Source: Actinomycetospora succinea
GTDB taxonomy: Bacteria; Actinomycetota; Actinomycetes; Mycobacteriales; Pseudonocardiaceae
DNA length: 64,000 nt
Direction of reading: 5' to 3'
NCBI RefSeq assembly: GCF_004363095.1
Contig: NZ_SNYO01000007.1
Coordinates: forward strand, 1 to 64,000
Shown: positions 1 to 64,000 of the stretch, piece by piece
Position numbering within the stretch: the stretch's first letter is position 1
Layout: every line of letters begins with the position of its first letter
Notes under the pieces: model-generated
The model's input: only the letters and a program-made list of their open reading frames with translations
The model's database searches: none
What the model was told of the DNA's origin: nothing
Made by a program: the position numbers and the translations under genes

Positions 1-88
1 CGGATGCTTCAGACACACCCACCCCGCCCCGGAGGCCCTCCTCGATCAACCCGACACGCCGCCGCACACAACGTCTCGGGTCACGACA

Positions 89-119
89 CCTAGAGGCAGC
101 GAACAGCGCGTTCGCTGCC
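89..119. repeat. Palindromic repeat, related to a copy inside a CDS at 37.5 kb
   Basis: Ten-base arms GGCAGCGAAC (95-104) and GTTCGCTGCC (110-119) enclose a five-base loop. Bases 89-114 match 37527-37552 at 24 of 26 positions, so this is one member of a dispersed family. It lies downstream of the Fe-S oxidoreductase gene and may act as a terminator, but there is no T-tract. Confidence 0.7.
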
Positions 120-141
120 GACACCCCGGACCCCCGGAAAC

Positions 142-188
142 ACGAACGGCGCTCTCGCTGCTTCGGAAGCAGCGAGAGCGCCGTTCGT
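142..188. terminator. Perfect 22-bp stem hairpin, probable terminator
   Basis: Arms 142-163 and 167-188 are perfectly complementary over 22 bases, with a three-base CGG loop. It lies 29 bases beyond the stop of the minus-strand Fe-S oxidoreductase and is the likely intrinsic terminator (I-shaped, without U-tract, as is common in actinobacteria). It shares the GAACGGCGC core with the hairpin at 37.5 kb. Confidence 0.7.
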
Positions 189-216
189 TCGTCCGGCACG
201 GGCCCCGGAGGGCGCG

Positions 217-2736
217 CTAGTTCTCCGAGGACGGGTTCTGCACGTTGGCCGAGGTGGCCGCGGTGTCGGGGTCCGAGTCGCCCTCGTGGTCGGTCTCCGT
301 CGTCGCCTCCGGGCGCCCGCGCTTCACGGCCGCGAGGAGCATCTGCGAGACGTCCATGACCTCGGTGTTCGTGGCCTTGGACTCGCTCTGGCGCTCGGTG
401 AGCCCGTCGGTGAGCATCACGCGGCAGAACGGGCAGCCGGTGGCGATCGTGTCGGTCTCGGTGGAGATGGCCTCGTCGACGCGGTCCATGTTGATGCGCT
501 TGCCGATGTGCTCCTCCATCCACATCCGCGCACCCCCGGCGCCGCAGCACAGGGCACGGTCGGCGTGACGGGGCATCTCCTTGAGCTCGGCGCCCGCGGC
601 CTCGACCAGCTCGCGGGGCGGGCTGTAGACCTCGTTGTGCCGGCCCAGGTAGCAGGGGTCGTGGTAGGTCACGGTCTTGCGGGCCCCACCGTTCGAGCCC
701 GCGTGCCCGTTGCCGTTCGACCCCGCGTGCCCGTTCGTCGACTCCTTCTCCGCGAGGGCGACCGCGGCCGGCGCGGCCTGGTCGGCGTCGTGGCCCTCGG
801 TGGCGTGCCCGTTGGCGGGGATCAGCCCGCGCTCGGTGCCGTCGGAGTGCGGGCCGTGGTACTGCAGGTTCGTCGACGGGTTGATGTCGAGCTTCGCCTG
901 CGGCACGGGCGACGACTCGGGCGCCACCGGCACCAGCTTCTTCTCGCGGACGAGCTGGTTGAGCAGCTGGGTGTGGTGGACGACCTCGTAGTGGCCGTCG
1001 AGCTGCGGGTACTCGCGCCCGAGGGTGTTCATGCAGTGCGGGCAGGTGGTGACGATCTTGCGCGTCCCCGGCTCGCGGCCCTCGAAGACGGCGTCGAGCA
1101 TCTCCTTGGTCTGCATGGCCATCATCTGGAAGAGGAACTCGTTGCCCGAGCGCCGCGCCGGGTCGCCGGTGCAGCTCTCCTCCTTGCCGAGCACGACGTA
1201 GTCGACGTCGGCGATGTGCAGCAGCTCGGCGACCGCGCGCACCGTCTTCTTGGCGTTGTCGTCGAACGCGCCGGCGCAGCCGATGAAGAACAGGTACTCG
1301 GTCTCCGGGGAGAGCTCGCCGTCGAACTCGGGCACGTCGAAGGGGAGGTCCTTCGCCCAGTCCATGCGCGACGAGTTGTTCTGGCCCCAGGGGTTGCCCT
1401 TGTTCTCGAGGTTGCGGAAGAGCACCCCGAGCTCGGCCGGGAACTCCGACTCGATCATGACCTGGTTGCGGCGCATGTCGATGATGTGGTCGACGTGCTC
1501 GATGTCGACCGGGCACTGCTCGACGCAGGCGCCGCAGGTGGTGCACGACCACAGGACCTCGGGGTCGATGACGCCGAGCTGCTCGGCGGTGCCGACCAGC
1601 GGGCGCGAGGCCTGGACGTCGTCGCTCTTGCGGTAGCGCTCGTAGCCGGACTCCGGCACGCCGTGGCCGTCGTGGACGGGCTCACCCGGGTTGTTCGCGC
1701 CGGCCTGGGTGGCGGCGCCCTCCTCGGGCATGTCCTTGCCGCCGATCATGTACGGCGCCTTCGCGAACATGTGGTCGCGCAGGTCCATGATCAGCAGCTT
1801 CGGCGACAGCGGCTTGCCGGTGTTCCACGCCGGGCACTGGCTCTGGCAGCGACCGCACTCGGTGCAGGTCGCGAAGTCGAGCATGCCCTTCCACGTGAAG
1901 TCCTCGATCTTGCCGCGACCGAACGAGGCGTCCTCCGGCGGATCCTCGAAGTCGATCGGCTTGCCCTCGTGCTCGATCGGCGGCACCGGGCCGAGCGCCT
2001 TCGGCAGGCGCTTGGCCGAGACGTTGATCGGCGCGATGAAGATGTGGAGGTGCTTCGAGTAGAGCACGACCACCAGGAAGATCAGCGCGACCGCGATGTG
2101 CAGCAGCAGGAAGACCGTCTCGAGGACGAAGAGCGTGGGCTCCGGGACCCCGGAGAACAGGTACCCGACGCCGATCGAGGCCCAGGCGCCCGAGTCGTAG
2201 GGCAGGTTGCCCGCCGCCGACGAGCTGCCGCGGAAGGCGAACAGCGTCCAGACGACGTTGAAGATCAGGAACAGGATCAGCCAGGCGCCGCCGGTGTGGC
2301 TGCCGTAGAAGCGGGAGGTCCGGGCGCGGCGCTCCGGCGCCTGCTGCACGCGCATGATCGCGAAGGCGATGATCGAGATCAGCACCATGATCGCGATGAA
2401 GTCCTGCAGGAAGCCGAGGACCGACCAGCGCCCGATCAGCGGGATGTGGAAGTCCTCGACGAACAGGGCGCCGTAGGCCTCGATGTAGACCGTCAGCAGG
2501 ATGATGAAGCCCCACATCGTGAAGAGGTGGGCGAGGCCGGGGATGGACCAGCGCAGCAGTTTGCGCTGCCCGAACACCTCCACGAACTGGGCGCGCACGC
2601 GCGCGCCGAGGCCGTCGGCACGCTTCGCATCGGGCTGACCGGAGGCGATCAGGCTGTAGAGCCACCATGACCGGCGGGCGGCCACGACGACCACGGCCAG
2701 GGTCAGGGCGAGCCCCAGGACCAAACGGACGATCAC
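217..2736 (-). CDS. Membrane-anchored Fe-S oxidoreductase (HdrD/CCG-domain type)
   Basis: About 839 residues. The N-terminal third has about five membrane helices resembling a NarI/HdrE-type cytochrome b subunit. Two 4Fe-4S clusters follow (CTECGRCQSQCP and CTTCGACVEQCP), then two cysteine-rich CCG domains (SCTGDPARR...TTCPHC, and HDPCYLGRHN...CCGAGG) joined by a Gly/Asn/His-rich linker. The family passes electrons between a membrane pool and a heterodisulfide- or lactate-type acceptor; the substrate is unknown. It matches the Rv0338c-type protein that sits near dnaK in mycobacteria. An in-frame ATG exists at 2805, but I prefer the GTG at 2736 because GGGGAGG lies seven bases before it and the extra 23 residues look like leader sequence. 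Confidence 0.9.
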   Translation of the reverse strand: MIVRLVLGLALTLAVVVVAARRSWWLYSLIASGQPDAKRADGLGARVRAQFVEVFGQRKLLRWSIPGLAHLFTMWGFIILLTVYIEAYGALFVEDFHIPLIGRWSVLGFLQDFIAIMVLISIIAFAIMRVQQAPERRARTSRFYGSHTGGAWLILFLIFNVVWTLFAFRGSSSAAGNLPYDSGAWASIGVGYLFSGVPEPTLFVLETVFLLLHIAVALIFLVVVLYSKHLHIFIAPINVSAKRLPKALGPVPPIEHEGKPIDFEDPPEDASFGRGKIEDFTWKGMLDFATCTECGRCQSQCPAWNTGKPLSPKLLIMDLRDHMFAKAPYMIGGKDMPEEGAATQAGANNPGEPVHDGHGVPESGYERYRKSDDVQASRPLVGTAEQLGVIDPEVLWSCTTCGACVEQCPVDIEHVDHIIDMRRNQVMIESEFPAELGVLFRNLENKGNPWGQNNSSRMDWAKDLPFDVPEFDGELSPETEYLFFIGCAGAFDDNAKKTVRAVAELLHIADVDYVVLGKEESCTGDPARRSGNEFLFQMMAMQTKEMLDAVFEGREPGTRKIVTTCPHCMNTLGREYPQLDGHYEVVHHTQLLNQLVREKKLVPVAPESSPVPQAKLDINPSTNLQYHGPHSDGTERGLIPANGHATEGHDADQAAPAAVALAEKESTNGHAGSNGNGHAGSNGGARKTVTYHDPCYLGRHNEVYSPPRELVEAAGAELKEMPRHADRALCCGAGGARMWMEEHIGKRINMDRVDEAISTETDTIATGCPFCRVMLTDGLTERQSESKATNTEVMDVSQMLLAAVKRGRPEATTETDHEGDSDPDTAATSANVQNPSSEN

Positions 2737-3223
2737 GACGGGACCTCCCCGTGGGCCGGGCCCGTGGTGGAGGGCCCGGTGAGACAACGACTGCGTCGGC
2801 GGCACTGTAACGGCCGGTAGGGACCTCGGCGCTCCGAGAGGTGACTGAGGCTACTCGCCGGTAACCGGAGTGGACGTCCCGACGGGCCCGGCGGCTGCGC
2901 CGTTCGTCGCCACGGACGAGCGATGCTTTGCGATGGCGAATCCCGCCGCGCCACGCCGGAGCGTGATGACGGCCCGTGCCGTGTGGATCACGATAGGCTC
3001 ATCCGGACCAGGAGAGCGGGTGCTCATCACCCGCCGGTCGCGGAGGGTCGACGATGCGGGCACGCCTGTGGGGGAGGGCGTGGAAAGCGGGTGCTCGGAC
3101 GCCGTCGACGGGTGTGATGGACCCGTTGCCGAGGGTGTTTGATTCCCTCACGGCGCCGTGTTTACTCGACCGGTCGAGAACGGTTTCCGGCACATCGACC
3201 AGCACGTTTGCGGGAGGACCGCC
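2737..3223. other. Divergent intergenic region with two small dyads
   Basis: This 487-bp stretch separates the minus-strand oxidoreductase from the plus-strand secretion-like operon and must hold both promoters. I see a 7-bp hairpin (GCGGGTG/CACCCGC, 3016-3034) and a 14-bp palindrome at 3165-3178. Short open frames here have no recognisable protein character. No convincing -35/-10 pair stands out. Confidence 0.5.
3165..3178. promoter_or_regulatory. Perfect 14-bp palindrome, possible operator of the T4SS-like operon
   Basis: CTCGACCGGTCGAG is perfectly self-complementary and lies 45 bp before the first start codon of the operon. Its size and position suit a repressor dimer; the regulator is not in the window as far as can be told. 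Confidence 0.35.
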
Positions 3224-3490
3224 ATGACCGTCACGTTCCTCGGCGCCGACCTGGTCGCGCAGGCCCCGGGAACCGGCGGGCTCCAGGGGTGGATCCAGGA
3301 CAACATCGTCCCGCTGATCCTCCTGGGCATCGCGATCATCATGTTGTGGATCGGCGGGCGTGGTGACAACGCCGGCGTCGCCCGCCGCAGCATCGGCCTG
3401 ATCATCGGCCTGATCGCGCTCGGCATCGCCCTCACGCCTGGTGCGGGTGCGCGTGTCGGTGCGTTCTTCGCCCAGCTCATCACCGGGTGA
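3224..3490 (+). CDS. Small two-helix membrane protein, first gene of T4SS-like operon
   Basis: 88 residues with two hydrophobic segments (about 26-45 and 55-72) and an Arg-rich turn between them. ATG at 3224 is chosen because GGGAGG (3212-3217) sits six bases upstream; an in-frame GTG at 3158 lacks such a site. Its size and topology resemble the small VirB2/TrbC-like or TcpD-like subunits that open conjugation operons in Gram-positive bacteria, but there is no signature residue to prove this. Its stop overlaps the GTG of the next gene (GTGA), so the two are translationally coupled. Confidence 0.8.
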   Translation: MTVTFLGADLVAQAPGTGGLQGWIQDNIVPLILLGIAIIMLWIGGRGDNAGVARRSIGLIIGLIALGIALTPGAGARVGAFFAQLITG

Positions 3491-4635
3491 CGCGGGTGCA
3501 CATCCGCACCGACGACGAGGTCTACCGCGTCGACGCCGTCTGGTTGGGTCCGCCGCGCGCGACCTTCCCCTGGCGCGCCCGCTACTCCGCCTACGGGGTC
3601 GGGCTGCTCGTGATGCTCGTGGTGATGTTCCTGCAGCGCCGCCTCGGCATCGACCTCGGCTTCTTCTCGGTGGCCTGGGCGCTGCTGATCACCGTCGCGG
3701 TCACCCGGTTCGTGTCCCGGCGCATCAACGACGAGCGCCCGCTGCTGGAGTGGCTGACGCTCTTCGTCCACGAGCTGCGTGGCCCCCGCGCCCGCCACCG
3801 CGTCACCGGCGGGGCGCTGACCACCGGGCACGTCACCGTGCGTCGCGACCGCCCGCGGCTCACCGGCTTGCCCACGGCCGTCGCCCTCCCGCGCGGCAGC
3901 GACCGCACTGCGCCGAAGGCCGCCCGCCCGGCCACGGTCGATCCGGCCGACGACGCCGCCTGGGGCCCGCCGCCCCGCGACGACGAGGTGCTGGTCGCGG
4001 AGCCGGTGCCGGAGCCCGCACCGACCCCCGGGCCGGTGGCCGAGGTCACGGAGGAGGCGCCCGCCGACACGCCCGGCGTGCCGACGACCGGGCCCTCGCA
4101 CGCCCGCGCGGCCCGCCCCGCCGCCGGCCCGAGCGAGGCGACCCTGGCCCGCCGGCGCGCCCGGGCGGAGCGGGCGGCCGAGAAGGCGCGCGCCGAGAAG
4201 GCTGCTGCGGAGAAGGCTGCCGCGGAGAGAGCGTCTGCCGAGACAGCCCGCGCCGCCGACGCCGACTTCGGGCCGCCGTCGAGCGCCGACGTGGGCGAGA
4301 GCGTCAGCGACGGCACGTCCCCGACTCCCACCGAGGCCCCCGCCGAGCTGCCCCCCGTGCCCGGTCCCCGCGCGGGCGACGCGGCGATCGCGGCCTGGAC
4401 CGGCGCCCGCCGCGAGGCCGTGCCGGCGCGCCGTGCGGGCTCCGTGATCCGCAAGGCCGACCCCGACCCCGACCGCACCCAGCGGCGCGCGACGCGCCCG
4501 CGGCGGCGCCCCGGCTGGCCGATGTCGAACGAGCCGTCGGCGCCGGCCACCCCGAGCACCCCGAGCGACGCCCCGTTCGGCCCGGGCGCGCGGTCCCGCG
4601 ACCGACGAGGAGATCCCGGTGCTGCGCCGCGGTAG
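3487..4635 (+). CDS. VirB3/PrgI-like membrane protein with long disordered tail
   Basis: 382 residues. The first 90 residues hold two membrane helices (about 32-52 and 57-77) in a short basic context, as in the PrgI/TcpE/VirB3-like subunits that always precede the VirB4 ATPase. The remaining 290 residues are Pro/Ala/Glu-rich and contain an Ala/Glu/Lys/Arg heptad-like stretch (about 220-258) likely to form a single long helix. This tail is much longer than in conjugative plasmid homologues and may be a docking arm. The start overlaps the upstream stop; the end overlaps the next gene by 17 bp. Confidence 0.8.
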   Translation: MTRVHIRTDDEVYRVDAVWLGPPRATFPWRARYSAYGVGLLVMLVVMFLQRRLGIDLGFFSVAWALLITVAVTRFVSRRINDERPLLEWLTLFVHELRGPRARHRVTGGALTTGHVTVRRDRPRLTGLPTAVALPRGSDRTAPKAARPATVDPADDAAWGPPPRDDEVLVAEPVPEPAPTPGPVAEVTEEAPADTPGVPTTGPSHARAARPAAGPSEATLARRRARAERAAEKARAEKAAAEKAAAERASAETARAADADFGPPSSADVGESVSDGTSPTPTEAPAELPPVPGPRAGDAAIAAWTGARREAVPARRAGSVIRKADPDPDRTQRRATRPRRRPGWPMSNEPSAPATPSTPSDAPFGPGARSRDRRGDPGAAPR

Positions 4636-7600
4636 GGCGCGGCGCGCACTCGACCGGGAGTCCCCACCCGAGGCGATCGAGGCCGGCGACAGTGCGAAGG
4701 GCCTGCGCCCGGCCCGCAGCAGCACCGGGAACGGCGGCAACGGCCACGGCCGGCGCGGTCGCTCGCTGGTCGGCGAGTCGCCCGCCGCCGGCTACCGGCC
4801 CGCGATCTCGCTGCGCGCCATCGACGGCAACCTCGCGCGCACCGCGACGGCCGTCACGGCCTGGTACCGCCTCGCGCCGCAGCCCTGGAGCTTCCGCAGC
4901 GACACCCAGCGCGAGACGCTCATCCGCCAGATCGCGACCCAGCTCGGCGAGCTGCAGGGCCGCTGGCTGCACGTGCGGGTCACCTCGCGGCCCTACCCCG
5001 TCGCGCTGTGGGCCGAGACGTTCGACCACAACGCGCCCGGCCGGATGCCGGACGTCCCCGGCGCGCTGAGCTGGGAGAGCTTCCTCGAGGGCGAGCAGCG
5101 CCACCTCATGGGCCTGTCGATGTCCGACAAGGAGGTCTTCCTCGGCGTCGAGGTCTCCGGGCGCTCGGTGGTCGACCGCTGGCTCGAGGGCGCCGCGCCG
5201 GTGCTCGGCCGCCTGGTCCCGTCGGCGGCGACCGCCGAGCTGGCCGCGCTGGAGTCCGAGATCGCGCACGTCGAGGCGCTGGTCTCGCGGGCGGGCCTCG
5301 ACGCGGTGCCGGCGACCGCCGAGGACATGGCCTGGCTGATGCACCGGTCGTGCTCGCTGGGCCTGCCCGCGCCGCGCACGGTGGCGCCGGCGTCGGGCGA
5401 CCACTGGGAGGCCGAGGACCTCGCCGCGTTCACCGACGGCGTCGCGCTGCAGCAGGAGCCGTACGCGCCGACCGTCCAGGTGCTCGGGCGCTTCGGCACC
5501 CAGCCGGTGCAGCGGCACGTCGCGGTGCTGTCGGTGGGCCTCATGGACGCGCTGCGCATCCCCGAGGCCGACGACCCGTGGATGCAGCGCAGCGACCGCC
5601 TGCCCTTCCCCGTCGAGTGGTCGGCGCGGATCTACGTGCGCAAGCCCGAGGAGGTCGCCGGGGAGCTGCAGCGCCAGATGGGCAAGGTGCGCAGCCAGAT
5701 CCGGCACTACACCCACGACCACGACCTCGACCCGCCGATGTCGCTCTCGCGGCAGGCCGACCGGGTGCTGCAGATCGAGGACGAGCTCTCCGGCGGGCTC
5801 ACCCAGCTCAACACCCGGGTCTACGGCTGGTGGCGCGTCGCGGTGTCCGGGCGCGACGAGGGCGAGGCGCTGACGCGCGCCCAGCAGGTGCTCGACCTCT
5901 ACCGCCCGCGGGTCGCGATGGAGCACCCCGAGGCCCAGTACGCCTACGCGCGCGAGTTCATCCCCGGCGAGCCGCTGGCGTCGACGGCCTACCGGCGCCG
6001 AGGCTCGGTGACCTGGGTGGCCGCGGGCGTGCCGGCCGCGTCGGCGTCGGTGGGCGACCGGCGCGGCATCATGATCGGCGAGACCTGCACGGCCACCCGG
6101 CGCCCGGTGGCGTGGGACCCGTGGATGGCGCAGGAGGTCCGGCGCGCGTCGGGCCTCACGGCGGTCGTGGGTGGCCTCGGCTCCGGGAAGTCGTTCCTCA
6201 CCGGACTGCTCGTCTACAAGACGCTGCGCGCCGGGGCCCGCTGGACGGTGCTCGACCCGTCGGGCCCGCTCGCCGAGCTGACCAAGCTCCCCGAGCTCGC
6301 GCCGTTCTCGCGGCACATCCACCTGCTGGGCGCCGACCCCGGCATCCTCAACCCCTACCGGGTGGTGGCCGAGCCCCGCCGCGACCACTTCCTCGACGAG
6401 GACGACCCGGACAAGGCGTGGCGCCGCGAGCGCTCGCTGGCCGCGGCGACCCGGCGCCGCCTGGTGCTCGACGTCCTCACCGGCCTGCTGCCCTTCGACG
6501 TGGCGCGCCTGCCCCACACCCGGATCGTGCTGCTGCGCGCGGTCCGCGAGGTCGGCGGCGCCCCGGACCGCGACCCGGGCCAGGTCATCGCCGTCCTGCG
6601 CCGTCACGCGCGCGAGGGCGAGGAGCACGCGGACGTCGTCGCCGACTTCCTCGAGGAGCGCCGCGAGCTGCCCCAGGCCGCGCTGCTGTTCCCCGACCGC
6701 AACGCCGACCCGCGCGAGGACCCGTGGCAGGGCGAGGAGAACTACCGCCTCACCGTGCTGACCATGCAGGGCATGTCCCTGCCGCGCCCCGGCAGCCCGC
6801 GCGAGGAGTGGACCGACGGCGAGTCGCTCGCGGTCGAGCTGCTCAACCTCGCGTCCTGGCTGACCCAGCGCACGATCTACACCGCCGACCGGAACCTGCG
6901 GAAGGGCGTCGCGCTCGACGAGACGCACTTCCTGTCTCAGATCCCCACCGGCAAGGTGCTCATCGACCGGCTCGCCCGCGACTCGCGGAAGTTCAACGTC
7001 CGCGCCCTGTTCGCCTCCCAGCTCGCGGGCGACCTGCTGCGCGTGCCCGGGTTCGCGTCGCTGGTCAACGCGGTGTTCGTCGGGCGCACCGACGACGAGG
7101 AGGCGCAGGCCGAGGCGCTGCGCCTGCTGCGCGTGCCCACCGAGGTCGGCTACGAGGAGATGCTCGGCACCCTCTCGCCGCGGCCCCGCCACGACGACCG
7201 GCCCGACGACACCCCGCGCCAGTTCGTGTTCGCCGACGGGCACGGCGGCGTCGAGAAGATCCGGATCGATCTCGAGGGCCCGCACCTCGAGCACCTGCGC
7301 GAGACGCTGGACACCAACCCCGACGCGCGCCGGGCCCGCCCGCTGCCGGCCGCTCCGGTGTCGGGGTCGCACCCCGTCCCGCCCGAGACCGACGCGGAGC
7401 GCACCGGCCCGGTCCCGATCGTCCCGCCGGCGGGCCCGCCCAGCGGTCCCCTGCCCACTGCGGCCGGCGCGCCGCAGGGCCCGTCCCGCCCGGCACCCCC
7501 GCGCCGTCCCGCGACCCCGCCGCCGGGCACCGCGCGCGTGTCGCCGGTGACCCCGTCGCGCGACCCCCTCGTCGAGCGCACCGTCGTCGAGGGCACGGTG

Positions 7601-7930
7601 CTCGACGAGCGTCCCGACGCCGAAGCGATCACGTCGGGGTTCGACGAGCGTCTCGACGACCTGGCGCCCGACCTCGACGACGATCTGGGCAGCGGTCCCG
7701 CCGGCGTTCCCGGGGCGCCCGACCCCGCGCCCGTCGGCGACGACGAGTGGGCCGACGCCTGGGTCATGGACGAGGGCGAGGCCACGGGTGACGCGGTCGG
7801 CGAGCTGAGCGACGACGCGACCGTGACGACGGCCGCCGACCGGAACCCGGGCTGGCGCGAGGGCAGTGAGGTGCAGGATCCGGGCCGCTGGGTCGGCGCC
7901 GGCCGCCGCGGCCCGGGGACCACGGGGTGA
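4619..7930 (+). CDS. VirB4-like secretion ATPase (SCO6880-type)
   Basis: 1103 residues. The N-terminal half matches the actinobacterial SCO6880-like arrangement. The motor domain has Walker A GGLGSGKS (about 517-524) and Walker B in VALDETHF (about 763-769), followed by the FNVRALFASQ stretch typical of VirB4/TraC ATPases. This protein would energise transfer through the VirB6-like channel encoded next. From about residue 900 it becomes a Pro/Gly/Asp-rich tail of some 200 residues with no recognisable fold, longer than usual for VirB4. The GTG start at 4619 has AGGAG at 4607-4611. Its stop overlaps the next start (GTGA). Confidence 0.9.
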   Translation: MLRRGRARRALDRESPPEAIEAGDSAKGLRPARSSTGNGGNGHGRRGRSLVGESPAAGYRPAISLRAIDGNLARTATAVTAWYRLAPQPWSFRSDTQRETLIRQIATQLGELQGRWLHVRVTSRPYPVALWAETFDHNAPGRMPDVPGALSWESFLEGEQRHLMGLSMSDKEVFLGVEVSGRSVVDRWLEGAAPVLGRLVPSAATAELAALESEIAHVEALVSRAGLDAVPATAEDMAWLMHRSCSLGLPAPRTVAPASGDHWEAEDLAAFTDGVALQQEPYAPTVQVLGRFGTQPVQRHVAVLSVGLMDALRIPEADDPWMQRSDRLPFPVEWSARIYVRKPEEVAGELQRQMGKVRSQIRHYTHDHDLDPPMSLSRQADRVLQIEDELSGGLTQLNTRVYGWWRVAVSGRDEGEALTRAQQVLDLYRPRVAMEHPEAQYAYAREFIPGEPLASTAYRRRGSVTWVAAGVPAASASVGDRRGIMIGETCTATRRPVAWDPWMAQEVRRASGLTAVVGGLGSGKSFLTGLLVYKTLRAGARWTVLDPSGPLAELTKLPELAPFSRHIHLLGADPGILNPYRVVAEPRRDHFLDEDDPDKAWRRERSLAAATRRRLVLDVLTGLLPFDVARLPHTRIVLLRAVREVGGAPDRDPGQVIAVLRRHAREGEEHADVVADFLEERRELPQAALLFPDRNADPREDPWQGEENYRLTVLTMQGMSLPRPGSPREEWTDGESLAVELLNLASWLTQRTIYTADRNLRKGVALDETHFLSQIPTGKVLIDRLARDSRKFNVRALFASQLAGDLLRVPGFASLVNAVFVGRTDDEEAQAEALRLLRVPTEVGYEEMLGTLSPRPRHDDRPDDTPRQFVFADGHGGVEKIRIDLEGPHLEHLRETLDTNPDARRARPLPAAPVSGSHPVPPETDAERTGPVPIVPPAGPPSGPLPTAAGAPQGPSRPAPPRRPATPPPGTARVSPVTPSRDPLVERTVVEGTVLDERPDAEAITSGFDERLDDLAPDLDDDLGSGPAGVPGAPDPAPVGDDEWADAWVMDEGEATGDAVGELSDDATVTTAADRNPGWREGSEVQDPGRWVGAGRRGPGTTG

Positions 7931-10014
7931 CGCTCGCCGTCGCGATCCTCGTCGCCGCCCTCGTCGTGGGGTGGCGACGGTCCCGGCGCGCCCAGGACGA
8001 CGCCGTCGGCGTGTCGCCGCAGCGAGGATGTGGCGATCCTGGCCTTGAGCGCCAGCGAAGCCGCATCGCTCGCACTCCCCGAGTGCGCATCAGCAGCACG
8101 GGTCGGCGCGGGCGGCGGCGGGCGACGGTCGTCGTGATGTCGCTGATCACGGGCCTCGTGCTCTTCGCCCTGCCCGCGTCGGCGGCGCCGCTGGACTGCA
8201 AGGCGCCGCCCGACCCGGACCGGCCCGGGACGGGGCTCGTCGGCTCGCTCGACCCGGCCCCGCTCGGGGTCGGCGCGCCGGGCAGCGTCTACCACGAGGT
8301 CGGCTACGCCGGGCAGATCTGGTGGACCTACGACCTCGGCTGCGGCCCCGGCGCCGCCCGCGACCCCGCGGCGGCGACCGACACGTGGCTCGGCAACCAG
8401 TTCTTCAACCTCGCGAAGCTCGTCGTCGGCGGCGTGAACTGGGCGCACTACCTCATCGAGCGGGGCTCCGGGCTGCTGCAGCCGCTCGACGGCATCGTCC
8501 AGGCCGGTACGGCGGCGATGTACAACGCCGTGTTCACGACCTGGGTCGGGCTCGCGCTGATCGTGCTCGCGGCGATCATGCTGGTGCTCGCGATGCGCGG
8601 CGACCTGTCGCGCCAGGCGCAGCGGGCGGGGATCGCGGTGATCGCGCTGGCGGTCGCGGCGGCGGCGTACGCCGCGCCCGTGCGCTGGTCGAGCGTGCTC
8701 GACGGGGTCCTGCTCGACGGCGTCACGGCGATGCAGCGCGGGTTCCTGTCGCAGGTCGGGGTGGGCGACGCGAACACGCTGCCGACGGTCCTGACCGACC
8801 AGATCGTCTACAACAACTGGCTGCGCGGGGAGTTCGGGTCCGCCGACGTGCCCCAGGCCCGCGACATGGGCCGGGAGCTGCTGCGGGCGCAGACGTTCAC
8901 CAAGCAGGAGATCGCGGACGGCCAGGACAACCAGGCCACGGCGGACGCGAAGAAGCAGCAGTTCACGGCCGTGGCCGACCGCGCGGGGGACCGGTACAGC
9001 TACTTCCAGGGCCGGCAGGGCTCGCGGACCGGCGCCGGGATGCTCGCGCTGATCCAGGCCGTGTGCATCGGCCTGTTCCAGCTGATGAGCAAGCTGCTCA
9101 TCCTCGTCTCGATGCTGATCATCCGGTTGCTCGTGATGATCGCGCCCGCGCTCGCCGTGGTGGCGCTGCTGAAGCCCGAGGTGCTGCCGGCGACGCTGCG
9201 GGTCGGCGGGGCGGCGCTGGTCAACACGCTGCTCGTCGGCGCCATGGCGGGCCTGCACTCGCTCATGGTCATCGCGCTGTTCCGGCCCGGCTCCGGGGTG
9301 GACACGTGGCTCGGGCTGCTGGTCACCGGGGTCGTGACGATCGTGCTGTGGGCGCTGGCGAGACCGTTCCGACGGCTCGAGGCGATGGTCTCGCTGACCC
9401 GCGACCAGATGAGCGGCGTCCTGCCGCCCGCCGGGAGCGGGATGTTCTCCCGGTTCCTGCCGCGCTCGCCCGCCCGTCAGGACGACTGGTGGTCCGAGCG
9501 CCGCGACGCCGCCGGGGGCGGGGGCGACGGCTGGCGCCCGGAGGGCAGCACGCCGTCGCGGACCGATCCCACGGTGGCCGCCGCGGCCGGTGCCGACCCC
9601 GCCGCGCCGGTGCGCGTCGACAGCGAGCGGGTCGGCACGCGGGCGGGCAGCACGCCCGGCCACGACGCCGATCCCGCCGCGGCCCTGGCCGCGCGCACCG
9701 CCGCCCAGCGCGCCCTGCCCCGCGGGGCGGGCGCGGTGCCGGGCGGCGCGCCGCGCGGCGACCGCGATCCCACCCCGGCGCGCGCCCAGATCAGCGACGC
9801 CGACCGCAGCCTCTACCGCAGCGTGGCCGCGCAGACCGGTGAGGCCGGTGGGCCACGCCGTCCCGTGCAGGCCGAGCTGGTCGACGGCGCGCCGGTGTAC
9901 CGGATCTACCGGCCCAGCCGGCCGATCGGCGCGGGGTCGTCGACCCGCTCGTCGCGGTCCCGCCCGGCCCCGCGCCCCGCCGGCGAGGGAGGCGCAGGTG
10001 CCGATCCGGACTAG
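7927..10014 (+). CDS. VirB6/TrbL-like polytopic membrane protein
   Basis: 695 residues from the overlapping GTG. The core (about residues 170-490) has at least five hydrophobic segments, including one very long block around 375-415, then a disordered Pro/Arg/Ala tail, as in TrbL/VirB6 channel proteins of actinobacterial T4SS-like operons. The N-terminus is odd. After a first hydrophobic stretch there is a segment (8011-8100) rich in atypical codons (CGA, GGA, CTT, ACT) with a hairpin at 8071-8087. Then comes a normal signal peptide, cleavage after PASA, at about residues 71-88. In-frame GTG at 8083 or 8133 and ATG at 8136 are credible alternative starts, leaving a separate short membrane peptide upstream. 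Confidence 0.8.
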   Translation: MTLAVAILVAALVVGWRRSRRAQDDAVGVSPQRGCGDPGLERQRSRIARTPRVRISSTGRRGRRRATVVVMSLITGLVLFALPASAAPLDCKAPPDPDRPGTGLVGSLDPAPLGVGAPGSVYHEVGYAGQIWWTYDLGCGPGAARDPAAATDTWLGNQFFNLAKLVVGGVNWAHYLIERGSGLLQPLDGIVQAGTAAMYNAVFTTWVGLALIVLAAIMLVLAMRGDLSRQAQRAGIAVIALAVAAAAYAAPVRWSSVLDGVLLDGVTAMQRGFLSQVGVGDANTLPTVLTDQIVYNNWLRGEFGSADVPQARDMGRELLRAQTFTKQEIADGQDNQATADAKKQQFTAVADRAGDRYSYFQGRQGSRTGAGMLALIQAVCIGLFQLMSKLLILVSMLIIRLLVMIAPALAVVALLKPEVLPATLRVGGAALVNTLLVGAMAGLHSLMVIALFRPGSGVDTWLGLLVTGVVTIVLWALARPFRRLEAMVSLTRDQMSGVLPPAGSGMFSRFLPRSPARQDDWWSERRDAAGGGGDGWRPEGSTPSRTDPTVAAAAGADPAAPVRVDSERVGTRAGSTPGHDADPAAALAARTAAQRALPRGAGAVPGGAPRGDRDPTPARAQISDADRSLYRSVAAQTGEAGGPRRPVQAELVDGAPVYRIYRPSRPIGAGSSTRSSRSRPAPRPAGEGGAGADPD

Positions 10015-10582
10015 GCGCGGGCGCGCGGCGGCCTACCGCGCGCTGTGGGAGTGGCCGCTGCACTCCCCGGTGCGCCTGTTCTTCGTGGTCGTCGTCGTCA
10101 TCGCGATCGCCGCGGGCCTGTCGTACCTCAGCGGGTCCCTGGGCGGCCCCGGGCCCGCGCCCGGGCGCGCCCTCGGCCCGGCCCCCTCGGCGTCGCCCGG
10201 GACGGCCACCGCGGCCCCCGGCCAGCCGACGATCACCGAGCTGCGCCCGCAGAGCCTCCCGCTCAGCGCCGCGCCGCCGGTCGCGCTCGCCGTCGCGCAG
10301 CGCTGGACCCAGGCCTGGGCGACCCACCCGCCGGGGACGACGCCCGCGCAGTGGAGCGCCGGGCTCGCGCCGTACACCACCGACGAGTACCTGGCGGTCC
10401 TCGCGTCGGTCGACCCCGCCAACGTCCCGGGCTCGCGCGTCACCGGCCCGCCGCAGGCCGTCGACGTGCGCCCGGAGGCCGTGCGCGTGCAGGTCCCGAC
10501 GGACGCCGTGCGCCTCGAGCTCCTCCTCGTGCAGGTGGGGCCGGGTGACTGGCGCGTCTCCGGCTACGACCGGGCGTCCTGA
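9998..10582 (+). CDS. VirB8/TcpC-like single-pass membrane protein
   Basis: 194 residues: a short basic cytoplasmic N-terminus, one membrane helix (about 25-45), a Pro/Ala linker, and a C-terminal domain of about 115 residues. That domain has alternating hydrophobic strands ending in WRVSGYDR, which suits the NTF2-like fold of VirB8/TcpC proteins. Such proteins scaffold the T4SS outside the membrane. GTG at 9998 has GAGGGAGG (9985-9992) five bases upstream and overlaps the preceding gene by 17 bp. The role rests mostly on topology and operon position. Confidence 0.75.
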   Translation: MPIRTRRGRAAAYRALWEWPLHSPVRLFFVVVVVIAIAAGLSYLSGSLGGPGPAPGRALGPAPSASPGTATAAPGQPTITELRPQSLPLSAAPPVALAVAQRWTQAWATHPPGTTPAQWSAGLAPYTTDEYLAVLASVDPANVPGSRVTGPPQAVDVRPEAVRVQVPTDAVRLELLLVQVGPGDWRVSGYDRAS

Positions 10583-10585
10583 CCC

Positions 10586-11647
10586 GTGATCACGCCGCCC
10601 CGGCTGCCGCCCGGCTTCCGCATCCTGCGCCTTCTGCTCCCGGTGGCCGGGCTCGCGGCGTTCATGGTGATCGTGCTCGCGGGCGGTCTGCTCGTGGCCG
10701 GCCAGTTCGTGCCCTTCGGCGAGGAGGAGACGGGGGGCACGTCGTGCGAGGCCGGCACGGGCACCGGGCCGTCGGGGGACGCGCCGCAGACCTCTGCCGA
10801 GCTGAACGAGGTCCAGCGCCAGACCGCGGCGACGATCATCGGGGTCGCCAAGGGCATGGCCGTGCCGCCCCGCGGCTGGATCGTCGCCCTCGCCACGGCC
10901 ATGCAGGAGTCCCAGATGGGGACCGTGGGCATGGACGTCGCGGTCGACCACGACTCGCTGGGCGTGTTCCAGCAGCGCCCGAGCCAGGGCTGGGGCTCGC
11001 CGGCGCAGGTCCGCGACCCCGTCTACGCGACGCGGACGTTCCTCGAGCGCCTGCTCACCGTGCCGGGCTGGGACCAGATGCCGGTGACGCAGGCCGCCCA
11101 GATCGTGCAGCGCTCGGCGTTCCCGAACGCGTACGCGAAGTGGGAGTCGTTGGCGAACAGCCTCGTCACCGATCTCGCGGGCGTCGCCGGGGCGATCCAG
11201 GAGTGCGTGCCCGCCGACGAGGCCGGGCCGGGACCGGCGTCCGCGCTGCCGCCGGGCGTCGCGCGCACGGCCATCGAGTTCGCGACCGCCGAGACCGGCA
11301 AGCCCTACGTCTGGGGCGCCACGGGACCGAGCAGCTACGACTGCTCGGGGCTCATGCTGCGCGCCTACCAGCGCGCCGGGATCGTCCTGCCGCGCGTGTC
11401 CCGCGACCAGTACCACGCGGGCGCGCACGTCCCGGTGGAGCAGGCGCAGCCCGGTGACCTGCTGTTCTGGGCCTACGACGAGTCGGACCCGGACACCATC
11501 CACCACGTCGCGATGTACCTCGGGAACGGGCAGATGATGGAGGCCCAGCAGACCGGCGTGCCGCTGGGCACCCGCGCGGTGAAGTTCGACGAGGGCGAGC
11601 TGCTGCCGCTCGCGACCCGCCCCGGGACGGGCTCCGACCGAGCCTGA
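10586..11647 (+). CDS. Bifunctional cell-wall hydrolase: lysozyme-like plus NlpC/P60 domain
   Basis: 353 residues with one N-terminal membrane helix (about 13-38). It carries an extracellular lytic-transglycosylase-like domain (about 75-195, with ATAMQESQMG and LGVFQQRPSQGWG) and a C-terminal NlpC/P60 endopeptidase domain. In the latter, the catalytic Cys is in YDCSGLMLR (about C253) and the His in IHHVAMYLG (about H307). This is the VirB1/Tn916 Orf14-type enzyme that opens peptidoglycan for a secretion apparatus. It begins three bases after the preceding stop and closes the operon. An N-terminal VirB1-like role is known for the family; its use in this operon is inferred. Confidence 0.9.
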   Translation: MITPPRLPPGFRILRLLLPVAGLAAFMVIVLAGGLLVAGQFVPFGEEETGGTSCEAGTGTGPSGDAPQTSAELNEVQRQTAATIIGVAKGMAVPPRGWIVALATAMQESQMGTVGMDVAVDHDSLGVFQQRPSQGWGSPAQVRDPVYATRTFLERLLTVPGWDQMPVTQAAQIVQRSAFPNAYAKWESLANSLVTDLAGVAGAIQECVPADEAGPGPASALPPGVARTAIEFATAETGKPYVWGATGPSSYDCSGLMLRAYQRAGIVLPRVSRDQYHAGAHVPVEQAQPGDLLFWAYDESDPDTIHHVAMYLGNGQMMEAQQTGVPLGTRAVKFDEGELLPLATRPGTGSDRA

Positions 11648-11666
11648 CCGGGCCCCCGTCGGCTCC

Positions 11667-11672
11667 TAGGCT
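11667..11672 (+). promoter_or_regulatory. -10 element of leaderless epimerase gene
   Basis: TAGGCT ends eight bases before the ATG at 11681, the spacing expected when transcription starts at or next to the start codon. Confidence 0.55.
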
Positions 11673-11680
11673 GCGGTGTC

Positions 11681-12586
11681 ATGGCGACGTCGGACCCGGT
11701 CGTGGTCACCGGGACGCACGGGTGGATCGGCGCGCTGGTCGCCGCCGCCCTCCACGAGCGCGGGCACGCGGTGACCGGCGTGTCCCGCGACCCGTCGTCG
11801 GCGGCCGCCGCGCACCCCGGGTGGCGGTGGGTCGGCACCGGTGAGGACCTCGAGGACGCCGTCACGGCGGCGGGGACGGTCGTCAACCTCGCCGGGCGCA
11901 ACGTGTTCGAGCAGCGCTGGACCCCCGAGTACGTCGAGGTCATGCGACGCAGCCGGGTGGACGTCACGCGGCGCGTGGTGCGGGCGCTGGCACGTCGTGA
12001 CAGGCCGGGCGTGCTCGTCAGCGCGAGCGGGTTCACCGTCTGCGGGGATGCGGGGGACGCCGAGCTGGGCGACGACGCCCCGGCGTCGCGGGAGCTGGTC
12101 CTGGGCGACGTCTACGCCGACTGGGAGGAGGCGGCGCGGGAGGCCGCGGCGTCGGTGCGGGTCGTCGTGGCCCGGATCGGGGTCGTGCTCGGGCCTGGCC
12201 ACGGGGCCTTCGACTTCTTCCGGCGCCCGTTCCTCGAGGGACGCGGCGCGGTCCTCGGGTCCGGCGAGCAGTGGGTGCCGTGGATCCACGTCGACGACGT
12301 CGTGGACCTGCTCGTCGCCTGCCTCGAGGACGGCCGGCGCCGCGGCGTCGTCAACGTGGTGGCACCGGGACCCGTACGGCACCGCGAGCTGGCCGCGGTG
12401 CTCGCGGCGTCGGCCGGCGCCCCCTCGCCGGCGGTCGAGCCCGCCGACGCCGTCCACGCGCGGCTCGGTGGCGCCGCCGAGATGGTCGTCACGAGCCAGC
12501 GGATGCTCCCGCGCCGGGCGCTCGACCTCGGGTTCCGCTTCCGGCACCCCCGGCTGACCAGCGCCGTCGACGATCTCGCGCGCTGA
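11681..12586 (+). CDS. TIGR01777 family NAD-dependent epimerase (SDR39U1-like)
   Basis: 301 residues, about the family length. The nucleotide-binding loop is TGTHGWIG (about 8-15), followed by the SxSGFTVCG and GPGHGAFDFF-type region and the WIHVDDVVDLL stretch that define the SDR39U1/YfcH group. The reaction is unknown for this family. The gene stands alone between the secretion-like operon and the dnaK promoter. There is no ribosome-binding site, but a -10 element at 11667 indicates leaderless expression. Confidence 0.88.
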   Translation: MATSDPVVVTGTHGWIGALVAAALHERGHAVTGVSRDPSSAAAAHPGWRWVGTGEDLEDAVTAAGTVVNLAGRNVFEQRWTPEYVEVMRRSRVDVTRRVVRALARRDRPGVLVSASGFTVCGDAGDAELGDDAPASRELVLGDVYADWEEAAREAAASVRVVVARIGVVLGPGHGAFDFFRRPFLEGRGAVLGSGEQWVPWIHVDDVVDLLVACLEDGRRRGVVNVVAPGPVRHRELAAVLAASAGAPSPAVEPADAVHARLGGAAEMVVTSQRMLPRRALDLGFRFRHPRLTSAVDDLAR

Positions 12587-12596
12587 TTTCGGCGAA

Positions 12597-12617
12597 GTTG
12601 AGCGTGCCGGGAACAAG
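12597..12617. promoter_or_regulatory. Degenerate third HAIR-like site upstream of dnaK
   Basis: GTTGAGC-N7-GAACAAG keeps the 7+7+7 layout of a HAIR but has a poor right half. It starts 54 bp before the first clear HAIR and overlaps the -35 of the SigH-type promoter. It could be chance. Confidence 0.35.
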
Positions 12618-12635
12618 TCGGTGAGATGCTCCGTT
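12610..12635 (+). promoter_or_regulatory. SigH/SigR-type promoter of the dnaK operon
   Basis: GGAAC (12610-12614), an 18-bp spacer and GTT (12633-12635) match the GGAAY-N18-GTT consensus of SigH/SigR sigma factors, which drive dnaK in mycobacteria. It would give a leader of about 125 nt containing both clear HAIR sites. Confidence 0.55.
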
Positions 12636-12650
12636 GGTCGGGATGACACA

Positions 12651-12671
12651 CTTGAGCGCAACAGACTCAGG
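12651..12671. promoter_or_regulatory. HAIR operator 1 for HspR
   Basis: CTTGAGC-N7-ACTCAGG matches the HspR inverted repeat CTTGAGT-N7-ACTCAAG at 12 of 14 fixed positions. HspR is encoded as the fourth gene of this operon, giving autoregulation. Confidence 0.88.
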
Positions 12672-12705
12672 TCGCGTTTGCGAGGATGGCCTCGCAGGGC
12701 AGATA

Positions 12706-12726
12706 CTTGAGCGCAGAGCACTCAAC
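12706..12726. promoter_or_regulatory. HAIR operator 2 for HspR
   Basis: CTTGAGC-N7-ACTCAAC also matches at 12 of 14 positions and lies 55 bp after the first site and 41 bp before the dnaK start. Confidence 0.9.
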
Positions 12727-12767
12727 GACACACCCGGAATCCACGGGTCTCGAGAGGAGACACGAGC

Positions 12768-14624
<1,857 letters not shown>

Positions 14625-14717
14625 CCCCCGACCGGCGGGGCCGCGGTCACCGCGGCCCCGCCGGTGCGGGTCGTCCCGTCCGCCAGCTCCGACCACATGC
14701 CTCTCGAGGAGGTCACA

Positions 14718-15458
14718 GTGCAGGATCCGGTCGTCGGCCGCGAGAACGCCGACGCCACCGATGTCCCCGGGGCCACCGACTCCAGTGTCGGTGGGGTGCC
14801 CACGTCCGGTCAGGACGCCCCGCAGGGCACCGCCCAGCCGGACGGTGCCACCGACGGCGGCGACACGGCCGCCCCGGACGGTGCCCAGACCATCGCCGGC
14901 GAGGCCCGTGCGGCGGAGTCCGCCGCCGCGGCGTCCGCGGCGAACGGTGCTGCGGCCGACGGTGCGGTCGACCCCGAGCTCGAGCGCGTGCGCGCCGAGC
15001 TCGCCGAGCGCACCGCGGACCTGCAGCGGGTGTCCGCCGAGTTCACCAACTACCGGCGCCGCACCGAGCGGGAGCGCGAGTCGACCGTCGCGGGCGCCAA
15101 GGCGTCCGTCGCGGGCGAGCTGCTCACCGTGCTCGACGACGTCGAGCGCGCGCAGAACCACGGCGACCTGACCGGTCCGTTCAAGGTCGTGGCCGACCGG
15201 CTGTCCGAGACGCTGCAGCGTGCCGGCCTCGAGCCCTTCGGCGCCGAGGGCGACGCGTTCGACCCGTCGGTGCACGAGGCCGTCGCCCACGAGACCTCGT
15301 CCGAGGTCTCGGGCCCGACCGTCACCACGGTGATGCGTCGCGGTTACCGCTTCGGCGACCGCGTGCTGCGCGCCGCCATGGTCGGGGTCACCGACTCCGA
15401 CGGGTCCGCCCCGGCGTCGCCGGCACCGACCGAGCCCGCCGACGCCGGCACCTCGTAG
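14718..15458 (+). CDS. grpE: Nucleotide exchange factor GrpE
   Basis: 246 residues. About 90 N-terminal residues are Ala/Gly/Asp-rich and disordered. A coiled coil follows (around ELAERTADLQRVSAEFTNYRRR) and then the compact GrpE head ending in VMRRGYRFGDRVLRAAMV. GTG at 14718 is chosen over an ATG at 14697 because AGGAGG lies five bases before it at 14707-14712. GrpE releases ADP from DnaK. Confidence 0.96.
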   Translation: MQDPVVGRENADATDVPGATDSSVGGVPTSGQDAPQGTAQPDGATDGGDTAAPDGAQTIAGEARAAESAAAASAANGAAADGAVDPELERVRAELAERTADLQRVSAEFTNYRRRTERERESTVAGAKASVAGELLTVLDDVERAQNHGDLTGPFKVVADRLSETLQRAGLEPFGAEGDAFDPSVHEAVAHETSSEVSGPTVTTVMRRGYRFGDRVLRAAMVGVTDSDGSAPASPAPTEPADAGTS

Positions 15459-15508
15459 CGCGATCCTGACCACCCCATCCCCCACACCGCGGAAGGAGCA
15501 GTCCCGAC

Positions 15509-16765
15509 ATGAGCGCCCGTGACTGGGTCGAGAAGGACTACTACCGCGAGCTGGGCGTGGCCAAGGACGCCTCCGCGGACGACATCAAGAAGGCGTATCG
15601 CAAGATCGCCCGCGAGAACCACCCCGACGCCAAGCCCGGCGACGCGAAGGCCGAGGCCCGGTTCAAGGCCGCCGGCGAGGCGTACGGGGTGCTCTCGGAC
15701 ACCGAGAAGCGCCAGCAGTACGACGAGGCACGCGCCATGTTCGGCGGCGGCCGCTTCGGTGGCTTCGGCGGCGGCCGGGGTGCCGGCGCGGGGGCCGGTG
15801 CCGGGGGCACCGGCTTCTCCGGCGGCTTCGACGTCGGCGACCTCTTCGGCGGGCGCGGCGGGCAGCAGCCCGGGGCCGGCGGCCTCGGCGACCTGCTCGG
15901 CGGCCTGTTCGGCGGCGGGGCGGGTGCCCCGACCGGGGGCCCGATGCCGGGCGCGGGCACGTCCCGTCCCCGCGAGCAGCGCGGCGCGGACGTCGAGACC
16001 GACGTCCGCATCGACTTCTCCGAGGCGGTCGGCGGCACGACCCTGCCGCTGCGCCTGGCGTCGCCGACGCGCTGCAACACCTGCGGTGGCAACGGCGCCA
16101 AGCCCGGCACCAGCCCGCGCACGTGTCTGACCTGCGGCGGCGCCGGTGTCGTCTCGCGCAGCCAGGGTGCGTTCGCGTTCAGCGAGCCGTGCCGCGACTG
16201 CTCGGGCACCGGCTCGATCGTCGACGACCCGTGCCCCGAGTGCGGGGGCGACGGCGTCAGCACCAAGTCGCGCACCCTCACGGTGCGCATCCCGGCCGGT
16301 GTCGACGACGGGCAGCGCATCCGCCTCGCCGGCCAGGGCCAGCCGGGTAGCCGCGGCGGGCCCGCGGGCGACTTGTTCGTGGTCGTCCACGTCAACGCCG
16401 ACGACCTGTTCGGGCGCTCCGAGCGCAACGCCGACGACCTGACGCTCACCGTGCCGGTGACGTTCCCCGAGCTCGTCGACGGCACGACGATCACCGTGCC
16501 CACGATGGACGGCAAGGTCTCGCTCAAGGTGCCCGCGGGCAGCCAGAGCGGGCGCACCCTGCGCGTCCGCGGCCGCGGGGTGCACCGCAAGGACGGGCGC
16601 ACCGGCGACCTGCTCGTCACCGTCGAGCTCTCGGTCCCGCAGCGCCTGAGCTCCGAGGCCCGCGAGGCGCTCGACGCCTACGTCAAGGCCACTGCCGACC
16701 ACGACCCCCGTGCCGAGCTCACCCGGCGCGCCGAGGCCGCCGCACGGAGGGAGACGGCGTCATGA
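15509..16765 (+). CDS. dnaJ: Co-chaperone DnaJ
   Basis: 418 residues. J domain at about 10-75 with the HPD motif in ENHPDAKPG, a long Gly/Phe-rich stretch, then four CxxCxGxG zinc repeats (CNTCGGNG, CLTCGGAG, CRDCSGTG, CPECGGDG, about 189-253) and the C-terminal substrate domains. This is the DnaJ1 type linked to dnaK-grpE. The stop overlaps the hspR start (ATGA), so the repressor is translated together with the chaperone. Confidence 0.97.
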   Translation: MSARDWVEKDYYRELGVAKDASADDIKKAYRKIARENHPDAKPGDAKAEARFKAAGEAYGVLSDTEKRQQYDEARAMFGGGRFGGFGGGRGAGAGAGAGGTGFSGGFDVGDLFGGRGGQQPGAGGLGDLLGGLFGGGAGAPTGGPMPGAGTSRPREQRGADVETDVRIDFSEAVGGTTLPLRLASPTRCNTCGGNGAKPGTSPRTCLTCGGAGVVSRSQGAFAFSEPCRDCSGTGSIVDDPCPECGGDGVSTKSRTLTVRIPAGVDDGQRIRLAGQGQPGSRGGPAGDLFVVVHVNADDLFGRSERNADDLTLTVPVTFPELVDGTTITVPTMDGKVSLKVPAGSQSGRTLRVRGRGVHRKDGRTGDLLVTVELSVPQRLSSEAREALDAYVKATADHDPRAELTRRAEAAARRETAS

Positions 16766-17247
16766 GCGGGCGCGACGGGCGGGGACCCTGGCCGTCCCCG
16801 CTCGGCGCCTCCTCCCTGCCGCCCCTGCCCGCCTGGGCCGACGAGGACACCCCGGTCTTCGTCATCTCGGTGGCGGCCCAGATCGCCGGCATGCACGCGC
16901 AGACCCTGCGCTCCTACGACCGGATCGGTCTCGTGACGCCGGGCCGCGCCAGCGGCGGCGGGCGGCGCTACTCGGTGCGCGACATCGCCGTGCTCCGCGA
17001 GGTCCAGCGGCTCTCGCAGGAGGACGGCGTCAACCTCGCCGGCATCAAGCGCATCATCGAGCTCGAGCGCGAGGTCGGGGCGCTGACCGACCGCCTCGCG
17101 GAGGTCACCGAGGAGCTCGCGGGGTGGCGTGCCGCGGCCGAGCAGGCCGCGCGCAACGCCGCCGACGGCTCGTCCGGCGACCGTCTGCCCGCCCGCCGGA
17201 CCCAGTCGGTGGTCGTGTGGCAGCCCGGCCCCCGCCGCCGCGACTAG
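16762..17247 (+). CDS. hspR: Heat-shock repressor HspR (MerR family)
   Basis: 161 residues. The MerR-type helix-turn-helix is at about 30-100 (AAQIAGMHAQTLRSYDRIGLVTPGR, shown in part as AGMHAQTLRSYDRIGL), with a coiled coil after it. The C-terminus SVVVWQPGP is typical of HspR. It binds HAIR sites together with DnaK; sites lie before dnaK and clpB. The 30-residue Pro-rich N-terminal extension is longer than in Streptomyces HspR. Its stop abuts the stop of the convergent next gene with no intervening base. Confidence 0.95.
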   Translation: MSGRDGRGPWPSPLGASSLPPLPAWADEDTPVFVISVAAQIAGMHAQTLRSYDRIGLVTPGRASGGGRRYSVRDIAVLREVQRLSQEDGVNLAGIKRIIELEREVGALTDRLAEVTEELAGWRAAAEQAARNAADGSSGDRLPARRTQSVVVWQPGPRRRD

Positions 17248-18705
17248 CTAGTCCGTGAACGGGTCGTAGGTGATGCGGTCGAGCGGGACGCCGTCGACGA
17301 GGAGCGCCGACGCCGTCGCGCGGATCATGCTCGGCGAGCCCGACAGCAGGATGTCGTGGCGCGACCAGTCGCCGCCGCGCACCACGGCGTCGGGCAGCGT
17401 CCCGGGCTGGCTGCGCTCGTCGAGCGGGTCGTCCTCGCAGACCGGGGCGACGGCGAGCCAGGGGTGGTGCTCGGCGAGCTCGTGGAGCCGGTCGAGCACC
17501 GTGAGGTCCTCGGGCACGCGACCGCCGAGGAACACCGTGCACGGGCGCGGGCGGGTCCAGCGGGCCATGTCCTCGCAGAGCGCGAGCACGGGCGCGCCGC
17601 CGGTGCCGCCGGCGACCATGAGCACCTCGCGGGTGCTGCGCGGGTCGAGGCCCAGCCGCCCGGCGGGCGGGCCGAGGCGCCACCGGTCGCCCGGCGTCGC
17701 GTGCGCGACCATCGCCCGGCTCACCCAGCCGCCCTCGACGGCGCGCACGTGGAACTCGAGCAGCCCGTCGGGACGCGGCGCCGTGGCCGGGCTCAGCGGC
17801 CGCCACATCCGCGGGCGCTGGGGGATCTCCACGGTGAGGTACTGCCCCGCCCGGTGGGGCACCGGGGCGTCCGGCGCGACGTGCAGCACGGCGAGGTCCC
17901 AGCTCAGGCGCCGGTGGCCCACGACCGTGCCCTCGGCGACCGCCGGCGCGGCGGCGGCGCGGACCGCCTGCTCCATCGGGCCCGCCGCCAGCGAGAACGC
18001 GCGCACCCAGGCATGCTCGGTGGCCTCGTCCCAGGTGCGCCCGAACCGGCGCATCGCCCCGATCAGCGCGACCCCGAGCGCCTCGTACTGTTCGGCGCGC
18101 AGGCCCAGCGCGCGGTGCTCACGCACGAGCGGCTCAAGCATCGGGCGCAGCTCGCCGGGACGGTCGACGGTGCTCATCGGCAGCACGAGCGAGCGCAGCA
18201 GCCGGCGCGCCGGCTCGGTGACGCGCGCGGGGAACAGCGCGCGGGACTCCGGGGCGAGGCTGAACAGCAGCGCCGCGAACCAGTCGGCGAGCTCGTCGAC
18301 CTGCGGCTCGACCTCGGTCCACGTCTGCCGGACCCGGCGGGCGGCGTGCTGCTCCGGGGTCTCGTCCGCGCGGGCGGGCTCGGGCCGGGGCGGCGGCGCC
18401 GGAGTCGGAGTCGGGGTGGGCGCCGGTGGCTGCCGCACGACCGGGGGCGGCGCGGCGACGGTCTCCGGCGCGACGAGACGGCCGGGGCGCTGCGTCGTCG
18501 TGCCGGGCGCTTCGTTCGCGGACCCGTCCGGGGTGTCGTCGGGGGCCGCGTGGCGCCCGGGCCGCACGATCGGCGTCGTGGGCGGTGGCGGCACGGCGCG
18601 GACCGGGGCGAGGCGCCGCCCGCGACGGCTCGGCGAAGGCCCAGGGGTCCGCTCGGCGGCCGGACCGGAGGTCGGGTCCCCGGCGGACAGCGGCTCCGCG
18701 GACAT
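17248..18705 (-). CDS. Type II flavohemoglobin-like protein (globin plus FAD/NAD reductase)
   Basis: 485 residues: a disordered Pro/Arg-rich N-terminus of about 110 residues, a globin domain (about 120-250, likely proximal His in REHRALGLRAEQY), an FAD domain with RPLSPAT, and an NAD(P) domain with GGTGGAPVLALCEDMAR. In classical flavohemoglobins the FAD motif is RxYSxxS; Leu replaces Tyr here, which fits the type II group including Rv0385, the gene next to clpB in M. tuberculosis. Type I members detoxify NO; type II members have been linked to lactate oxidation, so a NO dioxygenase role should not be assumed. ATG 18705 is preferred over GTG 18765 because GAGGAGG lies upstream of it. Confidence 0.85.
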   Translation of the reverse strand: MSAEPLSAGDPTSGPAAERTPGPSPSRRGRRLAPVRAVPPPPTTPIVRPGRHAAPDDTPDGSANEAPGTTTQRPGRLVAPETVAAPPPVVRQPPAPTPTPTPAPPPRPEPARADETPEQHAARRVRQTWTEVEPQVDELADWFAALLFSLAPESRALFPARVTEPARRLLRSLVLPMSTVDRPGELRPMLEPLVREHRALGLRAEQYEALGVALIGAMRRFGRTWDEATEHAWVRAFSLAAGPMEQAVRAAAAPAVAEGTVVGHRRLSWDLAVLHVAPDAPVPHRAGQYLTVEIPQRPRMWRPLSPATAPRPDGLLEFHVRAVEGGWVSRAMVAHATPGDRWRLGPPAGRLGLDPRSTREVLMVAGGTGGAPVLALCEDMARWTRPRPCTVFLGGRVPEDLTVLDRLHELAEHHPWLAVAPVCEDDPLDERSQPGTLPDAVVRGGDWSRHDILLSGSPSMIRATASALLVDGVPLDRITYDPFTD

Positions 18706-18935
18706 GGACGACGTTCCTCCTCGGCCCCCCGGCGCACGGACCACGTACCCGCGCGACCGGACCACTATGACACCCCGTCAGCGATCGTCACGCAGGGTCC
18801 CCAACGCGGGCCCGTCGTCCGGCTCGCCACGTGCGCCGGACGGTGTGCGTACGCACGCTGAGCAGCGACGACGGTCCGATATGCGGCACTCCACCGTCGT
18901 TGCAGTGGGTGACCGGTCACCGTGACGAGTCGAAG

Positions 18936-18961
18936 GGAAGAAACCGCGCTCCCACAGAGTT
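18936..18961 (+). promoter_or_regulatory. SigH/SigR-type promoter match before clpB
   Basis: GGAAG (18936-18940), 18 bp, GTT (18959-18961). The last base of the -35 deviates from GGAAY. The GTT is also the first three bases of the HAIR, so HspR binding would directly cover the -10. Confidence 0.45.
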
Positions 18962-18979
18962 GAGCGAGATAGACTCAAG
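18959..18979. promoter_or_regulatory. HAIR operator before clpB
   Basis: GTTGAGC-N7-ACTCAAG matches the HspR consensus at 12 of 14 fixed positions and lies 62 bp before the clpB start codon. Confidence 0.9.
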
Positions 18980-19041
18980 TCAGGACCGCGGCGGCTGGTG
19001 GGCCGCCCGTCCGCACCCGTACGCAGCGCAGGAGGAACCGC

Positions 19042-21633
<2,592 letters not shown>

Positions 21634-21649
21634 GGTCCCGAGCCGTTCT

Positions 21650-21700
21650 GAGCGAAGGGCCCCTTCGATCGACGAGTTCGATCGAAGGGGTCCTTCGCTC
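21650..21700. terminator. Bidirectional terminator hairpin 1 after clpB
   Basis: Arms 21650-21672 and 21678-21700 pair over 23 bases with a single G-T wobble and a five-base loop. It sits 17 bp after the clpB stop, between convergent genes. Confidence 0.85.
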
Positions 21701-21736
21701 GTTGTGGGAGCCGGCGCCGGCGGGCCGCGCGTTCTG

Positions 21737-21783
21737 GCGAAGGGCGCCCCTCGCCCGTCTAGGCGATCGAAGGTGCCCTTCGC
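21737..21783. terminator. Hairpin 2 between clpB and the flavoenzyme
   Basis: GCGAAGGGCGCC (21737-21748) pairs with GGTGCCCTTCGC (21772-21783); an inner TCGCC/GGCGA pair (21751-21755, 21762-21766) extends the stem. It shares the GCGAAGGGC arm with hairpin 1 and probably terminates the minus-strand gene that ends at 21800. Confidence 0.7.
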
Positions 21784-21799
21784 TCAGAAACCGGGCGAG

Positions 21800-23182
21800 T
21801 CAGTGCCGGGTCGCCGCTGCCGTGAGGACGCCGTCCGGGTCGTAGGTGCGGGCGATGGCGTCGAGACGGGCGGTGTGCGCGCCGAACACCGCGTCGCGGT
21901 CGGCGTCCTCGTCGAGGCCGGCGAAGTTGACGTAGACGCCGCCGGTCGCGGACGGGGTGAGCCGGTCCCACGCCCGGCGGGCCCAGCCGATCGCGGCGTC
22001 GTCGTCGGCCGGGTCGGACCAGCCGGCGTCGATGCTGACGTTGAACCGGGCCCGGCGGTGGGCGAACGCCGTCTCGTCGTCGCCGACCGCGGCGACCGCG
22101 CCGCCGAGGGTGCGGACGACCGCGATGCACTGCGGGGTCGGGCGCCCCTCGCCGCACGCGACGACGGCCTCGGCCGCCGCGTCGGTGAGCTCCTCCAGGA
22201 AGTGCGACTTGAAGAAGTAGCGGTTCCCGGCCGGGAAGAGCGGGTCGAGGGCGGACTGGCTCGCCGTGTAGTCGGTGATCGCCGTGGCGTCCATCAGCGG
22301 GGTGCCGAGGCGGGCCAGCGGTGCGAGCACCGCGAGCCCCTCGTCGGCCGGGCCCGCGTACAGCCCGGCGACGGCGATCACCGGCATCCCGTGCATCTCG
22401 GCGGGGATCGCCGGGTCGGGGGGCACGCTCCAGATCGCGTACTCCGGCGAGACCGTGTCCGGCATGCGGGGCACGAGGTCGCGCCAGGCGTCCAGCACGG
22501 CGGCGGCCTGGTCGTACGGGTAGAGCACGAGCGCGCTCGCCACCTGCGGGCCCAGCGGCCGCAGCGCGAACTCCATCGTCGTCACGACGCCGATGCCGCG
22601 CCCGCCGCCGCGCACCGCCCAGAAGAGGTCCGCGTGCTCGGTGGCGCTCGCGGTGCGCGCGACCCCGTCCGCGGTGACGATCTCCACCGCGCGCAGGGCG
22701 TCGCAGCTCAGGCCGTACGCCCGCTGCAGGGCGCCGATCCCGCCGCCGAGGGTCAGGCCGGCGACGCCGGTCTCGGACACCTCGCCGCCGGCGACGACGA
22801 GGCCGTGGCGCTGGGTGGCGGCGTTGACGTCGGACCAGCGCGCGCCGGCACCGACCCGCGCGGTGCGGGCCGCCGCGTCGACGGTCACCTCGGTCATCCC
22901 CGACAGGTCGATCACCAGGCCGTCGTCGCAGACGGCGCTGCCCGCGACCTGGTGGCCGCCCCCGCGGATGCTCACGACCGGACGGTGCCGACGGGCCACG
23001 GCGAGCGCGGCGACCACGTCGGTCACGTCGCGGCAGCGGGCGATGACCAGGGGATGGCGGTCGATGAGGCCGTTCCAGACCCGGCGGGCCTCTTCGTAGC
23101 GGTGGTCGGTGCGGTCGATGACGTCGCCGGTGATCTCCGCGCGCAGCGCGGCGACGAGGGTCCGGTCCGGGGTGATGGTCAT
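21800..23182 (-). CDS. FAD-linked oxidoreductase, berberine-bridge-enzyme type
   Basis: 460 residues. The FAD-binding domain has SIRGGGHQVAG, in which H77 is the expected 8-alpha-histidyl FAD attachment. The motif that would supply a second, cysteinyl bond reads GVAGLTLGGGIG with no Cys, so only single covalent attachment is predicted. A BBE C-terminal segment (VYVNFAGLDEDADR) completes the fold. Such enzymes oxidise alcohols, sugars or natural-product intermediates. ATG 23182 has AGGAG seven bases upstream. It lies 26 bp downstream of the small monooxygenase gene and is probably co-transcribed with it from the promoter region shared with the SARP gene at 23631. Confidence 0.88.
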   Translation of the reverse strand: MTITPDRTLVAALRAEITGDVIDRTDHRYEEARRVWNGLIDRHPLVIARCRDVTDVVAALAVARRHRPVVSIRGGGHQVAGSAVCDDGLVIDLSGMTEVTVDAAARTARVGAGARWSDVNAATQRHGLVVAGGEVSETGVAGLTLGGGIGALQRAYGLSCDALRAVEIVTADGVARTASATEHADLFWAVRGGGRGIGVVTTMEFALRPLGPQVASALVLYPYDQAAAVLDAWRDLVPRMPDTVSPEYAIWSVPPDPAIPAEMHGMPVIAVAGLYAGPADEGLAVLAPLARLGTPLMDATAITDYTASQSALDPLFPAGNRYFFKSHFLEELTDAAAEAVVACGEGRPTPQCIAVVRTLGGAVAAVGDDETAFAHRRARFNVSIDAGWSDPADDDAAIGWARRAWDRLTPSATGGVYVNFAGLDEDADRDAVFGAHTARLDAIARTYDPDGVLTAAATRH

Positions 23183-23208
23183 GGCGTGCTCCTGGAGGGT
23201 CGGGGTGG

Positions 23209-23499
23209 TCAGGCGTGGGTGAGGGCGCCGAGGGACTCGTCCACGTCCCAGCCGCGGACCTCGAGGTCGGCGAACGCCGGGTGGCGGCGCAGGCCGTCGA
23301 CGAGCGGGCCGTCGCGGTACGCCTCGGCGGCGGCGCGGTCGGTGAAGAGGTAGAAGCCGCCGTGGTGGGACCCGTTGACCAGCCAGGTCTTGGCGACGAA
23401 CCCGGGGACGGTGCGCAGCGCCTCGGCGAAGGCGACGGCGCCGTCGCGGGTCTGTTCGGCCGGGGCGGACGAGGTGAACGTGATGTGCAGGGCGTACAT
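23209..23499 (-). CDS. YdhR-like monooxygenase (dimeric alpha-beta barrel)
   Basis: 96 residues. The sequence pattern LHITFTSSAP, PGFVAKTWLVN and GGFYLFTDRAAAEAYRDGP is that of the YdhR/ABM-like ferredoxin-fold family, which includes cofactor-free quinone-forming monooxygenases. ATG at 23499 is the natural family start. Divergent from the SARP gene at 23631, with a SARP-box-like triplet in the shared 131-bp region, and upstream of the BBE-type flavoenzyme: the pair could act on one aromatic substrate. Confidence 0.85.
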   Translation of the reverse strand: MYALHITFTSSAPAEQTRDGAVAFAEALRTVPGFVAKTWLVNGSHHGGFYLFTDRAAAEAYRDGPLVDGLRRHPAFADLEVRGWDVDESLGALTHA

Positions 23500-23567
23500 G
23501 GTGGGTGCTCCGGTGGTCGCGGTGCGTGTCGGCCGGACGGTCCGACGCCGGGAACTCTGGGCCGATC

Positions 23568-23596
23568 GGCTGGCACGCCCCTTGCACGTCGCTGAC
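23568..23596 (+). promoter_or_regulatory. SARP-box triplet between monooxygenase and SARP genes
   Basis: Heptamers GGCTGGC (23568), CCCTTGC (23579) and CGCTGAC (23590) repeat with an exact 11-bp period. Seven bases after the last is CATGCT, a possible -10 (23604-23609). SARP regulators bind direct heptamers with 4-bp gaps about 8 bp before the -10. Confidence 0.6.
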
Positions 23597-23630
23597 AGCC
23601 CGGCATGCTCATCACGGGGAGTGGTGCCGG

Positions 23631-26480
23631 GTGGGCGACGTCGAGCGGGGCGCACGCGTCGGCGTCGACGTGCTCGGGCCGCTGCGGCTCGCCGTCGACG
23701 GCGCCGCGGTGGACGTGCGCGGGCCCAAGCGCCGCGCCGTGCTGGCCCTGCTGGGGCTGGCCGAGGGCCGCACCGTCACCGTCGAGCAGCTGGTGGACGC
23801 CCTGTGGCCGGACGACCCGCCGGAGTCCGCGCGCGCCACCGTCCACAGCCACGTCTCCCGGCTGCGCGCCGACCTCGGCCCGGCGGGCGGGCCCTGCCTG
23901 ACCACCGACGACGGCGGCTACCGCCTCCACCTCGCCGAGGGCGGCCTCGACCTGCGGCGCGTCCGCGCGCTGCGCGACCTCGCCCGGGCCACCGACGACC
24001 CGGCCACGGCCGTGGGGCTCCTGCGCGAGGCCCGGGCCGCGTGGCGGGGCACGGCGCTCGCCGACCTCGCCGACGTGCCCCCGCTGCGCGCGGTGGCGCA
24101 GGCAGCCCGCGAGCTCTGGCGCGACGTCACCGACCGCCTCGCCGCCGCCCTGATCGCCACCGGCGCGGCGGAGCAGGCGCTGGAGCCCGCGGGCGACGCC
24201 CTCGCGGACGACCCGCTGTGCGAGCCCGCGGTCCTGCTGCTCGTGCGGGCGCAGGCGGCCACCGGCCAGGCGCCGCGGGCCCTGCAGACCGCGCGGGAGT
24301 ACCGGGCGCGGCTCGCCGACGAGACGGGGCTGGATCCCTCGCCGGCCCTCGCCGCGCTGGAGAGCGAGGTCGCGGCGGGCGAGGTGGTGCCGGCGCCTCG
24401 CGTGTCACCGGAGACCCGACTCGGCCTGCACGGCCGGGACCGCGAGCTGGCGGCGACCGAACGGCTGCTCGCCAGCGAGCGGCTGGTCACCGTGGTCGGG
24501 GCCGGCGGCGTCGGGAAGACGCGCCTGGCGCGCGAGCTCGCCCGCCGTTCCCCCGGCGCCGCGACGCTGCTGCTCGCGCCGGTCACCGACCCTGCCGGCG
24601 TCCCCCACGCGCTGGCCGACGCGCTGCGCCTGCACACCGGCACCGGCGACGTCCTGCGCGCGTGCCTCGACGTGCTCGCCGGGACCCCGCGGCTCGTGGT
24701 GCTGGACAACTGCGAGCACCTGCTCGACGCGGTCCGCGAGCTCGCCGGTGCGCTGCTCGAGCACTGTCCGGCGACCACGCTGCTCGCCACGAGCCGCGAG
24801 CCGCTCGGGCTGGGCGAGGAGGCCGTCGTCCGCCTCGCGCCGCTCGCGACACCCGGGGCGGTGTCGGCGGGGTCGGCGGACCTGGCGGCGGTGCCCGCGG
24901 TCGCCGTCTTCCTCGACCGCGCCCGCCGGGTGCGCCCGGACCTCGCGTTCGGGCCCGACGAGCTGCGCGACGTCGCCGAGATCGTGCGCCGCCTGGAGGG
25001 CCTGCCCCTGGCCATCGAGCTGGCCGCGGGCCGGCTGCCGACGTTCGCGCCCGCCGCGCTCGCGGCCCGCCTCGACCGCTCGCTGGACCTGCTCGGCAGC
25101 CGGGCCCTGCACGAGCGCCACCGCACCCTGCGGGCGACCGTGGCGTGGTCCTACGACCTGCTCGGCGTCGACGAGCAGCGCCTCTTCCGGCACCTCGCCG
25201 TGTTCGCCGACGGCGTCGACCTCACCGCCGTGGAGACGACGGCGGCGGCACTCGGGCTCGGCGGCGACGCCGGTGACCTGCTCGCGCGGCTGGTCGACGC
25301 CTCGATGGTCGAGGCCGTGCCCGACCCCGCCGGGCGCACCCGCTACCGCATCCTGGAGACGCTGCGCGCCTTCGGGCGCGACGAGCTGGTGGCCGCCGGA
25401 GAGGACGACGCCGCCGACGCGCTGCTGGTGGCCTGGGCCGTCGAGCTCGCGGGCTGGGCGCAGCGGACCGCGCGGACCGCCGACGAGGCGGCCGTCGACC
25501 GGACGCTGCGCCGGGAGCAGGGCAACCTCCGCGCGGCCTGGCGCCTGGCCCGCAGCCGCGGCGACCTCGACGCGGCCGTGGCCGTGATCGTCCTGCTCGT
25601 CGAGGCCGCGACCTGGCGCGACCTGGTGGAGATCCGCGGGTGGGCCACCGAGCTGCTCGACGACCCGGCGCTGGCCGGGCACCCGGAGGAGGGCCAGGTG
25701 TGGGCAGCGGCCGCCCAGGACGCCTACATGCGCGCCGACGCCCGCCGCGCCGACCGGCTCGCGCACACCGGCCTGGAGCGCCCCGCCGGGGTCGAGGGGC
25801 GGCGGTTCAACCGGTCGGTGCTCGCGCAGGTCGCGCTCACGCTCGGGGACTGGGAGGCCGCCGTGGACCACGACGTCGCGGCCCGCGCGCTGGCCACCGG
25901 CCCGGTGCCGCAGCCCGGGGTCGGCGCGCTGGGCGCCCTCTACGCCGGCGACCCGGCGCGGGCCCGCGCGCTGGTCGCCCGCATCCCCACCGGCGACGTG
26001 CCGACCCTGCGCGGGCTCGCCGCGTACGTCACCGCGGAGATCGACAGCGTCGAGGACCGGGTCGACGCCGCCGCGGACGGCTACGCGACCGCGATCGCGC
26101 TGGCCCGCGCGGTGGGGTCGACGTTCCTCGAGGCGATCGCCGCGGTCGGCCTCGCGTCGCTGCGGTCGCGGGTGGGCCACCTCGCGGCCGCCCTGCGCGG
26201 CTACCGCGACGTGATCGACCACTGGGCCGAGGGCGGCAACTGGGGCCATCAGTGGGTCACCCTGCGCAACCTGGCCGTGCTGCTGCGGACCCTCGACGAC
26301 CACGCCACGGCCGACCTCCTCGACGCCGCCGCCGACCGCGCCCCGGACGCCCCGGACCCGCCGGGCGGGCGCGGTGTCCCGGACCCCGCCGCCCCGGACC
26401 GCGACCGGGCGCTCGCCCTCGCCCGCGACGCCCTCGCGCGCCACCTCGCCGGCAGTGACAGCGGCGTGCACGCGCGCTGA
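23631..26480 (+). CDS. AfsR-type regulator 1 (SARP, NB-ARC ATPase, TPR)
   Basis: 949 residues. OmpR-like DNA-binding domain (about 5-95), bacterial transcriptional activator (BTAD) domain (about 95-245, ending YRARLADETGLDPSPAL), then an NB-ARC/STAND ATPase with Walker A GAGGVGKTRLA (about 289-299) and LVVLDNCEHLLD, followed by helical TPR-like repeats (about 620-930). Such proteins activate secondary-metabolism genes upon ATP-dependent assembly. The GTG at 23631 gives the usual N-terminus; GGGGAG lies about ten bases upstream. Heptamer triplets lie before this gene and, overlapping its stop, before the next operon. Confidence 0.9.
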   Translation: MGDVERGARVGVDVLGPLRLAVDGAAVDVRGPKRRAVLALLGLAEGRTVTVEQLVDALWPDDPPESARATVHSHVSRLRADLGPAGGPCLTTDDGGYRLHLAEGGLDLRRVRALRDLARATDDPATAVGLLREARAAWRGTALADLADVPPLRAVAQAARELWRDVTDRLAAALIATGAAEQALEPAGDALADDPLCEPAVLLLVRAQAATGQAPRALQTAREYRARLADETGLDPSPALAALESEVAAGEVVPAPRVSPETRLGLHGRDRELAATERLLASERLVTVVGAGGVGKTRLARELARRSPGAATLLLAPVTDPAGVPHALADALRLHTGTGDVLRACLDVLAGTPRLVVLDNCEHLLDAVRELAGALLEHCPATTLLATSREPLGLGEEAVVRLAPLATPGAVSAGSADLAAVPAVAVFLDRARRVRPDLAFGPDELRDVAEIVRRLEGLPLAIELAAGRLPTFAPAALAARLDRSLDLLGSRALHERHRTLRATVAWSYDLLGVDEQRLFRHLAVFADGVDLTAVETTAAALGLGGDAGDLLARLVDASMVEAVPDPAGRTRYRILETLRAFGRDELVAAGEDDAADALLVAWAVELAGWAQRTARTADEAAVDRTLRREQGNLRAAWRLARSRGDLDAAVAVIVLLVEAATWRDLVEIRGWATELLDDPALAGHPEEGQVWAAAAQDAYMRADARRADRLAHTGLERPAGVEGRRFNRSVLAQVALTLGDWEAAVDHDVAARALATGPVPQPGVGALGALYAGDPARARALVARIPTGDVPTLRGLAAYVTAEIDSVEDRVDAAADGYATAIALARAVGSTFLEAIAAVGLASLRSRVGHLAAALRGYRDVIDHWAEGGNWGHQWVTLRNLAVLLRTLDDHATADLLDAAADRAPDAPDPPGGRGVPDPAAPDRDRALALARDALARHLAGSDSGVHAR

Positions 26481-26481
26481 C
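26453..26481 (+). promoter_or_regulatory. SARP-box triplet before the PIG-L/MFS operon
   Basis: CAGTGAC (26453), GCGTGCA (26464) and CGCTGAC (26475) have the same 11-bp period. Outer units are good, the middle one weak. TGCACG-NN-CGCTGACAG recurs almost identically at 23583-23598. The site overlaps the stop codon of the SARP gene. Confidence 0.55.
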
Positions 26482-26538
26482 AGGACCCGGCCCGACCCTC
26501 GACGGCGTCACCGACCGACGCCGAGCGAGGAGAGCGCC

Positions 26539-27318
26539 ATGACCATCACGACGAGCACCCGCACCGACCCCGTCGTCCGCACCGTCGACGCCGTGCACCG
26601 GCTCGGCACGATCGTCGGCGTCTGGGCGCATCCCGACGACGAGGTGTACCTGTCCGGCGGGCTCATGGCGGCCGCCGCGGCGCGCGGTCAGCGGGTCGTC
26701 GTCGTGACCGCCACCCGCGGCGAGCACGGCACCGACGACCCGGGCACCTGGCCGCCCGCACGGCTCGCCGCGCGGCGGTCCCAGGAGATCGTCGACAGCA
26801 TGGCCGCGCTGCACGACGCCGTCGAGCACCGCTTCCTCGGCGACGCCCGCGGCCGCTGTCACCTCGACGGATCCCTGCGCGGCGACCCCGGCGCGGACAC
26901 CGTCGACGAGCTCGCGGGCGTCCTCGCCGACGTCGCCCCGGACACCGTCCTGACGTTCGGGCCCGACGGGCTCACCGGGCACGGCGATCACCGCGCGGTG
27001 TCGGCGTGGACCGACCGGGCCGTGCGGCAGCTCGCCGGCGCGTCGCCACGCGTGCTGCACGCCTGCGTCACCGCCCGCTGGGTCGAGCGGTTCGGCGAGT
27101 TCGTCGAGCCCATGGACGACGGCGACGACGCGTTCGCGCCCGTCCCGTCCGAGCACCTGGCGGTCGAGCTCGAGCTCGGCGGCGACGTCCTCGCGCGCAA
27201 GGTCGCCGCGCTGCGCGCCCAGTCGACCCAGACGGCGTCGCTCGAGGCGGCGCTCGGGTCCGCGCGCTACGAGGACTCCGTCGCCGGCGAGTACTTCCGC
27301 CCGGCGGGTCGGTCGTGA
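26539..27318 (+). CDS. PIG-L/LmbE family deacetylase
   Basis: 259 residues. AHPDDE (A30-E35) is the zinc-binding motif of GlcNAc-PI de-N-acetylases, and GHGDHRAVS supplies the distal His ligand. Relatives deacetylate GlcNAc-inositol (MshB), mycothiol conjugates (Mca) or sugar-decorated natural products. The sequence does not tell which; a separate mycothiol gene would be expected elsewhere. GCGAGGAG precedes the ATG. The stop overlaps the MFS start (GTGA), so export of the product or substrate is likely coupled. Confidence 0.9.
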   Translation: MTITTSTRTDPVVRTVDAVHRLGTIVGVWAHPDDEVYLSGGLMAAAAARGQRVVVVTATRGEHGTDDPGTWPPARLAARRSQEIVDSMAALHDAVEHRFLGDARGRCHLDGSLRGDPGADTVDELAGVLADVAPDTVLTFGPDGLTGHGDHRAVSAWTDRAVRQLAGASPRVLHACVTARWVERFGEFVEPMDDGDDAFAPVPSEHLAVELELGGDVLARKVAALRAQSTQTASLEAALGSARYEDSVAGEYFRPAGRS

Positions 27319-28499
27319 GGACCGCGACGGCGGGCCCGGGCCGGCTGCTGGCGGTTACGGTGGCCGCCACCGGCGTGGGCCTCGGCCTCGCCACCGGCAC
27401 CGGTCCGCTCGTGGGGCCGGTGGCCGCGGAGTTCGGGGTCGCGCGCGGCGCCGTCGCCGTGATGCTGGCGGCGACCCTCGCGGCGACGCTCGGGCTCGGC
27501 GTCGTCACCGGCCCGTGGAGCCAGCGCCACGGGGCGCGGCCGCTCGTCGTGCTCGCCGCCGCGGCGATCCCGGCAGGCCTGCTCGTGCTCGCCGTCGCCG
27601 GGTCGTTCCCGGTGGCGGCCGCAGGGTTCGCCCTCGGGGTCGGCGGCGGCGCGGGATGCCTGTTCGTGCCCCTGCAGACCGCGGTCGCCGCGGTGATCGA
27701 GCGTCATCGCGCGGCGGCACTCGTGGTCGCCTCGGCGGGCGCGGGGCTCGCGACCGTCGTCACCCCGCCGGCGACGGTCGCGCTCGTCGGCGCGCTCGGG
27801 GTCCGCGGCGCGGCGGTGGTGCTCGCGGTGGTGGCCGCAGTCGTCGTCGGCGCCTGCGTGCCGGCGGTGCCGAGCGGGCGCCAGGACGCGACGGCGGGCG
27901 CCACGGGTCTGCGCACCGTGCTGGCCGAACCGGCCTTCCGGCGCTTCGTGCTCGGTGCCGTCGGCGTCTGTGCGGCGATGTTCGTGCCGTTCGTGCACCT
28001 GGCCTCGTTCGCGACGATGCGCGGGGTCGGCCTCGCGACCGGTGCCATGCTGGTCGCCGTGGCGGGGGCGGCGAGCCTGCTCGCGCGCCTCGCGGCCGTG
28101 CCGGCCGTCGCCCGGTGGGGCGCGTGGCCGGTGTGCCGGGTGGGCGCGGTCGGGCTGACCGTGAGCGTGGCCGGCTGGCTGCTCGCGGACGGCCGGATGG
28201 CGGGGCTCGCCGCGTTCGCCGTCGTGTTCGGGGGCGCGCACGGCGCCTACGTCGGGGTGAGCGGCGCGGCGGCCGCGGAGCTCTTCGGTGTGGCCGACTT
28301 CGGGCTGCGGCTCGGGGTCATGCACCTCGCGGCGGCGGCCGGCGGGCTGCTCGGTCCGGCGGTGGCGGGCCTCGCCGCCGACGCGGCCGGGAGCCCGACG
28401 GCGGGGATCGCGGTGGCGGTGGCCTGCGGTGTCGCGGGGTGCGCGGTGTTCCTGTGCGCCGGGGTCACAGCGAGCGGGCCAGCGCGAGCGCCTCGGTGA
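27315..28499 (+). CDS. Major facilitator superfamily transporter
   Basis: 394 residues with about 12 hydrophobic helices. The R-H-G-A-R-P loop between helices 2 and 3 (SQRHGARPLV) fits the MFS motif-A region. The nearest familiar group is the YbfB/OFA-like monocarboxylate/efflux class, but the substrate cannot be read. Translationally coupled to the deacetylase. Its 3' end overlaps the convergent SARP gene by 35 bp. Confidence 0.85.
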   Translation: MRTATAGPGRLLAVTVAATGVGLGLATGTGPLVGPVAAEFGVARGAVAVMLAATLAATLGLGVVTGPWSQRHGARPLVVLAAAAIPAGLLVLAVAGSFPVAAAGFALGVGGGAGCLFVPLQTAVAAVIERHRAAALVVASAGAGLATVVTPPATVALVGALGVRGAAVVLAVVAAVVVGACVPAVPSGRQDATAGATGLRTVLAEPAFRRFVLGAVGVCAAMFVPFVHLASFATMRGVGLATGAMLVAVAGAASLLARLAAVPAVARWGAWPVCRVGAVGLTVSVAGWLLADGRMAGLAAFAVVFGGAHGAYVGVSGAAAAELFGVADFGLRLGVMHLAAAAGGLLGPAVAGLAADAAGSPTAGIAVAVACGVAGCAVFLCAGVTASGPARAPR

Positions 28500-31302
28500 G
28501 CGGGGGCGGCGGTCCCGCCGGCCGATCGGGGTCGGTGGGGCGCAGGACGTCCTCGACGACGTCGCCGCGCGCGGCGCCCCCGGCGCGGTAGAGGAGGTCG
28601 GCGGGTCCCGGCCGGTCGGAGACGTGGGCCAGGCGGGCGAGCCACCGCAGGCTCAGCGCCACCTCGGAGGCGTACCCCAGGCCGGAGTAGGCGTCGAGGG
28701 CGCGGCGCAGGTGGTCGCGGGCCTCGTCCAGTGCGCCGTCGCGCAGCGCCAGCGCGCCGAGCGTGCGGCGGCTGACGCCGGCCCCGATGGGGTAGTCGAC
28801 CTCCTCGCACGCCCGCGCCGCGCCGTCCGACGCCGCGCGCCCGGCCCGCGGGTCGTCCGCCGCGAGCAGGCACCCGCGGACCGCGCCCGCCCACGCCACC
28901 AGGGCCGGGCTGCCGAGCGCCGGTGCCGCGCGGTGGGCCGCCTCGACCTGTTCGAGGGCCTCGCGGAGGCGTCCCGTCGCGGCCAGGGCGATCGCGCGGA
29001 ACGTCAGCAGCTCGTTGTGCCACGGCGTCATGGCGTGCGCGGCGGCGACCTCGAGGGCCTCCTCGGCCCAGCGCAGCGCGTCGTCGTCCCGGCCGGTCAT
29101 CCGCGCCCGGAAGAACAGCGCACGCCGGGCGTTCACCCCGGCCAGCGGCGACGACCCGGCGAGCGCCTCGTGCGCCAGCGCCGCGCCGCGCTCGGCCGAG
29201 CCCCGCAGCACGTGGGCGACCGCGGCCGCGGCGGCCGCCTCGGCGCGGGAGCGCCCGGAGGAGTCCGGCCAGCGCCGCAGCACGACGTCGCCGAGCTCGG
29301 CGACCGGCATCGCGCTGCGGTTCTTCAGGACGCTGCACATGGGCACGAACAGCGGCAGCGCGCGGTCGGGGCCCTCGTCGTGCGCGACGCACCAGCGCAG
29401 CGCGTCCGCGACGTCGGTGTGCAGGTTCTGCAGGGTCACCAGCAGGTCCACGGGCCAGGCGTGGACCATGCGGTCGCGGGCGTCGACGGCGGCGGCGAGG
29501 ACCGAGTCGACCCAGCGGTCGCGGACGGCCTGGAGCTCGCCCCGCTCCTCCAGCCGGTCGCGGGCGAAGCGCCGGATCGTGGCCAGGAGCGCGTACCAGG
29601 TGCGGCCCGCCCGCTGGTGCACCGTGATCATCGACGCCGCGACCAGGCGGTCGAGGTGGTCGACGGTGGCCAGCAGGTCGTCGTCGCCGGCCACCGCGTG
29701 GGCGTGGTCGGCGGTGAAGCGGCCCGCGAACACCCCGAGGCGGGCGAAGAAGCGCCGGGTCGGGTCGGGCAGCCGGTCGTGGGACCAGGCGACGGCGGCG
29801 TCGAGGCTGCGGTGCCGGGCGGGCCCGGAGGTCCCGGTGCGCCGCAGCAGGCGCAGGCGCCGGTCGAGGTGCTCGAGGACCTCCTCGGGCGTGAGGCTGC
29901 GCAGGCGGACGGCGGCGAGCTCGAGGGCGAGCGGGAGCCCGTCGAGGCGCCGGCACAGGGTGGCCACGGCGGCGGCGTCGGCGTCCAGGTCGAGGCGGGC
30001 CCCGCAGGCCTCCGCGCGCTCGGCGAGCAGCCGGGCAGCCGGGCTCCGGCGCACCGAGGCGGGGTCGTCGCTGTCGGGGAGCGCCAGGGTGCCGAGGGCG
30101 AGGACGTGCTCCTCGGGCAGCCCCAGCGCCTCGCGGCTGGTGGCGAGCACGGTGACGCCCGGGCACGACGCCAGGAGCCGGGCGACGGCGTCCGCGGCGG
30201 CGTCGAGCAGGTGCTCGCAGTCGTCGAGCAGGAGCAGCCGGTCCGCGCTCCCCAGGGCCTGGCCCGCCGCGTCCAGCGACGGGAAGCCCAGCGCGTCGGC
30301 GACGGCGCACGCCACGGCACCGGCCTCGGGGACGCCGTCGAGCTCGCACACCGCGACGGTCCGCCCGGCCTCCGCGGCCGCCGCGGCCCGCGCCACGCGT
30401 GTCTTGCCGACCCCGCCGGCCCCGACCAGCGTCACGACCCGGGCGAGGCCGAGCAGGCGCCGGGTCTCGGCGAGCTCGGCGTCGCGGCCGTGCAGGGTCG
30501 CCGTCGGGCTCCGCGACGGGGGCGCGCGGGGCGGGGCCTCCTCCTGCTGCGCGAGCACGGCCGCCTCCAGGGTCCCGAGCTCCGTGCTCGGGTCGAGCCC
30601 GGCCTCGTCGGCCAGGCGGGCGCGGTACCCGCGCAGCACGGCGAGCGCGTCGACGCTGCGTCCCGCGCGGGACAGCGCGGTGGCGAGCTGCAGGTGCGGC
30701 CGCTCGCGCAGCGGGTCGGCGGCCGCGGCGCGCTCCGCGTCGGGGAGCACCTCGTGGTGGTGGCCCGCGGCGAGCTCGGCGTCGAGGAGCTCGGCGCGCA
30801 CCGTGTGGGCCAGGGCGTCGAAGCGGACGCGGTCGGCGGCGAGACCGCTCGCCTCGGTGCCGGGGAGGTCGGCGAGGTCCGCCAGCCCGGGACCGCGCCA
30901 GCACGCGAGCGCCTCGCGGAGCAGCTCGCTCGCCTCGGTGGCGCCCCGCGCGGCGCGGGCACGGTGGAGCAGGTGCTCGGCCCGGTGCAGGTCCAGCTCA
31001 CCGGGCTCGACGACCAGCCGGTAGCCGGCGGGCTCGCGCCGCAGCCGGGCACCGACGTCGCCGAGGGACGCGCGGAGCCGGGACACCGTGGTGTGCAAGC
31101 GGGCGCGGGCCCGGTCGGGCGGGTCGTCGCCCCAGAGGGCGTCGATCAGTCGTTCGTCGCCGACCGGGTGGCCGTCGGCGCAGAGCAACAGCGCGAGCAC
31201 GGTGCGTGGCCGGACGCCTCCGAGGGCGACGGCGGCTCCACGGTGCCGGACCTCGACGGGCCCGAGCACGCCGAACTCGACGTCCACGCTCATCCCTCGC
31301 AT
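28465..31302 (-). CDS. AfsR-type regulator 2 (SARP, NB-ARC ATPase, TPR)
   Basis: 945 residues, same architecture as the gene at 23631: winged helix (VEFGVLGPVEVRH start), BTAD domain ending LADEAGLDPSTEL, NB-ARC with GAGGVGKTRVARA (about 290-302) and LLLLDDCEHLLDA, then TPR-like repeats. In-frame ATGs at 31320, 31302 and 31293 compete. A -10 TATGCT at 31316-31321 makes 31320 unlikely, so 31302 is used. Transcribed away from two methyltransferase genes, with a textbook SARP-box triplet between. Confidence 0.9.
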   Translation of the reverse strand: MRGMSVDVEFGVLGPVEVRHRGAAVALGGVRPRTVLALLLCADGHPVGDERLIDALWGDDPPDRARARLHTTVSRLRASLGDVGARLRREPAGYRLVVEPGELDLHRAEHLLHRARAARGATEASELLREALACWRGPGLADLADLPGTEASGLAADRVRFDALAHTVRAELLDAELAAGHHHEVLPDAERAAAADPLRERPHLQLATALSRAGRSVDALAVLRGYRARLADEAGLDPSTELGTLEAAVLAQQEEAPPRAPPSRSPTATLHGRDAELAETRRLLGLARVVTLVGAGGVGKTRVARAAAAAEAGRTVAVCELDGVPEAGAVACAVADALGFPSLDAAGQALGSADRLLLLDDCEHLLDAAADAVARLLASCPGVTVLATSREALGLPEEHVLALGTLALPDSDDPASVRRSPAARLLAERAEACGARLDLDADAAAVATLCRRLDGLPLALELAAVRLRSLTPEEVLEHLDRRLRLLRRTGTSGPARHRSLDAAVAWSHDRLPDPTRRFFARLGVFAGRFTADHAHAVAGDDDLLATVDHLDRLVAASMITVHQRAGRTWYALLATIRRFARDRLEERGELQAVRDRWVDSVLAAAVDARDRMVHAWPVDLLVTLQNLHTDVADALRWCVAHDEGPDRALPLFVPMCSVLKNRSAMPVAELGDVVLRRWPDSSGRSRAEAAAAAAVAHVLRGSAERGAALAHEALAGSSPLAGVNARRALFFRARMTGRDDDALRWAEEALEVAAAHAMTPWHNELLTFRAIALAATGRLREALEQVEAAHRAAPALGSPALVAWAGAVRGCLLAADDPRAGRAASDGAARACEEVDYPIGAGVSRRTLGALALRDGALDEARDHLRRALDAYSGLGYASEVALSLRWLARLAHVSDRPGPADLLYRAGGAARGDVVEDVLRPTDPDRPAGPPPPLTEALALARSL

Positions 31303-31315
31303 CCCGGGCGCACCG

Positions 31316-31321
31316 AGCATA
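31316..31321 (-). promoter_or_regulatory. -10 element of the SARP gene at 28465-31302
   Basis: TATGCT on the minus strand, exactly 8 bp after the last heptamer of the SARP box, which is the spacing known for SARP-activated promoters. Confidence 0.6.
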
Positions 31322-31329
31322 GGACCGCT

Positions 31330-31358
31330 GTCAGCGCGCGGACAGCGGCTTGTCAGCG
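31330..31358 (-). promoter_or_regulatory. Best SARP-box triplet (CGCTGAC/CGCTGTC/CGCTGAC)
   Basis: On the minus strand, CGCTGAC, CGCTGTC and CGCTGAC are separated by exactly 4 bp each (period 11). This is the strongest of four such sites, in the divergent region of the SARP gene and the first methyltransferase. Confidence 0.75.
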
Positions 31359-31416
31359 CCCGCACCGACCGTCGGCGGTGCCGGCGAGGAGCCGGCGGGA
31401 CGGTCAGGAGGCCGGG

Positions 31417-32451
31417 ATGGACCAGGACAAGGTGATGGCGTTCCTCGGGCAGGTCGTCACGGACATGGGGGCGACGGGGTCCGCGGGACAGGTGGTGATC
31501 GGCGGCCGGCTGGGGCTGTACCGCGAGCTGGCCCGCGGACCGGCGACGCCCGAGGTGCTGGCCGAGCGCACGGGGTGCGCACGGCGGTACCTCGCCGAGT
31601 GGCTGCGGGGGCAGGCCGCCGGCGGCTACGTCACGTACGACGCGACGACCGGCGAGTTCTCGCTGACCGAGGAGCAGGCGTTCTGCCTCGCCGACCCGGA
31701 GGGACCGAACGTGTCGGCGATCTTCCGGATCGGGCTGGGCTACCTGAAGGCGGAGCCGCGGATCGCGGAGGCGTTCCGGACCGGCGAGGGCATGCCCTGG
31801 CGCGACCACGACGAGGACGTGTTCGTCGGGTGCGACGCGTTCTTCCGGCCCGGCTACGTCGCCGAGCTGGTGCCGCACTGGATCCCCGCGCTCGACGGGG
31901 TCGCCGGCAAGCTGCGCGACGGCGCGCGGGTCGCCGACGTCGGCTGCGGCCTGGGCACCACCTCGGTGCTGATGGCCGAGGCGTTCCCGCGCAGCACCGT
32001 GACCGGCTCGGACTACCACGACGAGTCGATCGCGCTGGCCCGCAAGAAGGCCGCGGACGCCGGGGTGGGCGACCGCGTGGCCTCCGCCCAGGGGTTCACC
32101 GGCACCGGCTACGACCTGGTGACGACGTTCGACTGCCTGCACGACATGGGCGACCCCGTCGGCGCGGCCCGACAGGTGCTCGGCGCGCTGGACCCGGACG
32201 GGACGTGGCTGCTCGTGGAGCCCTATGCCGGCGACACCGTCGAGGAGACCCTCAACCCCGTCGGCCGGCTCTACTACGCGGCCTCGACGTTCCTCTGCGT
32301 GCCGAACGGGCTCTCGCAGCCGGGCGGCTACGCGCTCGGCGCCCAGGCCGGGGAGGTCGCCATCCGTGACGTGGTCACCACCGCGGGGTTCACGCGCTTC
32401 CGCCGGGCCGCGGAGACGGCGTTCAACCTGGTCTACGAGGTACGGCCCTAG
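31417..32451 (+). CDS. SAM-dependent methyltransferase with Rv2258c-like winged helix (copy 1)
   Basis: 344 residues. An N-terminal winged-helix dimerisation domain (about 15-90, VLAERTGCARRYLAEWLRGQ region) is followed by a class I methyltransferase domain with VADVGCGLGTTS (about 170-181) as SAM motif I and FDCLHDMGDP as the post-II acidic region. This is the Rv2258c-type layout, related to small-molecule O-/C-methyltransferases. AGGAGG sits five bases before the ATG. A paralogue follows 52 bp downstream. Confidence 0.88.
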   Translation: MDQDKVMAFLGQVVTDMGATGSAGQVVIGGRLGLYRELARGPATPEVLAERTGCARRYLAEWLRGQAAGGYVTYDATTGEFSLTEEQAFCLADPEGPNVSAIFRIGLGYLKAEPRIAEAFRTGEGMPWRDHDEDVFVGCDAFFRPGYVAELVPHWIPALDGVAGKLRDGARVADVGCGLGTTSVLMAEAFPRSTVTGSDYHDESIALARKKAADAGVGDRVASAQGFTGTGYDLVTTFDCLHDMGDPVGAARQVLGALDPDGTWLLVEPYAGDTVEETLNPVGRLYYAASTFLCVPNGLSQPGGYALGAQAGEVAIRDVVTTAGFTRFRRAAETAFNLVYEVRP

Positions 32452-32478
32452 GTGACAGCGGGACGGCAGCGGTCGGAC
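32450..32478 (+). promoter_or_regulatory. SARP-box triplet before the second methyltransferase
   Basis: AGGTGAC (32450), GGACGGC (32461) and GTCGGAC (32472), period 11 bp with AGCG in both spacers. It lies in the short gap between the paired methyltransferases, suggesting the second has its own promoter. Confidence 0.55.
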
Positions 32479-32503
32479 AGGGCCCGCCGTCACCGTCGTC
32501 GCC

Positions 32504-33586
32504 ATGACCACACTGGAGAACGCCCGCACCACCGAGAACTGCGCCGAGACCGTCTTCGGCTGGATCCTCGGGATGGAACAGAGCGCCGCGCTCTACCTCG
32601 GCGACCGGCTCGGCTGGTACCGGTCGCTCGCCGAGGAGGGGCCGGCCACGGCGCCGGAGTTCGCCGCGCGCACCGGGACCGCGGCCCGGTACGCGCGGGA
32701 GTGGCTGGAGCACCAGGCGGTGAGCGGCATGCTCACCGTCGACGACCCGGGCGCCGCGCCCGACGCCCGGCGCTTCACGATCCCGGACGCGCACGTCCCG
32801 GTGCTCGCCGACCTCGACAGCGAGGACGTCCTGACGCCGTTCGCGCGCATCCTCGTCGCGACCCTGCGCCGCGTCGACGACCTGCTCGAGGCCTACCGCA
32901 CCGGCGGCGGGGTCAGCTGGGAGACGTTCGGCGACGACGCGCGGGAGGGCCAGGCGGCGCAGAACCGCCCGCTGCTGCGCGACGCGCTGTGCCGCGACCA
33001 CCTGCCGCTGCTCGGCGACGTCGACCGGGCCCTGCGCGCGGGCGGCCGCGTCGCCGACGTCGGGCTCGGCGAGGGGTGGTCGGCGATCGGCATCGCCCGC
33101 GCCTACCCGTCCGCCACGGTCGACGGGTTCGACGTCGACGCCGCCTCGGTCGACGCCGCCCGCCGGCACGCCGCGGAGGACGGCGTCGGAGACCGGGTGA
33201 CCGTCCACCACGCCGGGATCGAGACCGCCGAGGCCGGCGCCTACGACCTCGTCTGCGCGTTCGAGTGCGTGCACGACATGCCCGACCCCGTCGGCGTCCT
33301 CGCCGCGATGCGCCGGGCCGTGGCGCCGGGCGGCACGGTGCTGCTCATGGACGAGAAGGTCGCCGACGCGTTCGCGCCCGACGGCGACGAGGTCGAGCGG
33401 CTGTTCTACGGCTTCTCGCTGATGTGCTGCCTGCCCGACGGGCTGTCCACGCCCGGCTCGGTGGGCACCGGCACCGTGATGCGCCGGGACACGCTCGAGG
33501 GATACGCGCGCGACGCGGGGTTCGGCGGCGTCGAGGTCCTCGACGAGCTGGACCACGAGATCTTCCGGTTCTACCGACTGCGCTGA
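32504..33586 (+). CDS. SAM-dependent methyltransferase with Rv2258c-like winged helix (copy 2)
   Basis: 360 residues, same layout as the preceding gene: winged helix (AARTGTAARYAREWLEHQAV region) and methyltransferase with VADVGLGEGWSAIG as motif I and FECVHDMPDPVG. Motif I has GLGEG where copy 1 has the more usual GCGLG. There is no clear ribosome-binding site before the ATG. The two copies are clearly related but strongly diverged, so they probably act on different positions or substrates. Confidence 0.88.
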   Translation: MTTLENARTTENCAETVFGWILGMEQSAALYLGDRLGWYRSLAEEGPATAPEFAARTGTAARYAREWLEHQAVSGMLTVDDPGAAPDARRFTIPDAHVPVLADLDSEDVLTPFARILVATLRRVDDLLEAYRTGGGVSWETFGDDAREGQAAQNRPLLRDALCRDHLPLLGDVDRALRAGGRVADVGLGEGWSAIGIARAYPSATVDGFDVDAASVDAARRHAAEDGVGDRVTVHHAGIETAEAGAYDLVCAFECVHDMPDPVGVLAAMRRAVAPGGTVLLMDEKVADAFAPDGDEVERLFYGFSLMCCLPDGLSTPGSVGTGTVMRRDTLEGYARDAGFGGVEVLDELDHEIFRFYRLR

Positions 33587-33608
33587 CGCGGCAAGCCGGT
33601 TCGGCACC

Positions 33609-36236
33609 TCACGCTCCTCCGTCGCGTGACGTGCCGACGCGCGGCGCCGCGGGCTGGTGGCCGACGTCAGCTCCCGCGCCGGACCCGGATCCGCGTCGAG
33701 GTTCCACTCGTCCGCTGGTGCCGTCCACGCGCACCCACGCCACGTCGGCCAGGCGGGCGACGGCGTCGCGCACACCCACGACGGCGGGCAGCCCGTACTC
33801 GCGGGCGACGACGGCGCCGTGCGAGTTCGACCCGCCCATCTCCATCACCAGCCCGCCGGCGGTGAGAAACAGCGGCGTCCAGCCGGGGTCGGTCGAGGGG
33901 CAGACCAGGACGTCCCCGGGGTCGAGGTGGGCGCCCTGCGGGTCGGTGATCACCCGGACCTTGCCGGTGACCGTGCCCGCCGACGCCGGGACGCCGGTCA
34001 GCGCGCCGTCCTCGGCGGGCGCCGGGTCGGCCAGCGCCTCGGGCTCGGTGCCGTCGGAGAGCACGAGGCGGGGGACGTGGCGGCGGCGCAGTTCCCGCTC
34101 GTAGGTGGCTCTTCTCTGCGTAACCAGGGCGCGGCGGTCGAGGTCCTCGCCGGCCTCGGTGAGGCTGAGGAAGAAGACGTCGCCGGCGTCCTCGAGGTGC
34201 CCGGCGGCGGCCAGCTCGGCGCCTACTGCGGCGACCTCGGCCCGGGCGGCGCCGAGCACCGTGACCAGCCAGTACTTCGGCAGCTCGCGCAGCCCGACGA
34301 GCGCGCGGGCGCGGTGCAGCGCGAACGCCACGACCCGCCCGCGCAGGCCACCGGCGCGCCCGGCGAGGGTGCTGATCGTCGTCTCGGCCTCGGCGGCGCT
34401 GCGGGCGAACACGGCGTCCGGGGTGCGCGCGGGGTCGTCGAGGCGCACGTAGTTGGCCAGCACGCCGAGCAGGTACGCCGGGTCCTCGGACCACCGCGGC
34501 AGGCCGAGGTCGATCTCGGCGACCGCGCGCCGGCCGTGCTCAGCGAGGAAGGCGTCGAGGCCGGGCGGGCGGTCGCCCCGGGTCAGCGCGGCGACCGCCG
34601 CCGGGTCGTCACGCAGGCGGACGGCGAGGTCCCAGAGGGCCAGGTCCATCTCGGTGGTGACGTTGTGCGGCAGCCCGCGCAGCACCGTGCCGAGCTCGCC
34701 GGGCCGCGCGCGGTCGCCGAGCACCTTCGCGGCGAGCCCGAGCGCGAGGAACCCGGCGGCCGGGGCCGGCGCGATCCGCGGCGCCATCGGCGCGAACCCG
34801 TCGGAGAGCATCCACCGCGCCCGGTCGAGGCGCTCCGCGCGGCTCGCGCCCGCCGGGCACGGCAGCGTCCGCTCCGCGTCCCTGACCAGCGTGTACGCCC
34901 GCTCGCGGGCCCGTGCAGGTCGGATCCAGGCGCCGAGGACGTGGAGCGGGATGCGGTAGCGCAGGGCCACGCGGCCGACGCGGCGCAGCGCCGGCAGCGG
35001 CGAGCGCCGCGTCACCGACAGCTCGGGCCGGTCGAGCTGCGTGGCGATGACCTCGGCCGAGCGCCGCTCCATCACCCCGAGCACGCCGCGGACGCCGGCG
35101 CGCCCGACGCGGCTGCGCAGCACGTCGGTGAGGTCGACGAACACCCGCTCGCCGGCCTCGGACACCATCGGCGGGCCCTGCTCGGGGTCGTCGACCGGCG
35201 TCCCGAGCAGGCGCGCGACCCCCGTCGCGAGGTGGCGGGCCGCGGAGAGCCCGGCCGGGGTGAACGGGCGGAACACGCCCTGCGCGACGTTCGCGGACAG
35301 GAACATCCGCAGCCCCGGGCGGCCCGGGACGAGCGGGTAGAGCGTGGTGATCGGCCGCGACTGCGTCAGCCAGGCCGTGCCGTCGCCGTCGATCGCCCAC
35401 TCGGTGTCCTGCGGCGCCCCGAACAGCGCCTCGGCGCGGCGGCCGAGGTCGGTGAGCGCCCGGACGTGCCCGGCGTCCAGCGCGGCGGCGTCGGTGCGGG
35501 CGACGGACTCGGTGCCCCCGCCGGCCCGCGCGAGCACGACCGACCCGCCCACCCCGGCCCGGCGCTGCGCGATCGTGCCGTCGGGGTCGACGATGAGGTG
35601 CTCGGGATCGACCGACCCGGAGACCACGGACTCGCCCAGCCCCGGCGCCGCGTCGATCACCGACTGCCCGCGCCGCCCGGTGACCGGGTTCGCGGTGAAC
35701 AGGACGCCGGCCCACCGCGCGTCGACCATCCGCTGGACCACGACGGCGAGGGCGACGGCACCGTGGTCGATGCCCTGGGCGCCGCGGTAGGCGACCGCCC
35801 GGTCGGTCCAGAGCGACGCCCAGCAGCGTCGGACGGCCTCGAGGACCGCGTCGGCGCCGACGACGTTGAGCTCGGTGTCCTGCTGGCCCGCGAAGCTGGC
35901 GTCGGGCAGGTCCTCGGCCGTGGCCGACGAGCGCACGGCGACCGGGCCGTCGGGGCACGCGGCGCGCACGGCGTCGGCGACGTCGGCGGGGACCGGGACG
36001 GCGAGCACGGCGGCGCGGGCCTTCTCGCCCAGGACCTCGGTATCGGTGTCGAGCAGCCCGTCGAGCGCCGCGCCGACCGCGCGCCGGTAGGCCTCCGTGG
36101 TGACGCAGACGCCGCCGGGGACCGGGAGGCCGGCGCGCACGAGGGCCGCGAGGTTGGCCCCCTTGCCGCCGACCCGCCCGAGCGTCGCCGGGTCGTCGGG
36201 GTCGATCGCGTCGAGGGACAGCACCAGTGCGGTCAT
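33609..36236 (-). CDS. Rifampin phosphotransferase-like / PEP-synthase-like enzyme
   Basis: 875 residues. N-terminal ATP-grasp domain (about 1-310: GGKGANLAALVRAGLPVPGG, VRSSATAEDLPDASFAGQQ), a large middle domain (about 320-750) and a C-terminal swivelling His domain with GGSNSHGAVVAREYGLP (catalytic H806). There is no PEP/pyruvate TIM barrel, so this is the architecture and length of rifampin phosphotransferase rather than PpsA. RPH moves the beta-phosphate of ATP to the C21 hydroxyl of rifamycins. Specificity for rifamycin is not provable here; a related phosphotransfer to another substrate is possible. Start overlaps the marR stop (ATGA). Confidence 0.8.
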   Translation of the reverse strand: MTALVLSLDAIDPDDPATLGRVGGKGANLAALVRAGLPVPGGVCVTTEAYRRAVGAALDGLLDTDTEVLGEKARAAVLAVPVPADVADAVRAACPDGPVAVRSSATAEDLPDASFAGQQDTELNVVGADAVLEAVRRCWASLWTDRAVAYRGAQGIDHGAVALAVVVQRMVDARWAGVLFTANPVTGRRGQSVIDAAPGLGESVVSGSVDPEHLIVDPDGTIAQRRAGVGGSVVLARAGGGTESVARTDAAALDAGHVRALTDLGRRAEALFGAPQDTEWAIDGDGTAWLTQSRPITTLYPLVPGRPGLRMFLSANVAQGVFRPFTPAGLSAARHLATGVARLLGTPVDDPEQGPPMVSEAGERVFVDLTDVLRSRVGRAGVRGVLGVMERRSAEVIATQLDRPELSVTRRSPLPALRRVGRVALRYRIPLHVLGAWIRPARARERAYTLVRDAERTLPCPAGASRAERLDRARWMLSDGFAPMAPRIAPAPAAGFLALGLAAKVLGDRARPGELGTVLRGLPHNVTTEMDLALWDLAVRLRDDPAAVAALTRGDRPPGLDAFLAEHGRRAVAEIDLGLPRWSEDPAYLLGVLANYVRLDDPARTPDAVFARSAAEAETTISTLAGRAGGLRGRVVAFALHRARALVGLRELPKYWLVTVLGAARAEVAAVGAELAAAGHLEDAGDVFFLSLTEAGEDLDRRALVTQRRATYERELRRRHVPRLVLSDGTEPEALADPAPAEDGALTGVPASAGTVTGKVRVITDPQGAHLDPGDVLVCPSTDPGWTPLFLTAGGLVMEMGGSNSHGAVVAREYGLPAVVGVRDAVARLADVAWVRVDGTSGRVEPRRGSGSGAGADVGHQPAAPRVGTSRDGGA

Positions 36237-36691
36237 GACGGCCTCGTCTCCTGCCGCTGCGCGGCGGCGTCGCCCAGCAGGGCCATCGCGCGTCCCACCA
36301 GGGCCCGGTCCGCGGGGGCGAGGCGGTTCATGATCTCGAGCTGGGCGTCGGCCCGGGTGCGTTCGAGGCGGCGCAGCAGGCCCTGGCCGTCCTTGCTGAT
36401 CGCGACCCGGCGGACCCGCCGGTCGGTGGGGTGCTCCTGGCGCTCGACCAGGCCGCGGCGCACGAGGGCGTCGACGAGCCGGCTGGTCGCCGAGTGCGAC
36501 CGCCCGACCCGTTCGGCGAGGGCGCCGAGGGACACCGGCTCGCCGGCGTCGAGGACGTAGAGCGTCGCGAGCTGGGTCAGCGAGAGCTCGTCACCACCCT
36601 CGACGGCGTCGAGCAGGTCGAGCAGGAACGCGGGGATCATCGCGCGCCGCATGTCGCCGAAGCTGGCCGCCAGGCGTTCCCGCTCGTCCAT
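36233..36691 (-). CDS. MarR family regulator
   Basis: 152 residues with the winged-helix core (LGALAERVGRSHSATSRLVD, wing HPTDRRVRRVAIS). It is the first gene of an operon with the phosphotransferase-like enzyme and probably represses it until a ligand such as an antibiotic binds. ATG 36691 has AAGGA seven bases upstream; an upstream ATG at 36754 would place the operator within the coding region and is rejected. Confidence 0.92.
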   Translation of the reverse strand: MDERERLAASFGDMRRAMIPAFLLDLLDAVEGGDELSLTQLATLYVLDAGEPVSLGALAERVGRSHSATSRLVDALVRRGLVERQEHPTDRRVRRVAISKDGQGLLRRLERTRADAQLEIMNRLAPADRALVGRAMALLGDAAAQRQETRPS

Positions 36692-36699
36692 CTCGTTTC

Positions 36700-36732
36700 C
36701 TTGCAACTCTGCAATGTATGCAGTCATGCAAG
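36700..36732. promoter_or_regulatory. 33-bp two-fold symmetric MarR operator
   Basis: CTTGCA-N3-CTGCA-N5-TGCAG-N3-TGCAAG is exactly symmetric in all four half-elements. It begins 8 bp upstream of the marR start, touching its ribosome-binding site, and lies 60 bp before the divergent SARP gene at 36793. Confidence 0.8.
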
Positions 36733-36792
36733 CATCGGGTCGGCAGGCTGTCAAGCGGCGCTACGCTCCCGCCGCAGGTGGAGGGGGGCGTG

Positions 36793-39639
36793 ATGGCCCT
36801 GGTGCGGGTGCTCGGCGCGATCGCGGTCGGCGACGCCCCGGTCCGCTCCGCGCGCGTGCGCCGGCTGCTCGCCGTCCTGGCCCTCGAGCCCGGGCGGGTG
36901 GTCGCCGTCGACCGCCTCGTCGCGCACGTGTGGCCCGACGACCCGCCCGCGCACGGCGAGGCCGCCCTGCACAGCGCGGTCGCGCGGGCCCGGCGGGTGC
37001 TCGGGGACGGGGTGCTGCGGACCGAGCCGCCCGGCTACGTGCTCGACCTGCCGCCCGACGGGCTCGACGCGACGGCGGCGGTGGTGCTGCGGGATCGTTC
37101 CCGGTCCGGGGGCGGCGTCGATCTCCTCGACGAGGCCCTCGCGCTGTGGCGCGGCCCGGCGTTCGCGGAGTTCGCCGACGAGGACCCGTTCCGGCCGGTC
37201 GCCGCCCGCCTCGACGAGCTGCGCGCCGACCTCGAGGACGCCCGCGCGCAGGCCGACCTCGACCTCGGCCGCCCCGGCGACGCCGTCGCGCGCCTCGAGG
37301 AGCTGGTGGCCGCGGCGCCGTTCCGCGAGCGCCGGCGCGAGCTCCTGGTCGAGGCGCTGCACCGTGCCGGCCGGGCGGGCGACGCCCTCGCCGCCGTCGC
37401 GGCCCACCGCCGCCTGCTCGCCGACGAGCTGGGCCTCGACCCGGGACCGGAGATGCGCCGGCTCGAGGCCCGGGTGCTGGCGGGCGCACCGGCCCCCGAG
37501 GTTGCAGCGAACGCGCCGTTCGTTGCCCTAGAAGCAGCGAACGGCGCGTTCGTTCCACCGCCGGGGCCCGCGCTGCTCGGCCGCGACACCGCGCTCGCCG
37601 GGATCACGGCCGCGATCGGGGACGGTCCGGTGACCCTCGTCGGGCCCGGCGGGGTCGGGAAGACGACGCTCGCGCGGCACGTGGCGGCGGCGGTCGGCGG
37701 GGCGTTCGCGGACGGGGTCGTCGTCACCGAGCTCGCGACCGTCACCGCGGGCACCGAGGTCGCCCCGGCCGTGGTGGCGGCGGTCGGCGCGCCCGGCGCC
37801 GCGGGCACCGATGTCCTCGCCGTCCTGCGCGGCCGGCGCCTGCTGCTGGTGCTCGACAACGCCGAGCACGTCGTCGACGCCGTGGCCGCGCTGGTCGCCG
37901 ACGTGGGCGCCGCGTGCCCGACGGTCGCCGTGCTCGCCACCAGCCGCGAGCCGCTCGGCGTGCCCGGCGAGCGCGTGCGTCCCGTGCCGCCGCTGGCCGA
38001 GGAGGCCGCGGTCGCGCTCTTCGTCGAACGGGCGGCCGCCGCCGACCCCGCCTTCGTGCTGTCCGACGGCAACCGGGACGCGGTCACCGAGGTGTGCCGG
38101 CTCCTCGACCGCCTCCCGCTCGCCCTCGAGCTCGCCGCCGCCCGGATGCGCGTGCTCTCACCCGCCGAGCTCGCCGCCGACCTCCCCGGCCAGCGTCGCT
38201 TCCTGCGCAGCCCCCACCGCGGCGCCGACCTCCGGCACCGGACCCTGCACGCGGTCGTCGACTGGTCCTACCGCCTGCTCTCCGAGCGCGAACGCGACGT
38301 GCTGTGCAGGCTGGCCGTCTTCGCCGGCAGCGTCACCCTGCCCGCCGCGCGGGCCGTCGCCGACGATCCCGACCTCGACGGGGTGCTCGCCGACCTCGTC
38401 GACAAGTCGCTGGTCACCGCGTCCGTCGACCACGCCCGCGGCGGGCCGTCGCGCTACGCCCTGCTCGAGACCGTCCGCGCCTACGCCCGCGAGCGGCTCG
38501 GCGAGGCCGGCGGGTCGGAGGCGACCCGGCGGCGGCACGCCGACCACGTGCTGGCGTTCCTCGAACGGGAGGGCGCCCTGGCCGGTCCGGACGCCGCGCG
38601 GCGGCTCGCGGCCGTGACGGCGGAGTGGGACGAGGTCCGGGCGGCCGTCGCGTGGAGCACCGAGCACGACCCGGCGCACGCGGCGGCGATCACGGCCCGG
38701 CTGGTCGACGTCGCCGAGGTCCGGATGACCCCGGAGATCTTCGCCTGGGCGGACGCGCTGCTGACGTCCGGCGCGGACCTCGGCCCGGCGCACGCGGCGG
38801 TGCACGCCGTGGCGGCGGGCGGGGCGCGGTTCGCGGGCGACCTGGAGGGTGCCGGGGCGCACGTCGCCGCCGGTCGGGCGGTGGTCGCGCCCGGCGATCG
38901 CGCCGCGGCGGTCCTCGCCTACCTGCAGGCCGAGCTGGACCTCTTCGCCGGGCGCGTCCCGGAGTGCGCGCGGGCAGCGGCCGAGGCCGAGCGACTCGCC
39001 GCGGCGGGCGACCGTGTCGGGCTCCTCGCCGTCGGCTCGCGCCTGCTGGCGGCCGCCTACGGCGGGGACGTCGCCGCGGCGGAGGCGGAGGCGGACGCGC
39101 TCGCGGCCACCGTCCGGGGGATCGGCGACCCCCTGCTCGCGCCCTGGATCGCCTACCTCGCCGGCGAGGTCCGCGCCGACCGCGACCCGGCGGGTGCCCT
39201 CGAGCGGATGGAGGAGGCGGTGCGCCTCGCCCGGGACGTCGGCGAGCAGTACGCGCTCGGGGTCGCCCTGGTCACCGTCACCTCGCTGCGCGCCCGCGCC
39301 AGGGACACCGCCGCTGCGGCACGCTCCGCGCTGGCGTCGCTGGAGCACTGGCGCGGCACCGGCAACCGCACCCACCAGTGGGTCGGCCTGCGGGGCGTCG
39401 CCGAGCTCCTCGCCGAGGACCGGCGCGACGAGCTCGCCGCGGAGCTCCTCGGCGGCCTGGCCGCGCGGCGCTCCGGGGGCCCGCTGTTCGGTCCGGACGC
39501 GGCGCGCCTCGCCACCCTCCGCGAGTCGCTGGCCGCCCGACTCGGCGACGACGTCCTCGCGCGCGCCGCACGCCGCGGGGCCGCCCGCGACGACGAAGGC
39601 CTCGTCGACCTGGCCCGCGAGGCCCTCCGGGAGCGATGA
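36793..39639 (+). CDS. AfsR-type regulator 3 (SARP, NB-ARC ATPase, TPR)
   Basis: 948 residues with the same domain order: winged helix, BTAD domain ending LADELGLDPGPEM, NB-ARC with GPGGVGKTTLARH (about 281-293) and LLLVLDNAEHVVD, then TPR-like repeats. The linker (about residues 237-254) is encoded by a palindromic repeat found elsewhere in the genome. GGAGG precedes both an ATG (36793) and an in-frame GTG three bases earlier. Unlike the other two SARP genes it lacks a clear 11-bp heptamer triplet; a single CTGTCA is present at 36748. Divergent from marR. Confidence 0.88.
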   Translation: MALVRVLGAIAVGDAPVRSARVRRLLAVLALEPGRVVAVDRLVAHVWPDDPPAHGEAALHSAVARARRVLGDGVLRTEPPGYVLDLPPDGLDATAAVVLRDRSRSGGGVDLLDEALALWRGPAFAEFADEDPFRPVAARLDELRADLEDARAQADLDLGRPGDAVARLEELVAAAPFRERRRELLVEALHRAGRAGDALAAVAAHRRLLADELGLDPGPEMRRLEARVLAGAPAPEVAANAPFVALEAANGAFVPPPGPALLGRDTALAGITAAIGDGPVTLVGPGGVGKTTLARHVAAAVGGAFADGVVVTELATVTAGTEVAPAVVAAVGAPGAAGTDVLAVLRGRRLLLVLDNAEHVVDAVAALVADVGAACPTVAVLATSREPLGVPGERVRPVPPLAEEAAVALFVERAAAADPAFVLSDGNRDAVTEVCRLLDRLPLALELAAARMRVLSPAELAADLPGQRRFLRSPHRGADLRHRTLHAVVDWSYRLLSERERDVLCRLAVFAGSVTLPAARAVADDPDLDGVLADLVDKSLVTASVDHARGGPSRYALLETVRAYARERLGEAGGSEATRRRHADHVLAFLEREGALAGPDAARRLAAVTAEWDEVRAAVAWSTEHDPAHAAAITARLVDVAEVRMTPEIFAWADALLTSGADLGPAHAAVHAVAAGGARFAGDLEGAGAHVAAGRAVVAPGDRAAAVLAYLQAELDLFAGRVPECARAAAEAERLAAAGDRVGLLAVGSRLLAAAYGGDVAAAEAEADALAATVRGIGDPLLAPWIAYLAGEVRADRDPAGALERMEEAVRLARDVGEQYALGVALVTVTSLRARARDTAAAARSALASLEHWRGTGNRTHQWVGLRGVAELLAEDRRDELAAELLGGLAARRSGGPLFGPDAARLATLRESLAARLGDDVLARAARRGAARDDEGLVDLAREALRER
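37506..37554. repeat. Palindromic repeat inside the SARP coding region
   Basis: CGAACGCGCCGTTCG (37508-37522) and CGAACGGCGCGTTCG (37538-37552) are perfect inverted copies; flanking bases extend the stem to about 21 bp around a 7-base loop. Related to 89-119. It encodes part of an Ala/Pro-rich linker in frame. Confidence 0.8.
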
Positions 39640-39674
39640 GAGGGCCCTCATCACGGTCTCCCGGGGACCTCACG
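39635..39674 (+). promoter_or_regulatory. Shared lipoprotein operator, copy 1
   Basis: GATGAG-N6-CTCATC (39635-39652) followed by CTCACG at 39669, 22 bp after the CTCATC. The same layout precedes the second acidic lipoprotein gene. Probable site for the response regulator encoded at 40184-40840. It overlaps the SARP stop codon and lies about 60-100 bp before the lipoprotein start. Confidence 0.6.
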
Positions 39675-39736
39675 GGCGCCGCCGACGCTGGTGTCTGCCG
39701 GGCGAGGGACGCCCGCGCGAGACCCCGGAGGCCCGC

Positions 39737-40111
39737 ATGACCCGCACCCGCTCCCTGCTCGTCCTCGCCACCCTCGGCGGCGCGCTGGCCCTCACCGGCT
39801 GCGCGGCGACCGACGGCGCGCCCGTCCCCGTCGCCGTGTCCGTGCCCGCCGTGCCGGGCTCGTCGTCCGGCCCGGCCCTGCCGATCCCCGCCGCCCCGGT
39901 CGCGCCCGTGGACGACGACGACGATGACGACGACGGGCGCCTCGACCGCGACGACGATGACGACGACAACGACGGCGTTCTCGACCGCGACGACCTCGAC
40001 GACCGCGATGACGACGACCGGGATGACCGTGACGACGACGGTCCCGGTGACGACGACCTCGACGACCGGGACGACGACGGCCCCGTCGACGACGGCCCCG
40101 TCGACGACTGA
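39737..40111 (+). CDS. Aspartate-rich lipoprotein 1
   Basis: 124 residues: signal peptide with lipobox LTGC (C22), a Pro/Val/Ala spacer (PVAVSVPAVPG), then about 65 residues dominated by Asp with Arg, Gly and Leu in irregular DRDDD/DDRDD units. The net charge is strongly negative, suggesting binding of calcium or other cations at the cell surface, by inference. GGAGG lies five bases before the ATG. Related to the lipoprotein at 42308-42541, with which it brackets a two-component system. Confidence 0.85.
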   Translation: MTRTRSLLVLATLGGALALTGCAATDGAPVPVAVSVPAVPGSSSGPALPIPAAPVAPVDDDDDDDDGRLDRDDDDDDNDGVLDRDDLDDRDDDDRDDRDDDGPGDDDLDDRDDDGPVDDGPVDD

Positions 40112-40116
40112 GGTCC

Positions 40117-40165
40117 GGTTACTGGCTGGTATCTCTCGCTCAGCGAGACGTACCAGCCAGTAACC
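40117..40165. terminator. Bidirectional terminator hairpin
   Basis: GGTTACTGGCTGGTA (40117-40131) pairs perfectly with 40151-40165; the inner TCTCGC/GCGAGA stem closes a three-base loop. It lies between the convergent lipoprotein and response regulator genes. Confidence 0.88.
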
Positions 40166-40183
40166 GCCGGCCGGGACATCGCC

Positions 40184-40840
40184 TCAGCCCAGCCGGTACC
40201 CCATGCCGCGCACGGTCGTGATCCTCTCGGCGCCGAGCTTCCGGCGCAGGTACCGGACGTAGACGTCGACGACGTTGGAACCGGGGTCGAAGTCGTAGCC
40301 CCAGACCCGGGAGAGCAGCTGTTCCCGCGACAGGACCTGCCCCGGGTGGCGCAGGAACGTCTCGGCGAGCACGAACTCGCGCGCCGACAGGTCCACGGTC
40401 ACCCCGTCGACCGTCGCCTGCCGGGAGCGCAGGTCGAGCGACAGCGTCCCGTGGCGCAGCACGGTCACCTCGCCCGCACCGGCGTCGGCGAGCCGCCGCC
40501 GCACCCGGGCCAGGAGCTCCTCGAACCGGAAGGGCTTGGCCATGTAGTCGTCGGCGCCGCCCTCGAGGCCGGCGACGGTGTCGGCGACGCTGTCCCGCGC
40601 GGTCAGCACGACCACCGGCATCCGCGAGCCCGACGCCCGGAGCTCGGCGAGGACCGCGAACCCGTCGAGACCGGGCAGCCCGATGTCGAGCACGAGCAGG
40701 TCGTGGTGGCCGCCGAGGGCCTGGTCGCGGGCGGTGACGCCGTCGTCGACCACGGTCGTCGCGAACCCCGCCGAGCGCAGGCCCTTCTCCACGAACGACG
40801 CGATGCGGGGCTCGTCCTCGGCGATCAGGATGCTGCTCAC
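40184..40840 (-). CDS. OmpR-family response regulator
   Basis: 218 residues. Receiver domain with EDE acidic pocket, phosphoacceptor Asp in LLVLDIGLPG, TARD and the AKPF lysine; C-terminal winged helix ending VRGMGYRLG. GTG start overlaps the kinase stop (GTGA). Target sites are predicted at the two Asp-rich lipoprotein genes on either side. Confidence 0.95.
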   Translation of the reverse strand: MSSILIAEDEPRIASFVEKGLRSAGFATTVVDDGVTARDQALGGHHDLLVLDIGLPGLDGFAVLAELRASGSRMPVVVLTARDSVADTVAGLEGGADDYMAKPFRFEELLARVRRRLADAGAGEVTVLRHGTLSLDLRSRQATVDGVTVDLSAREFVLAETFLRHPGQVLSREQLLSRVWGYDFDPGSNVVDVYVRYLRRKLGAERITTVRGMGYRLG

Positions 40841-42339
40841 GGGACCTCGTGATCGGCGCGCAGGGGCAGGACCAGGGTGAACGTGGCGCCGGGCCCGCTC
40901 TGGCCGGGCAGCCCGGTGCCGACGCCGTCGGAGACCTCGACGTGGCCGCCGTGCGCTCCGGCGATCGCGCCGGCGATGGCGAGGCCGAGCCCGGCGCCCT
41001 CGGAGCGCCGGGCCGACCCGCTGCCGCGGGCGAAGCGGGCGAAGATGCGCTCGCGGTCGGCGGGGGCGACGCCGGTCCCGGTGTCCGCCACGCGCAGGCG
41101 GACGGTGGACGTGTCGGCGGCGGCCCCGAGCACGATCCGGTCGCCCGGCACGGTGTGGTGGGCGGCGTTGTCGGCGAGGACGAGCAGCGCCTGCGTCACG
41201 CGCTGGGCGTCGAGGTCGGCGACGAGGGGCTCGCCCGCCCCGACCAGCGCCCACTGCCGGTCCGCCAGCCCCGACGCCTTGCGCAGCGTCTCCTCCAGCA
41301 GCGCGGGCACGTCGGTCGGCGCCGGGTGCACGAACTCGGGCTGCTCGGCCTTCGCGAGCACGAGCAGGTCGGACACGATGCGGTTCATCCGCTCGAGCTC
41401 GTCGTCGACCAGCGTGACGGCCGCCCGCACGTCGGCGGGGTCGTCGACGTCGACCACCTCGAGGTGTCCGCGCACGATCGTGATCGGGGTCCGCAGCTCG
41501 TGCCCGGCGTCGTCGACGAAGCGCCGCTGGGCCCGCGCGCCGTCCTCGACGCGGTCGAGCATGGCGTTGACGGCGCGGACCAGCGCGCCGAGCTCGTCGC
41601 GGGTGTCGGCGCCGGCGTGGATGCGCGCGGAGAGGTCGGTCTCGGTGATGGCGCGCGCGGTGTCGGCGACGTCGCGCACCGGGCGCAGGATGCGGCCCGC
41701 GACCAGCCAGGCGGCGACGGCCGCGAGCACCGCGGTGACGGCACCGGCGGCGACCATGAGCAGCGCGGCGTCGTCGGCGGCCGAGCGCTCCTGGTCGGCG
41801 AAGTAGGCGACGACGATGACGCCGCGCGCCGGGTCGCCGGCCAGCGTCACGGGCACCGCGATGTAGCGGACCTCGCCGGCCGCGCTCTCGTAGCGCGCCT
41901 CCACCGGCGCCGGCACCGACCCCGCGAGCCGCGCGAACCCCGGGTCGCCGGCCAGCAGCACCGGGCTCTGCTGGCGGCTCTGGTAGCGGAAGACGCCGTC
42001 GAGGTAGCCGAGGAACTTCTCGTTCGGGCGCGCGAGGTTGTAGGTGATCGCGGTCCGGAGCACCTGGTCGACCGACGCGAACGGCGCCCCGTCGGCGGGG
42101 CTGCGGCCCGACGCGGTGAGCGCCGTGAACTCCTCGATCTCGGTGCGCAGGGCGGTGTCCATGCGGGCGTCGGTGGCGCGGATCAGGAGCTGCCAGGTGA
42201 CGACGGTGACCACGGCGAGGCTGCCGAGCACGAGCAGCAGCACCCAGGCGACGATCCGGACACGGGCGCTGGGGGCGCCGTGGGCACGCAGGAGACCGAG
42301 GGGACGGTCAGCCGTCGTCACCGTCGTCGGCGCCGTCAT
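40837..42339 (-). CDS. Sensor histidine kinase
   Basis: 500 residues. Two membrane helices (about 25-50 and 175-200) bracket an extracytoplasmic domain of about 125 residues with no known fold. HAMP, H-box DAGHELRTPITIV, N-box LLVLADNAAHHT, G1 ADTGTGVAP and G2 GAGLGLAIAGAIAG follow. Start ATG 42339 lies inside the upstream lipoprotein gene (32-bp overlap), so the three genes form one operon. The sensed signal is unknown; the neighbouring acidic lipoproteins suggest cations or envelope stress. Confidence 0.94.
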   Translation of the reverse strand: MTAPTTVTTADRPLGLLRAHGAPSARVRIVAWVLLLVLGSLAVVTVVTWQLLIRATDARMDTALRTEIEEFTALTASGRSPADGAPFASVDQVLRTAITYNLARPNEKFLGYLDGVFRYQSRQQSPVLLAGDPGFARLAGSVPAPVEARYESAAGEVRYIAVPVTLAGDPARGVIVVAYFADQERSAADDAALLMVAAGAVTAVLAAVAAWLVAGRILRPVRDVADTARAITETDLSARIHAGADTRDELGALVRAVNAMLDRVEDGARAQRRFVDDAGHELRTPITIVRGHLEVVDVDDPADVRAAVTLVDDELERMNRIVSDLLVLAKAEQPEFVHPAPTDVPALLEETLRKASGLADRQWALVGAGEPLVADLDAQRVTQALLVLADNAAHHTVPGDRIVLGAAADTSTVRLRVADTGTGVAPADRERIFARFARGSGSARRSEGAGLGLAIAGAIAGAHGGHVEVSDGVGTGLPGQSGPGATFTLVLPLRADHEVP

Positions 42340-42541
42340 CGTCCCCCTGCTCCCCGGCGGGCGGCGGCGCCACGGTCCCGTCGTCGTCGTCCTGCTCGGG
42401 CGCCGGGGCGGGCGCCCCGCCCGGCACCGACGGCACCGACACCGGGGCCGGCAGCGGGACCTCGCCGGACGTGTCGCACGCGGTCGCGCCGACCGCGAGT
42501 CCCGCGAGCACCAGCGCAGCGGCGAACGTCGAACGAGCCAT
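42308..42541 (-). CDS. Aspartate-rich lipoprotein 2
   Basis: 77 residues: signal peptide with Cys at C22 (GATAC, a loose lipobox), spacer PAPVSVPSVPGG, and an acidic tail with DDDD, GDDDG and DDGDDG. It resembles the 39737 lipoprotein in Cys position, spacer and tail, but is shorter. First gene of the operon with the kinase and regulator, so it is probably an accessory sensor or a regulated output. Confidence 0.82.
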   Translation of the reverse strand: MARSTFAAALVLAGLAVGATACDTSGEVPLPAPVSVPSVPGGAPAPAPEQDDDDGTVAPPPAGEQGDDDGADDGDDG

Positions 42542-42562
42542 GCGGCCACCCTCGCCGTCGTG

Positions 42563-42602
42563 GATGAGCCGTCCGTGGCGCCGGGATGAGAACGTTCTCA
42601 TC
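42563..42602 (-). promoter_or_regulatory. Shared lipoprotein operator, copy 2
   Basis: The perfect 18-bp palindrome GATGAG-AACGTT-CTCATC (42585-42602), plus a second CTCATC on the minus strand at 42563-42568, 22 bp nearer the gene. Identical layout to 39635-39674. It lies 22-61 bp before the lipoprotein start and overlaps the ABC-F stop codon. Confidence 0.65.
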
Positions 42603-44253
42603 AGACCGGCAGTTCCCGGACCTTCCCCGCGTCGACGTGCCACGCCCGGGTGGTCGACACGCCCGCGAGCAGGCGCCGGTCGTGCGAGACGAGCAGCAGG
42701 GTGCCCCCGAACGAGGCGAGCGCGGACTCGAGCTGCTCGATGGCGGCGAGGTCGAGGTGGTTGGTGGGCTCGTCGAGCACCAGCAGGTTCACCCCGCGGG
42801 CCTGCAGCAGCGCGAGGGCGGCGCGGGTGCGCTCGCCGGGCGAGAGCGTGTCGGCGCCGCGGTGCACGTGCTCGGCGCCGAGGCCGAACTTCGCCAGCAG
42901 CGTGCGGATCTCGGCGGTGGGCCAGCGGTCGAGCTCGGGCTCGCGGGAGAAGACGTCGAGCAGGGCCGTCGACCCGGTCAGCAGGCCGCGGGCCTGGTCG
43001 ACCTCGCCGACGACGACGCCGGACCCGAGCGACGCCCGGCCCTCGTCGGGGGCGAGGCGCCCGAGCAGCAGCGCGAGCAGCGTCGACTTCCCGGCGCCGT
43101 TCGCGCCGGTGATGGCGACGCGGTCGGCCCAGTCGAGCTGGAGGGTGACGGGGCCGAGGGTGAAGTCGCCCCGGTGCACCGTGGCTGCGTCCAACGTCGC
43201 CACGACGGTGCCCGAGCGGGGCGCCGCCGCGATCGACATCCGCAGCTCCCACTCCTTGCGCGGCTCCTCGACGACCTCCATGCGCTCGAGGCGACGCTCG
43301 GTCTGCGCGATCTTCGCCGCCTGCTTCTCCGCGGTCGCCGCGTGGTGGTGCTTGATGAACTTGTCGTTGTCGGTCGCCTTCTTGCGGGCGTTGCGCACGC
43401 CCTTCTCCACCCACTGCTTCTGCGTCTGCATCCGGGAGGTCAGCTCGGAGCGCTTGTCGGCGTACTCCTCGTAGGCCTCGCGGGCGTGCCGGCGGGCCGT
43501 CTCCCGCTCGGCGAGGTACGCCTCGTAGCCGCCGCCGTACTGGGTGACCTGCTGCTGGGCGAGGTCGAGCTCGAGCACCGAGGTCACGGTGCGGGCGAGG
43601 AACTCGCGGTCGTGGCTGACGAGCACCGTGCCGGCGCGCAGCTCGCGGACCCAGCGCTCCAGGCGGTCGAGCCCCGCGAGGTCGAGGTCGTTGGTCGGCT
43701 CGTCGAGCAGGAACAGGTCGAACCGGGCCAGGAGCAGCGAGGCGAGGTTCGCGCGGGCGGCCTGCCCGCCCGACAGCGAGGTCATCGTGGCGTCGAGCAG
43801 GGCGGCGTCGAGCCCGAGGTCGGCGGCCACCTCGGCCGTGCGCTCCTCGAGGTCGGCGCCGCCGAGGTCGAGCCAGCGCTCCAGCGCGACGGCGTAGGCG
43901 TCGTCGCCGCCGGGCGCGCCCTCGGCGAGCGCGGTCGTCGCCGCCTCGAGCGTGGCCGCGGCGGCGGTGACGCCGGTGCGGCGGCCGACGAAGCCGCGCA
44001 CGGTCTCGCCCGGCACCCGCGCGGTCTCCTGCGGCAGGTGCCCGACGGTGGCCGTCCCCGGCGAGACGGCGACCGAGCCCTGGTCGGGGGCCGCGAGGCC
44101 GGCGAGCAGACGCAAGAGGGTCGACTTCCCGGCACCGTTCACCCCGACGAGCCCGATGACGTCGCCGGGAGCGACGACGAGATCGAGTCCGGAGAACAGC
44201 ACCCGGGCGCCGTGCGCGGCGGCGAGGTCCCGCGCGACCAGCGTGGCGCTCAC
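42601..44253 (-). CDS. ABC-F ATPase (two ABC domains, ribosome-associated class)
   Basis: 550 residues without membrane segments. Two ABC domains: Walker A GVNGAGKST and GANGAGKST, signatures LSGGQ and LSPGE, Walker B LLDEPTNDLD and LVLDEPTNHLD. A Lys/Arg-rich interdomain linker carries a coiled coil (about 240-330). ABC-F proteins act on the ribosome, in antibiotic protection or translational control. Its neighbours could suggest resistance, but the linker length does not settle it. A -10 at 44262-44267 lies eight bases before GTG 44253, implying a leaderless mRNA. Confidence 0.92.
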   Translation of the reverse strand: MSATLVARDLAAAHGARVLFSGLDLVVAPGDVIGLVGVNGAGKSTLLRLLAGLAAPDQGSVAVSPGTATVGHLPQETARVPGETVRGFVGRRTGVTAAAATLEAATTALAEGAPGGDDAYAVALERWLDLGGADLEERTAEVAADLGLDAALLDATMTSLSGGQAARANLASLLLARFDLFLLDEPTNDLDLAGLDRLERWVRELRAGTVLVSHDREFLARTVTSVLELDLAQQQVTQYGGGYEAYLAERETARRHAREAYEEYADKRSELTSRMQTQKQWVEKGVRNARKKATDNDKFIKHHHAATAEKQAAKIAQTERRLERMEVVEEPRKEWELRMSIAAAPRSGTVVATLDAATVHRGDFTLGPVTLQLDWADRVAITGANGAGKSTLLALLLGRLAPDEGRASLGSGVVVGEVDQARGLLTGSTALLDVFSREPELDRWPTAEIRTLLAKFGLGAEHVHRGADTLSPGERTRAALALLQARGVNLLVLDEPTNHLDLAAIEQLESALASFGGTLLLVSHDRRLLAGVSTTRAWHVDAGKVRELPV

Positions 44254-44261
44254 GATCACCG

Positions 44262-44267
44262 ACTCTA
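44262..44267 (-). promoter_or_regulatory. -10 element of leaderless ABC-F gene
   Basis: TAGAGT on the minus strand, ending eight bases before GTG 44253. Confidence 0.5.
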
Positions 44268-44297
44268 ACCGCGCCCCACCACCGGTTTGCCGGGCTC

Positions 44298-44343
44298 CAT
44301 GTGAGTGGTTCCTGCCCCCACAGGGACGGAAACCGCTCACATG
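44298..44343. repeat. Imperfect 21-bp inverted repeat in a divergent promoter region
   Basis: CATGTGAG...(44298-44318) pairs with ...CTCACATG (44323-44343), 17 of 21 positions, four-base loop. It looks like a terminator hairpin but lies between two genes transcribed away from each other, so termination is not its obvious role. Confidence 0.7.
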
Positions 44344-44392
44344 GGCCCGGCGCGCCGAGGACGGCCTGCACGATGGGGGGACGTGGGCGTCG

Positions 44393-44398
44393 TACCCT
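44393..44398 (+). promoter_or_regulatory. -10 element of leaderless gene at 44405
   Basis: TACCCT ends six bases before the GTG at 44405. Confidence 0.5.
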
Positions 44399-44404
44399 GC
44401 GTGC

Positions 44405-45217
44405 GTGCCTGCCTGGGTCTGGTTCGTCATCGCGGCGCTGGCCGCGGGCGGCGGGGCGCTGCTGCTGCTCTCCGACCGCGCCCGCACCGGCGGACACCGT
44501 CGTGACCGGCGCAAGTGGGCCGAGCAGAAGAGCTGGGAGTTCGTCGACGTCGACCCCGTCCTGCCGAGTCGCTGGCGCTACGGCGCCGTGCACCAGGGCG
44601 GCCACGGCCGCGCGCTCGACCTCGCCACCGGCGCGGTCCCCGGCCCCGGCGGCCGGCGTCTCGCCCACGTCTTCGACCACGAGCAGGCCGGCCAGATCAC
44701 CGGGATCGTCGCCGCGGTCCGCGGGGTCGCGACGCTGCCGGTGGCCATCGAGCTGCGCCTGCCCTCGGCCCCGCTGCCCGACGACGCGGGTCTCGACTCG
44801 CTCGGTCAGGTCGGCGAGCGCTACGCCTTCGTCACCTCGGTGGCCCAGGCGCGCCCGCTGATCACCACCGACGTCGCGCGCGCCGCCGACATGGTCGGCG
44901 ACGACGTGCCGCTGGTCTGGGCCGAGGACACCTGGGTGCTCGCCACCACCGACCCGGGCGCCGACCCGGACCGCGTCCAGGGCCTGCTGCAGGCGCTGGT
45001 CGAGCTGTCCGTGGCGCTCGAGGACGCCGCGGGCGGGGGCGACGACGACGGCTACGGCCCGGGTCCGACCCCGGAGGCCGCCGACGAGGACGTCGACACC
45101 GACGACCCCGGCGAGCCCCGCCAGACCCACCGCGACCGCCCCGCCGACATCCCCTACGACGTCGAGGACGACGAGTTCGGGCCGGGCGCCCGCAGCAGCT
45201 CGTCCTCCGGGCGGTGA
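44405..45217 (+). CDS. Conserved membrane-anchored protein, Rv0383c-like position
   Basis: 270 residues. One N-terminal membrane helix (about 3-22), a basic stretch, a folded domain of about 170 residues, and an acidic Asp/Glu/Gly-rich tail. No known catalytic motif. Its place between the clpB side and pyrE, its length and its topology match Rv0383c as I recall it, which is also of unknown function. Overlaps the next gene by 4 bp (GTGA). Confidence 0.8.
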
Positions 45218-46803
45218 GCGGACCCGTTCCGCGCCGGACCCTGGTCACGTCGGCCGACACCGACCTCGGCCGTGCCTTCGTCCGGCGCCTGCACGACGCC
45301 GGGGACGAGCTCGTCCTCGCCGGCGGCGAGCGCGGCGCGCTGGAGGCGCTGGCCGACGAGCTCGGGGAGCCGAAGCCCGAGGTCCTGCCCGGTGACCTCG
45401 CCGACGCCGACGACCTCGACCTCGTCGCCCGCCGCCTCGAGACCGGCACGCGACCGATCGACCTGCTCGTCGTCGGCCCCGCGCCCGCGAGCACCGAGGG
45501 CCTGCCCGAGGCGGACCCCGCCGACGTCCGCGCGGCGCTCGACGGCACGGCCGCCGCGGCGCTGGTCCTCGTCCGGGCCGCGCTGCCCGGGATGATCGCC
45601 CGCGGGCACCCGGGCCCGGGCGGCGTGATCACCACCGCGGGCCCCGGCGCGTACCTCCCGCTGGCCGGGGCGGCCGGGCTCGACGGCGCCGCGCAGGCCT
45701 ACGTCGCGATGCTGACCGAGTCGCTGGCGCAGGCGCACAACAGGGCCGGCCTCACGCTCACCGTCGTGTGCCCGACCCCTCCCGGTGTCGGGAACAGCAC
45801 CCGGCACACCGTCCCCCTGCGCCTCGCCCCGCCCGACGCGGACGCCGTCGCGGGCGCCGCCCTCGCCGACCACGCCGCCGGGCGCGCCGTCTCCACGCCC
45901 GGCGTCGGCATGAAGGCCCTGGTCGGCACGTCGCGCCTCGTGCCCTTCGCGGCGCTGCGCGTGTCGTCCGGGATGCGTCGCACGACCTTCGCCGGCGCCC
46001 TGGCCGCCCGGCGCGGGCCCCGCGGCGCGCGGACCGGCACCGCGCTCGTCACCGGCGCCAGCTCGGGCATCGGGGCCGCGTTCGCCGAGCGCCTCGCCGT
46101 CGCCGGCCACCCCCTCGTGCTCGTCGCCCGCGACGCCGGCCGCCTCGAGAGCCTCGCCGAGCGTCTGCGCGCCCGGCACGGCGTGGACGTCGAGGTGCTC
46201 GTCGCCGACCTCGCCGCCGCGTCCGGGCGCCGCCGCGTCGTCGAGCGCCTGAGCCTCGGCGAGACCCCGGTCGCGCTCCTGGTCAACAACGCGGGCTACG
46301 CGACGCCCGGCGAGTTCGTCGACACCGACCCCGAGGCGCTGCGCGCGAACTACGAGGTCAACATGGCCGCGGTGCTCGAGCTGACCGCGGCCGCCCTGCC
46401 CGGCATGGTGGCCCGCGGGCGCGGCGACGTCGTCAACGTGTCGAGCGTGGCCGGCTTCCTGCCCGGCCGCGGCTCGGTCTACAGCGCTGGCAAGACCTAC
46501 GTCACGGCGCTCTCCCAGAACCTCGCCCTGTCGCTGGGCGGCACGGGCGTGCGGGTCATGGCACTCTGCCCGGGATTCACGCGCACCGAGTTCCACGCGC
46601 GCCTCGGGCAGGACCGCCAGGGACCGGACTGGCTCTGGCTGGACGCGGACACGGTGGTCGCGGAGGGCCTCGACGACCTGGAGGCGGGAAAGGCGGTGTC
46701 CGTGCCCGGAGCGGTGTACAAGGCGATCGTCGGCGTGACGCGGGTGGTCCCGCGCGGCATGCTGCGGGCCCTGGCGGCCCGGACGGCGACGGGGCGCGGA
46801 TGA
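45214..46803 (+). CDS. Tandem short-chain dehydrogenase fusion with degenerate N-terminal half
   Basis: 529 residues made of two SDR-like domains. The C-terminal one (about 270-529) is complete: [12 protein letters not shown], and YSAGK as catalytic Tyr/Lys. The N-terminal one (about 1-255) keeps the Rossmann pattern but reads SADTDLGRA in place of the Gly-rich loop. It has QAYVAM without the Lys of YxxxK, so it is probably a pseudoenzyme domain. Reading frame is continuous. GTG 45214 overlaps the upstream stop, making an operon with pyrE likely. Confidence 0.85.
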
Positions 46804-46840
46804 ACGCGCTCGGGAGACGAAGCGGAGCGGAGCTCGACCC

Positions 46841-47389
46841 ATGAGTCCAGCGATCGACGTCGAGTCCCGCGCCCGGCTCGCCGAGCTGGTCGCCGCGCTG
46901 GCCGTCGTCCACGGCAAGGTCACGCTGTCGTCGGGGCAGGAGGCCGACTACTACGTCGACCTGCGCCGCGCAACGCTGCACCACGAGGCGGGCCCGCTGA
47001 TCGGGCATCTCGTCCGCGAGGCGACCGCCGACTGGACCTACGACGCCGCCGGCGGGCTGACGATGGGCGCCGACCCGGTCGCGCTCGCCGTCATGCACGC
47101 GCCCGGACCGCCCGTCGACGCCTGCGTGGTGCGCGCGGCGGCCAAGACCCACGGCATGCAGCGCCGGATCGAGGGCCCGGACGTCGCCGGGCGCCGCGTG
47201 CTCGCCGTCGAGGACACCTCGACCACCGGCGGCAGCGTGCTGACCGCGGTCGACGCGCTGGTCGAGGCCGGCGCGGAGGTCGTCGGCGTCGTCACCGTCG
47301 TCGACCGCGCGACGGGGGCGACCGAGGCCGTCGAGGCCCGCGGCCTGGCCTGCCGCTCGCTGCTCGGGCTGGCCGACCTGGGGCTGTGA
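46841..47389 (+). CDS. pyrE: Orotate phosphoribosyltransferase
   Basis: 182 residues, normal length. The PRPP-binding loop is VLAVEDTSTTGGS, and HGKVTLSSGQEADYYVDLR forms the family N-terminal signature (given in part: LSSGQEADYYVDLR). It converts orotate and PRPP to OMP in pyrimidine synthesis. GCGGAGCGGAG precedes the ATG. Followed by the TrmH gene with a GTGA overlap, as in mycobacteria. Confidence 0.96.
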   Translation: MSPAIDVESRARLAELVAALAVVHGKVTLSSGQEADYYVDLRRATLHHEAGPLIGHLVREATADWTYDAAGGLTMGADPVALAVMHAPGPPVDACVVRAAAKTHGMQRRIEGPDVAGRRVLAVEDTSTTGGSVLTAVDALVEAGAEVVGVVTVVDRATGATEAVEARGLACRSLLGLADLGL

Positions 47390-48060
47390 CCAGCCCCGAC
47401 GAGCCCGACGACACCGACGAGCCCGGTCCCACCGAGTGGCGCACCGGGCCGGGCCCGGTCGGCGTCGGACCGTGGCCCGGCGGCCCCGGAGCCTGGCCCG
47501 ACGACCCCCGCTACGACCCCGAGCTCCTCGCCGACGGCGACCGGCGCAACGTCGTCGACCGCTACCGGTACTGGCGCCGCGAGGCGGTCGTCGCCGACCT
47601 CGACGCGCGGCGCCACCCGTTCCACGTCGCGATCGAGAACCTGCACCACGACGCGAACATCGGGACGATCGTGCGGACCGCCAACGCCTTCGCCGCGGCC
47701 GCCGTGCACGTCGTGGGCCGGCGGCGCTGGAACCGGCGGGGCGCGATGGTCACCGACCGCTACCAGCACGTGCACCACCACGCCGACGTCGCGGGCCTGC
47801 TCGCGTGGGCGCGGGCGGAGGACCTCGCGGTGGTCGCGGTCGACAACGGCCCCGGGGCCGCGCCGCTGGAGACGGCAGCGCTGCCGCGGCGCTGCGTGCT
47901 GCTGTTCGGTCAGGAGGGCGTGGGCCTGACCCCGGAGGCCGTGGCGGGCGCGGACGCCGTGCTCTCGATCGCCCAGTTCGGGTCGACCCGCTCGATCAAC
48001 GCCGGCGTCGCGGCGGGGATCGCCATGCACGCGTGGGTCCGCGCGCACGCCGCGATCTAA
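47386..48060 (+). CDS. TrmH/SpoU-type RNA 2'-O-methyltransferase
   Basis: 224 residues. SPOUT motifs 1-3 are NIGTIVRTANAF, LLFGQEGVGL and IAQFGSTRSINAGVAAGI, forming the knotted SAM site. The RNA target (tRNA or rRNA) is not readable. A Pro/Gly/Asp-rich N-terminal 60 residues precede the domain. Coupled to pyrE; its TAA overlaps the stop of the convergent DedA gene. Confidence 0.92.
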   Translation: MTSPDEPDDTDEPGPTEWRTGPGPVGVGPWPGGPGAWPDDPRYDPELLADGDRRNVVDRYRYWRREAVVADLDARRHPFHVAIENLHHDANIGTIVRTANAFAAAAVHVVGRRRWNRRGAMVTDRYQHVHHHADVAGLLAWARAEDLAVVAVDNGPGAAPLETAALPRRCVLLFGQEGVGLTPEAVAGADAVLSIAQFGSTRSINAGVAAGIAMHAWVRAHAAI

Positions 48061-48803
48061 CGGTCGCGGTGCCGCGTGTCGATGATCTGCGTGGGCTCCT
48101 CGTTCGCGCCGTCGAGGACGTCCTCGGCCAGCCCCTGCGCGCCGAGCTTCTTCTCGCGCCGCGCCTTGATCATCTCGATGGCGATCGGCACCAGCGAGAG
48201 CGCCACCACGAGGATGAGCATCATCTCGATGTTGTTCTTGACGATGTCGAACTGGCCGAGCCCGGCGCCGAGCAGCGTCACCCCGGCCGCCCAGGCGACG
48301 CCGCCGATCAGCGAGAACGTCAGGTAGCGGCGCGCGTCCATGCGCCCGACCCCGGCCATGACCGTGATGAACGTGCGCACGATCGGCACGAAGCGCCCGA
48401 GCACGATGGCCCGGTTGCCGTACTTGTCGAAGAACTTCTGCGTCCGCTCGACGTTCTCCTTCTTGAAGAGCTTCGAGTCGGGCTTGTCGAAGATCGCGGG
48501 CCCGGCCTTGAGCCCGATGTAGTAGCCCAGCGCGTTGCCGGCGAAGGCGCACACCACCAGCAGGACGCACACCAGCCACAGCGGCGTGTCGATCAGGCCG
48601 GTGACCACCGCGAGCCCGGTGATGAACAGCAGCGAGTCGCCGGGCAGGAAGAACCCGATCAGCAGTCCGCACTCCGCGAAGATGATCAGGCACACGCCGA
48701 CGAGGGCCCACGGCCCGAGCGAGGTGATGATGTACTGCGGGTCGAGCCACTCGGGGCCGAGGGCCTGCACCGTGGTCGTGGCGGTGGCGAGTGTGGGCGA
48801 CAC
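48057..48803 (-). CDS. DedA family membrane protein
   Basis: 248 residues. Contains the DedA/SNARE-associated (VTT) pattern: EcGLLIGFFLPGDSLLF reads ECGLLIGFFLPGDSLL, and GNALGYYIGLKAG, then GRFVPIVRTFITVMAGVGRM. About five hydrophobic segments. Members are thought to move lipids such as undecaprenyl phosphate across the membrane. GTG start is leaderless with TACGGT eight bases away. Confidence 0.92.
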   Translation of the reverse strand: MSPTLATATTTVQALGPEWLDPQYIITSLGPWALVGVCLIIFAECGLLIGFFLPGDSLLFITGLAVVTGLIDTPLWLVCVLLVVCAFAGNALGYYIGLKAGPAIFDKPDSKLFKKENVERTQKFFDKYGNRAIVLGRFVPIVRTFITVMAGVGRMDARRYLTFSLIGGVAWAAGVTLLGAGLGQFDIVKNNIEMMLILVVALSLVPIAIEMIKARREKKLGAQGLAEDVLDGANEEPTQIIDTRHRDR

Positions 48804-48811
48804 GTCTCGAA

Positions 48812-48817
48812 ACCGTA
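48812..48817 (-). promoter_or_regulatory. -10 element of leaderless DedA gene
   Basis: TACGGT on the minus strand, ending eight bases before GTG 48803. Confidence 0.5.
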
Positions 48818-48889
48818 CGCGGTGGACCTGGGCGTGGGCCTCCGGGTCACCCTGGCGTGCCTCGGGGTGAAGCCCGTGTCAGGCCAGGG

Positions 48890-49489
48890 TCAGCCCGGGA
48901 GTCCCAGCGTCCCGACGGCGGCGAGCGCGCCGGCGATGGCGCCCGCGAGCAGCGCGACCCCCGACCACCACGCGATCCGGGCCGGCGTCCAGGCCGTCGG
49001 GCCGGCCGTGTCGTCCGGCGGCGGGGGCGGCGGCGCGGCACCCGGCGCGGGCCGCTGCTGGGGGACACCCGGCCCGGGCACGCGCCCGGGACCGGTCGGC
49101 GGCGGGGGCGCGGGCCGACCCGCGGTCGGCGGGCCCTGGGGCCCGTTCTGCGGCCCGTTCTGCGGCCAGGGTCCCGTCGGACGGGGCGCGGGACGCGCCA
49201 TCGGCGGGCCGCCCCGCTGGGGTGCGGTGTAGGGCCCGGCCGGGCCCGTGGGCGGGGCCGACGGGACGGGGTGCGCGACCGTCTCGGGCGCCGGATCGGC
49301 GGCGTCGCCCTTCTTGCGGCCCAGGGGCCGGAAGCGGTCGCGCCAGCGGGACCCGCCGGCGTCCTGCTCCTCCTGGGCCGGAGCGGCCGCGGGGGGAGTG
49401 GCCGGCGCGTTCGGCGTGCCGCCCGGGGAGGACACCCCGCCCGCGGCGTGCGCGCGCAGGGCCTCGGACAGCAGCCGCTCGTCGTCCAT
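48890..49489 (-). CDS. Proline-rich tail-anchored protein downstream of sigma factor
   Basis: 199 residues: a short helical N-terminus (MDDERLLSEALRAHAAGG), a Pro/Gly/Ala-rich middle of about 140 residues with NGPQNGPQGP-type repeats, and one C-terminal membrane helix (about 173-195). No zinc-binding anti-sigma (ZAS) motif is present. It starts 52 bp after the sigma-factor stop and is probably co-transcribed. It could be an atypical partner or anti-sigma factor, but that is only positional inference. Confidence 0.75.
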   Translation of the reverse strand: MDDERLLSEALRAHAAGGVSSPGGTPNAPATPPAAAPAQEEQDAGGSRWRDRFRPLGRKKGDAADPAPETVAHPVPSAPPTGPAGPYTAPQRGGPPMARPAPRPTGPWPQNGPQNGPQGPPTAGRPAPPPPTGPGRVPGPGVPQQRPAPGAAPPPPPPDDTAGPTAWTPARIAWWSGVALLAGAIAGALAAVGTLGLPG

Positions 49490-49541
49490 CCCGGCCGATG
49501 CTAGCGGCGGGGACCGACGGGACCCAGGGGGCGTTCGGGGC

Positions 49542-50213
49542 TCATCCGCCGTCGACCAGCTTGCCGATGGCCTCGAGACCACGGCTCGCCGTCGACTTCA
49601 CCGTGCCCTTGCTGATGCCCGTGGCCTCGGCGATCTCCGCCTCGGACAGGCCGCCGTAGTAGCGCAGCACCAGCACCTCGCGCTGGCGGCGCGGCAGCTT
49701 GCCCAGCGCGCCCACCACGGCCTGGTGCTCGGCGGAGAGCATCGCCAGCGACTCGGCGGAGCGGGCGTCGGCGGTGTGCGGCGGCGTGTACTCCCGCGCG
49801 GTGCGCCGGCGCCGCAGCACCGAGCGTGACCCGTTGACCACGGCCGTGCGCAGGTAGCCCAGCGCGGCGTGCTCGTCGCGCAGCCGGCCCCAGTGGCGGT
49901 GCAGGCCGGTGAACGCCTCCTGGACGACGTCCTCGGCGGTCGCCGGGTCGTCGACGAGCAGCACGGCGAGACGCACGAACCGCATCCGGTGCTCGCGGTA
50001 GAGGTCCTCGAGCGTGCGCGGCGCCTGGTCCTGGGTGGCGATCGGGCCGCTCGGCGGCGCCCCTGGACCCCCCGGGCCGGGCCGCGGCGGACCGGGTGGC
50101 CCGGACGGGCGGGCGGAGGGATGGACCACCGAGGCGTCGGCCGGCGCGACGGCGTCGATGGCCCGCAGGCTGCCGAGCGTGCGCTCGACGGCGCTCTCGC
50201 CGGGATGGGCCAC
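49542..50213 (-). CDS. SigE-family ECF sigma factor
   Basis: 223 residues. Sigma region 2 (LYREHRMRFVRLAVLLVDDPATAEDVVQEAF, seen in part as VDDPATAEDVVQEAF, about 75-105) and region 4 (LPRRQREVLVLRYYGGLSEAEIA, in part RQREVLVLRYYGGLSEAEIA, about 170-190) with the SKGTVKSTASRG helix. The first 65 residues are disordered and Pro-rich. It belongs to the SigE/ECF sigma-70 group abundant in actinobacteria. GTG start with TATCGT seven bases upstream indicates leaderless mRNA. Confidence 0.92.
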   Translation of the reverse strand: MAHPGESAVERTLGSLRAIDAVAPADASVVHPSARPSGPPGPPRPGPGGPGAPPSGPIATQDQAPRTLEDLYREHRMRFVRLAVLLVDDPATAEDVVQEAFTGLHRHWGRLRDEHAALGYLRTAVVNGSRSVLRRRRTAREYTPPHTADARSAESLAMLSAEHQAVVGALGKLPRRQREVLVLRYYGGLSEAEIAEATGISKGTVKSTASRGLEAIGKLVDGG

Positions 50214-50220
50214 GTCACCG

Positions 50221-50226
50221 ACGATA
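50221..50226 (-). promoter_or_regulatory. -10 element of leaderless sigma-factor gene
   Basis: TATCGT on the minus strand, seven bases before GTG 50213. Confidence 0.5.
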
Positions 50227-50443
50227 GCCGCTCACCACCTGTGGTCCCGGTGGGGACGAGGGTCCGTCTGCGGATCACCCGCGTGGCGCAGGCGGCCACC
50301 GAACGGGAAACGGGTCACACCGGACGAGGAGGCGCCGGATCCCGCGGCTGCGTCATACTGCGCCGACGTCCGGCCGGACCGTGTCCGCCCCGGTGCCCGG
50401 CCGGCACCTGTCGAACGCTGTCGACGCCCTGGGAGGCACGACG

Positions 50444-51478
50444 ATGCCCATCGCGACCCCCGAGGTCTACAACGAGATGCTCGACCGGGCGAAGGCGAAC
50501 GCGTTCGCCTTCCCGGCGATCAACTGCACCTCGTCGGAGACGATCAACGCGGCCCTGCGCGGCTTCGCCGAGGCGGAGAGCGACGGGATCATCCAGTTCT
50601 CCACCGGCGGCGCCGAGTTCGGCTCCGGCCAGTCGGTGAAGGACATGGTCACCGGCGCGAGCGCGCTGGCCGAGTTCGCGCACGTCGTCGCCGAGAAGTA
50701 CTCGGTCAACGTCGCGCTGCACACCGACCACTGCCCGAAGGACAAGCTCGACGGGTTCGTGCGCCCGCTGATCGCGATCAGCCAGGAGCGCGTCGACGCC
50801 GGGAAGCCCCCGCTCTTCCAGTCCCACATGTGGGACGGCTCGGCGGTGGAGCTGCACGAGAACCTCCAGATCGCCCAGGAGCTGCTGGCGGAGGCCGTCA
50901 AGGCGAAGATCATCCTCGAGGTGGAGATCGGCGTCGTCGGCGGCGAGGAGGACGGCGTCGCCAACGACATCAACGAGAAGCTCTACACCGCCGCCGGCGA
51001 CTACGAGCACACCGTCGACGCGCTCGGCGGCGGCGAGAAGGGCCGCTACCTGCTCGCGGCGACGTTCGGCAACGTGCACGGCGTCTACAAGCCGGGCAAC
51101 GTCAAGCTGCGCCCCTCGGTGCTCAAGGAGGGCCAGGAGGTCGCGGCGCGCAAGCTCGGCCTCGCCGACGGCTCGAAGCCGTTCGACCTGGTCTTCCACG
51201 GCGGCTCGGGCTCGCTGCTCGAGGAGATCCACGAGGCGCTCGACTACGGCGTCGTGAAGATGAACGTCGACACCGACACCCAGTACGCCTACACGCGCCC
51301 GATCGCCGCGCACATGTTCTCGAACTACGACGGCGTGCTGAAGGTCGACGGCGAGGTCGGCGACAAGAAGGCCTACGACCCGCGCAGCTACAACAAGAAG
51401 GCCGAGGTCGCCATGGCCGAGCGGGTCACCACGGCCTGCGAGAACCTGCGCTCGACCGGGCAGACCCTGGGTCGCTGA
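50444..51478 (+). CDS. fba: Class II fructose-bisphosphate aldolase
   Basis: 344 residues. Zinc ligands in HTDHC, the GVVGGEEDGV loop and GNVHGVYKPGN, with FHGGSGS and NVDTDTQYA near the active site mark the class II enzyme. It interconverts fructose 1,6-bisphosphate with DHAP and glyceraldehyde 3-phosphate. ATG 50444 has GGGAGG at 50431-50436; an upstream in-frame ATG-like start at 50381 lacks one. Confidence 0.97.
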   Translation: MPIATPEVYNEMLDRAKANAFAFPAINCTSSETINAALRGFAEAESDGIIQFSTGGAEFGSGQSVKDMVTGASALAEFAHVVAEKYSVNVALHTDHCPKDKLDGFVRPLIAISQERVDAGKPPLFQSHMWDGSAVELHENLQIAQELLAEAVKAKIILEVEIGVVGGEEDGVANDINEKLYTAAGDYEHTVDALGGGEKGRYLLAATFGNVHGVYKPGNVKLRPSVLKEGQEVAARKLGLADGSKPFDLVFHGGSGSLLEEIHEALDYGVVKMNVDTDTQYAYTRPIAAHMFSNYDGVLKVDGEVGDKKAYDPRSYNKKAEVAMAERVTTACENLRSTGQTLGR

Positions 51479-51496
51479 GGCGAGGGCGCTCGGGCG

Positions 51497-51502
51497 GACA
51501 AT
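51497..51502 (+). promoter_or_regulatory. -10 element of leaderless DUF3151 gene
   Basis: GACAAT ends six bases before ATG 51509. Confidence 0.45.
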
Positions 51503-51508
51503 CGGGGC

Positions 51509-51949
51509 ATGACCATCCCGATGGGGCCGGGTGCCGGCCACGGGCACAACCTGCTCGGACCGCAGCCGACCTACCTCCCGGAGGCGCCCGAGCCCGCCGC
51601 GCGGCTGGAGAAGGGCGAGGACCCGGCGGCGGTCGTCGCCGACCACCCGACCTACTCGGCCGGGTGGGCGGAGCTCGCCGAGCGCGCCGGGGCGGCCGGC
51701 GAGCACGTCGCCGCATACGCCTACGCCCGCACGGGCTACCACCGCGGGCTCGACCAGCTGCGCCGCAACGGCTGGAAGGGCTTCGGCCCGGTGCCGTGGA
51801 GCCACGAGCCCAACCAGGGCTTCCTGCGCGCGGTCGCGGCGCTGGCGAAGGCGGCGCAGGCGATCGGCGAGACCGACGAGGTCGAGCGCTGCGTCCAGCT
51901 CCTCGCCGACTGCGACCCGGAGGCCGTGACCGTCCTCGGTCTCGCCTGA
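51509..51949 (+). CDS. DUF3151 family protein
   Basis: 146 residues. The pattern HNLLGPQPTYLP, YAYARTGYHRGLDQLRRNGW and VPWSHEPNQGFLRA is that of the actinobacterial DUF3151 family (Rv0360c-like), which sits beside fba in mycobacteria too. Predicted all-helical and soluble; function unknown. Confidence 0.92.
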   Translation: MTIPMGPGAGHGHNLLGPQPTYLPEAPEPAARLEKGEDPAAVVADHPTYSAGWAELAERAGAAGEHVAAYAYARTGYHRGLDQLRRNGWKGFGPVPWSHEPNQGFLRAVAALAKAAQAIGETDEVERCVQLLADCDPEAVTVLGLA

Positions 51950-51956
51950 GGGTCCC

Positions 51957-53039
51957 GTGAACCGCCTGGAACGGCTCGCCCGCAGCCGGGCCCGGCGGCT
52001 GCGCGACTCCGGGCTGCCGGTGCTGCAGTGCGCGCTGGCGGCCGGGGTCGCGTACCTGGTGGCGCGCGACGTCGTCGGTCACCCGCTGCCGTTCTTCGCG
52101 CCGATCGCGTGCGTGCTCGTCCTCGGCGTGTCGGTGACCAACCGGCTGCGCCGCTCGGTGGAGCTCGCGGCCGGGGTCAGCGTCGGGGTGGCCGTCGGCG
52201 ACCTGATCGTCGTGCTCATCGGCCCCGGCTGGTGGCAGATCAGCGTCGTCGTCGGCCTGACGCTCCTGGCCGCGCTGCTGTTCGACGTCGGCGCGCTGTT
52301 GCTCAACCAGGCCGCGGTGTCGGCGGTGCTGGTCGCGACGCTGCAGCCGCCTGGGACGACCGCGGCGTTCTCCCGGTGGATCGACACGATCATCGGGGCG
52401 GCGATCGGGCTGGCGACGGCGGCGACGCTGCCCTCGCACCCGCTCACCCGGGCCCGGCGCGGGCTGACCGCGCTGCTCACCGAGCTCGAACAGGTGCTGA
52501 TCGGGACCGCCGACGCCCTGGACGCGGCGGACCTCGAGGCCGCGGCGGCGGTCCTCGCCCGGGCGCGGGCCACGCAGGGGCGGGTCGACGCGCTCGTCGA
52601 CGCCGTCGACGCGGGCTTCGAGATCACCGCGATCGCTCCGCTGCGCCGCCGCCACCGCGGGGAGCTGGGGCGCATCCGCGCGGCGGTGCACCCGGTCGAC
52701 CTGGCGCTGCGCAACGCCCGCGTCCTCGCGCGGCGCGCGCACGCCGCGATCCGCGAGGGCGAGGAGACCGACGCCGAGCTCGTCGCCGTGCTGCGCCGCC
52801 TGGCCGAGGACACCGCGGAGCTGCGGCGCGAGCTGACGGCGGGCGAGTCGACCGACGGCGCCCGCAGCGCGCTGCTGGACACCGTGGGGACGGTGCCGGC
52901 GCACGGTGGCGGCTACTCGGCGGACGTGGTGATCGCCCAGATCCGGTCCATGCTCGTGGACCTGCTGACGGCGGCGGGGATGGACCGCGACGAGGCGGTC
53001 ACGGCGACGACGAGCAGCCGGCTCGGTCGCGACGAGTGA
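51957..53039 (+). CDS. FUSC/aromatic acid exporter-like membrane protein
   Basis: 360 residues. The first 155 hold about five or six hydrophobic segments with the RSVELAAGVSVGVAVGDL pattern of the FUSC family, and the rest is helical and cytoplasmic. Relatives export aromatic or organic acids, but the substrate is unknown. Starts at GTG 51957, eight bp after the DUF3151 stop. Confidence 0.87.
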   Translation: MNRLERLARSRARRLRDSGLPVLQCALAAGVAYLVARDVVGHPLPFFAPIACVLVLGVSVTNRLRRSVELAAGVSVGVAVGDLIVVLIGPGWWQISVVVGLTLLAALLFDVGALLLNQAAVSAVLVATLQPPGTTAAFSRWIDTIIGAAIGLATAATLPSHPLTRARRGLTALLTELEQVLIGTADALDAADLEAAAAVLARARATQGRVDALVDAVDAGFEITAIAPLRRRHRGELGRIRAAVHPVDLALRNARVLARRAHAAIREGEETDAELVAVLRRLAEDTAELRRELTAGESTDGARSALLDTVGTVPAHGGGYSADVVIAQIRSMLVDLLTAAGMDRDEAVTATTSSRLGRDE

Positions 53040-53046
53040 GGCCCGG

Positions 53047-53295
53047 TCAGGACGCCTTGCGGAGCCCGGTGGCCGGGGCGAGCGACTCGTCCTCGCGGCT
53101 GTCGTCGGCGCTGTCCTCGGTGTCGTCCTCGTCGGCGCCCGGCACGAGCGTGAGCGACGGCGCGGGGGGCTCGATCGCGAGGGGACGGCGGACCCGCGGC
53201 GCGGGCTTGCCGACGACGGCGTGGGCCTCGAAGCGTTCGAGCAGACACGCGACGACCATGATCACGATCGGTAGGAGCAGCACCACCGCCAGCAT
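53047..53295 (-). CDS. Small single-pass membrane protein with acidic tail
   Basis: 82 residues: an N-terminal membrane helix (about 2-20), a basic PAPRVRRP segment, and an acidic DEDDTEDSADDSREDES tail. Function unknown. A TATGCC -10-like element six bases before the ATG supports a real, leaderless gene. It converges on the FUSC gene, 7 bp apart. Confidence 0.6.
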   Translation of the reverse strand: MLAVVLLLPIVIMVVACLLERFEAHAVVGKPAPRVRRPLAIEPPAPSLTLVPGADEDDTEDSADDSREDESLAPATGLRKAS

Positions 53296-53444
53296 GTGAC
53301 TGGCATACCCCCGCCCCGCACGGGCACACCTCACCCTCGGCGGGTGGGCACGGACGGTGGCCCAGTGGTCGCCCAGCGCAGTCGGGCGGGCGACCATCGG
53401 GTCGGGACCCCGCTGATCGTCCCGCGGTGGCCGACCACCGGGCG

Positions 53445-55518
<2,074 letters not shown>

Positions 55519-55528
55519 ACTCGATGGG

Positions 55529-55828
55529 GTGGGCGCCTGCGAACACCTCCTGAGCATCGGCACCTCCGGTGTCGCGACCGACCCGAGGCCCGACGCCGTC
55601 GCGCGTGACGGCGAGACGCTGATCTGCCCCGACTGCACCGCCGCGGGCTACACGGCCTGGGCGCACCTGCGGAAGTGCCTCGAGTGCGGGCACGTGGCGT
55701 GCTGCGACTCGAGCCCGTACCGGCACGCGTCCAAGCACCACGAGGACACCGGCCACCCGGTGATGCGCTCGCACGAGCCGGACGAGACGTGGCGCTGGTG
55801 CTACGTCGACCGGCGGCTGGCGCCCTGA
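55529..55828 (+). CDS. UBP-type zinc-finger protein
   Basis: 99 residues, essentially one ZnF-UBP domain: CEHL, CPDC, CLECGHVACCDSS, HASKHHEDTGHPVMRS. In eukaryotes the domain binds the ubiquitin C-terminus; bacterial stand-alone copies have no known partner. The motif is complete, so metal binding is likely. Confidence 0.9.
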   Translation: MGACEHLLSIGTSGVATDPRPDAVARDGETLICPDCTAAGYTAWAHLRKCLECGHVACCDSSPYRHASKHHEDTGHPVMRSHEPDETWRWCYVDRRLAP

Positions 55829-55832
55829 GCGA

Positions 55833-57026
55833 TCACGTCGACACGGCGAGCAGCGCGGTGTCGGGGTCGTCGCTGAACACGGCGTCGACGCCGACCGCGA
55901 CGAACTGCTGGTACTCACCGAACGCGTCGCCGTAGGTGTCCGCCGGCGCGCCGGCCCCGCCGCGTCGGCGCTGCAGCGGCAGGAACTCGTTCTCGTTGCG
56001 GAACGTGTAGGGCATGACGCGCAGGCCCGCGGCGTGCGCGTCCGCGACGAGCCGCGTGGGCGGGCCGGCGGCGTCGTCCGGGCCCAGCGGCACGATCCAC
56101 TCCTTGCTGGGGCCGAGCCACGCCGCGTACGTGGCGACGTCGCGCAGGCCCTGCGGGGTCAGCAGCGCATCGGAGGTGCGCGGGTCGTTCGCCGCGACGA
56201 GGTCCGCGGGACGGGTCCCGGCGGAGTCGACGAGCTGCAGCAGCGGGCAGCCGACCTGGGCCTTGAGCGCCCGCAGGTTGGCGGTCTCGAAGGACTGGAT
56301 GATCACGCCCGAGTCGGGTCCGTCCTTGCCGCGCCGGCGCAGGGTGTCGACGAGCGCCGGCTCGACGGGCAGGCCGAGGCTCGCGAAGTAGGTCGAGTGC
56401 TTGACCTCCGGCAGTACGCCCACGGGGCGGCGCAGCTCGGCGGCGAGGCGGTCGAGCAGGTCGAGGACCTCGTCGAACGTGACGACGGGGAACCGGTCGT
56501 CGTAGAGCGTGTTGTGCGGGCGGGTCTCGGGGATGCGCTCCTTCGCCCGCAGGGTGCGGAGCTCGGCGAGCGTGAAGTCGGTGGTGAACCAGCCCGTGGC
56601 CGTGGTGCCGTCGATCTGCTTGGTGGTGCGGCGCGCGGCGAACTGGGGCTTGCTCGCGACGTCGGTCGTGCCGCCGATCTCGGGCTCGTGGCGGGCGACG
56701 AGCGCGCCGTCGCGGGTCGGGACGAGGTCGACGTCGACCGCGTCGGCGCCCATCCGGATCGCGAGCTCGTAGGCGGCGAGCGTGTGCTCCGGCCGGTAGC
56801 CCGAGGCGCCGCGGTGGCCGACGACCATGATGCGGTCGGGTCCGCCGGGCGCGGTCCCTCCCGGGGCGGGGGCCGGCGACGGGCTCGTGGGCGGCGGGGC
56901 CCCGGTCGGCGCGGGCGCCGCGGCACCGACCGGCGTGTCGGCACAGCCGGCGGCCAGCGCGCCCGCGGCGGCGATGCCGCCCCACAGCGCGGAGCGACGG
57001 GTGAACGAGGGCCCCGGCATCGTCAT
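55833..57026 (-). CDS. Glycerophosphodiester phosphodiesterase lipoprotein
   Basis: 397 residues. The N-terminus has a twin-arginine motif (TRRSALWGG) and lipobox LAAGC, so it is probably a Tat-exported lipoprotein. A Pro/Ala spacer precedes the GDPD barrel with HRGASGYRPEHTLAAYE, DVDLVPTRDGALVARHE and EVKHSTYF. It cleaves glycerophosphodiesters to glycerol 3-phosphate (GlpQ type). ATG 57026 is used; 57020 is an alternative. Confidence 0.93.
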   Translation of the reverse strand: MTMPGPSFTRRSALWGGIAAAGALAAGCADTPVGAAAPAPTGAPPPTSPSPAPAPGGTAPGGPDRIMVVGHRGASGYRPEHTLAAYELAIRMGADAVDVDLVPTRDGALVARHEPEIGGTTDVASKPQFAARRTTKQIDGTTATGWFTTDFTLAELRTLRAKERIPETRPHNTLYDDRFPVVTFDEVLDLLDRLAAELRRPVGVLPEVKHSTYFASLGLPVEPALVDTLRRRGKDGPDSGVIIQSFETANLRALKAQVGCPLLQLVDSAGTRPADLVAANDPRTSDALLTPQGLRDVATYAAWLGPSKEWIVPLGPDDAAGPPTRLVADAHAAGLRVMPYTFRNENEFLPLQRRRGGAGAPADTYGDAFGEYQQFVAVGVDAVFSDDPDTALLAVST

Positions 57027-57099
57027 CGCGCGCAGTGTTCCGGGGCCCGCCCCACCCCGCCACCCGTCCTCCTCGTCGGCGCGATGAACAACTCCTCGT

Positions 57100-57122
57100 G
57101 TCAGCGTGGCGGCCACGCTGAC
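57100..57122. promoter_or_regulatory. 11-bp inverted repeat between glpQ-like and purD genes
   Basis: GTCAGCGTGGC-G-GCCACGCTGAC is symmetric around one central base, between the divergent starts at 57026 and 57182. Shape of a repressor operator; regulator unknown. Confidence 0.6.
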
Positions 57123-57168
57123 GTTCAACGTCAGGAAAGCCGCCAGCTCGCCTCGCGCGGGCGGCCCG

Positions 57169-57174
57169 TAGCGT
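57169..57174 (+). promoter_or_regulatory. -10 element of leaderless purD
   Basis: TAGCGT ends seven bases before GTG 57182, which favours that start over the in-frame GTG at 57173. Confidence 0.5.
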
Positions 57175-57181
57175 GTCGCCC

Positions 57182-58450
<1,269 letters not shown>

Positions 58451-58487
58451 TTCTCCGAAAGCGCACCACCGGCGCGAGGCGCCGACC

Positions 58488-58493
58488 TACTCT
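58488..58493 (+). promoter_or_regulatory. -10 element of leaderless EspC-like gene 1
   Basis: TACTCT ends seven bases before ATG 58501. Confidence 0.55.
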
Positions 58494-58500
58494 CCCGCCC

Positions 58501-58794
58501 ATGCCCGACCTCGTCCTCGGCCCCGCGGCCCTCGAGCAGGCGCGCGCCGGCGTGGCCGCCGAGGCACGCCGGGTGCCGGCGATGATCGACCGGGTCACGG
58601 TGCCGCGTTCCGGTCTCGGCGATCTCGCGTCGGCCGGGGCGATGATGGGCGCGCTCGACGAGCTGCGGCGGGCGCTCGACGCCGAGCTCGGGGCCGCGGG
58701 GTCCCGACTGGACGGTCTCGACCGCGCTCTCGACGCGGCGCTCACCGCGGTGCAGGCGACCGACCGCGACGCGGCGGCGTCGTTGGCGGCCTGA
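58501..58794 (+). CDS. EspC-like small helical protein 1 (type VII secretion associated)
   Basis: 97 residues, all helical by pattern, without Cys, Lys or membrane segment. The C-terminal ATDRDAAASL matches the TDxxAAxxL ending of the EspC-like family (PF10824 type) encoded next to ESX substrates. Very similar in layout to the protein at 61216. One base separates it from the large WXG-like/transglycosylase gene; the two products probably pair as a secreted heterodimer. Confidence 0.8.
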   Translation: MPDLVLGPAALEQARAGVAAEARRVPAMIDRVTVPRSGLGDLASAGAMMGALDELRRALDAELGAAGSRLDGLDRALDAALTAVQATDRDAAASLAA

Positions 58795-58795
58795 C

Positions 58796-61159
58796 GTGGC
58801 GTTCGACGCCGTCGGCGAGCTCGCCGCGCAGCCGGGCGGGCAGGAGCTCAGCGCGCTCGTGGCCCGCGCCCAGCGGGTCGACCCGGAGGTCCTGCACGGG
58901 GTGGGCCGCGGGCTCGCCGCGATGTCCGAGGGCGTCGACGGTTCACTGCGCGCGCTCGGCCGGCACGGCGACGACGTCCGCGCCGCCTGGCAGGGGCGCG
59001 GCGCCGACGCCGTGACGGGCTACCTCGACGACCTGGGACGCGCCGGCGTCCGCACGATCGACGCGACCGGCCGTCTGCGCGCGCGGATCGACAGCGCCGG
59101 TCAGGAGCTCGCGGGCATGCGGCGCGAGGTCGATGCCCACGTGTCCCGCGCTCTCGACGCCGCCCGGCGTGTCCGGGCCGAGGCGCTGGCGGATCCCGCG
59201 CGTGCTCCGTTCGCCGAGCAGCTCGTGGCCAGCGCCATGGCCGAACCGACCGCGGCCGCCCGGGCCGCCGTCGCCCGCGCCGAGACGATGCTGGGCGACG
59301 CCGCGACCGCAGTCCGTGAGCTCGCGGGCGACCTCACCGCCTTCTCGCGTCTACCGATCCCCGACACGCGCCCCCTCGCGCCGGCGCCCACCACCCCGGC
59401 GTCCGTGGGCACGAGCGGGTCGCAGGGGATCGCCATCTCGGGCGGTGGCGGCGGATCCGGCGATTTCACGGACATCTCGTGGCTGGACTCGAGCGCCGGG
59501 GAATGCGACGCCGATGCTTCGGTTTCCGAAGCGTCCGACGCGGGCGACTCGTCGGGTGGCGACGGGTTCACGGGGACCTCCGCGGACTTGGACGGATCCG
59601 ATGCTTCGGTTTCCGAAGCATCGGACGCGAGTGACACGTCCTCGAGTGATGATGAGTTCACGGGAACGTCAGCCGATCTCGACGCCGACGGCGGTTCCGG
59701 TGGGGATGCTTCGGTTTCCGAAGCATCGGACGCGAATGACGCGTCCTCGAGTGACGACGGGTTCGCGGGAACGTCAGCCGATCTCGACGCCAACGGCGGT
59801 TCCGATGGGGATGCTTCGGTTTCCGAAGCGTCTGATGCGAGTGACTCGTCCTCCGGCGACGATGGGTCCACGGGTACGTCGGCGGACCTGGACGACGCCG
59901 GGGAGGACGGCTCCGATTCTGCGGATGCTTCGGTTTCCGAAGCATCGGCAGGAGAGAACTCGGGCTCGGGTGACGACGGGTTGGTGGACCCGGACAGCGC
60001 CGGGGAGGACGGCTCGGATTCTGGGGATGCTTCGGTTTCCGAAGCGTCTGAACGGGGTGACTCGTCCTCCGGCGACGACGGGTTCACCGGGACGTCCGCG
60101 GACCTTGACGGCGCCGGGGAGGACGGCTCCGATTCTGGAGATGCTTCGGTTTCCGAAGCATCGGCAGCAGAGAACTCGGGCTCGGGTGACGACGGGTCGG
60201 CGGACTCGGACAGCGTCGGGGAGGACGGATCGGATTCCGGGGATGCTTCGGTTTCCGAAGCGTCTGAGCGGGGTGACTCGTCCTCCGGCGACGATGGGTT
60301 CACCGGGACGTCCGCGGACCTCGACAGCGCCGAGTCCGACACCGGCGATGCTTCGGATTCCGAAGCGTCGGCAGGAGAGAACCCGAGCTCCGGCGATGAC
60401 GGGTTCACGGGGACATCGGCCGATCTCGACGCCGACAGCGAGTCCGATGGCGACGCGCCGGTTTCCGAAGCGTCCGCCGCCGGTGAACCGGCCGGTGATG
60501 CCGACACCATCGACGACGATGACGCGGACTCCGGAGACGATGACTCGTCCTCCGATCGGGCCGAGGATCCGTCCGACGACGACGACGACGCCGCCCGCGA
60601 CCGCGACTCGGGCGACCGCGACTCGGGCGACCGCGACTCGGGCGACCGCGACGCCGGGGGTCAGAGTGCCGAGGACAGCGACACCGACGGTCAGGGGACC
60701 GACGACCGCGACCCGGAGGGCGGCGCGGTGACCAGCGCGTCGACGGGCAACGGCGACGCGGCCACCGCGACCGGCGCCGCGACGCCCACCGGCGGCCCGG
60801 AGGGCGAGGTCGGCGACTGGATCCGCGAGGCGATGGCGATCCTGCAGGCCGAGGGCGTGGCGACGGACAAGATGGACCCCGACGACATCGCGACGATCAT
60901 CGACCACGAGTCCGGCGGCGACCCCGAGGCGATCAACAACTGGGACTCGAACGCCGACAAGGGCACGCCGTCGCAGGGCCTCATGCAGACGATCGGGCCG
61001 ACGTTCGACTCCTACAAGCTCGCCGGGCACGGGGAGATCACCGACCCGGTCGACAACATCATCGCCGGGGTCCGGTACGCGATCGCCCGGTACGGCTCGG
61101 TGTCCGAGGTGCCCGGGGTCGAGGCCGTCGCGCGCGGCGACTCGTACGTCGGCTACTGA
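58796..61159 (+). CDS. WXG-like secreted protein with Ser/Asp repeats and transglycosylase domain
   Basis: 787 residues. A helical N-terminal domain (about 1-200) with a WQG turn at W64 resembles WXG100/LXG substrates of type VII secretion. A Ser/Asp/Glu/Gly-rich linker (about 240-655) consists of repeats built on DASVSEAS and TSADLD. The C-terminal 120 residues form an SLT-type lytic transglycosylase domain: IIDHESGGDPEAINNWD with catalytic Glu near 704, GTPSQGLMQTI and NIIAGVRYA. Likely an exported wall-cutting enzyme. The linker contains nine copies of a perfect DNA palindrome. A run of DRDSGDRDSGD repeats follows. Confidence 0.82.
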   Translation: MAFDAVGELAAQPGGQELSALVARAQRVDPEVLHGVGRGLAAMSEGVDGSLRALGRHGDDVRAAWQGRGADAVTGYLDDLGRAGVRTIDATGRLRARIDSAGQELAGMRREVDAHVSRALDAARRVRAEALADPARAPFAEQLVASAMAEPTAAARAAVARAETMLGDAATAVRELAGDLTAFSRLPIPDTRPLAPAPTTPASVGTSGSQGIAISGGGGGSGDFTDISWLDSSAGECDADASVSEASDAGDSSGGDGFTGTSADLDGSDASVSEASDASDTSSSDDEFTGTSADLDADGGSGGDASVSEASDANDASSSDDGFAGTSADLDANGGSDGDASVSEASDASDSSSGDDGSTGTSADLDDAGEDGSDSADASVSEASAGENSGSGDDGLVDPDSAGEDGSDSGDASVSEASERGDSSSGDDGFTGTSADLDGAGEDGSDSGDASVSEASAAENSGSGDDGSADSDSVGEDGSDSGDASVSEASERGDSSSGDDGFTGTSADLDSAESDTGDASDSEASAGENPSSGDDGFTGTSADLDADSESDGDAPVSEASAAGEPAGDADTIDDDDADSGDDDSSSDRAEDPSDDDDDAARDRDSGDRDSGDRDSGDRDAGGQSAEDSDTDGQGTDDRDPEGGAVTSASTGNGDAATATGAATPTGGPEGEVGDWIREAMAILQAEGVATDKMDPDDIATIIDHESGGDPEAINNWDSNADKGTPSQGLMQTIGPTFDSYKLAGHGEITDPVDNIIAGVRYAIARYGSVSEVPGVEAVARGDSYVGY
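59513..60366. repeat. Array of nine in-frame palindromes GATGCTTCGG-TTT-CCGAAGC
   Basis: Copies start at 59513, 59600, 59705, 59810, 59924, 60026, 60140, 60242 and 60347 (the last with ATT in the loop); a half copy lies near 60459. Four continue to ATC, giving a perfect 10+3+10 hairpin. Spacings are 87-114 bp, all multiples of three. The codons used (GAT, GCT, GTT, GAA) are rare elsewhere in the window. Confidence 0.92.
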
Positions 61160-61202
61160 GGCGGGTTCTCCCGAACGGCCCCTGCGTCGCGGCGCTCGCG
61201 CC

Positions 61203-61208
61203 TACCGT
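61203..61208 (+). promoter_or_regulatory. -10 element of leaderless EspC-like gene 2
   Basis: TACCGT ends seven bases before ATG 61216, the same spacing as for the paralogue at 58501. Confidence 0.55.
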
Positions 61209-61215
61209 TCGAGAC

Positions 61216-61521
61216 ATGGCCGACCTCGCCCTCGACACCCGCGCGCTGGAGGAGGCACGCACGGCCGTCGCGGGCGAGTCCGCGCGGATGCCGGGCCTCG
61301 CCGACCTGCTCGGGCCGACGCCGGCGCCGGAGTTCGGCGGGCTCGCCGCGTCGGCGGCGCTCGTGGACGCGATGACGGCGCTGAGGAACGCGCTGGTCAC
61401 CGACCTCGATGCCGCGGGTGCCCGTCTCGGCGAGGCCGACCGGGCGCTCGACGCGACGATGCGCGTCATGCAGGAGACCGACCGCTCCGCCGCAGACTCC
61501 CTCACGACGGGCGGGAACTGA
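61216..61521 (+). CDS. EspC-like small helical protein 2 (type VII secretion associated)
   Basis: 101 residues, paralogue of the 58501 product with the same spacing of helices and the ending ETDRSAADSL. Followed after three bases by the second WXG-like/transglycosylase gene. Confidence 0.8.
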   Translation: MADLALDTRALEEARTAVAGESARMPGLADLLGPTPAPEFGGLAASAALVDAMTALRNALVTDLDAAGARLGEADRALDATMRVMQETDRSAADSLTTGGN

Positions 61522-61524
61522 GCC

Positions 61525-62682
61525 GTGCCGGGCGACGTCGAGGGTCAGCTCGCCGCGGAGCCGGCGGCGGCGGAGCTGGCGGGCATCGCCGCGCGGCTGC
61601 GGACGGCCGACCCGGGCGCGGTGCGGGCGTCGGCGGCGCAGGTCCTCGCGATCGGTGACGGCGTCGAGGGATCCGTGCGGACGGTCGATCGGGGCCGGGC
61701 CTCGGTCGAGGGTCGCTGGGAGGGCGAGGGCGCGGCGGCGTTCGGCGAGTGGGTCGGGACCTTCGGGAAGGCGGGCGAGCGCGATCGCCGGGCGATCACC
61801 GACGCCGGGACGACGCTCGACGGGATCAGCACCGCGCTCGAGGGACTGAAGCGCGAGGTCGACCAGCAGGTGGCGCAGGCCCTCGCGCTGGCCGGTGCGG
61901 CGCGGAGCCAGGCGGCCGCGACCCCGGACGCCCCGCCCGACCTCGGTGACCGGATGGCCGCCGACGCCCTGCGCGGTCCGATCGAGGCGGCGCGCGCCGC
62001 GGTGCAGCGTGCCGAGGCCGAGCTCGCCGGCGCGGCCACCAGGCTGCGGGGTCTCGCCGACGGCATCACCACCTTCACCGCGCTCGCCGGCCCCGACGCC
62101 GCGGTCATGGCCCCGCCGCCCGGTACCCCGCTGCCGTGGCGACCGGTCGAGGTCCCGGGTAGCAGCGGCCCGGGCGGCAGTCCCGGCGGCGGCTCCGCCG
62201 GCGAGGAAGGCGGAGGGGGAGGCAACGGAGGGGGAGGCAACGCGGGAGGCAACGGCGGGGGAGGCAGCAGCGGTACCCCGACCGGCACCGGTGCGCCGGT
62301 CCCGAGCACCGGGACCGTCCCGCCCGGCGAGGTCGGCGACTGGATCCGCGAGGCGATGGCGATCCTCGCGGCCCACGGCGTCCCGCCCGAGAAGATGGAC
62401 CCCGCAGCCATCGCGATGATCATCGAGCACGAGTCCGGCGGCGACCCGAACGCCGTGAACACCGTGGATTCCAACGCCGCCAAGGGCACGCCGTCGCAGG
62501 GCCTGATGCAGACGATCGGCCCGACGTTCGACGCCCACAAGCTGCCGGGGCACGGCGACATCCGGAACCCGGTCGACAACATCATCGCCGGGGTCCGGTA
62601 CGCGGTCGAGCGCTACGGGTCGGTGTCCCAGGTGCCGGGCGTGCTGGCGGAGGCGAAGGGCGAGGCGTACGTCGGCTACTGA
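61525..62682 (+). CDS. WXG-like secreted protein with transglycosylase domain, short linker
   Basis: 385 residues. N-terminal helical domain with WEG turn at about W65, a Gly/Asn/Ser-rich linker of about 45 residues, and the same C-terminal SLT domain: GDWIREAMAIL, IIEHESGGDPNAVN (catalytic Glu near 303), GTPSQGLMQTI and a final VGY. It is the same protein as its neighbour without the Ser/Asp repeats, which shows that the repeats were gained by, or lost from, one duplicate. Confidence 0.83.
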   Translation: MPGDVEGQLAAEPAAAELAGIAARLRTADPGAVRASAAQVLAIGDGVEGSVRTVDRGRASVEGRWEGEGAAAFGEWVGTFGKAGERDRRAITDAGTTLDGISTALEGLKREVDQQVAQALALAGAARSQAAATPDAPPDLGDRMAADALRGPIEAARAAVQRAEAELAGAATRLRGLADGITTFTALAGPDAAVMAPPPGTPLPWRPVEVPGSSGPGGSPGGGSAGEEGGGGGNGGGGNAGGNGGGGSSGTPTGTGAPVPSTGTVPPGEVGDWIREAMAILAAHGVPPEKMDPAAIAMIIEHESGGDPNAVNTVDSNAAKGTPSQGLMQTIGPTFDAHKLPGHGDIRNPVDNIIAGVRYAVERYGSVSQVPGVLAEAKGEAYVGY

Positions 62683-62702
62683 GGTCGTGTCAGGGTGATG
62701 AG

Positions 62703-63893
62703 GTGACGACTCTGGCGCGCCTCGGCCCGGCGGTGCGGGCGACGGTCCCCCCGTTCCACGTGATGGACGTCTGGGCGGCGGCGGGCGAGCGGGCGCGGAC
62801 GCACGGCGACCTCGTCAACCTCTCCGCGGGCCAGCCCTCGACCCCGGCGCCCGTCGACGTCCGCGCCGCCGCCGCGCGGGCCCTGGACGAGCAGATCCTC
62901 GGCTACTCCAGCTCGCTCGGCACCGTCGAGCTCCGCGACGCGATCGCCGCGCACCACCGGACCCGGTACGACGACGACTCCGTGCGCCGCGAGGACGTCG
63001 TCGTCACCACCGGCGGGTCGGGCGGGTTCCTGCTCGCGTTCCTCGCCGCGTTCGACGCCGGCGACACCGTCGTGCTCGCCCGCCCCGGCTACCCCTGCTA
63101 CCGCAACATCCTCGCGGCGCTGGGCTGCGAGGTCGTCGAGCTGCCGTGCGGCGAGGAGACCCGCTTCCAGCCGACCGTCGCGATGCTCGAGGAGCTGGAG
63201 ACCCTGCCGAAGGGCGTCGTCGTGGCGAGCCCGGCCAACCCGACCGGCAGCGTCATCGAGCCCGGCGAGCTGGCGGCGCTCGCCCGCTGGTGCGAGGAGC
63301 ACGGCGTCCAGCTGATCAGCGACGAGATCTACCACGGCATCGAGTACGGCTCCGGGGAATCAGCGCCGCCGACCGCGAGCGCCTGGAGCACCTCGCGCGA
63401 GGCGATCGTCGTGACGTCGTTCTCGAAGTACTGGTCGATGACGGGCTGGCGGCTGGGCTGGCTGCTCGTGCCCGAGCGGCTGCGGCGGGCTGTGGACGTG
63501 ATCGCCGGCAACTTCACCGTCTGCCCGCCCGTGCCCGCGCAGTACGCGGCGCTGAGCGCCTTCACCCCGGCGTCGCTGGCCGAGGCGGACGGGCACGTCG
63601 AGCGCTACGCCCTCAACCGCCGGATCCTGCTCGACGGCCTGCCGCGCCTCGGCCTGACCCGGCTGGCGCCCGCGGACGGCGCCTTCTACGTCTACGCCGA
63701 CGTCGCCGACCTCACCGACGACACCCTCGCGTTCGGGCAGCGGATGCTCGCCGAGACCGGCGTCGCCGTGGCCCCGGGCATCGACTTCGACCCGATCGAC
63801 GGCCACTCCTGGATCCGCCTCTCGTTCGCCGGCGCCACCGCGGACGTGCGCGAGGGCGTCGATCGACTCGGGCGCTGGTTCCCGACGCTCTAG
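62703..63893 (+). CDS. Class I/II pyridoxal-phosphate aminotransferase
   Basis: 396 residues. NPTGSVI, SDEIYHGIEYG, and SFSKYWSMTGWRLGW with the PLP lysine at about K242, typical of the aspartate/aromatic aminotransferase fold type I. Substrate is not readable. GTG 62703 with AGGGTGATGAG upstream; 20 bp after the transglycosylase gene, possibly by read-through. Confidence 0.93.
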   Translation: MTTLARLGPAVRATVPPFHVMDVWAAAGERARTHGDLVNLSAGQPSTPAPVDVRAAAARALDEQILGYSSSLGTVELRDAIAAHHRTRYDDDSVRREDVVVTTGGSGGFLLAFLAAFDAGDTVVLARPGYPCYRNILAALGCEVVELPCGEETRFQPTVAMLEELETLPKGVVVASPANPTGSVIEPGELAALARWCEEHGVQLISDEIYHGIEYGSGESAPPTASAWSTSREAIVVTSFSKYWSMTGWRLGWLLVPERLRRAVDVIAGNFTVCPPVPAQYAALSAFTPASLAEADGHVERYALNRRILLDGLPRLGLTRLAPADGAFYVYADVADLTDDTLAFGQRMLAETGVAVAPGIDFDPIDGHSWIRLSFAGATADVREGVDRLGRWFPTL

Positions 63894-63898
63894 CGGCT

Positions 63899-63904
63899 TA
63901 CTCT
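63899..63904 (+). promoter_or_regulatory. -10 element of leaderless gene at 63913
   Basis: TACTCT ends eight bases before ATG 63913. Confidence 0.5.
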
Positions 63905-63912
63905 CCGTGGCC

Positions 63913-64000
63913 ATGGAACCGGACGACGAGCCGCGGCTGGAGGCCTGGGAGCGCCGTACCGACTACCCGCTGACGGCGCTCGCGGTGCTCTACCTCGGCG
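63913..64000 (+). CDS. Partial gene, probable potassium-channel family protein
   Basis: Only 29 residues are in the window. The WERRTDYPLTALAVLYL start, with a first hydrophobic helix beginning near residue 18, resembles the N-terminus of actinobacterial voltage-gated-like potassium channels. Runs off the window end. Confidence 0.5.
   Translation, partial: MEPDDEPRLEAWERRTDYPLTALAVLYLG

Follow-up and report, generated by a model that had tools for sequence, protein, structure and literature searches.

The locus considered here raises the question of whether seemingly unrelated enzyme genes gathered around two large SARP genes are switched on together, and if so, from which DNA sites and by which regulator. 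It lies in a window of 64,000 nt (75.6% GC) of Actinomycetospora succinea, corresponding to positions 1-64,000 of NZ_SNYO01000007.1, forward strand. The enzyme genes encode a BBE-like FAD-binding oxidase (21800..23182, minus strand), a ydhR-type mono-oxygenase (23209..23499, minus), a PIG-L deacetylase (26539..27318, plus), an MFS transporter (27315..28499, plus) and two proteins that combine HTH_65 with a methyltransferase, OMT1 (31417..32451, plus) and OMT2 (32504..33586, plus). The regulators are SARP1 (23631..26480, plus; 949 aa), with a DNA-binding domain, BTAD and a predicted ATPase, and a second large SARP, SARP2 (28465..31293, minus; 942 aa). A sequence-only reading had proposed that CGCTGAC heptamers, recurring three times with an 11-bp period at four places, tie these genes into a local regulon, an interpretation that is partly supported by the present analysis: the four coordinates and the 11-bp period are present, whereas the heptamer was wrong and the strand or register was misread.

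With CGCTGAC three times as the pattern (maximum 21), the four places in their earlier registers score 16 at 23568, 14 at 26453, 20 at 31330 (minus strand) and 12 at 32450. Scores of at least 14 are found at 77 places of the window versus a mean of 88 in 100 dinucleotide shuffles, and scores of at least 16 at 4 versus 2.45, while a score of 20 is found at one place and in none of the 100 shuffles. Thus, as a CGCTGAC triplet only 31330 stands out; 23568 is weak, and 26453 and 32450 are at chance level. TGAC three times with up to two mismatches is likewise without enrichment in the window (4 versus 4.06 shuffled), and a genome scan for period-11 triplets of CGCTGNC with up to three mismatches returned 155 places versus 176 for the reversed control. 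As a genus-wide detector without a -10, CGCTGNC three times was discarded, giving 9 matches versus 8 for the control, 4 of the 8 control matches being in one genome. A one-mismatch match to the first pattern lies at C4:122788. The earlier reading had also placed the last heptamer 8 bp before TATGCT at 31330, which is correct on the minus strand there, but nAnnnT occurs at this spacing in only 1 of the 4 places in the earlier registers. The CGCTGAC consensus and these registers were rejected on account of scores near chance apart from 31330 and the missing nAnnnT at three sites. Taken by themselves, such counts would favor an origin of the repeats by chance or from codon use in GC-rich DNA.

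A new pattern appears when the strand is switched for 23568 and 31330 and when, for 26453 and 32450, the strand is kept but the register moved on by 4 bp: GNCAGCG three times with an 11-bp period, followed by N8 and nAnnnT. The four places are the four top scores of the window for this pattern, with 15, 14, 18 and 17 out of 18 for sites 1-4 and the A and T of nAnnnT at each, and the next score is 13. Together with the -10, scores of at least 14 are observed 4 times versus a mean of 0.26 and a maximum of 2 in 200 shuffles of the window. For the heptamers without the -10, 23 places reach at least 14 versus 16.3, which, at this score level, that of site 2, is not clearly above chance (18 of 200 shuffles reach 23); the case for the sites is therefore made by the -10 at spacing 8 and by conservation, rather than by the heptamers alone. 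Because the pattern was read from sites 3 and 4 and the C10 site, these are not independent tests of it; independent testing comes from sites 1 and 2, from other species and from other genera.

Each of the four sites points at an enzyme operon, namely ydhR/BBE, PIG-L/MFS, OMT1 and OMT2, and consists of heptamers repeated in the same direction every 11 bp, one helical turn, with the last repeat 8 bp from the -10. The 8-bp rule, limited to 31330 in the earlier registers, is thus obeyed by all four enzyme promoters in the new one. Site 1, identified by pattern scan and species alignment, reads GTCAGCG-N4-GCAAGGG-N4-GCCAGCC in the ydhR/BBE sense (23568..23596, minus), followed by the -10 CAGAGT (23554..23559, minus), the A and T of which are invariant in 8 of 8 species. 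Apart from position 2, the 18 heptamer positions of this site are invariant in 8 species, as are 5 of its 8 spacer columns. Site 2, supported by pattern scan and species comparison, reads GACAGCG-N4-GCACGCG-N4-GACAGGA in the PIG-L/MFS sense (26457..26485, plus), overlaps the 3' end of the SARP1 coding sequence and precedes the -10 GACCCT (26494..26499, plus), again with A and T unchanged in 8 of 8 species. The middle heptamer departs from GNCAG at both of these sites. Site 3 is a perfect match, GTCAGCG-N4-GACAGCG-N4-GTCAGCG in the OMT1 sense (31330..31358, plus), with GACCGT (31367..31372, plus) as its -10; in genome G008 the changes are confined to the spacers and position 2 of two heptamers. 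Site 4, found by pattern scan and species alignment, reads GACAGCG-N4-GGCAGCG-N4-GACAGGG in the OMT2 sense (32454..32482, plus), and its -10, CACCGT (32491..32496, plus), whose A and T are likewise unchanged in 9 of 9 species, lies 7 nt before the ATG, so that the OMT2 message is possibly leaderless.

Comparison within the genus bears on the chance reading. The ydhR-or-BBE, PIG-L and OMT2 sites are present in all 8 genomes with a SARP1 orthologue, A. succinea included, although conserved sites are orthologous across species and the counts are not independent; at locus L184, ydhR stands between the site and BBE. In triplets chosen by heptamer alone, nAnnnT lies at spacing 8 in 23 of 26 promoters, and none of the 14 other spacings between 2 and 16 has it in more than one; in the remaining three, affected by another register or by the 200-bp range cut, it lies at 8 in the right register. 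The mean pairwise difference between species is 0.00-0.04 at the G.CAG positions, as against 0.17-0.65 in the spacers and 0.31-0.51 in the N8 stretch, and the last two heptamer positions are variable at sites 2 and 4 (0.30, 0.37). With a spacing peak at exactly 8 and invariant cores next to varying spacers at the same places in 8 species, an origin by chance or from codon use is already contradicted and scarcely credible. The claim of one circuit joining ydhR/BBE, PIG-L/MFS and both methyltransferases is thereby backed by seven further genus genomes, and the genes are probably switched on together.

The circuit also appears to extend beyond the locus. When the 6.47-Mb genome was scanned with a slightly relaxed pattern, 3 places matched without mismatch, located before OMT1, OMT2 and an alpha/beta hydrolase on another contig, 1 matched with one mismatch (site 1), and 5 matched with two, site 2 included; at up to two mismatches there was no excess in this genome (9 versus 10 for the reversed control). 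The hydrolase is best read as a fifth regulon target, in trans, and on this reading the regulon is not local as had been supposed. In the genus scan, 29 matches were obtained versus 7 for the reversed pattern, 23 of them preceding regulon genes (one, at L193, counted as OMT2 by coordinates). Nine genomes with SARP1, among them G015, where SARP1 is represented by an N-terminal fragment at the edge of a contig, hold 26 of the 29 (control 4), while the other nine hold 3 (control 3). A tandem 11-bp repeat at G004:C12:83698 was set aside, as it has no nAnnnT at N8.

This co-occurrence points to SARP1 as the regulator. SARP1 carries the OmpR-type DNA-binding domain and BTAD of a large SARP (in Pfam, 39.6 bits for Trans_reg_C and 69.8 for BTAD, both exceeding the cut-offs) as well as a match to AAA_22 for the central ATPase (30.2 bits, cut-off 27); its length fits a C-terminal TPR region, for which no model was matched at E 0.001. 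The earlier assignment of the sites to both SARPs was not borne out: the sites go with SARP1, while SARP2 is found in 2 of 8 loci and is missing from the other 6, where the sites are present regardless, ruling it out as a required regulator. Its close orthologue (88%) occurs in 1 of 17 other genus genomes, the next best match being 48%. Still, the recognition helices are much alike (VHSHVSRLR in SARP1, LHTTVSRLR in SARP2), and of the 6 genus matches that fall outside the regulon, 5 have another large SARP gene no more than about 3.5 kb away, directly divergent in 3 cases, so a one-to-one assignment is not forced. Moreover, no SARP1 orthologue passed the threshold in G013, which nevertheless has a perfect OMT2 site, in a stretch with SARP3 but not SARP1; before the G013 hydrolase, repeats occur with GACCGT at spacing 9. 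The main activator might accordingly be SARP2, SARP3 or several large SARPs, with the heptamer a specificity common to the large SARPs of the genus. This is improbable, as 26 of 29 genus matches fall in SARP1 genomes, SARP1-type genes adjoin OMT1 with such boxes in other genera, and the G001 and G003 loci, followed to 4-5 kb past the MarR gene, gave no SARP3 although the sites are present there (the G004 stretch ends 507 bases past OMT2). Less probable still is that the direct repeats of 11 bp are bound by an OmpR/PhoB-type response regulator. SARPs share the DNA-binding fold of such regulators, the window holds one (40184-40840) that forms a pair with a histidine kinase (the pair spanning 40184-42243), and AfsR repeats are also recognised by PhoP according to excerpts of a review (PMC10972967), but no box with a -10 scores above 12/18 at this pair, and the sites track SARP1 across the genus.

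For OMT1, other genera back the circuit as well. Among 80 OMT1 loci, the upstream DNA of 54 was inspected, and gene neighbours were examined in 40 loci, made up of 36 of the 80 together with L034-L037; in 16 of these 40 a SARP is directly divergent from OMT1. Where the gene directly divergent from the OMT1 homologue is of SARP1 type (52-56% identity), GNCAG-type repeats with N8 and nAnnnT are found in 13 of 14 cases, and over all divergent pairs in 13 of 16; pairs with more distant SARPs at L035 (38%) and L105 (36%) are without the pattern. This rule is not blind, because the upstream DNA was known beforehand and A is allowed at two positions; L049-L051 were added after their repeats had been seen, and the shuffles used here preserve base composition only. 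Taken alone, the best heptamer pair is a weak guide, with nAnnnT 8 bp away in 6 of 17 loci, since it is often the upstream pair. When 3 of 6 matches are required per heptamer, the SARP1-OMT1 operator in these genera mostly comprises four heptamers with 4-3-4 spacers.

Taken together, the locus very probably contains four SARP-dependent enzyme promoters, most likely under SARP1, with the hydrolase as a target in trans. Monomers of a large AfsR-type SARP would sit side by side along one face of the helix, occupying the three GNCAGCG-like heptamers. From there, with a weak -10 (nAnnnT) 8 bp downstream, they would stand in for a -35 element that is missing and bring in RNA polymerase, thereby switching on ydhR/BBE, PIG-L/MFS, OMT1, OMT2 and, in trans, the hydrolase. 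The repeats, their spacing and conservation and their co-occurrence with SARP1 are observed, whereas binding, activation and autoregulation are what we infer. Before the SARP genes themselves, where boxes had also been claimed, the same box occurs in reverse orientation. Transcription of SARP1 leads away from site 1 and that of SARP2 away from site 3, which makes feedback likely, and the probable -10 elements of the two genes are closer to consensus: CATGCT (23604..23609, plus), 7 bp from the reversed site 1 operator at a place that carries GGCATGCT in 8 of 8 species, and TATGCT (31316..31321, minus), 8 bp from the reversed site 3 operator and kept in G008. Given these near-consensus elements beside reversed operators, the regulator, once bound, probably controls its own amount as well, and at these promoters repression is likelier than activation. 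A bolder and rather doubtful proposal is that the operator is two-way, activating the enzyme operon forward while in reverse it overlaps and represses the SARP gene's own promoter, which would create a self-limiting switch. On the same proposal, the operators of other genera, mostly with four heptamers and 4-3-4 spacers, would have room for two SARP dimers one behind the other, and activation by a large SARP would need a tetramer.

If correct, this reading predicts a SARP regulon to the base (GNCAGCG three times, N8, nAnnnT), with a code that at 0-1 mismatches would be specific enough for genome-wide target finding in GC-rich DNA. Five operons would be joined in one likely pathway, including a hydrolase that would escape neighbourhood analysis, and the natural operator series, with three heptamers in the genus and mostly four elsewhere, could inform the number of SARP protomers per promoter. 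A literature search found no paper on SARP in Actinomycetospora and, in titles and abstract starts, none on this regulon, the nearest being that on PimR operators (PMC5930380).

The kind of system is known, and the regulon is new. Small SARPs, such as ActII-ORF4 and DnrI, use TCGAGC-type heptamers and serve polyketide pathways. Some of their target promoters have three heptamers, as here, in excerpts of PMC10972967. In PMC10936776, likewise in excerpt, SARP repeats recur every 11 or 22 bp, the final one standing 8 bp from the -10, and AfsR at the afsS promoter of Streptomyces coelicolor is, as proposed here, a large SARP on 11-bp direct repeats over the -35 region, with the 8-bp rule and a poor -10 (CACTGT at afsS, CACCGT here). 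SARP1 is alignable to AfsR from promoter-bound structures, but with 89 bits against the NCBIfam AfsR equivalog (cut-off 1430), it is therefore not an AfsR orthologue, and the afsS operator has two repeats, CGTT(T/C)ATCGNN, in the parts of PMC10972967 at hand, rather than three GNCAGCG. PimR, of the SARP-LAL regulators (SanG, PolR), resembles the present case, as far as excerpts of PMC5930380 go, in its three heptamers with 4-bp spacers (3 bp in a secondary operator) and in its heptamer, CGGCAAG, which is similar to gGNCAGC. In the same excerpts, the main PimR operator lies off the -35 and serves one target gene, unlike the five promoters here. The operators of the present regulon are not of the PimR type, having GNCAGCG instead of CGGCAAG and standing 8 bp upstream of the -10, and those of the other genera differ from it further in their mostly four heptamers with 4-3-4 spacers.

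The window, at 75.6% GC, spans the initial 64 kb of contig C7 in the 6.47-Mb genome of Actinomycetospora succinea and carries a group of enzyme and regulator genes. From 21.8 to 33.6 kb, these encode a BBE-like FAD oxidase and a ydhR mono-oxygenase on the minus strand, the large SARP regulator SARP1 (23631..26480), PIG-L and an MFS transporter on the plus strand, a second large SARP, SARP2 (28465..31293), on the minus strand, and the HTH_65 + methyltransferase proteins OMT1 and OMT2 on the plus strand. After OMT2 come a PEP-synthase-like protein, a MarR-like regulator, for which all NCBIfam matches were weak, and SARP3, the third large SARP (36778-39639, 953 aa). The PEP-synthase-like protein, which shares 33609-36777 with the MarR-like regulator, is related to the rifamycin phosphotransferase Rph (519 bits, cut-off of 999 not reached). 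Chaperone genes (dnaK, dnaJ and a ClpB-type ATPase, 12768-21633) adjoin the locus.

The sequence-only reading had placed CGCTGAC triplets of period 11 in this region. Such triplets are present at 23568, 26453, 31330 and 32450, matching 16, 14, 20 and 12 of 21 positions, respectively, but only the one at 31330 stands out from shuffled sequence; triplets scoring at least 14 number 77 in the window versus 88 in shuffles, those scoring at least 16 number 4 versus 2.45, and no enrichment of TGAC x3 was found in the window. In the original register, an 8-bp distance to a -10 is present at 31330, for which it had been stated, and at none of the other three places. A scan of the own genome for CGCTGNC x3 gave perfect matches only at 31330 and on contig C10, and two one-mismatch matches, one at 32454 (minus strand); at up to three mismatches the pattern was not commoner than its reversed control (155 versus 176). 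The scan provided the clue to a corrected reading: in the sense of OMT1, OMT2 and an alpha/beta hydrolase gene on contig C10, G-N-C-A-G-S-G occurs three times with 4-bp gaps, followed by 8 bp and (G/C)ACCGT.

When the whole window was scanned for GNCAGCG x3, an 8-bp gap and a -10 of the form nAnnnT, the four best matches, with both -10 bases present, were site 1 (23568..23596, minus strand), site 2 (26457..26485), site 3 (31330..31358) and site 4 (32454..32482, the last three on the plus strand), scoring 15, 14, 18 and 17 of 18; the next best scored 13, and 200 shuffles gave a mean of 0.26 matches, and at most 2, scoring at least 14 with that -10. Every site points at an enzyme operon, namely ydhR/BBE, PIG-L/MFS, OMT1 and OMT2, respectively. 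Upstream of SARP3, the window scan detected no such triplet and -10 scoring at least 13; a TGCA-rich element in the interval preceding SARP3 is well kept in the congeneric genome G008 and partly in G016. When the pattern was relaxed slightly and run over the own genome, it matched without mismatch at OMT1, OMT2 and the hydrolase only, with one mismatch at site 1 only, and with two mismatches at five places, including site 2. As, at up to two mismatches, the pattern did not exceed its reversed control (9 versus 10), on its own only the level of zero to one mismatch is specific.

Further genomes of the genus show the same layout. The entire locus is present in G008 (82-94% DNA identity by gene), where site 3 differs in its spacers and in position 2 of two heptamers, all 18 other heptamer positions being unchanged. 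In each of the seven genomes besides the own that have a SARP1 orthologue, BBE or ydhR, PIG-L and OMT2 are all preceded by sites with this layout. At the ydhR/BBE, PIG-L and OMT2 promoters, mean pairwise differences were 0.00, 0.02 and 0.04 for the G.CAG positions, 0.17, 0.18 and 0.65 for the spacers, and 0.31, 0.51 and 0.48 for the 8-bp stretch, while the A and T of the -10 are invariant between species. The last two heptamer positions, invariant at site 1, vary at sites 2 and 4 (0.30 and 0.37), and thus conservation centres on G.CAG and does not extend to the whole heptamer; sites 1 and 2 retain a variant middle repeat (GCAAG and GCACG, respectively). When triplets were picked by heptamers alone, 23 of 26 promoters had nAnnnT at spacing 8, whereas each of the 14 alternative spacings between 2 and 16 had it in 0 or 1. 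In two of the three misses the chosen triplet started one repeat too far upstream; in the third, where ydhR had escaped detection, the 200-bp range ended too early.

Which SARP would act on these sites can be approached through its distribution. SARP1 orthologues were found in 8 of 18 genus genomes, including the own (E 1e-150), and in a ninth carrier, G015, an N-terminal fragment lies where a contig ends. Allowing at most one mismatch, the genus contains 29 matches versus 7 for the reversed pattern; the nine SARP1 genomes hold 26 of them (control 4), and the nine without SARP1 hold 3 (control 3). Genes of the predicted regulon lie downstream of 23 of the 29 (ydhR or BBE 9, hydrolase 6, OMT2 5, OMT1 2, PIG-L 1), and five of the remaining six have another large SARP gene no more than ~3.5 kb away. 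Similar triplets directly divergent from other large SARP genes were seen at G000:C1:171933-171975 (L200:5934-5976) and in loci L182, L183 and L194. A hydrolase orthologue of at least 76% occurs in seven genus genomes, and all six that also have SARP1 carry the site with nAnnnT at spacing 8; in G013, which lacks SARP1, GACCGT lies at spacing 9, and no site was seen at the more distant copies G008:C68 and G012:C302. G013 also speaks most clearly against SARP1 as the sole regulator: its OMT2 site is perfect, yet the surrounding stretch contains OMT2, the PEP-synthase-like and MarR-like genes and SARP3, and no SARP1. Only two loci have SARP2 together with OMT1 inserted between MFS and OMT2, a distribution suggestive of a later acquisition at this place. 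Since SARP1 and SARP2 have similar recognition helices, cross-talk is likely.

In other genera, OMT1 homologues divergent from a SARP1-type gene (52-56% identity) occur in Pseudonocardia, Nonomuraea, Geodermatophilus, Trujillonella, Micromonospora, Cellulomonas and further MAGs, with PIG-L nearby in 8 of 14 loci. The anchored pattern is present in 13 of these 14 promoters; in the fourteenth (a Frankia MAG) the last heptamer is GCGAGCG, with nAnnnT at 8. It was not found at two further divergent OMT1 pairs with SARPs of 36-38%. Adding L049-L051, three loci chosen after inspection, gives 16 of 17 promoters, versus 0.25 on average and at most 2 in composition shuffles. Four heptamers at 32, 21, 11 and 0 bp (4-3-4 spacers), each matching at 3 or more of 6 positions, were counted in 15 of the 17; a single literature search turned up no paper on SARPs with four heptamers. 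Upstream of more distant OMT1 homologues (L068, L069, L071, L073, L075, L076), CGCAACG-like repeats were noticed by eye, again with a weak -10 (CATCGT, for example) ~8 bp further on; apparently, this enzyme family is also served by a second SARP specificity.

AfsR is reported to place its SARP domains next to each other on direct repeats overlapping the -35, and these domains contact sigma region 4 (PMC10936776). By analogy, SARP1 would seat on the heptamers and recruit polymerase to a -10 that is insufficient by itself. Transcription of SARP1 and SARP2 themselves leads away from sites 1 and 3; GGCATGCT adjoins site 1 at the place of the predicted SARP1 -10 in all eight species, and TATGCT adjoins site 3, for SARP2, in both the own genome and G008. 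Because the box is reversed relative to these two genes, binding would be expected to occlude their promoters and exert negative feedback.

The oxidase, mono-oxygenase, deacetylase, transporter, two methyltransferases and hydrolase suggest tailoring of a small molecule. The sites first proposed from the window are real and strongly conserved, once corrected in strand, register and regulator; the predicted regulon is new, and the kind of system is already known.
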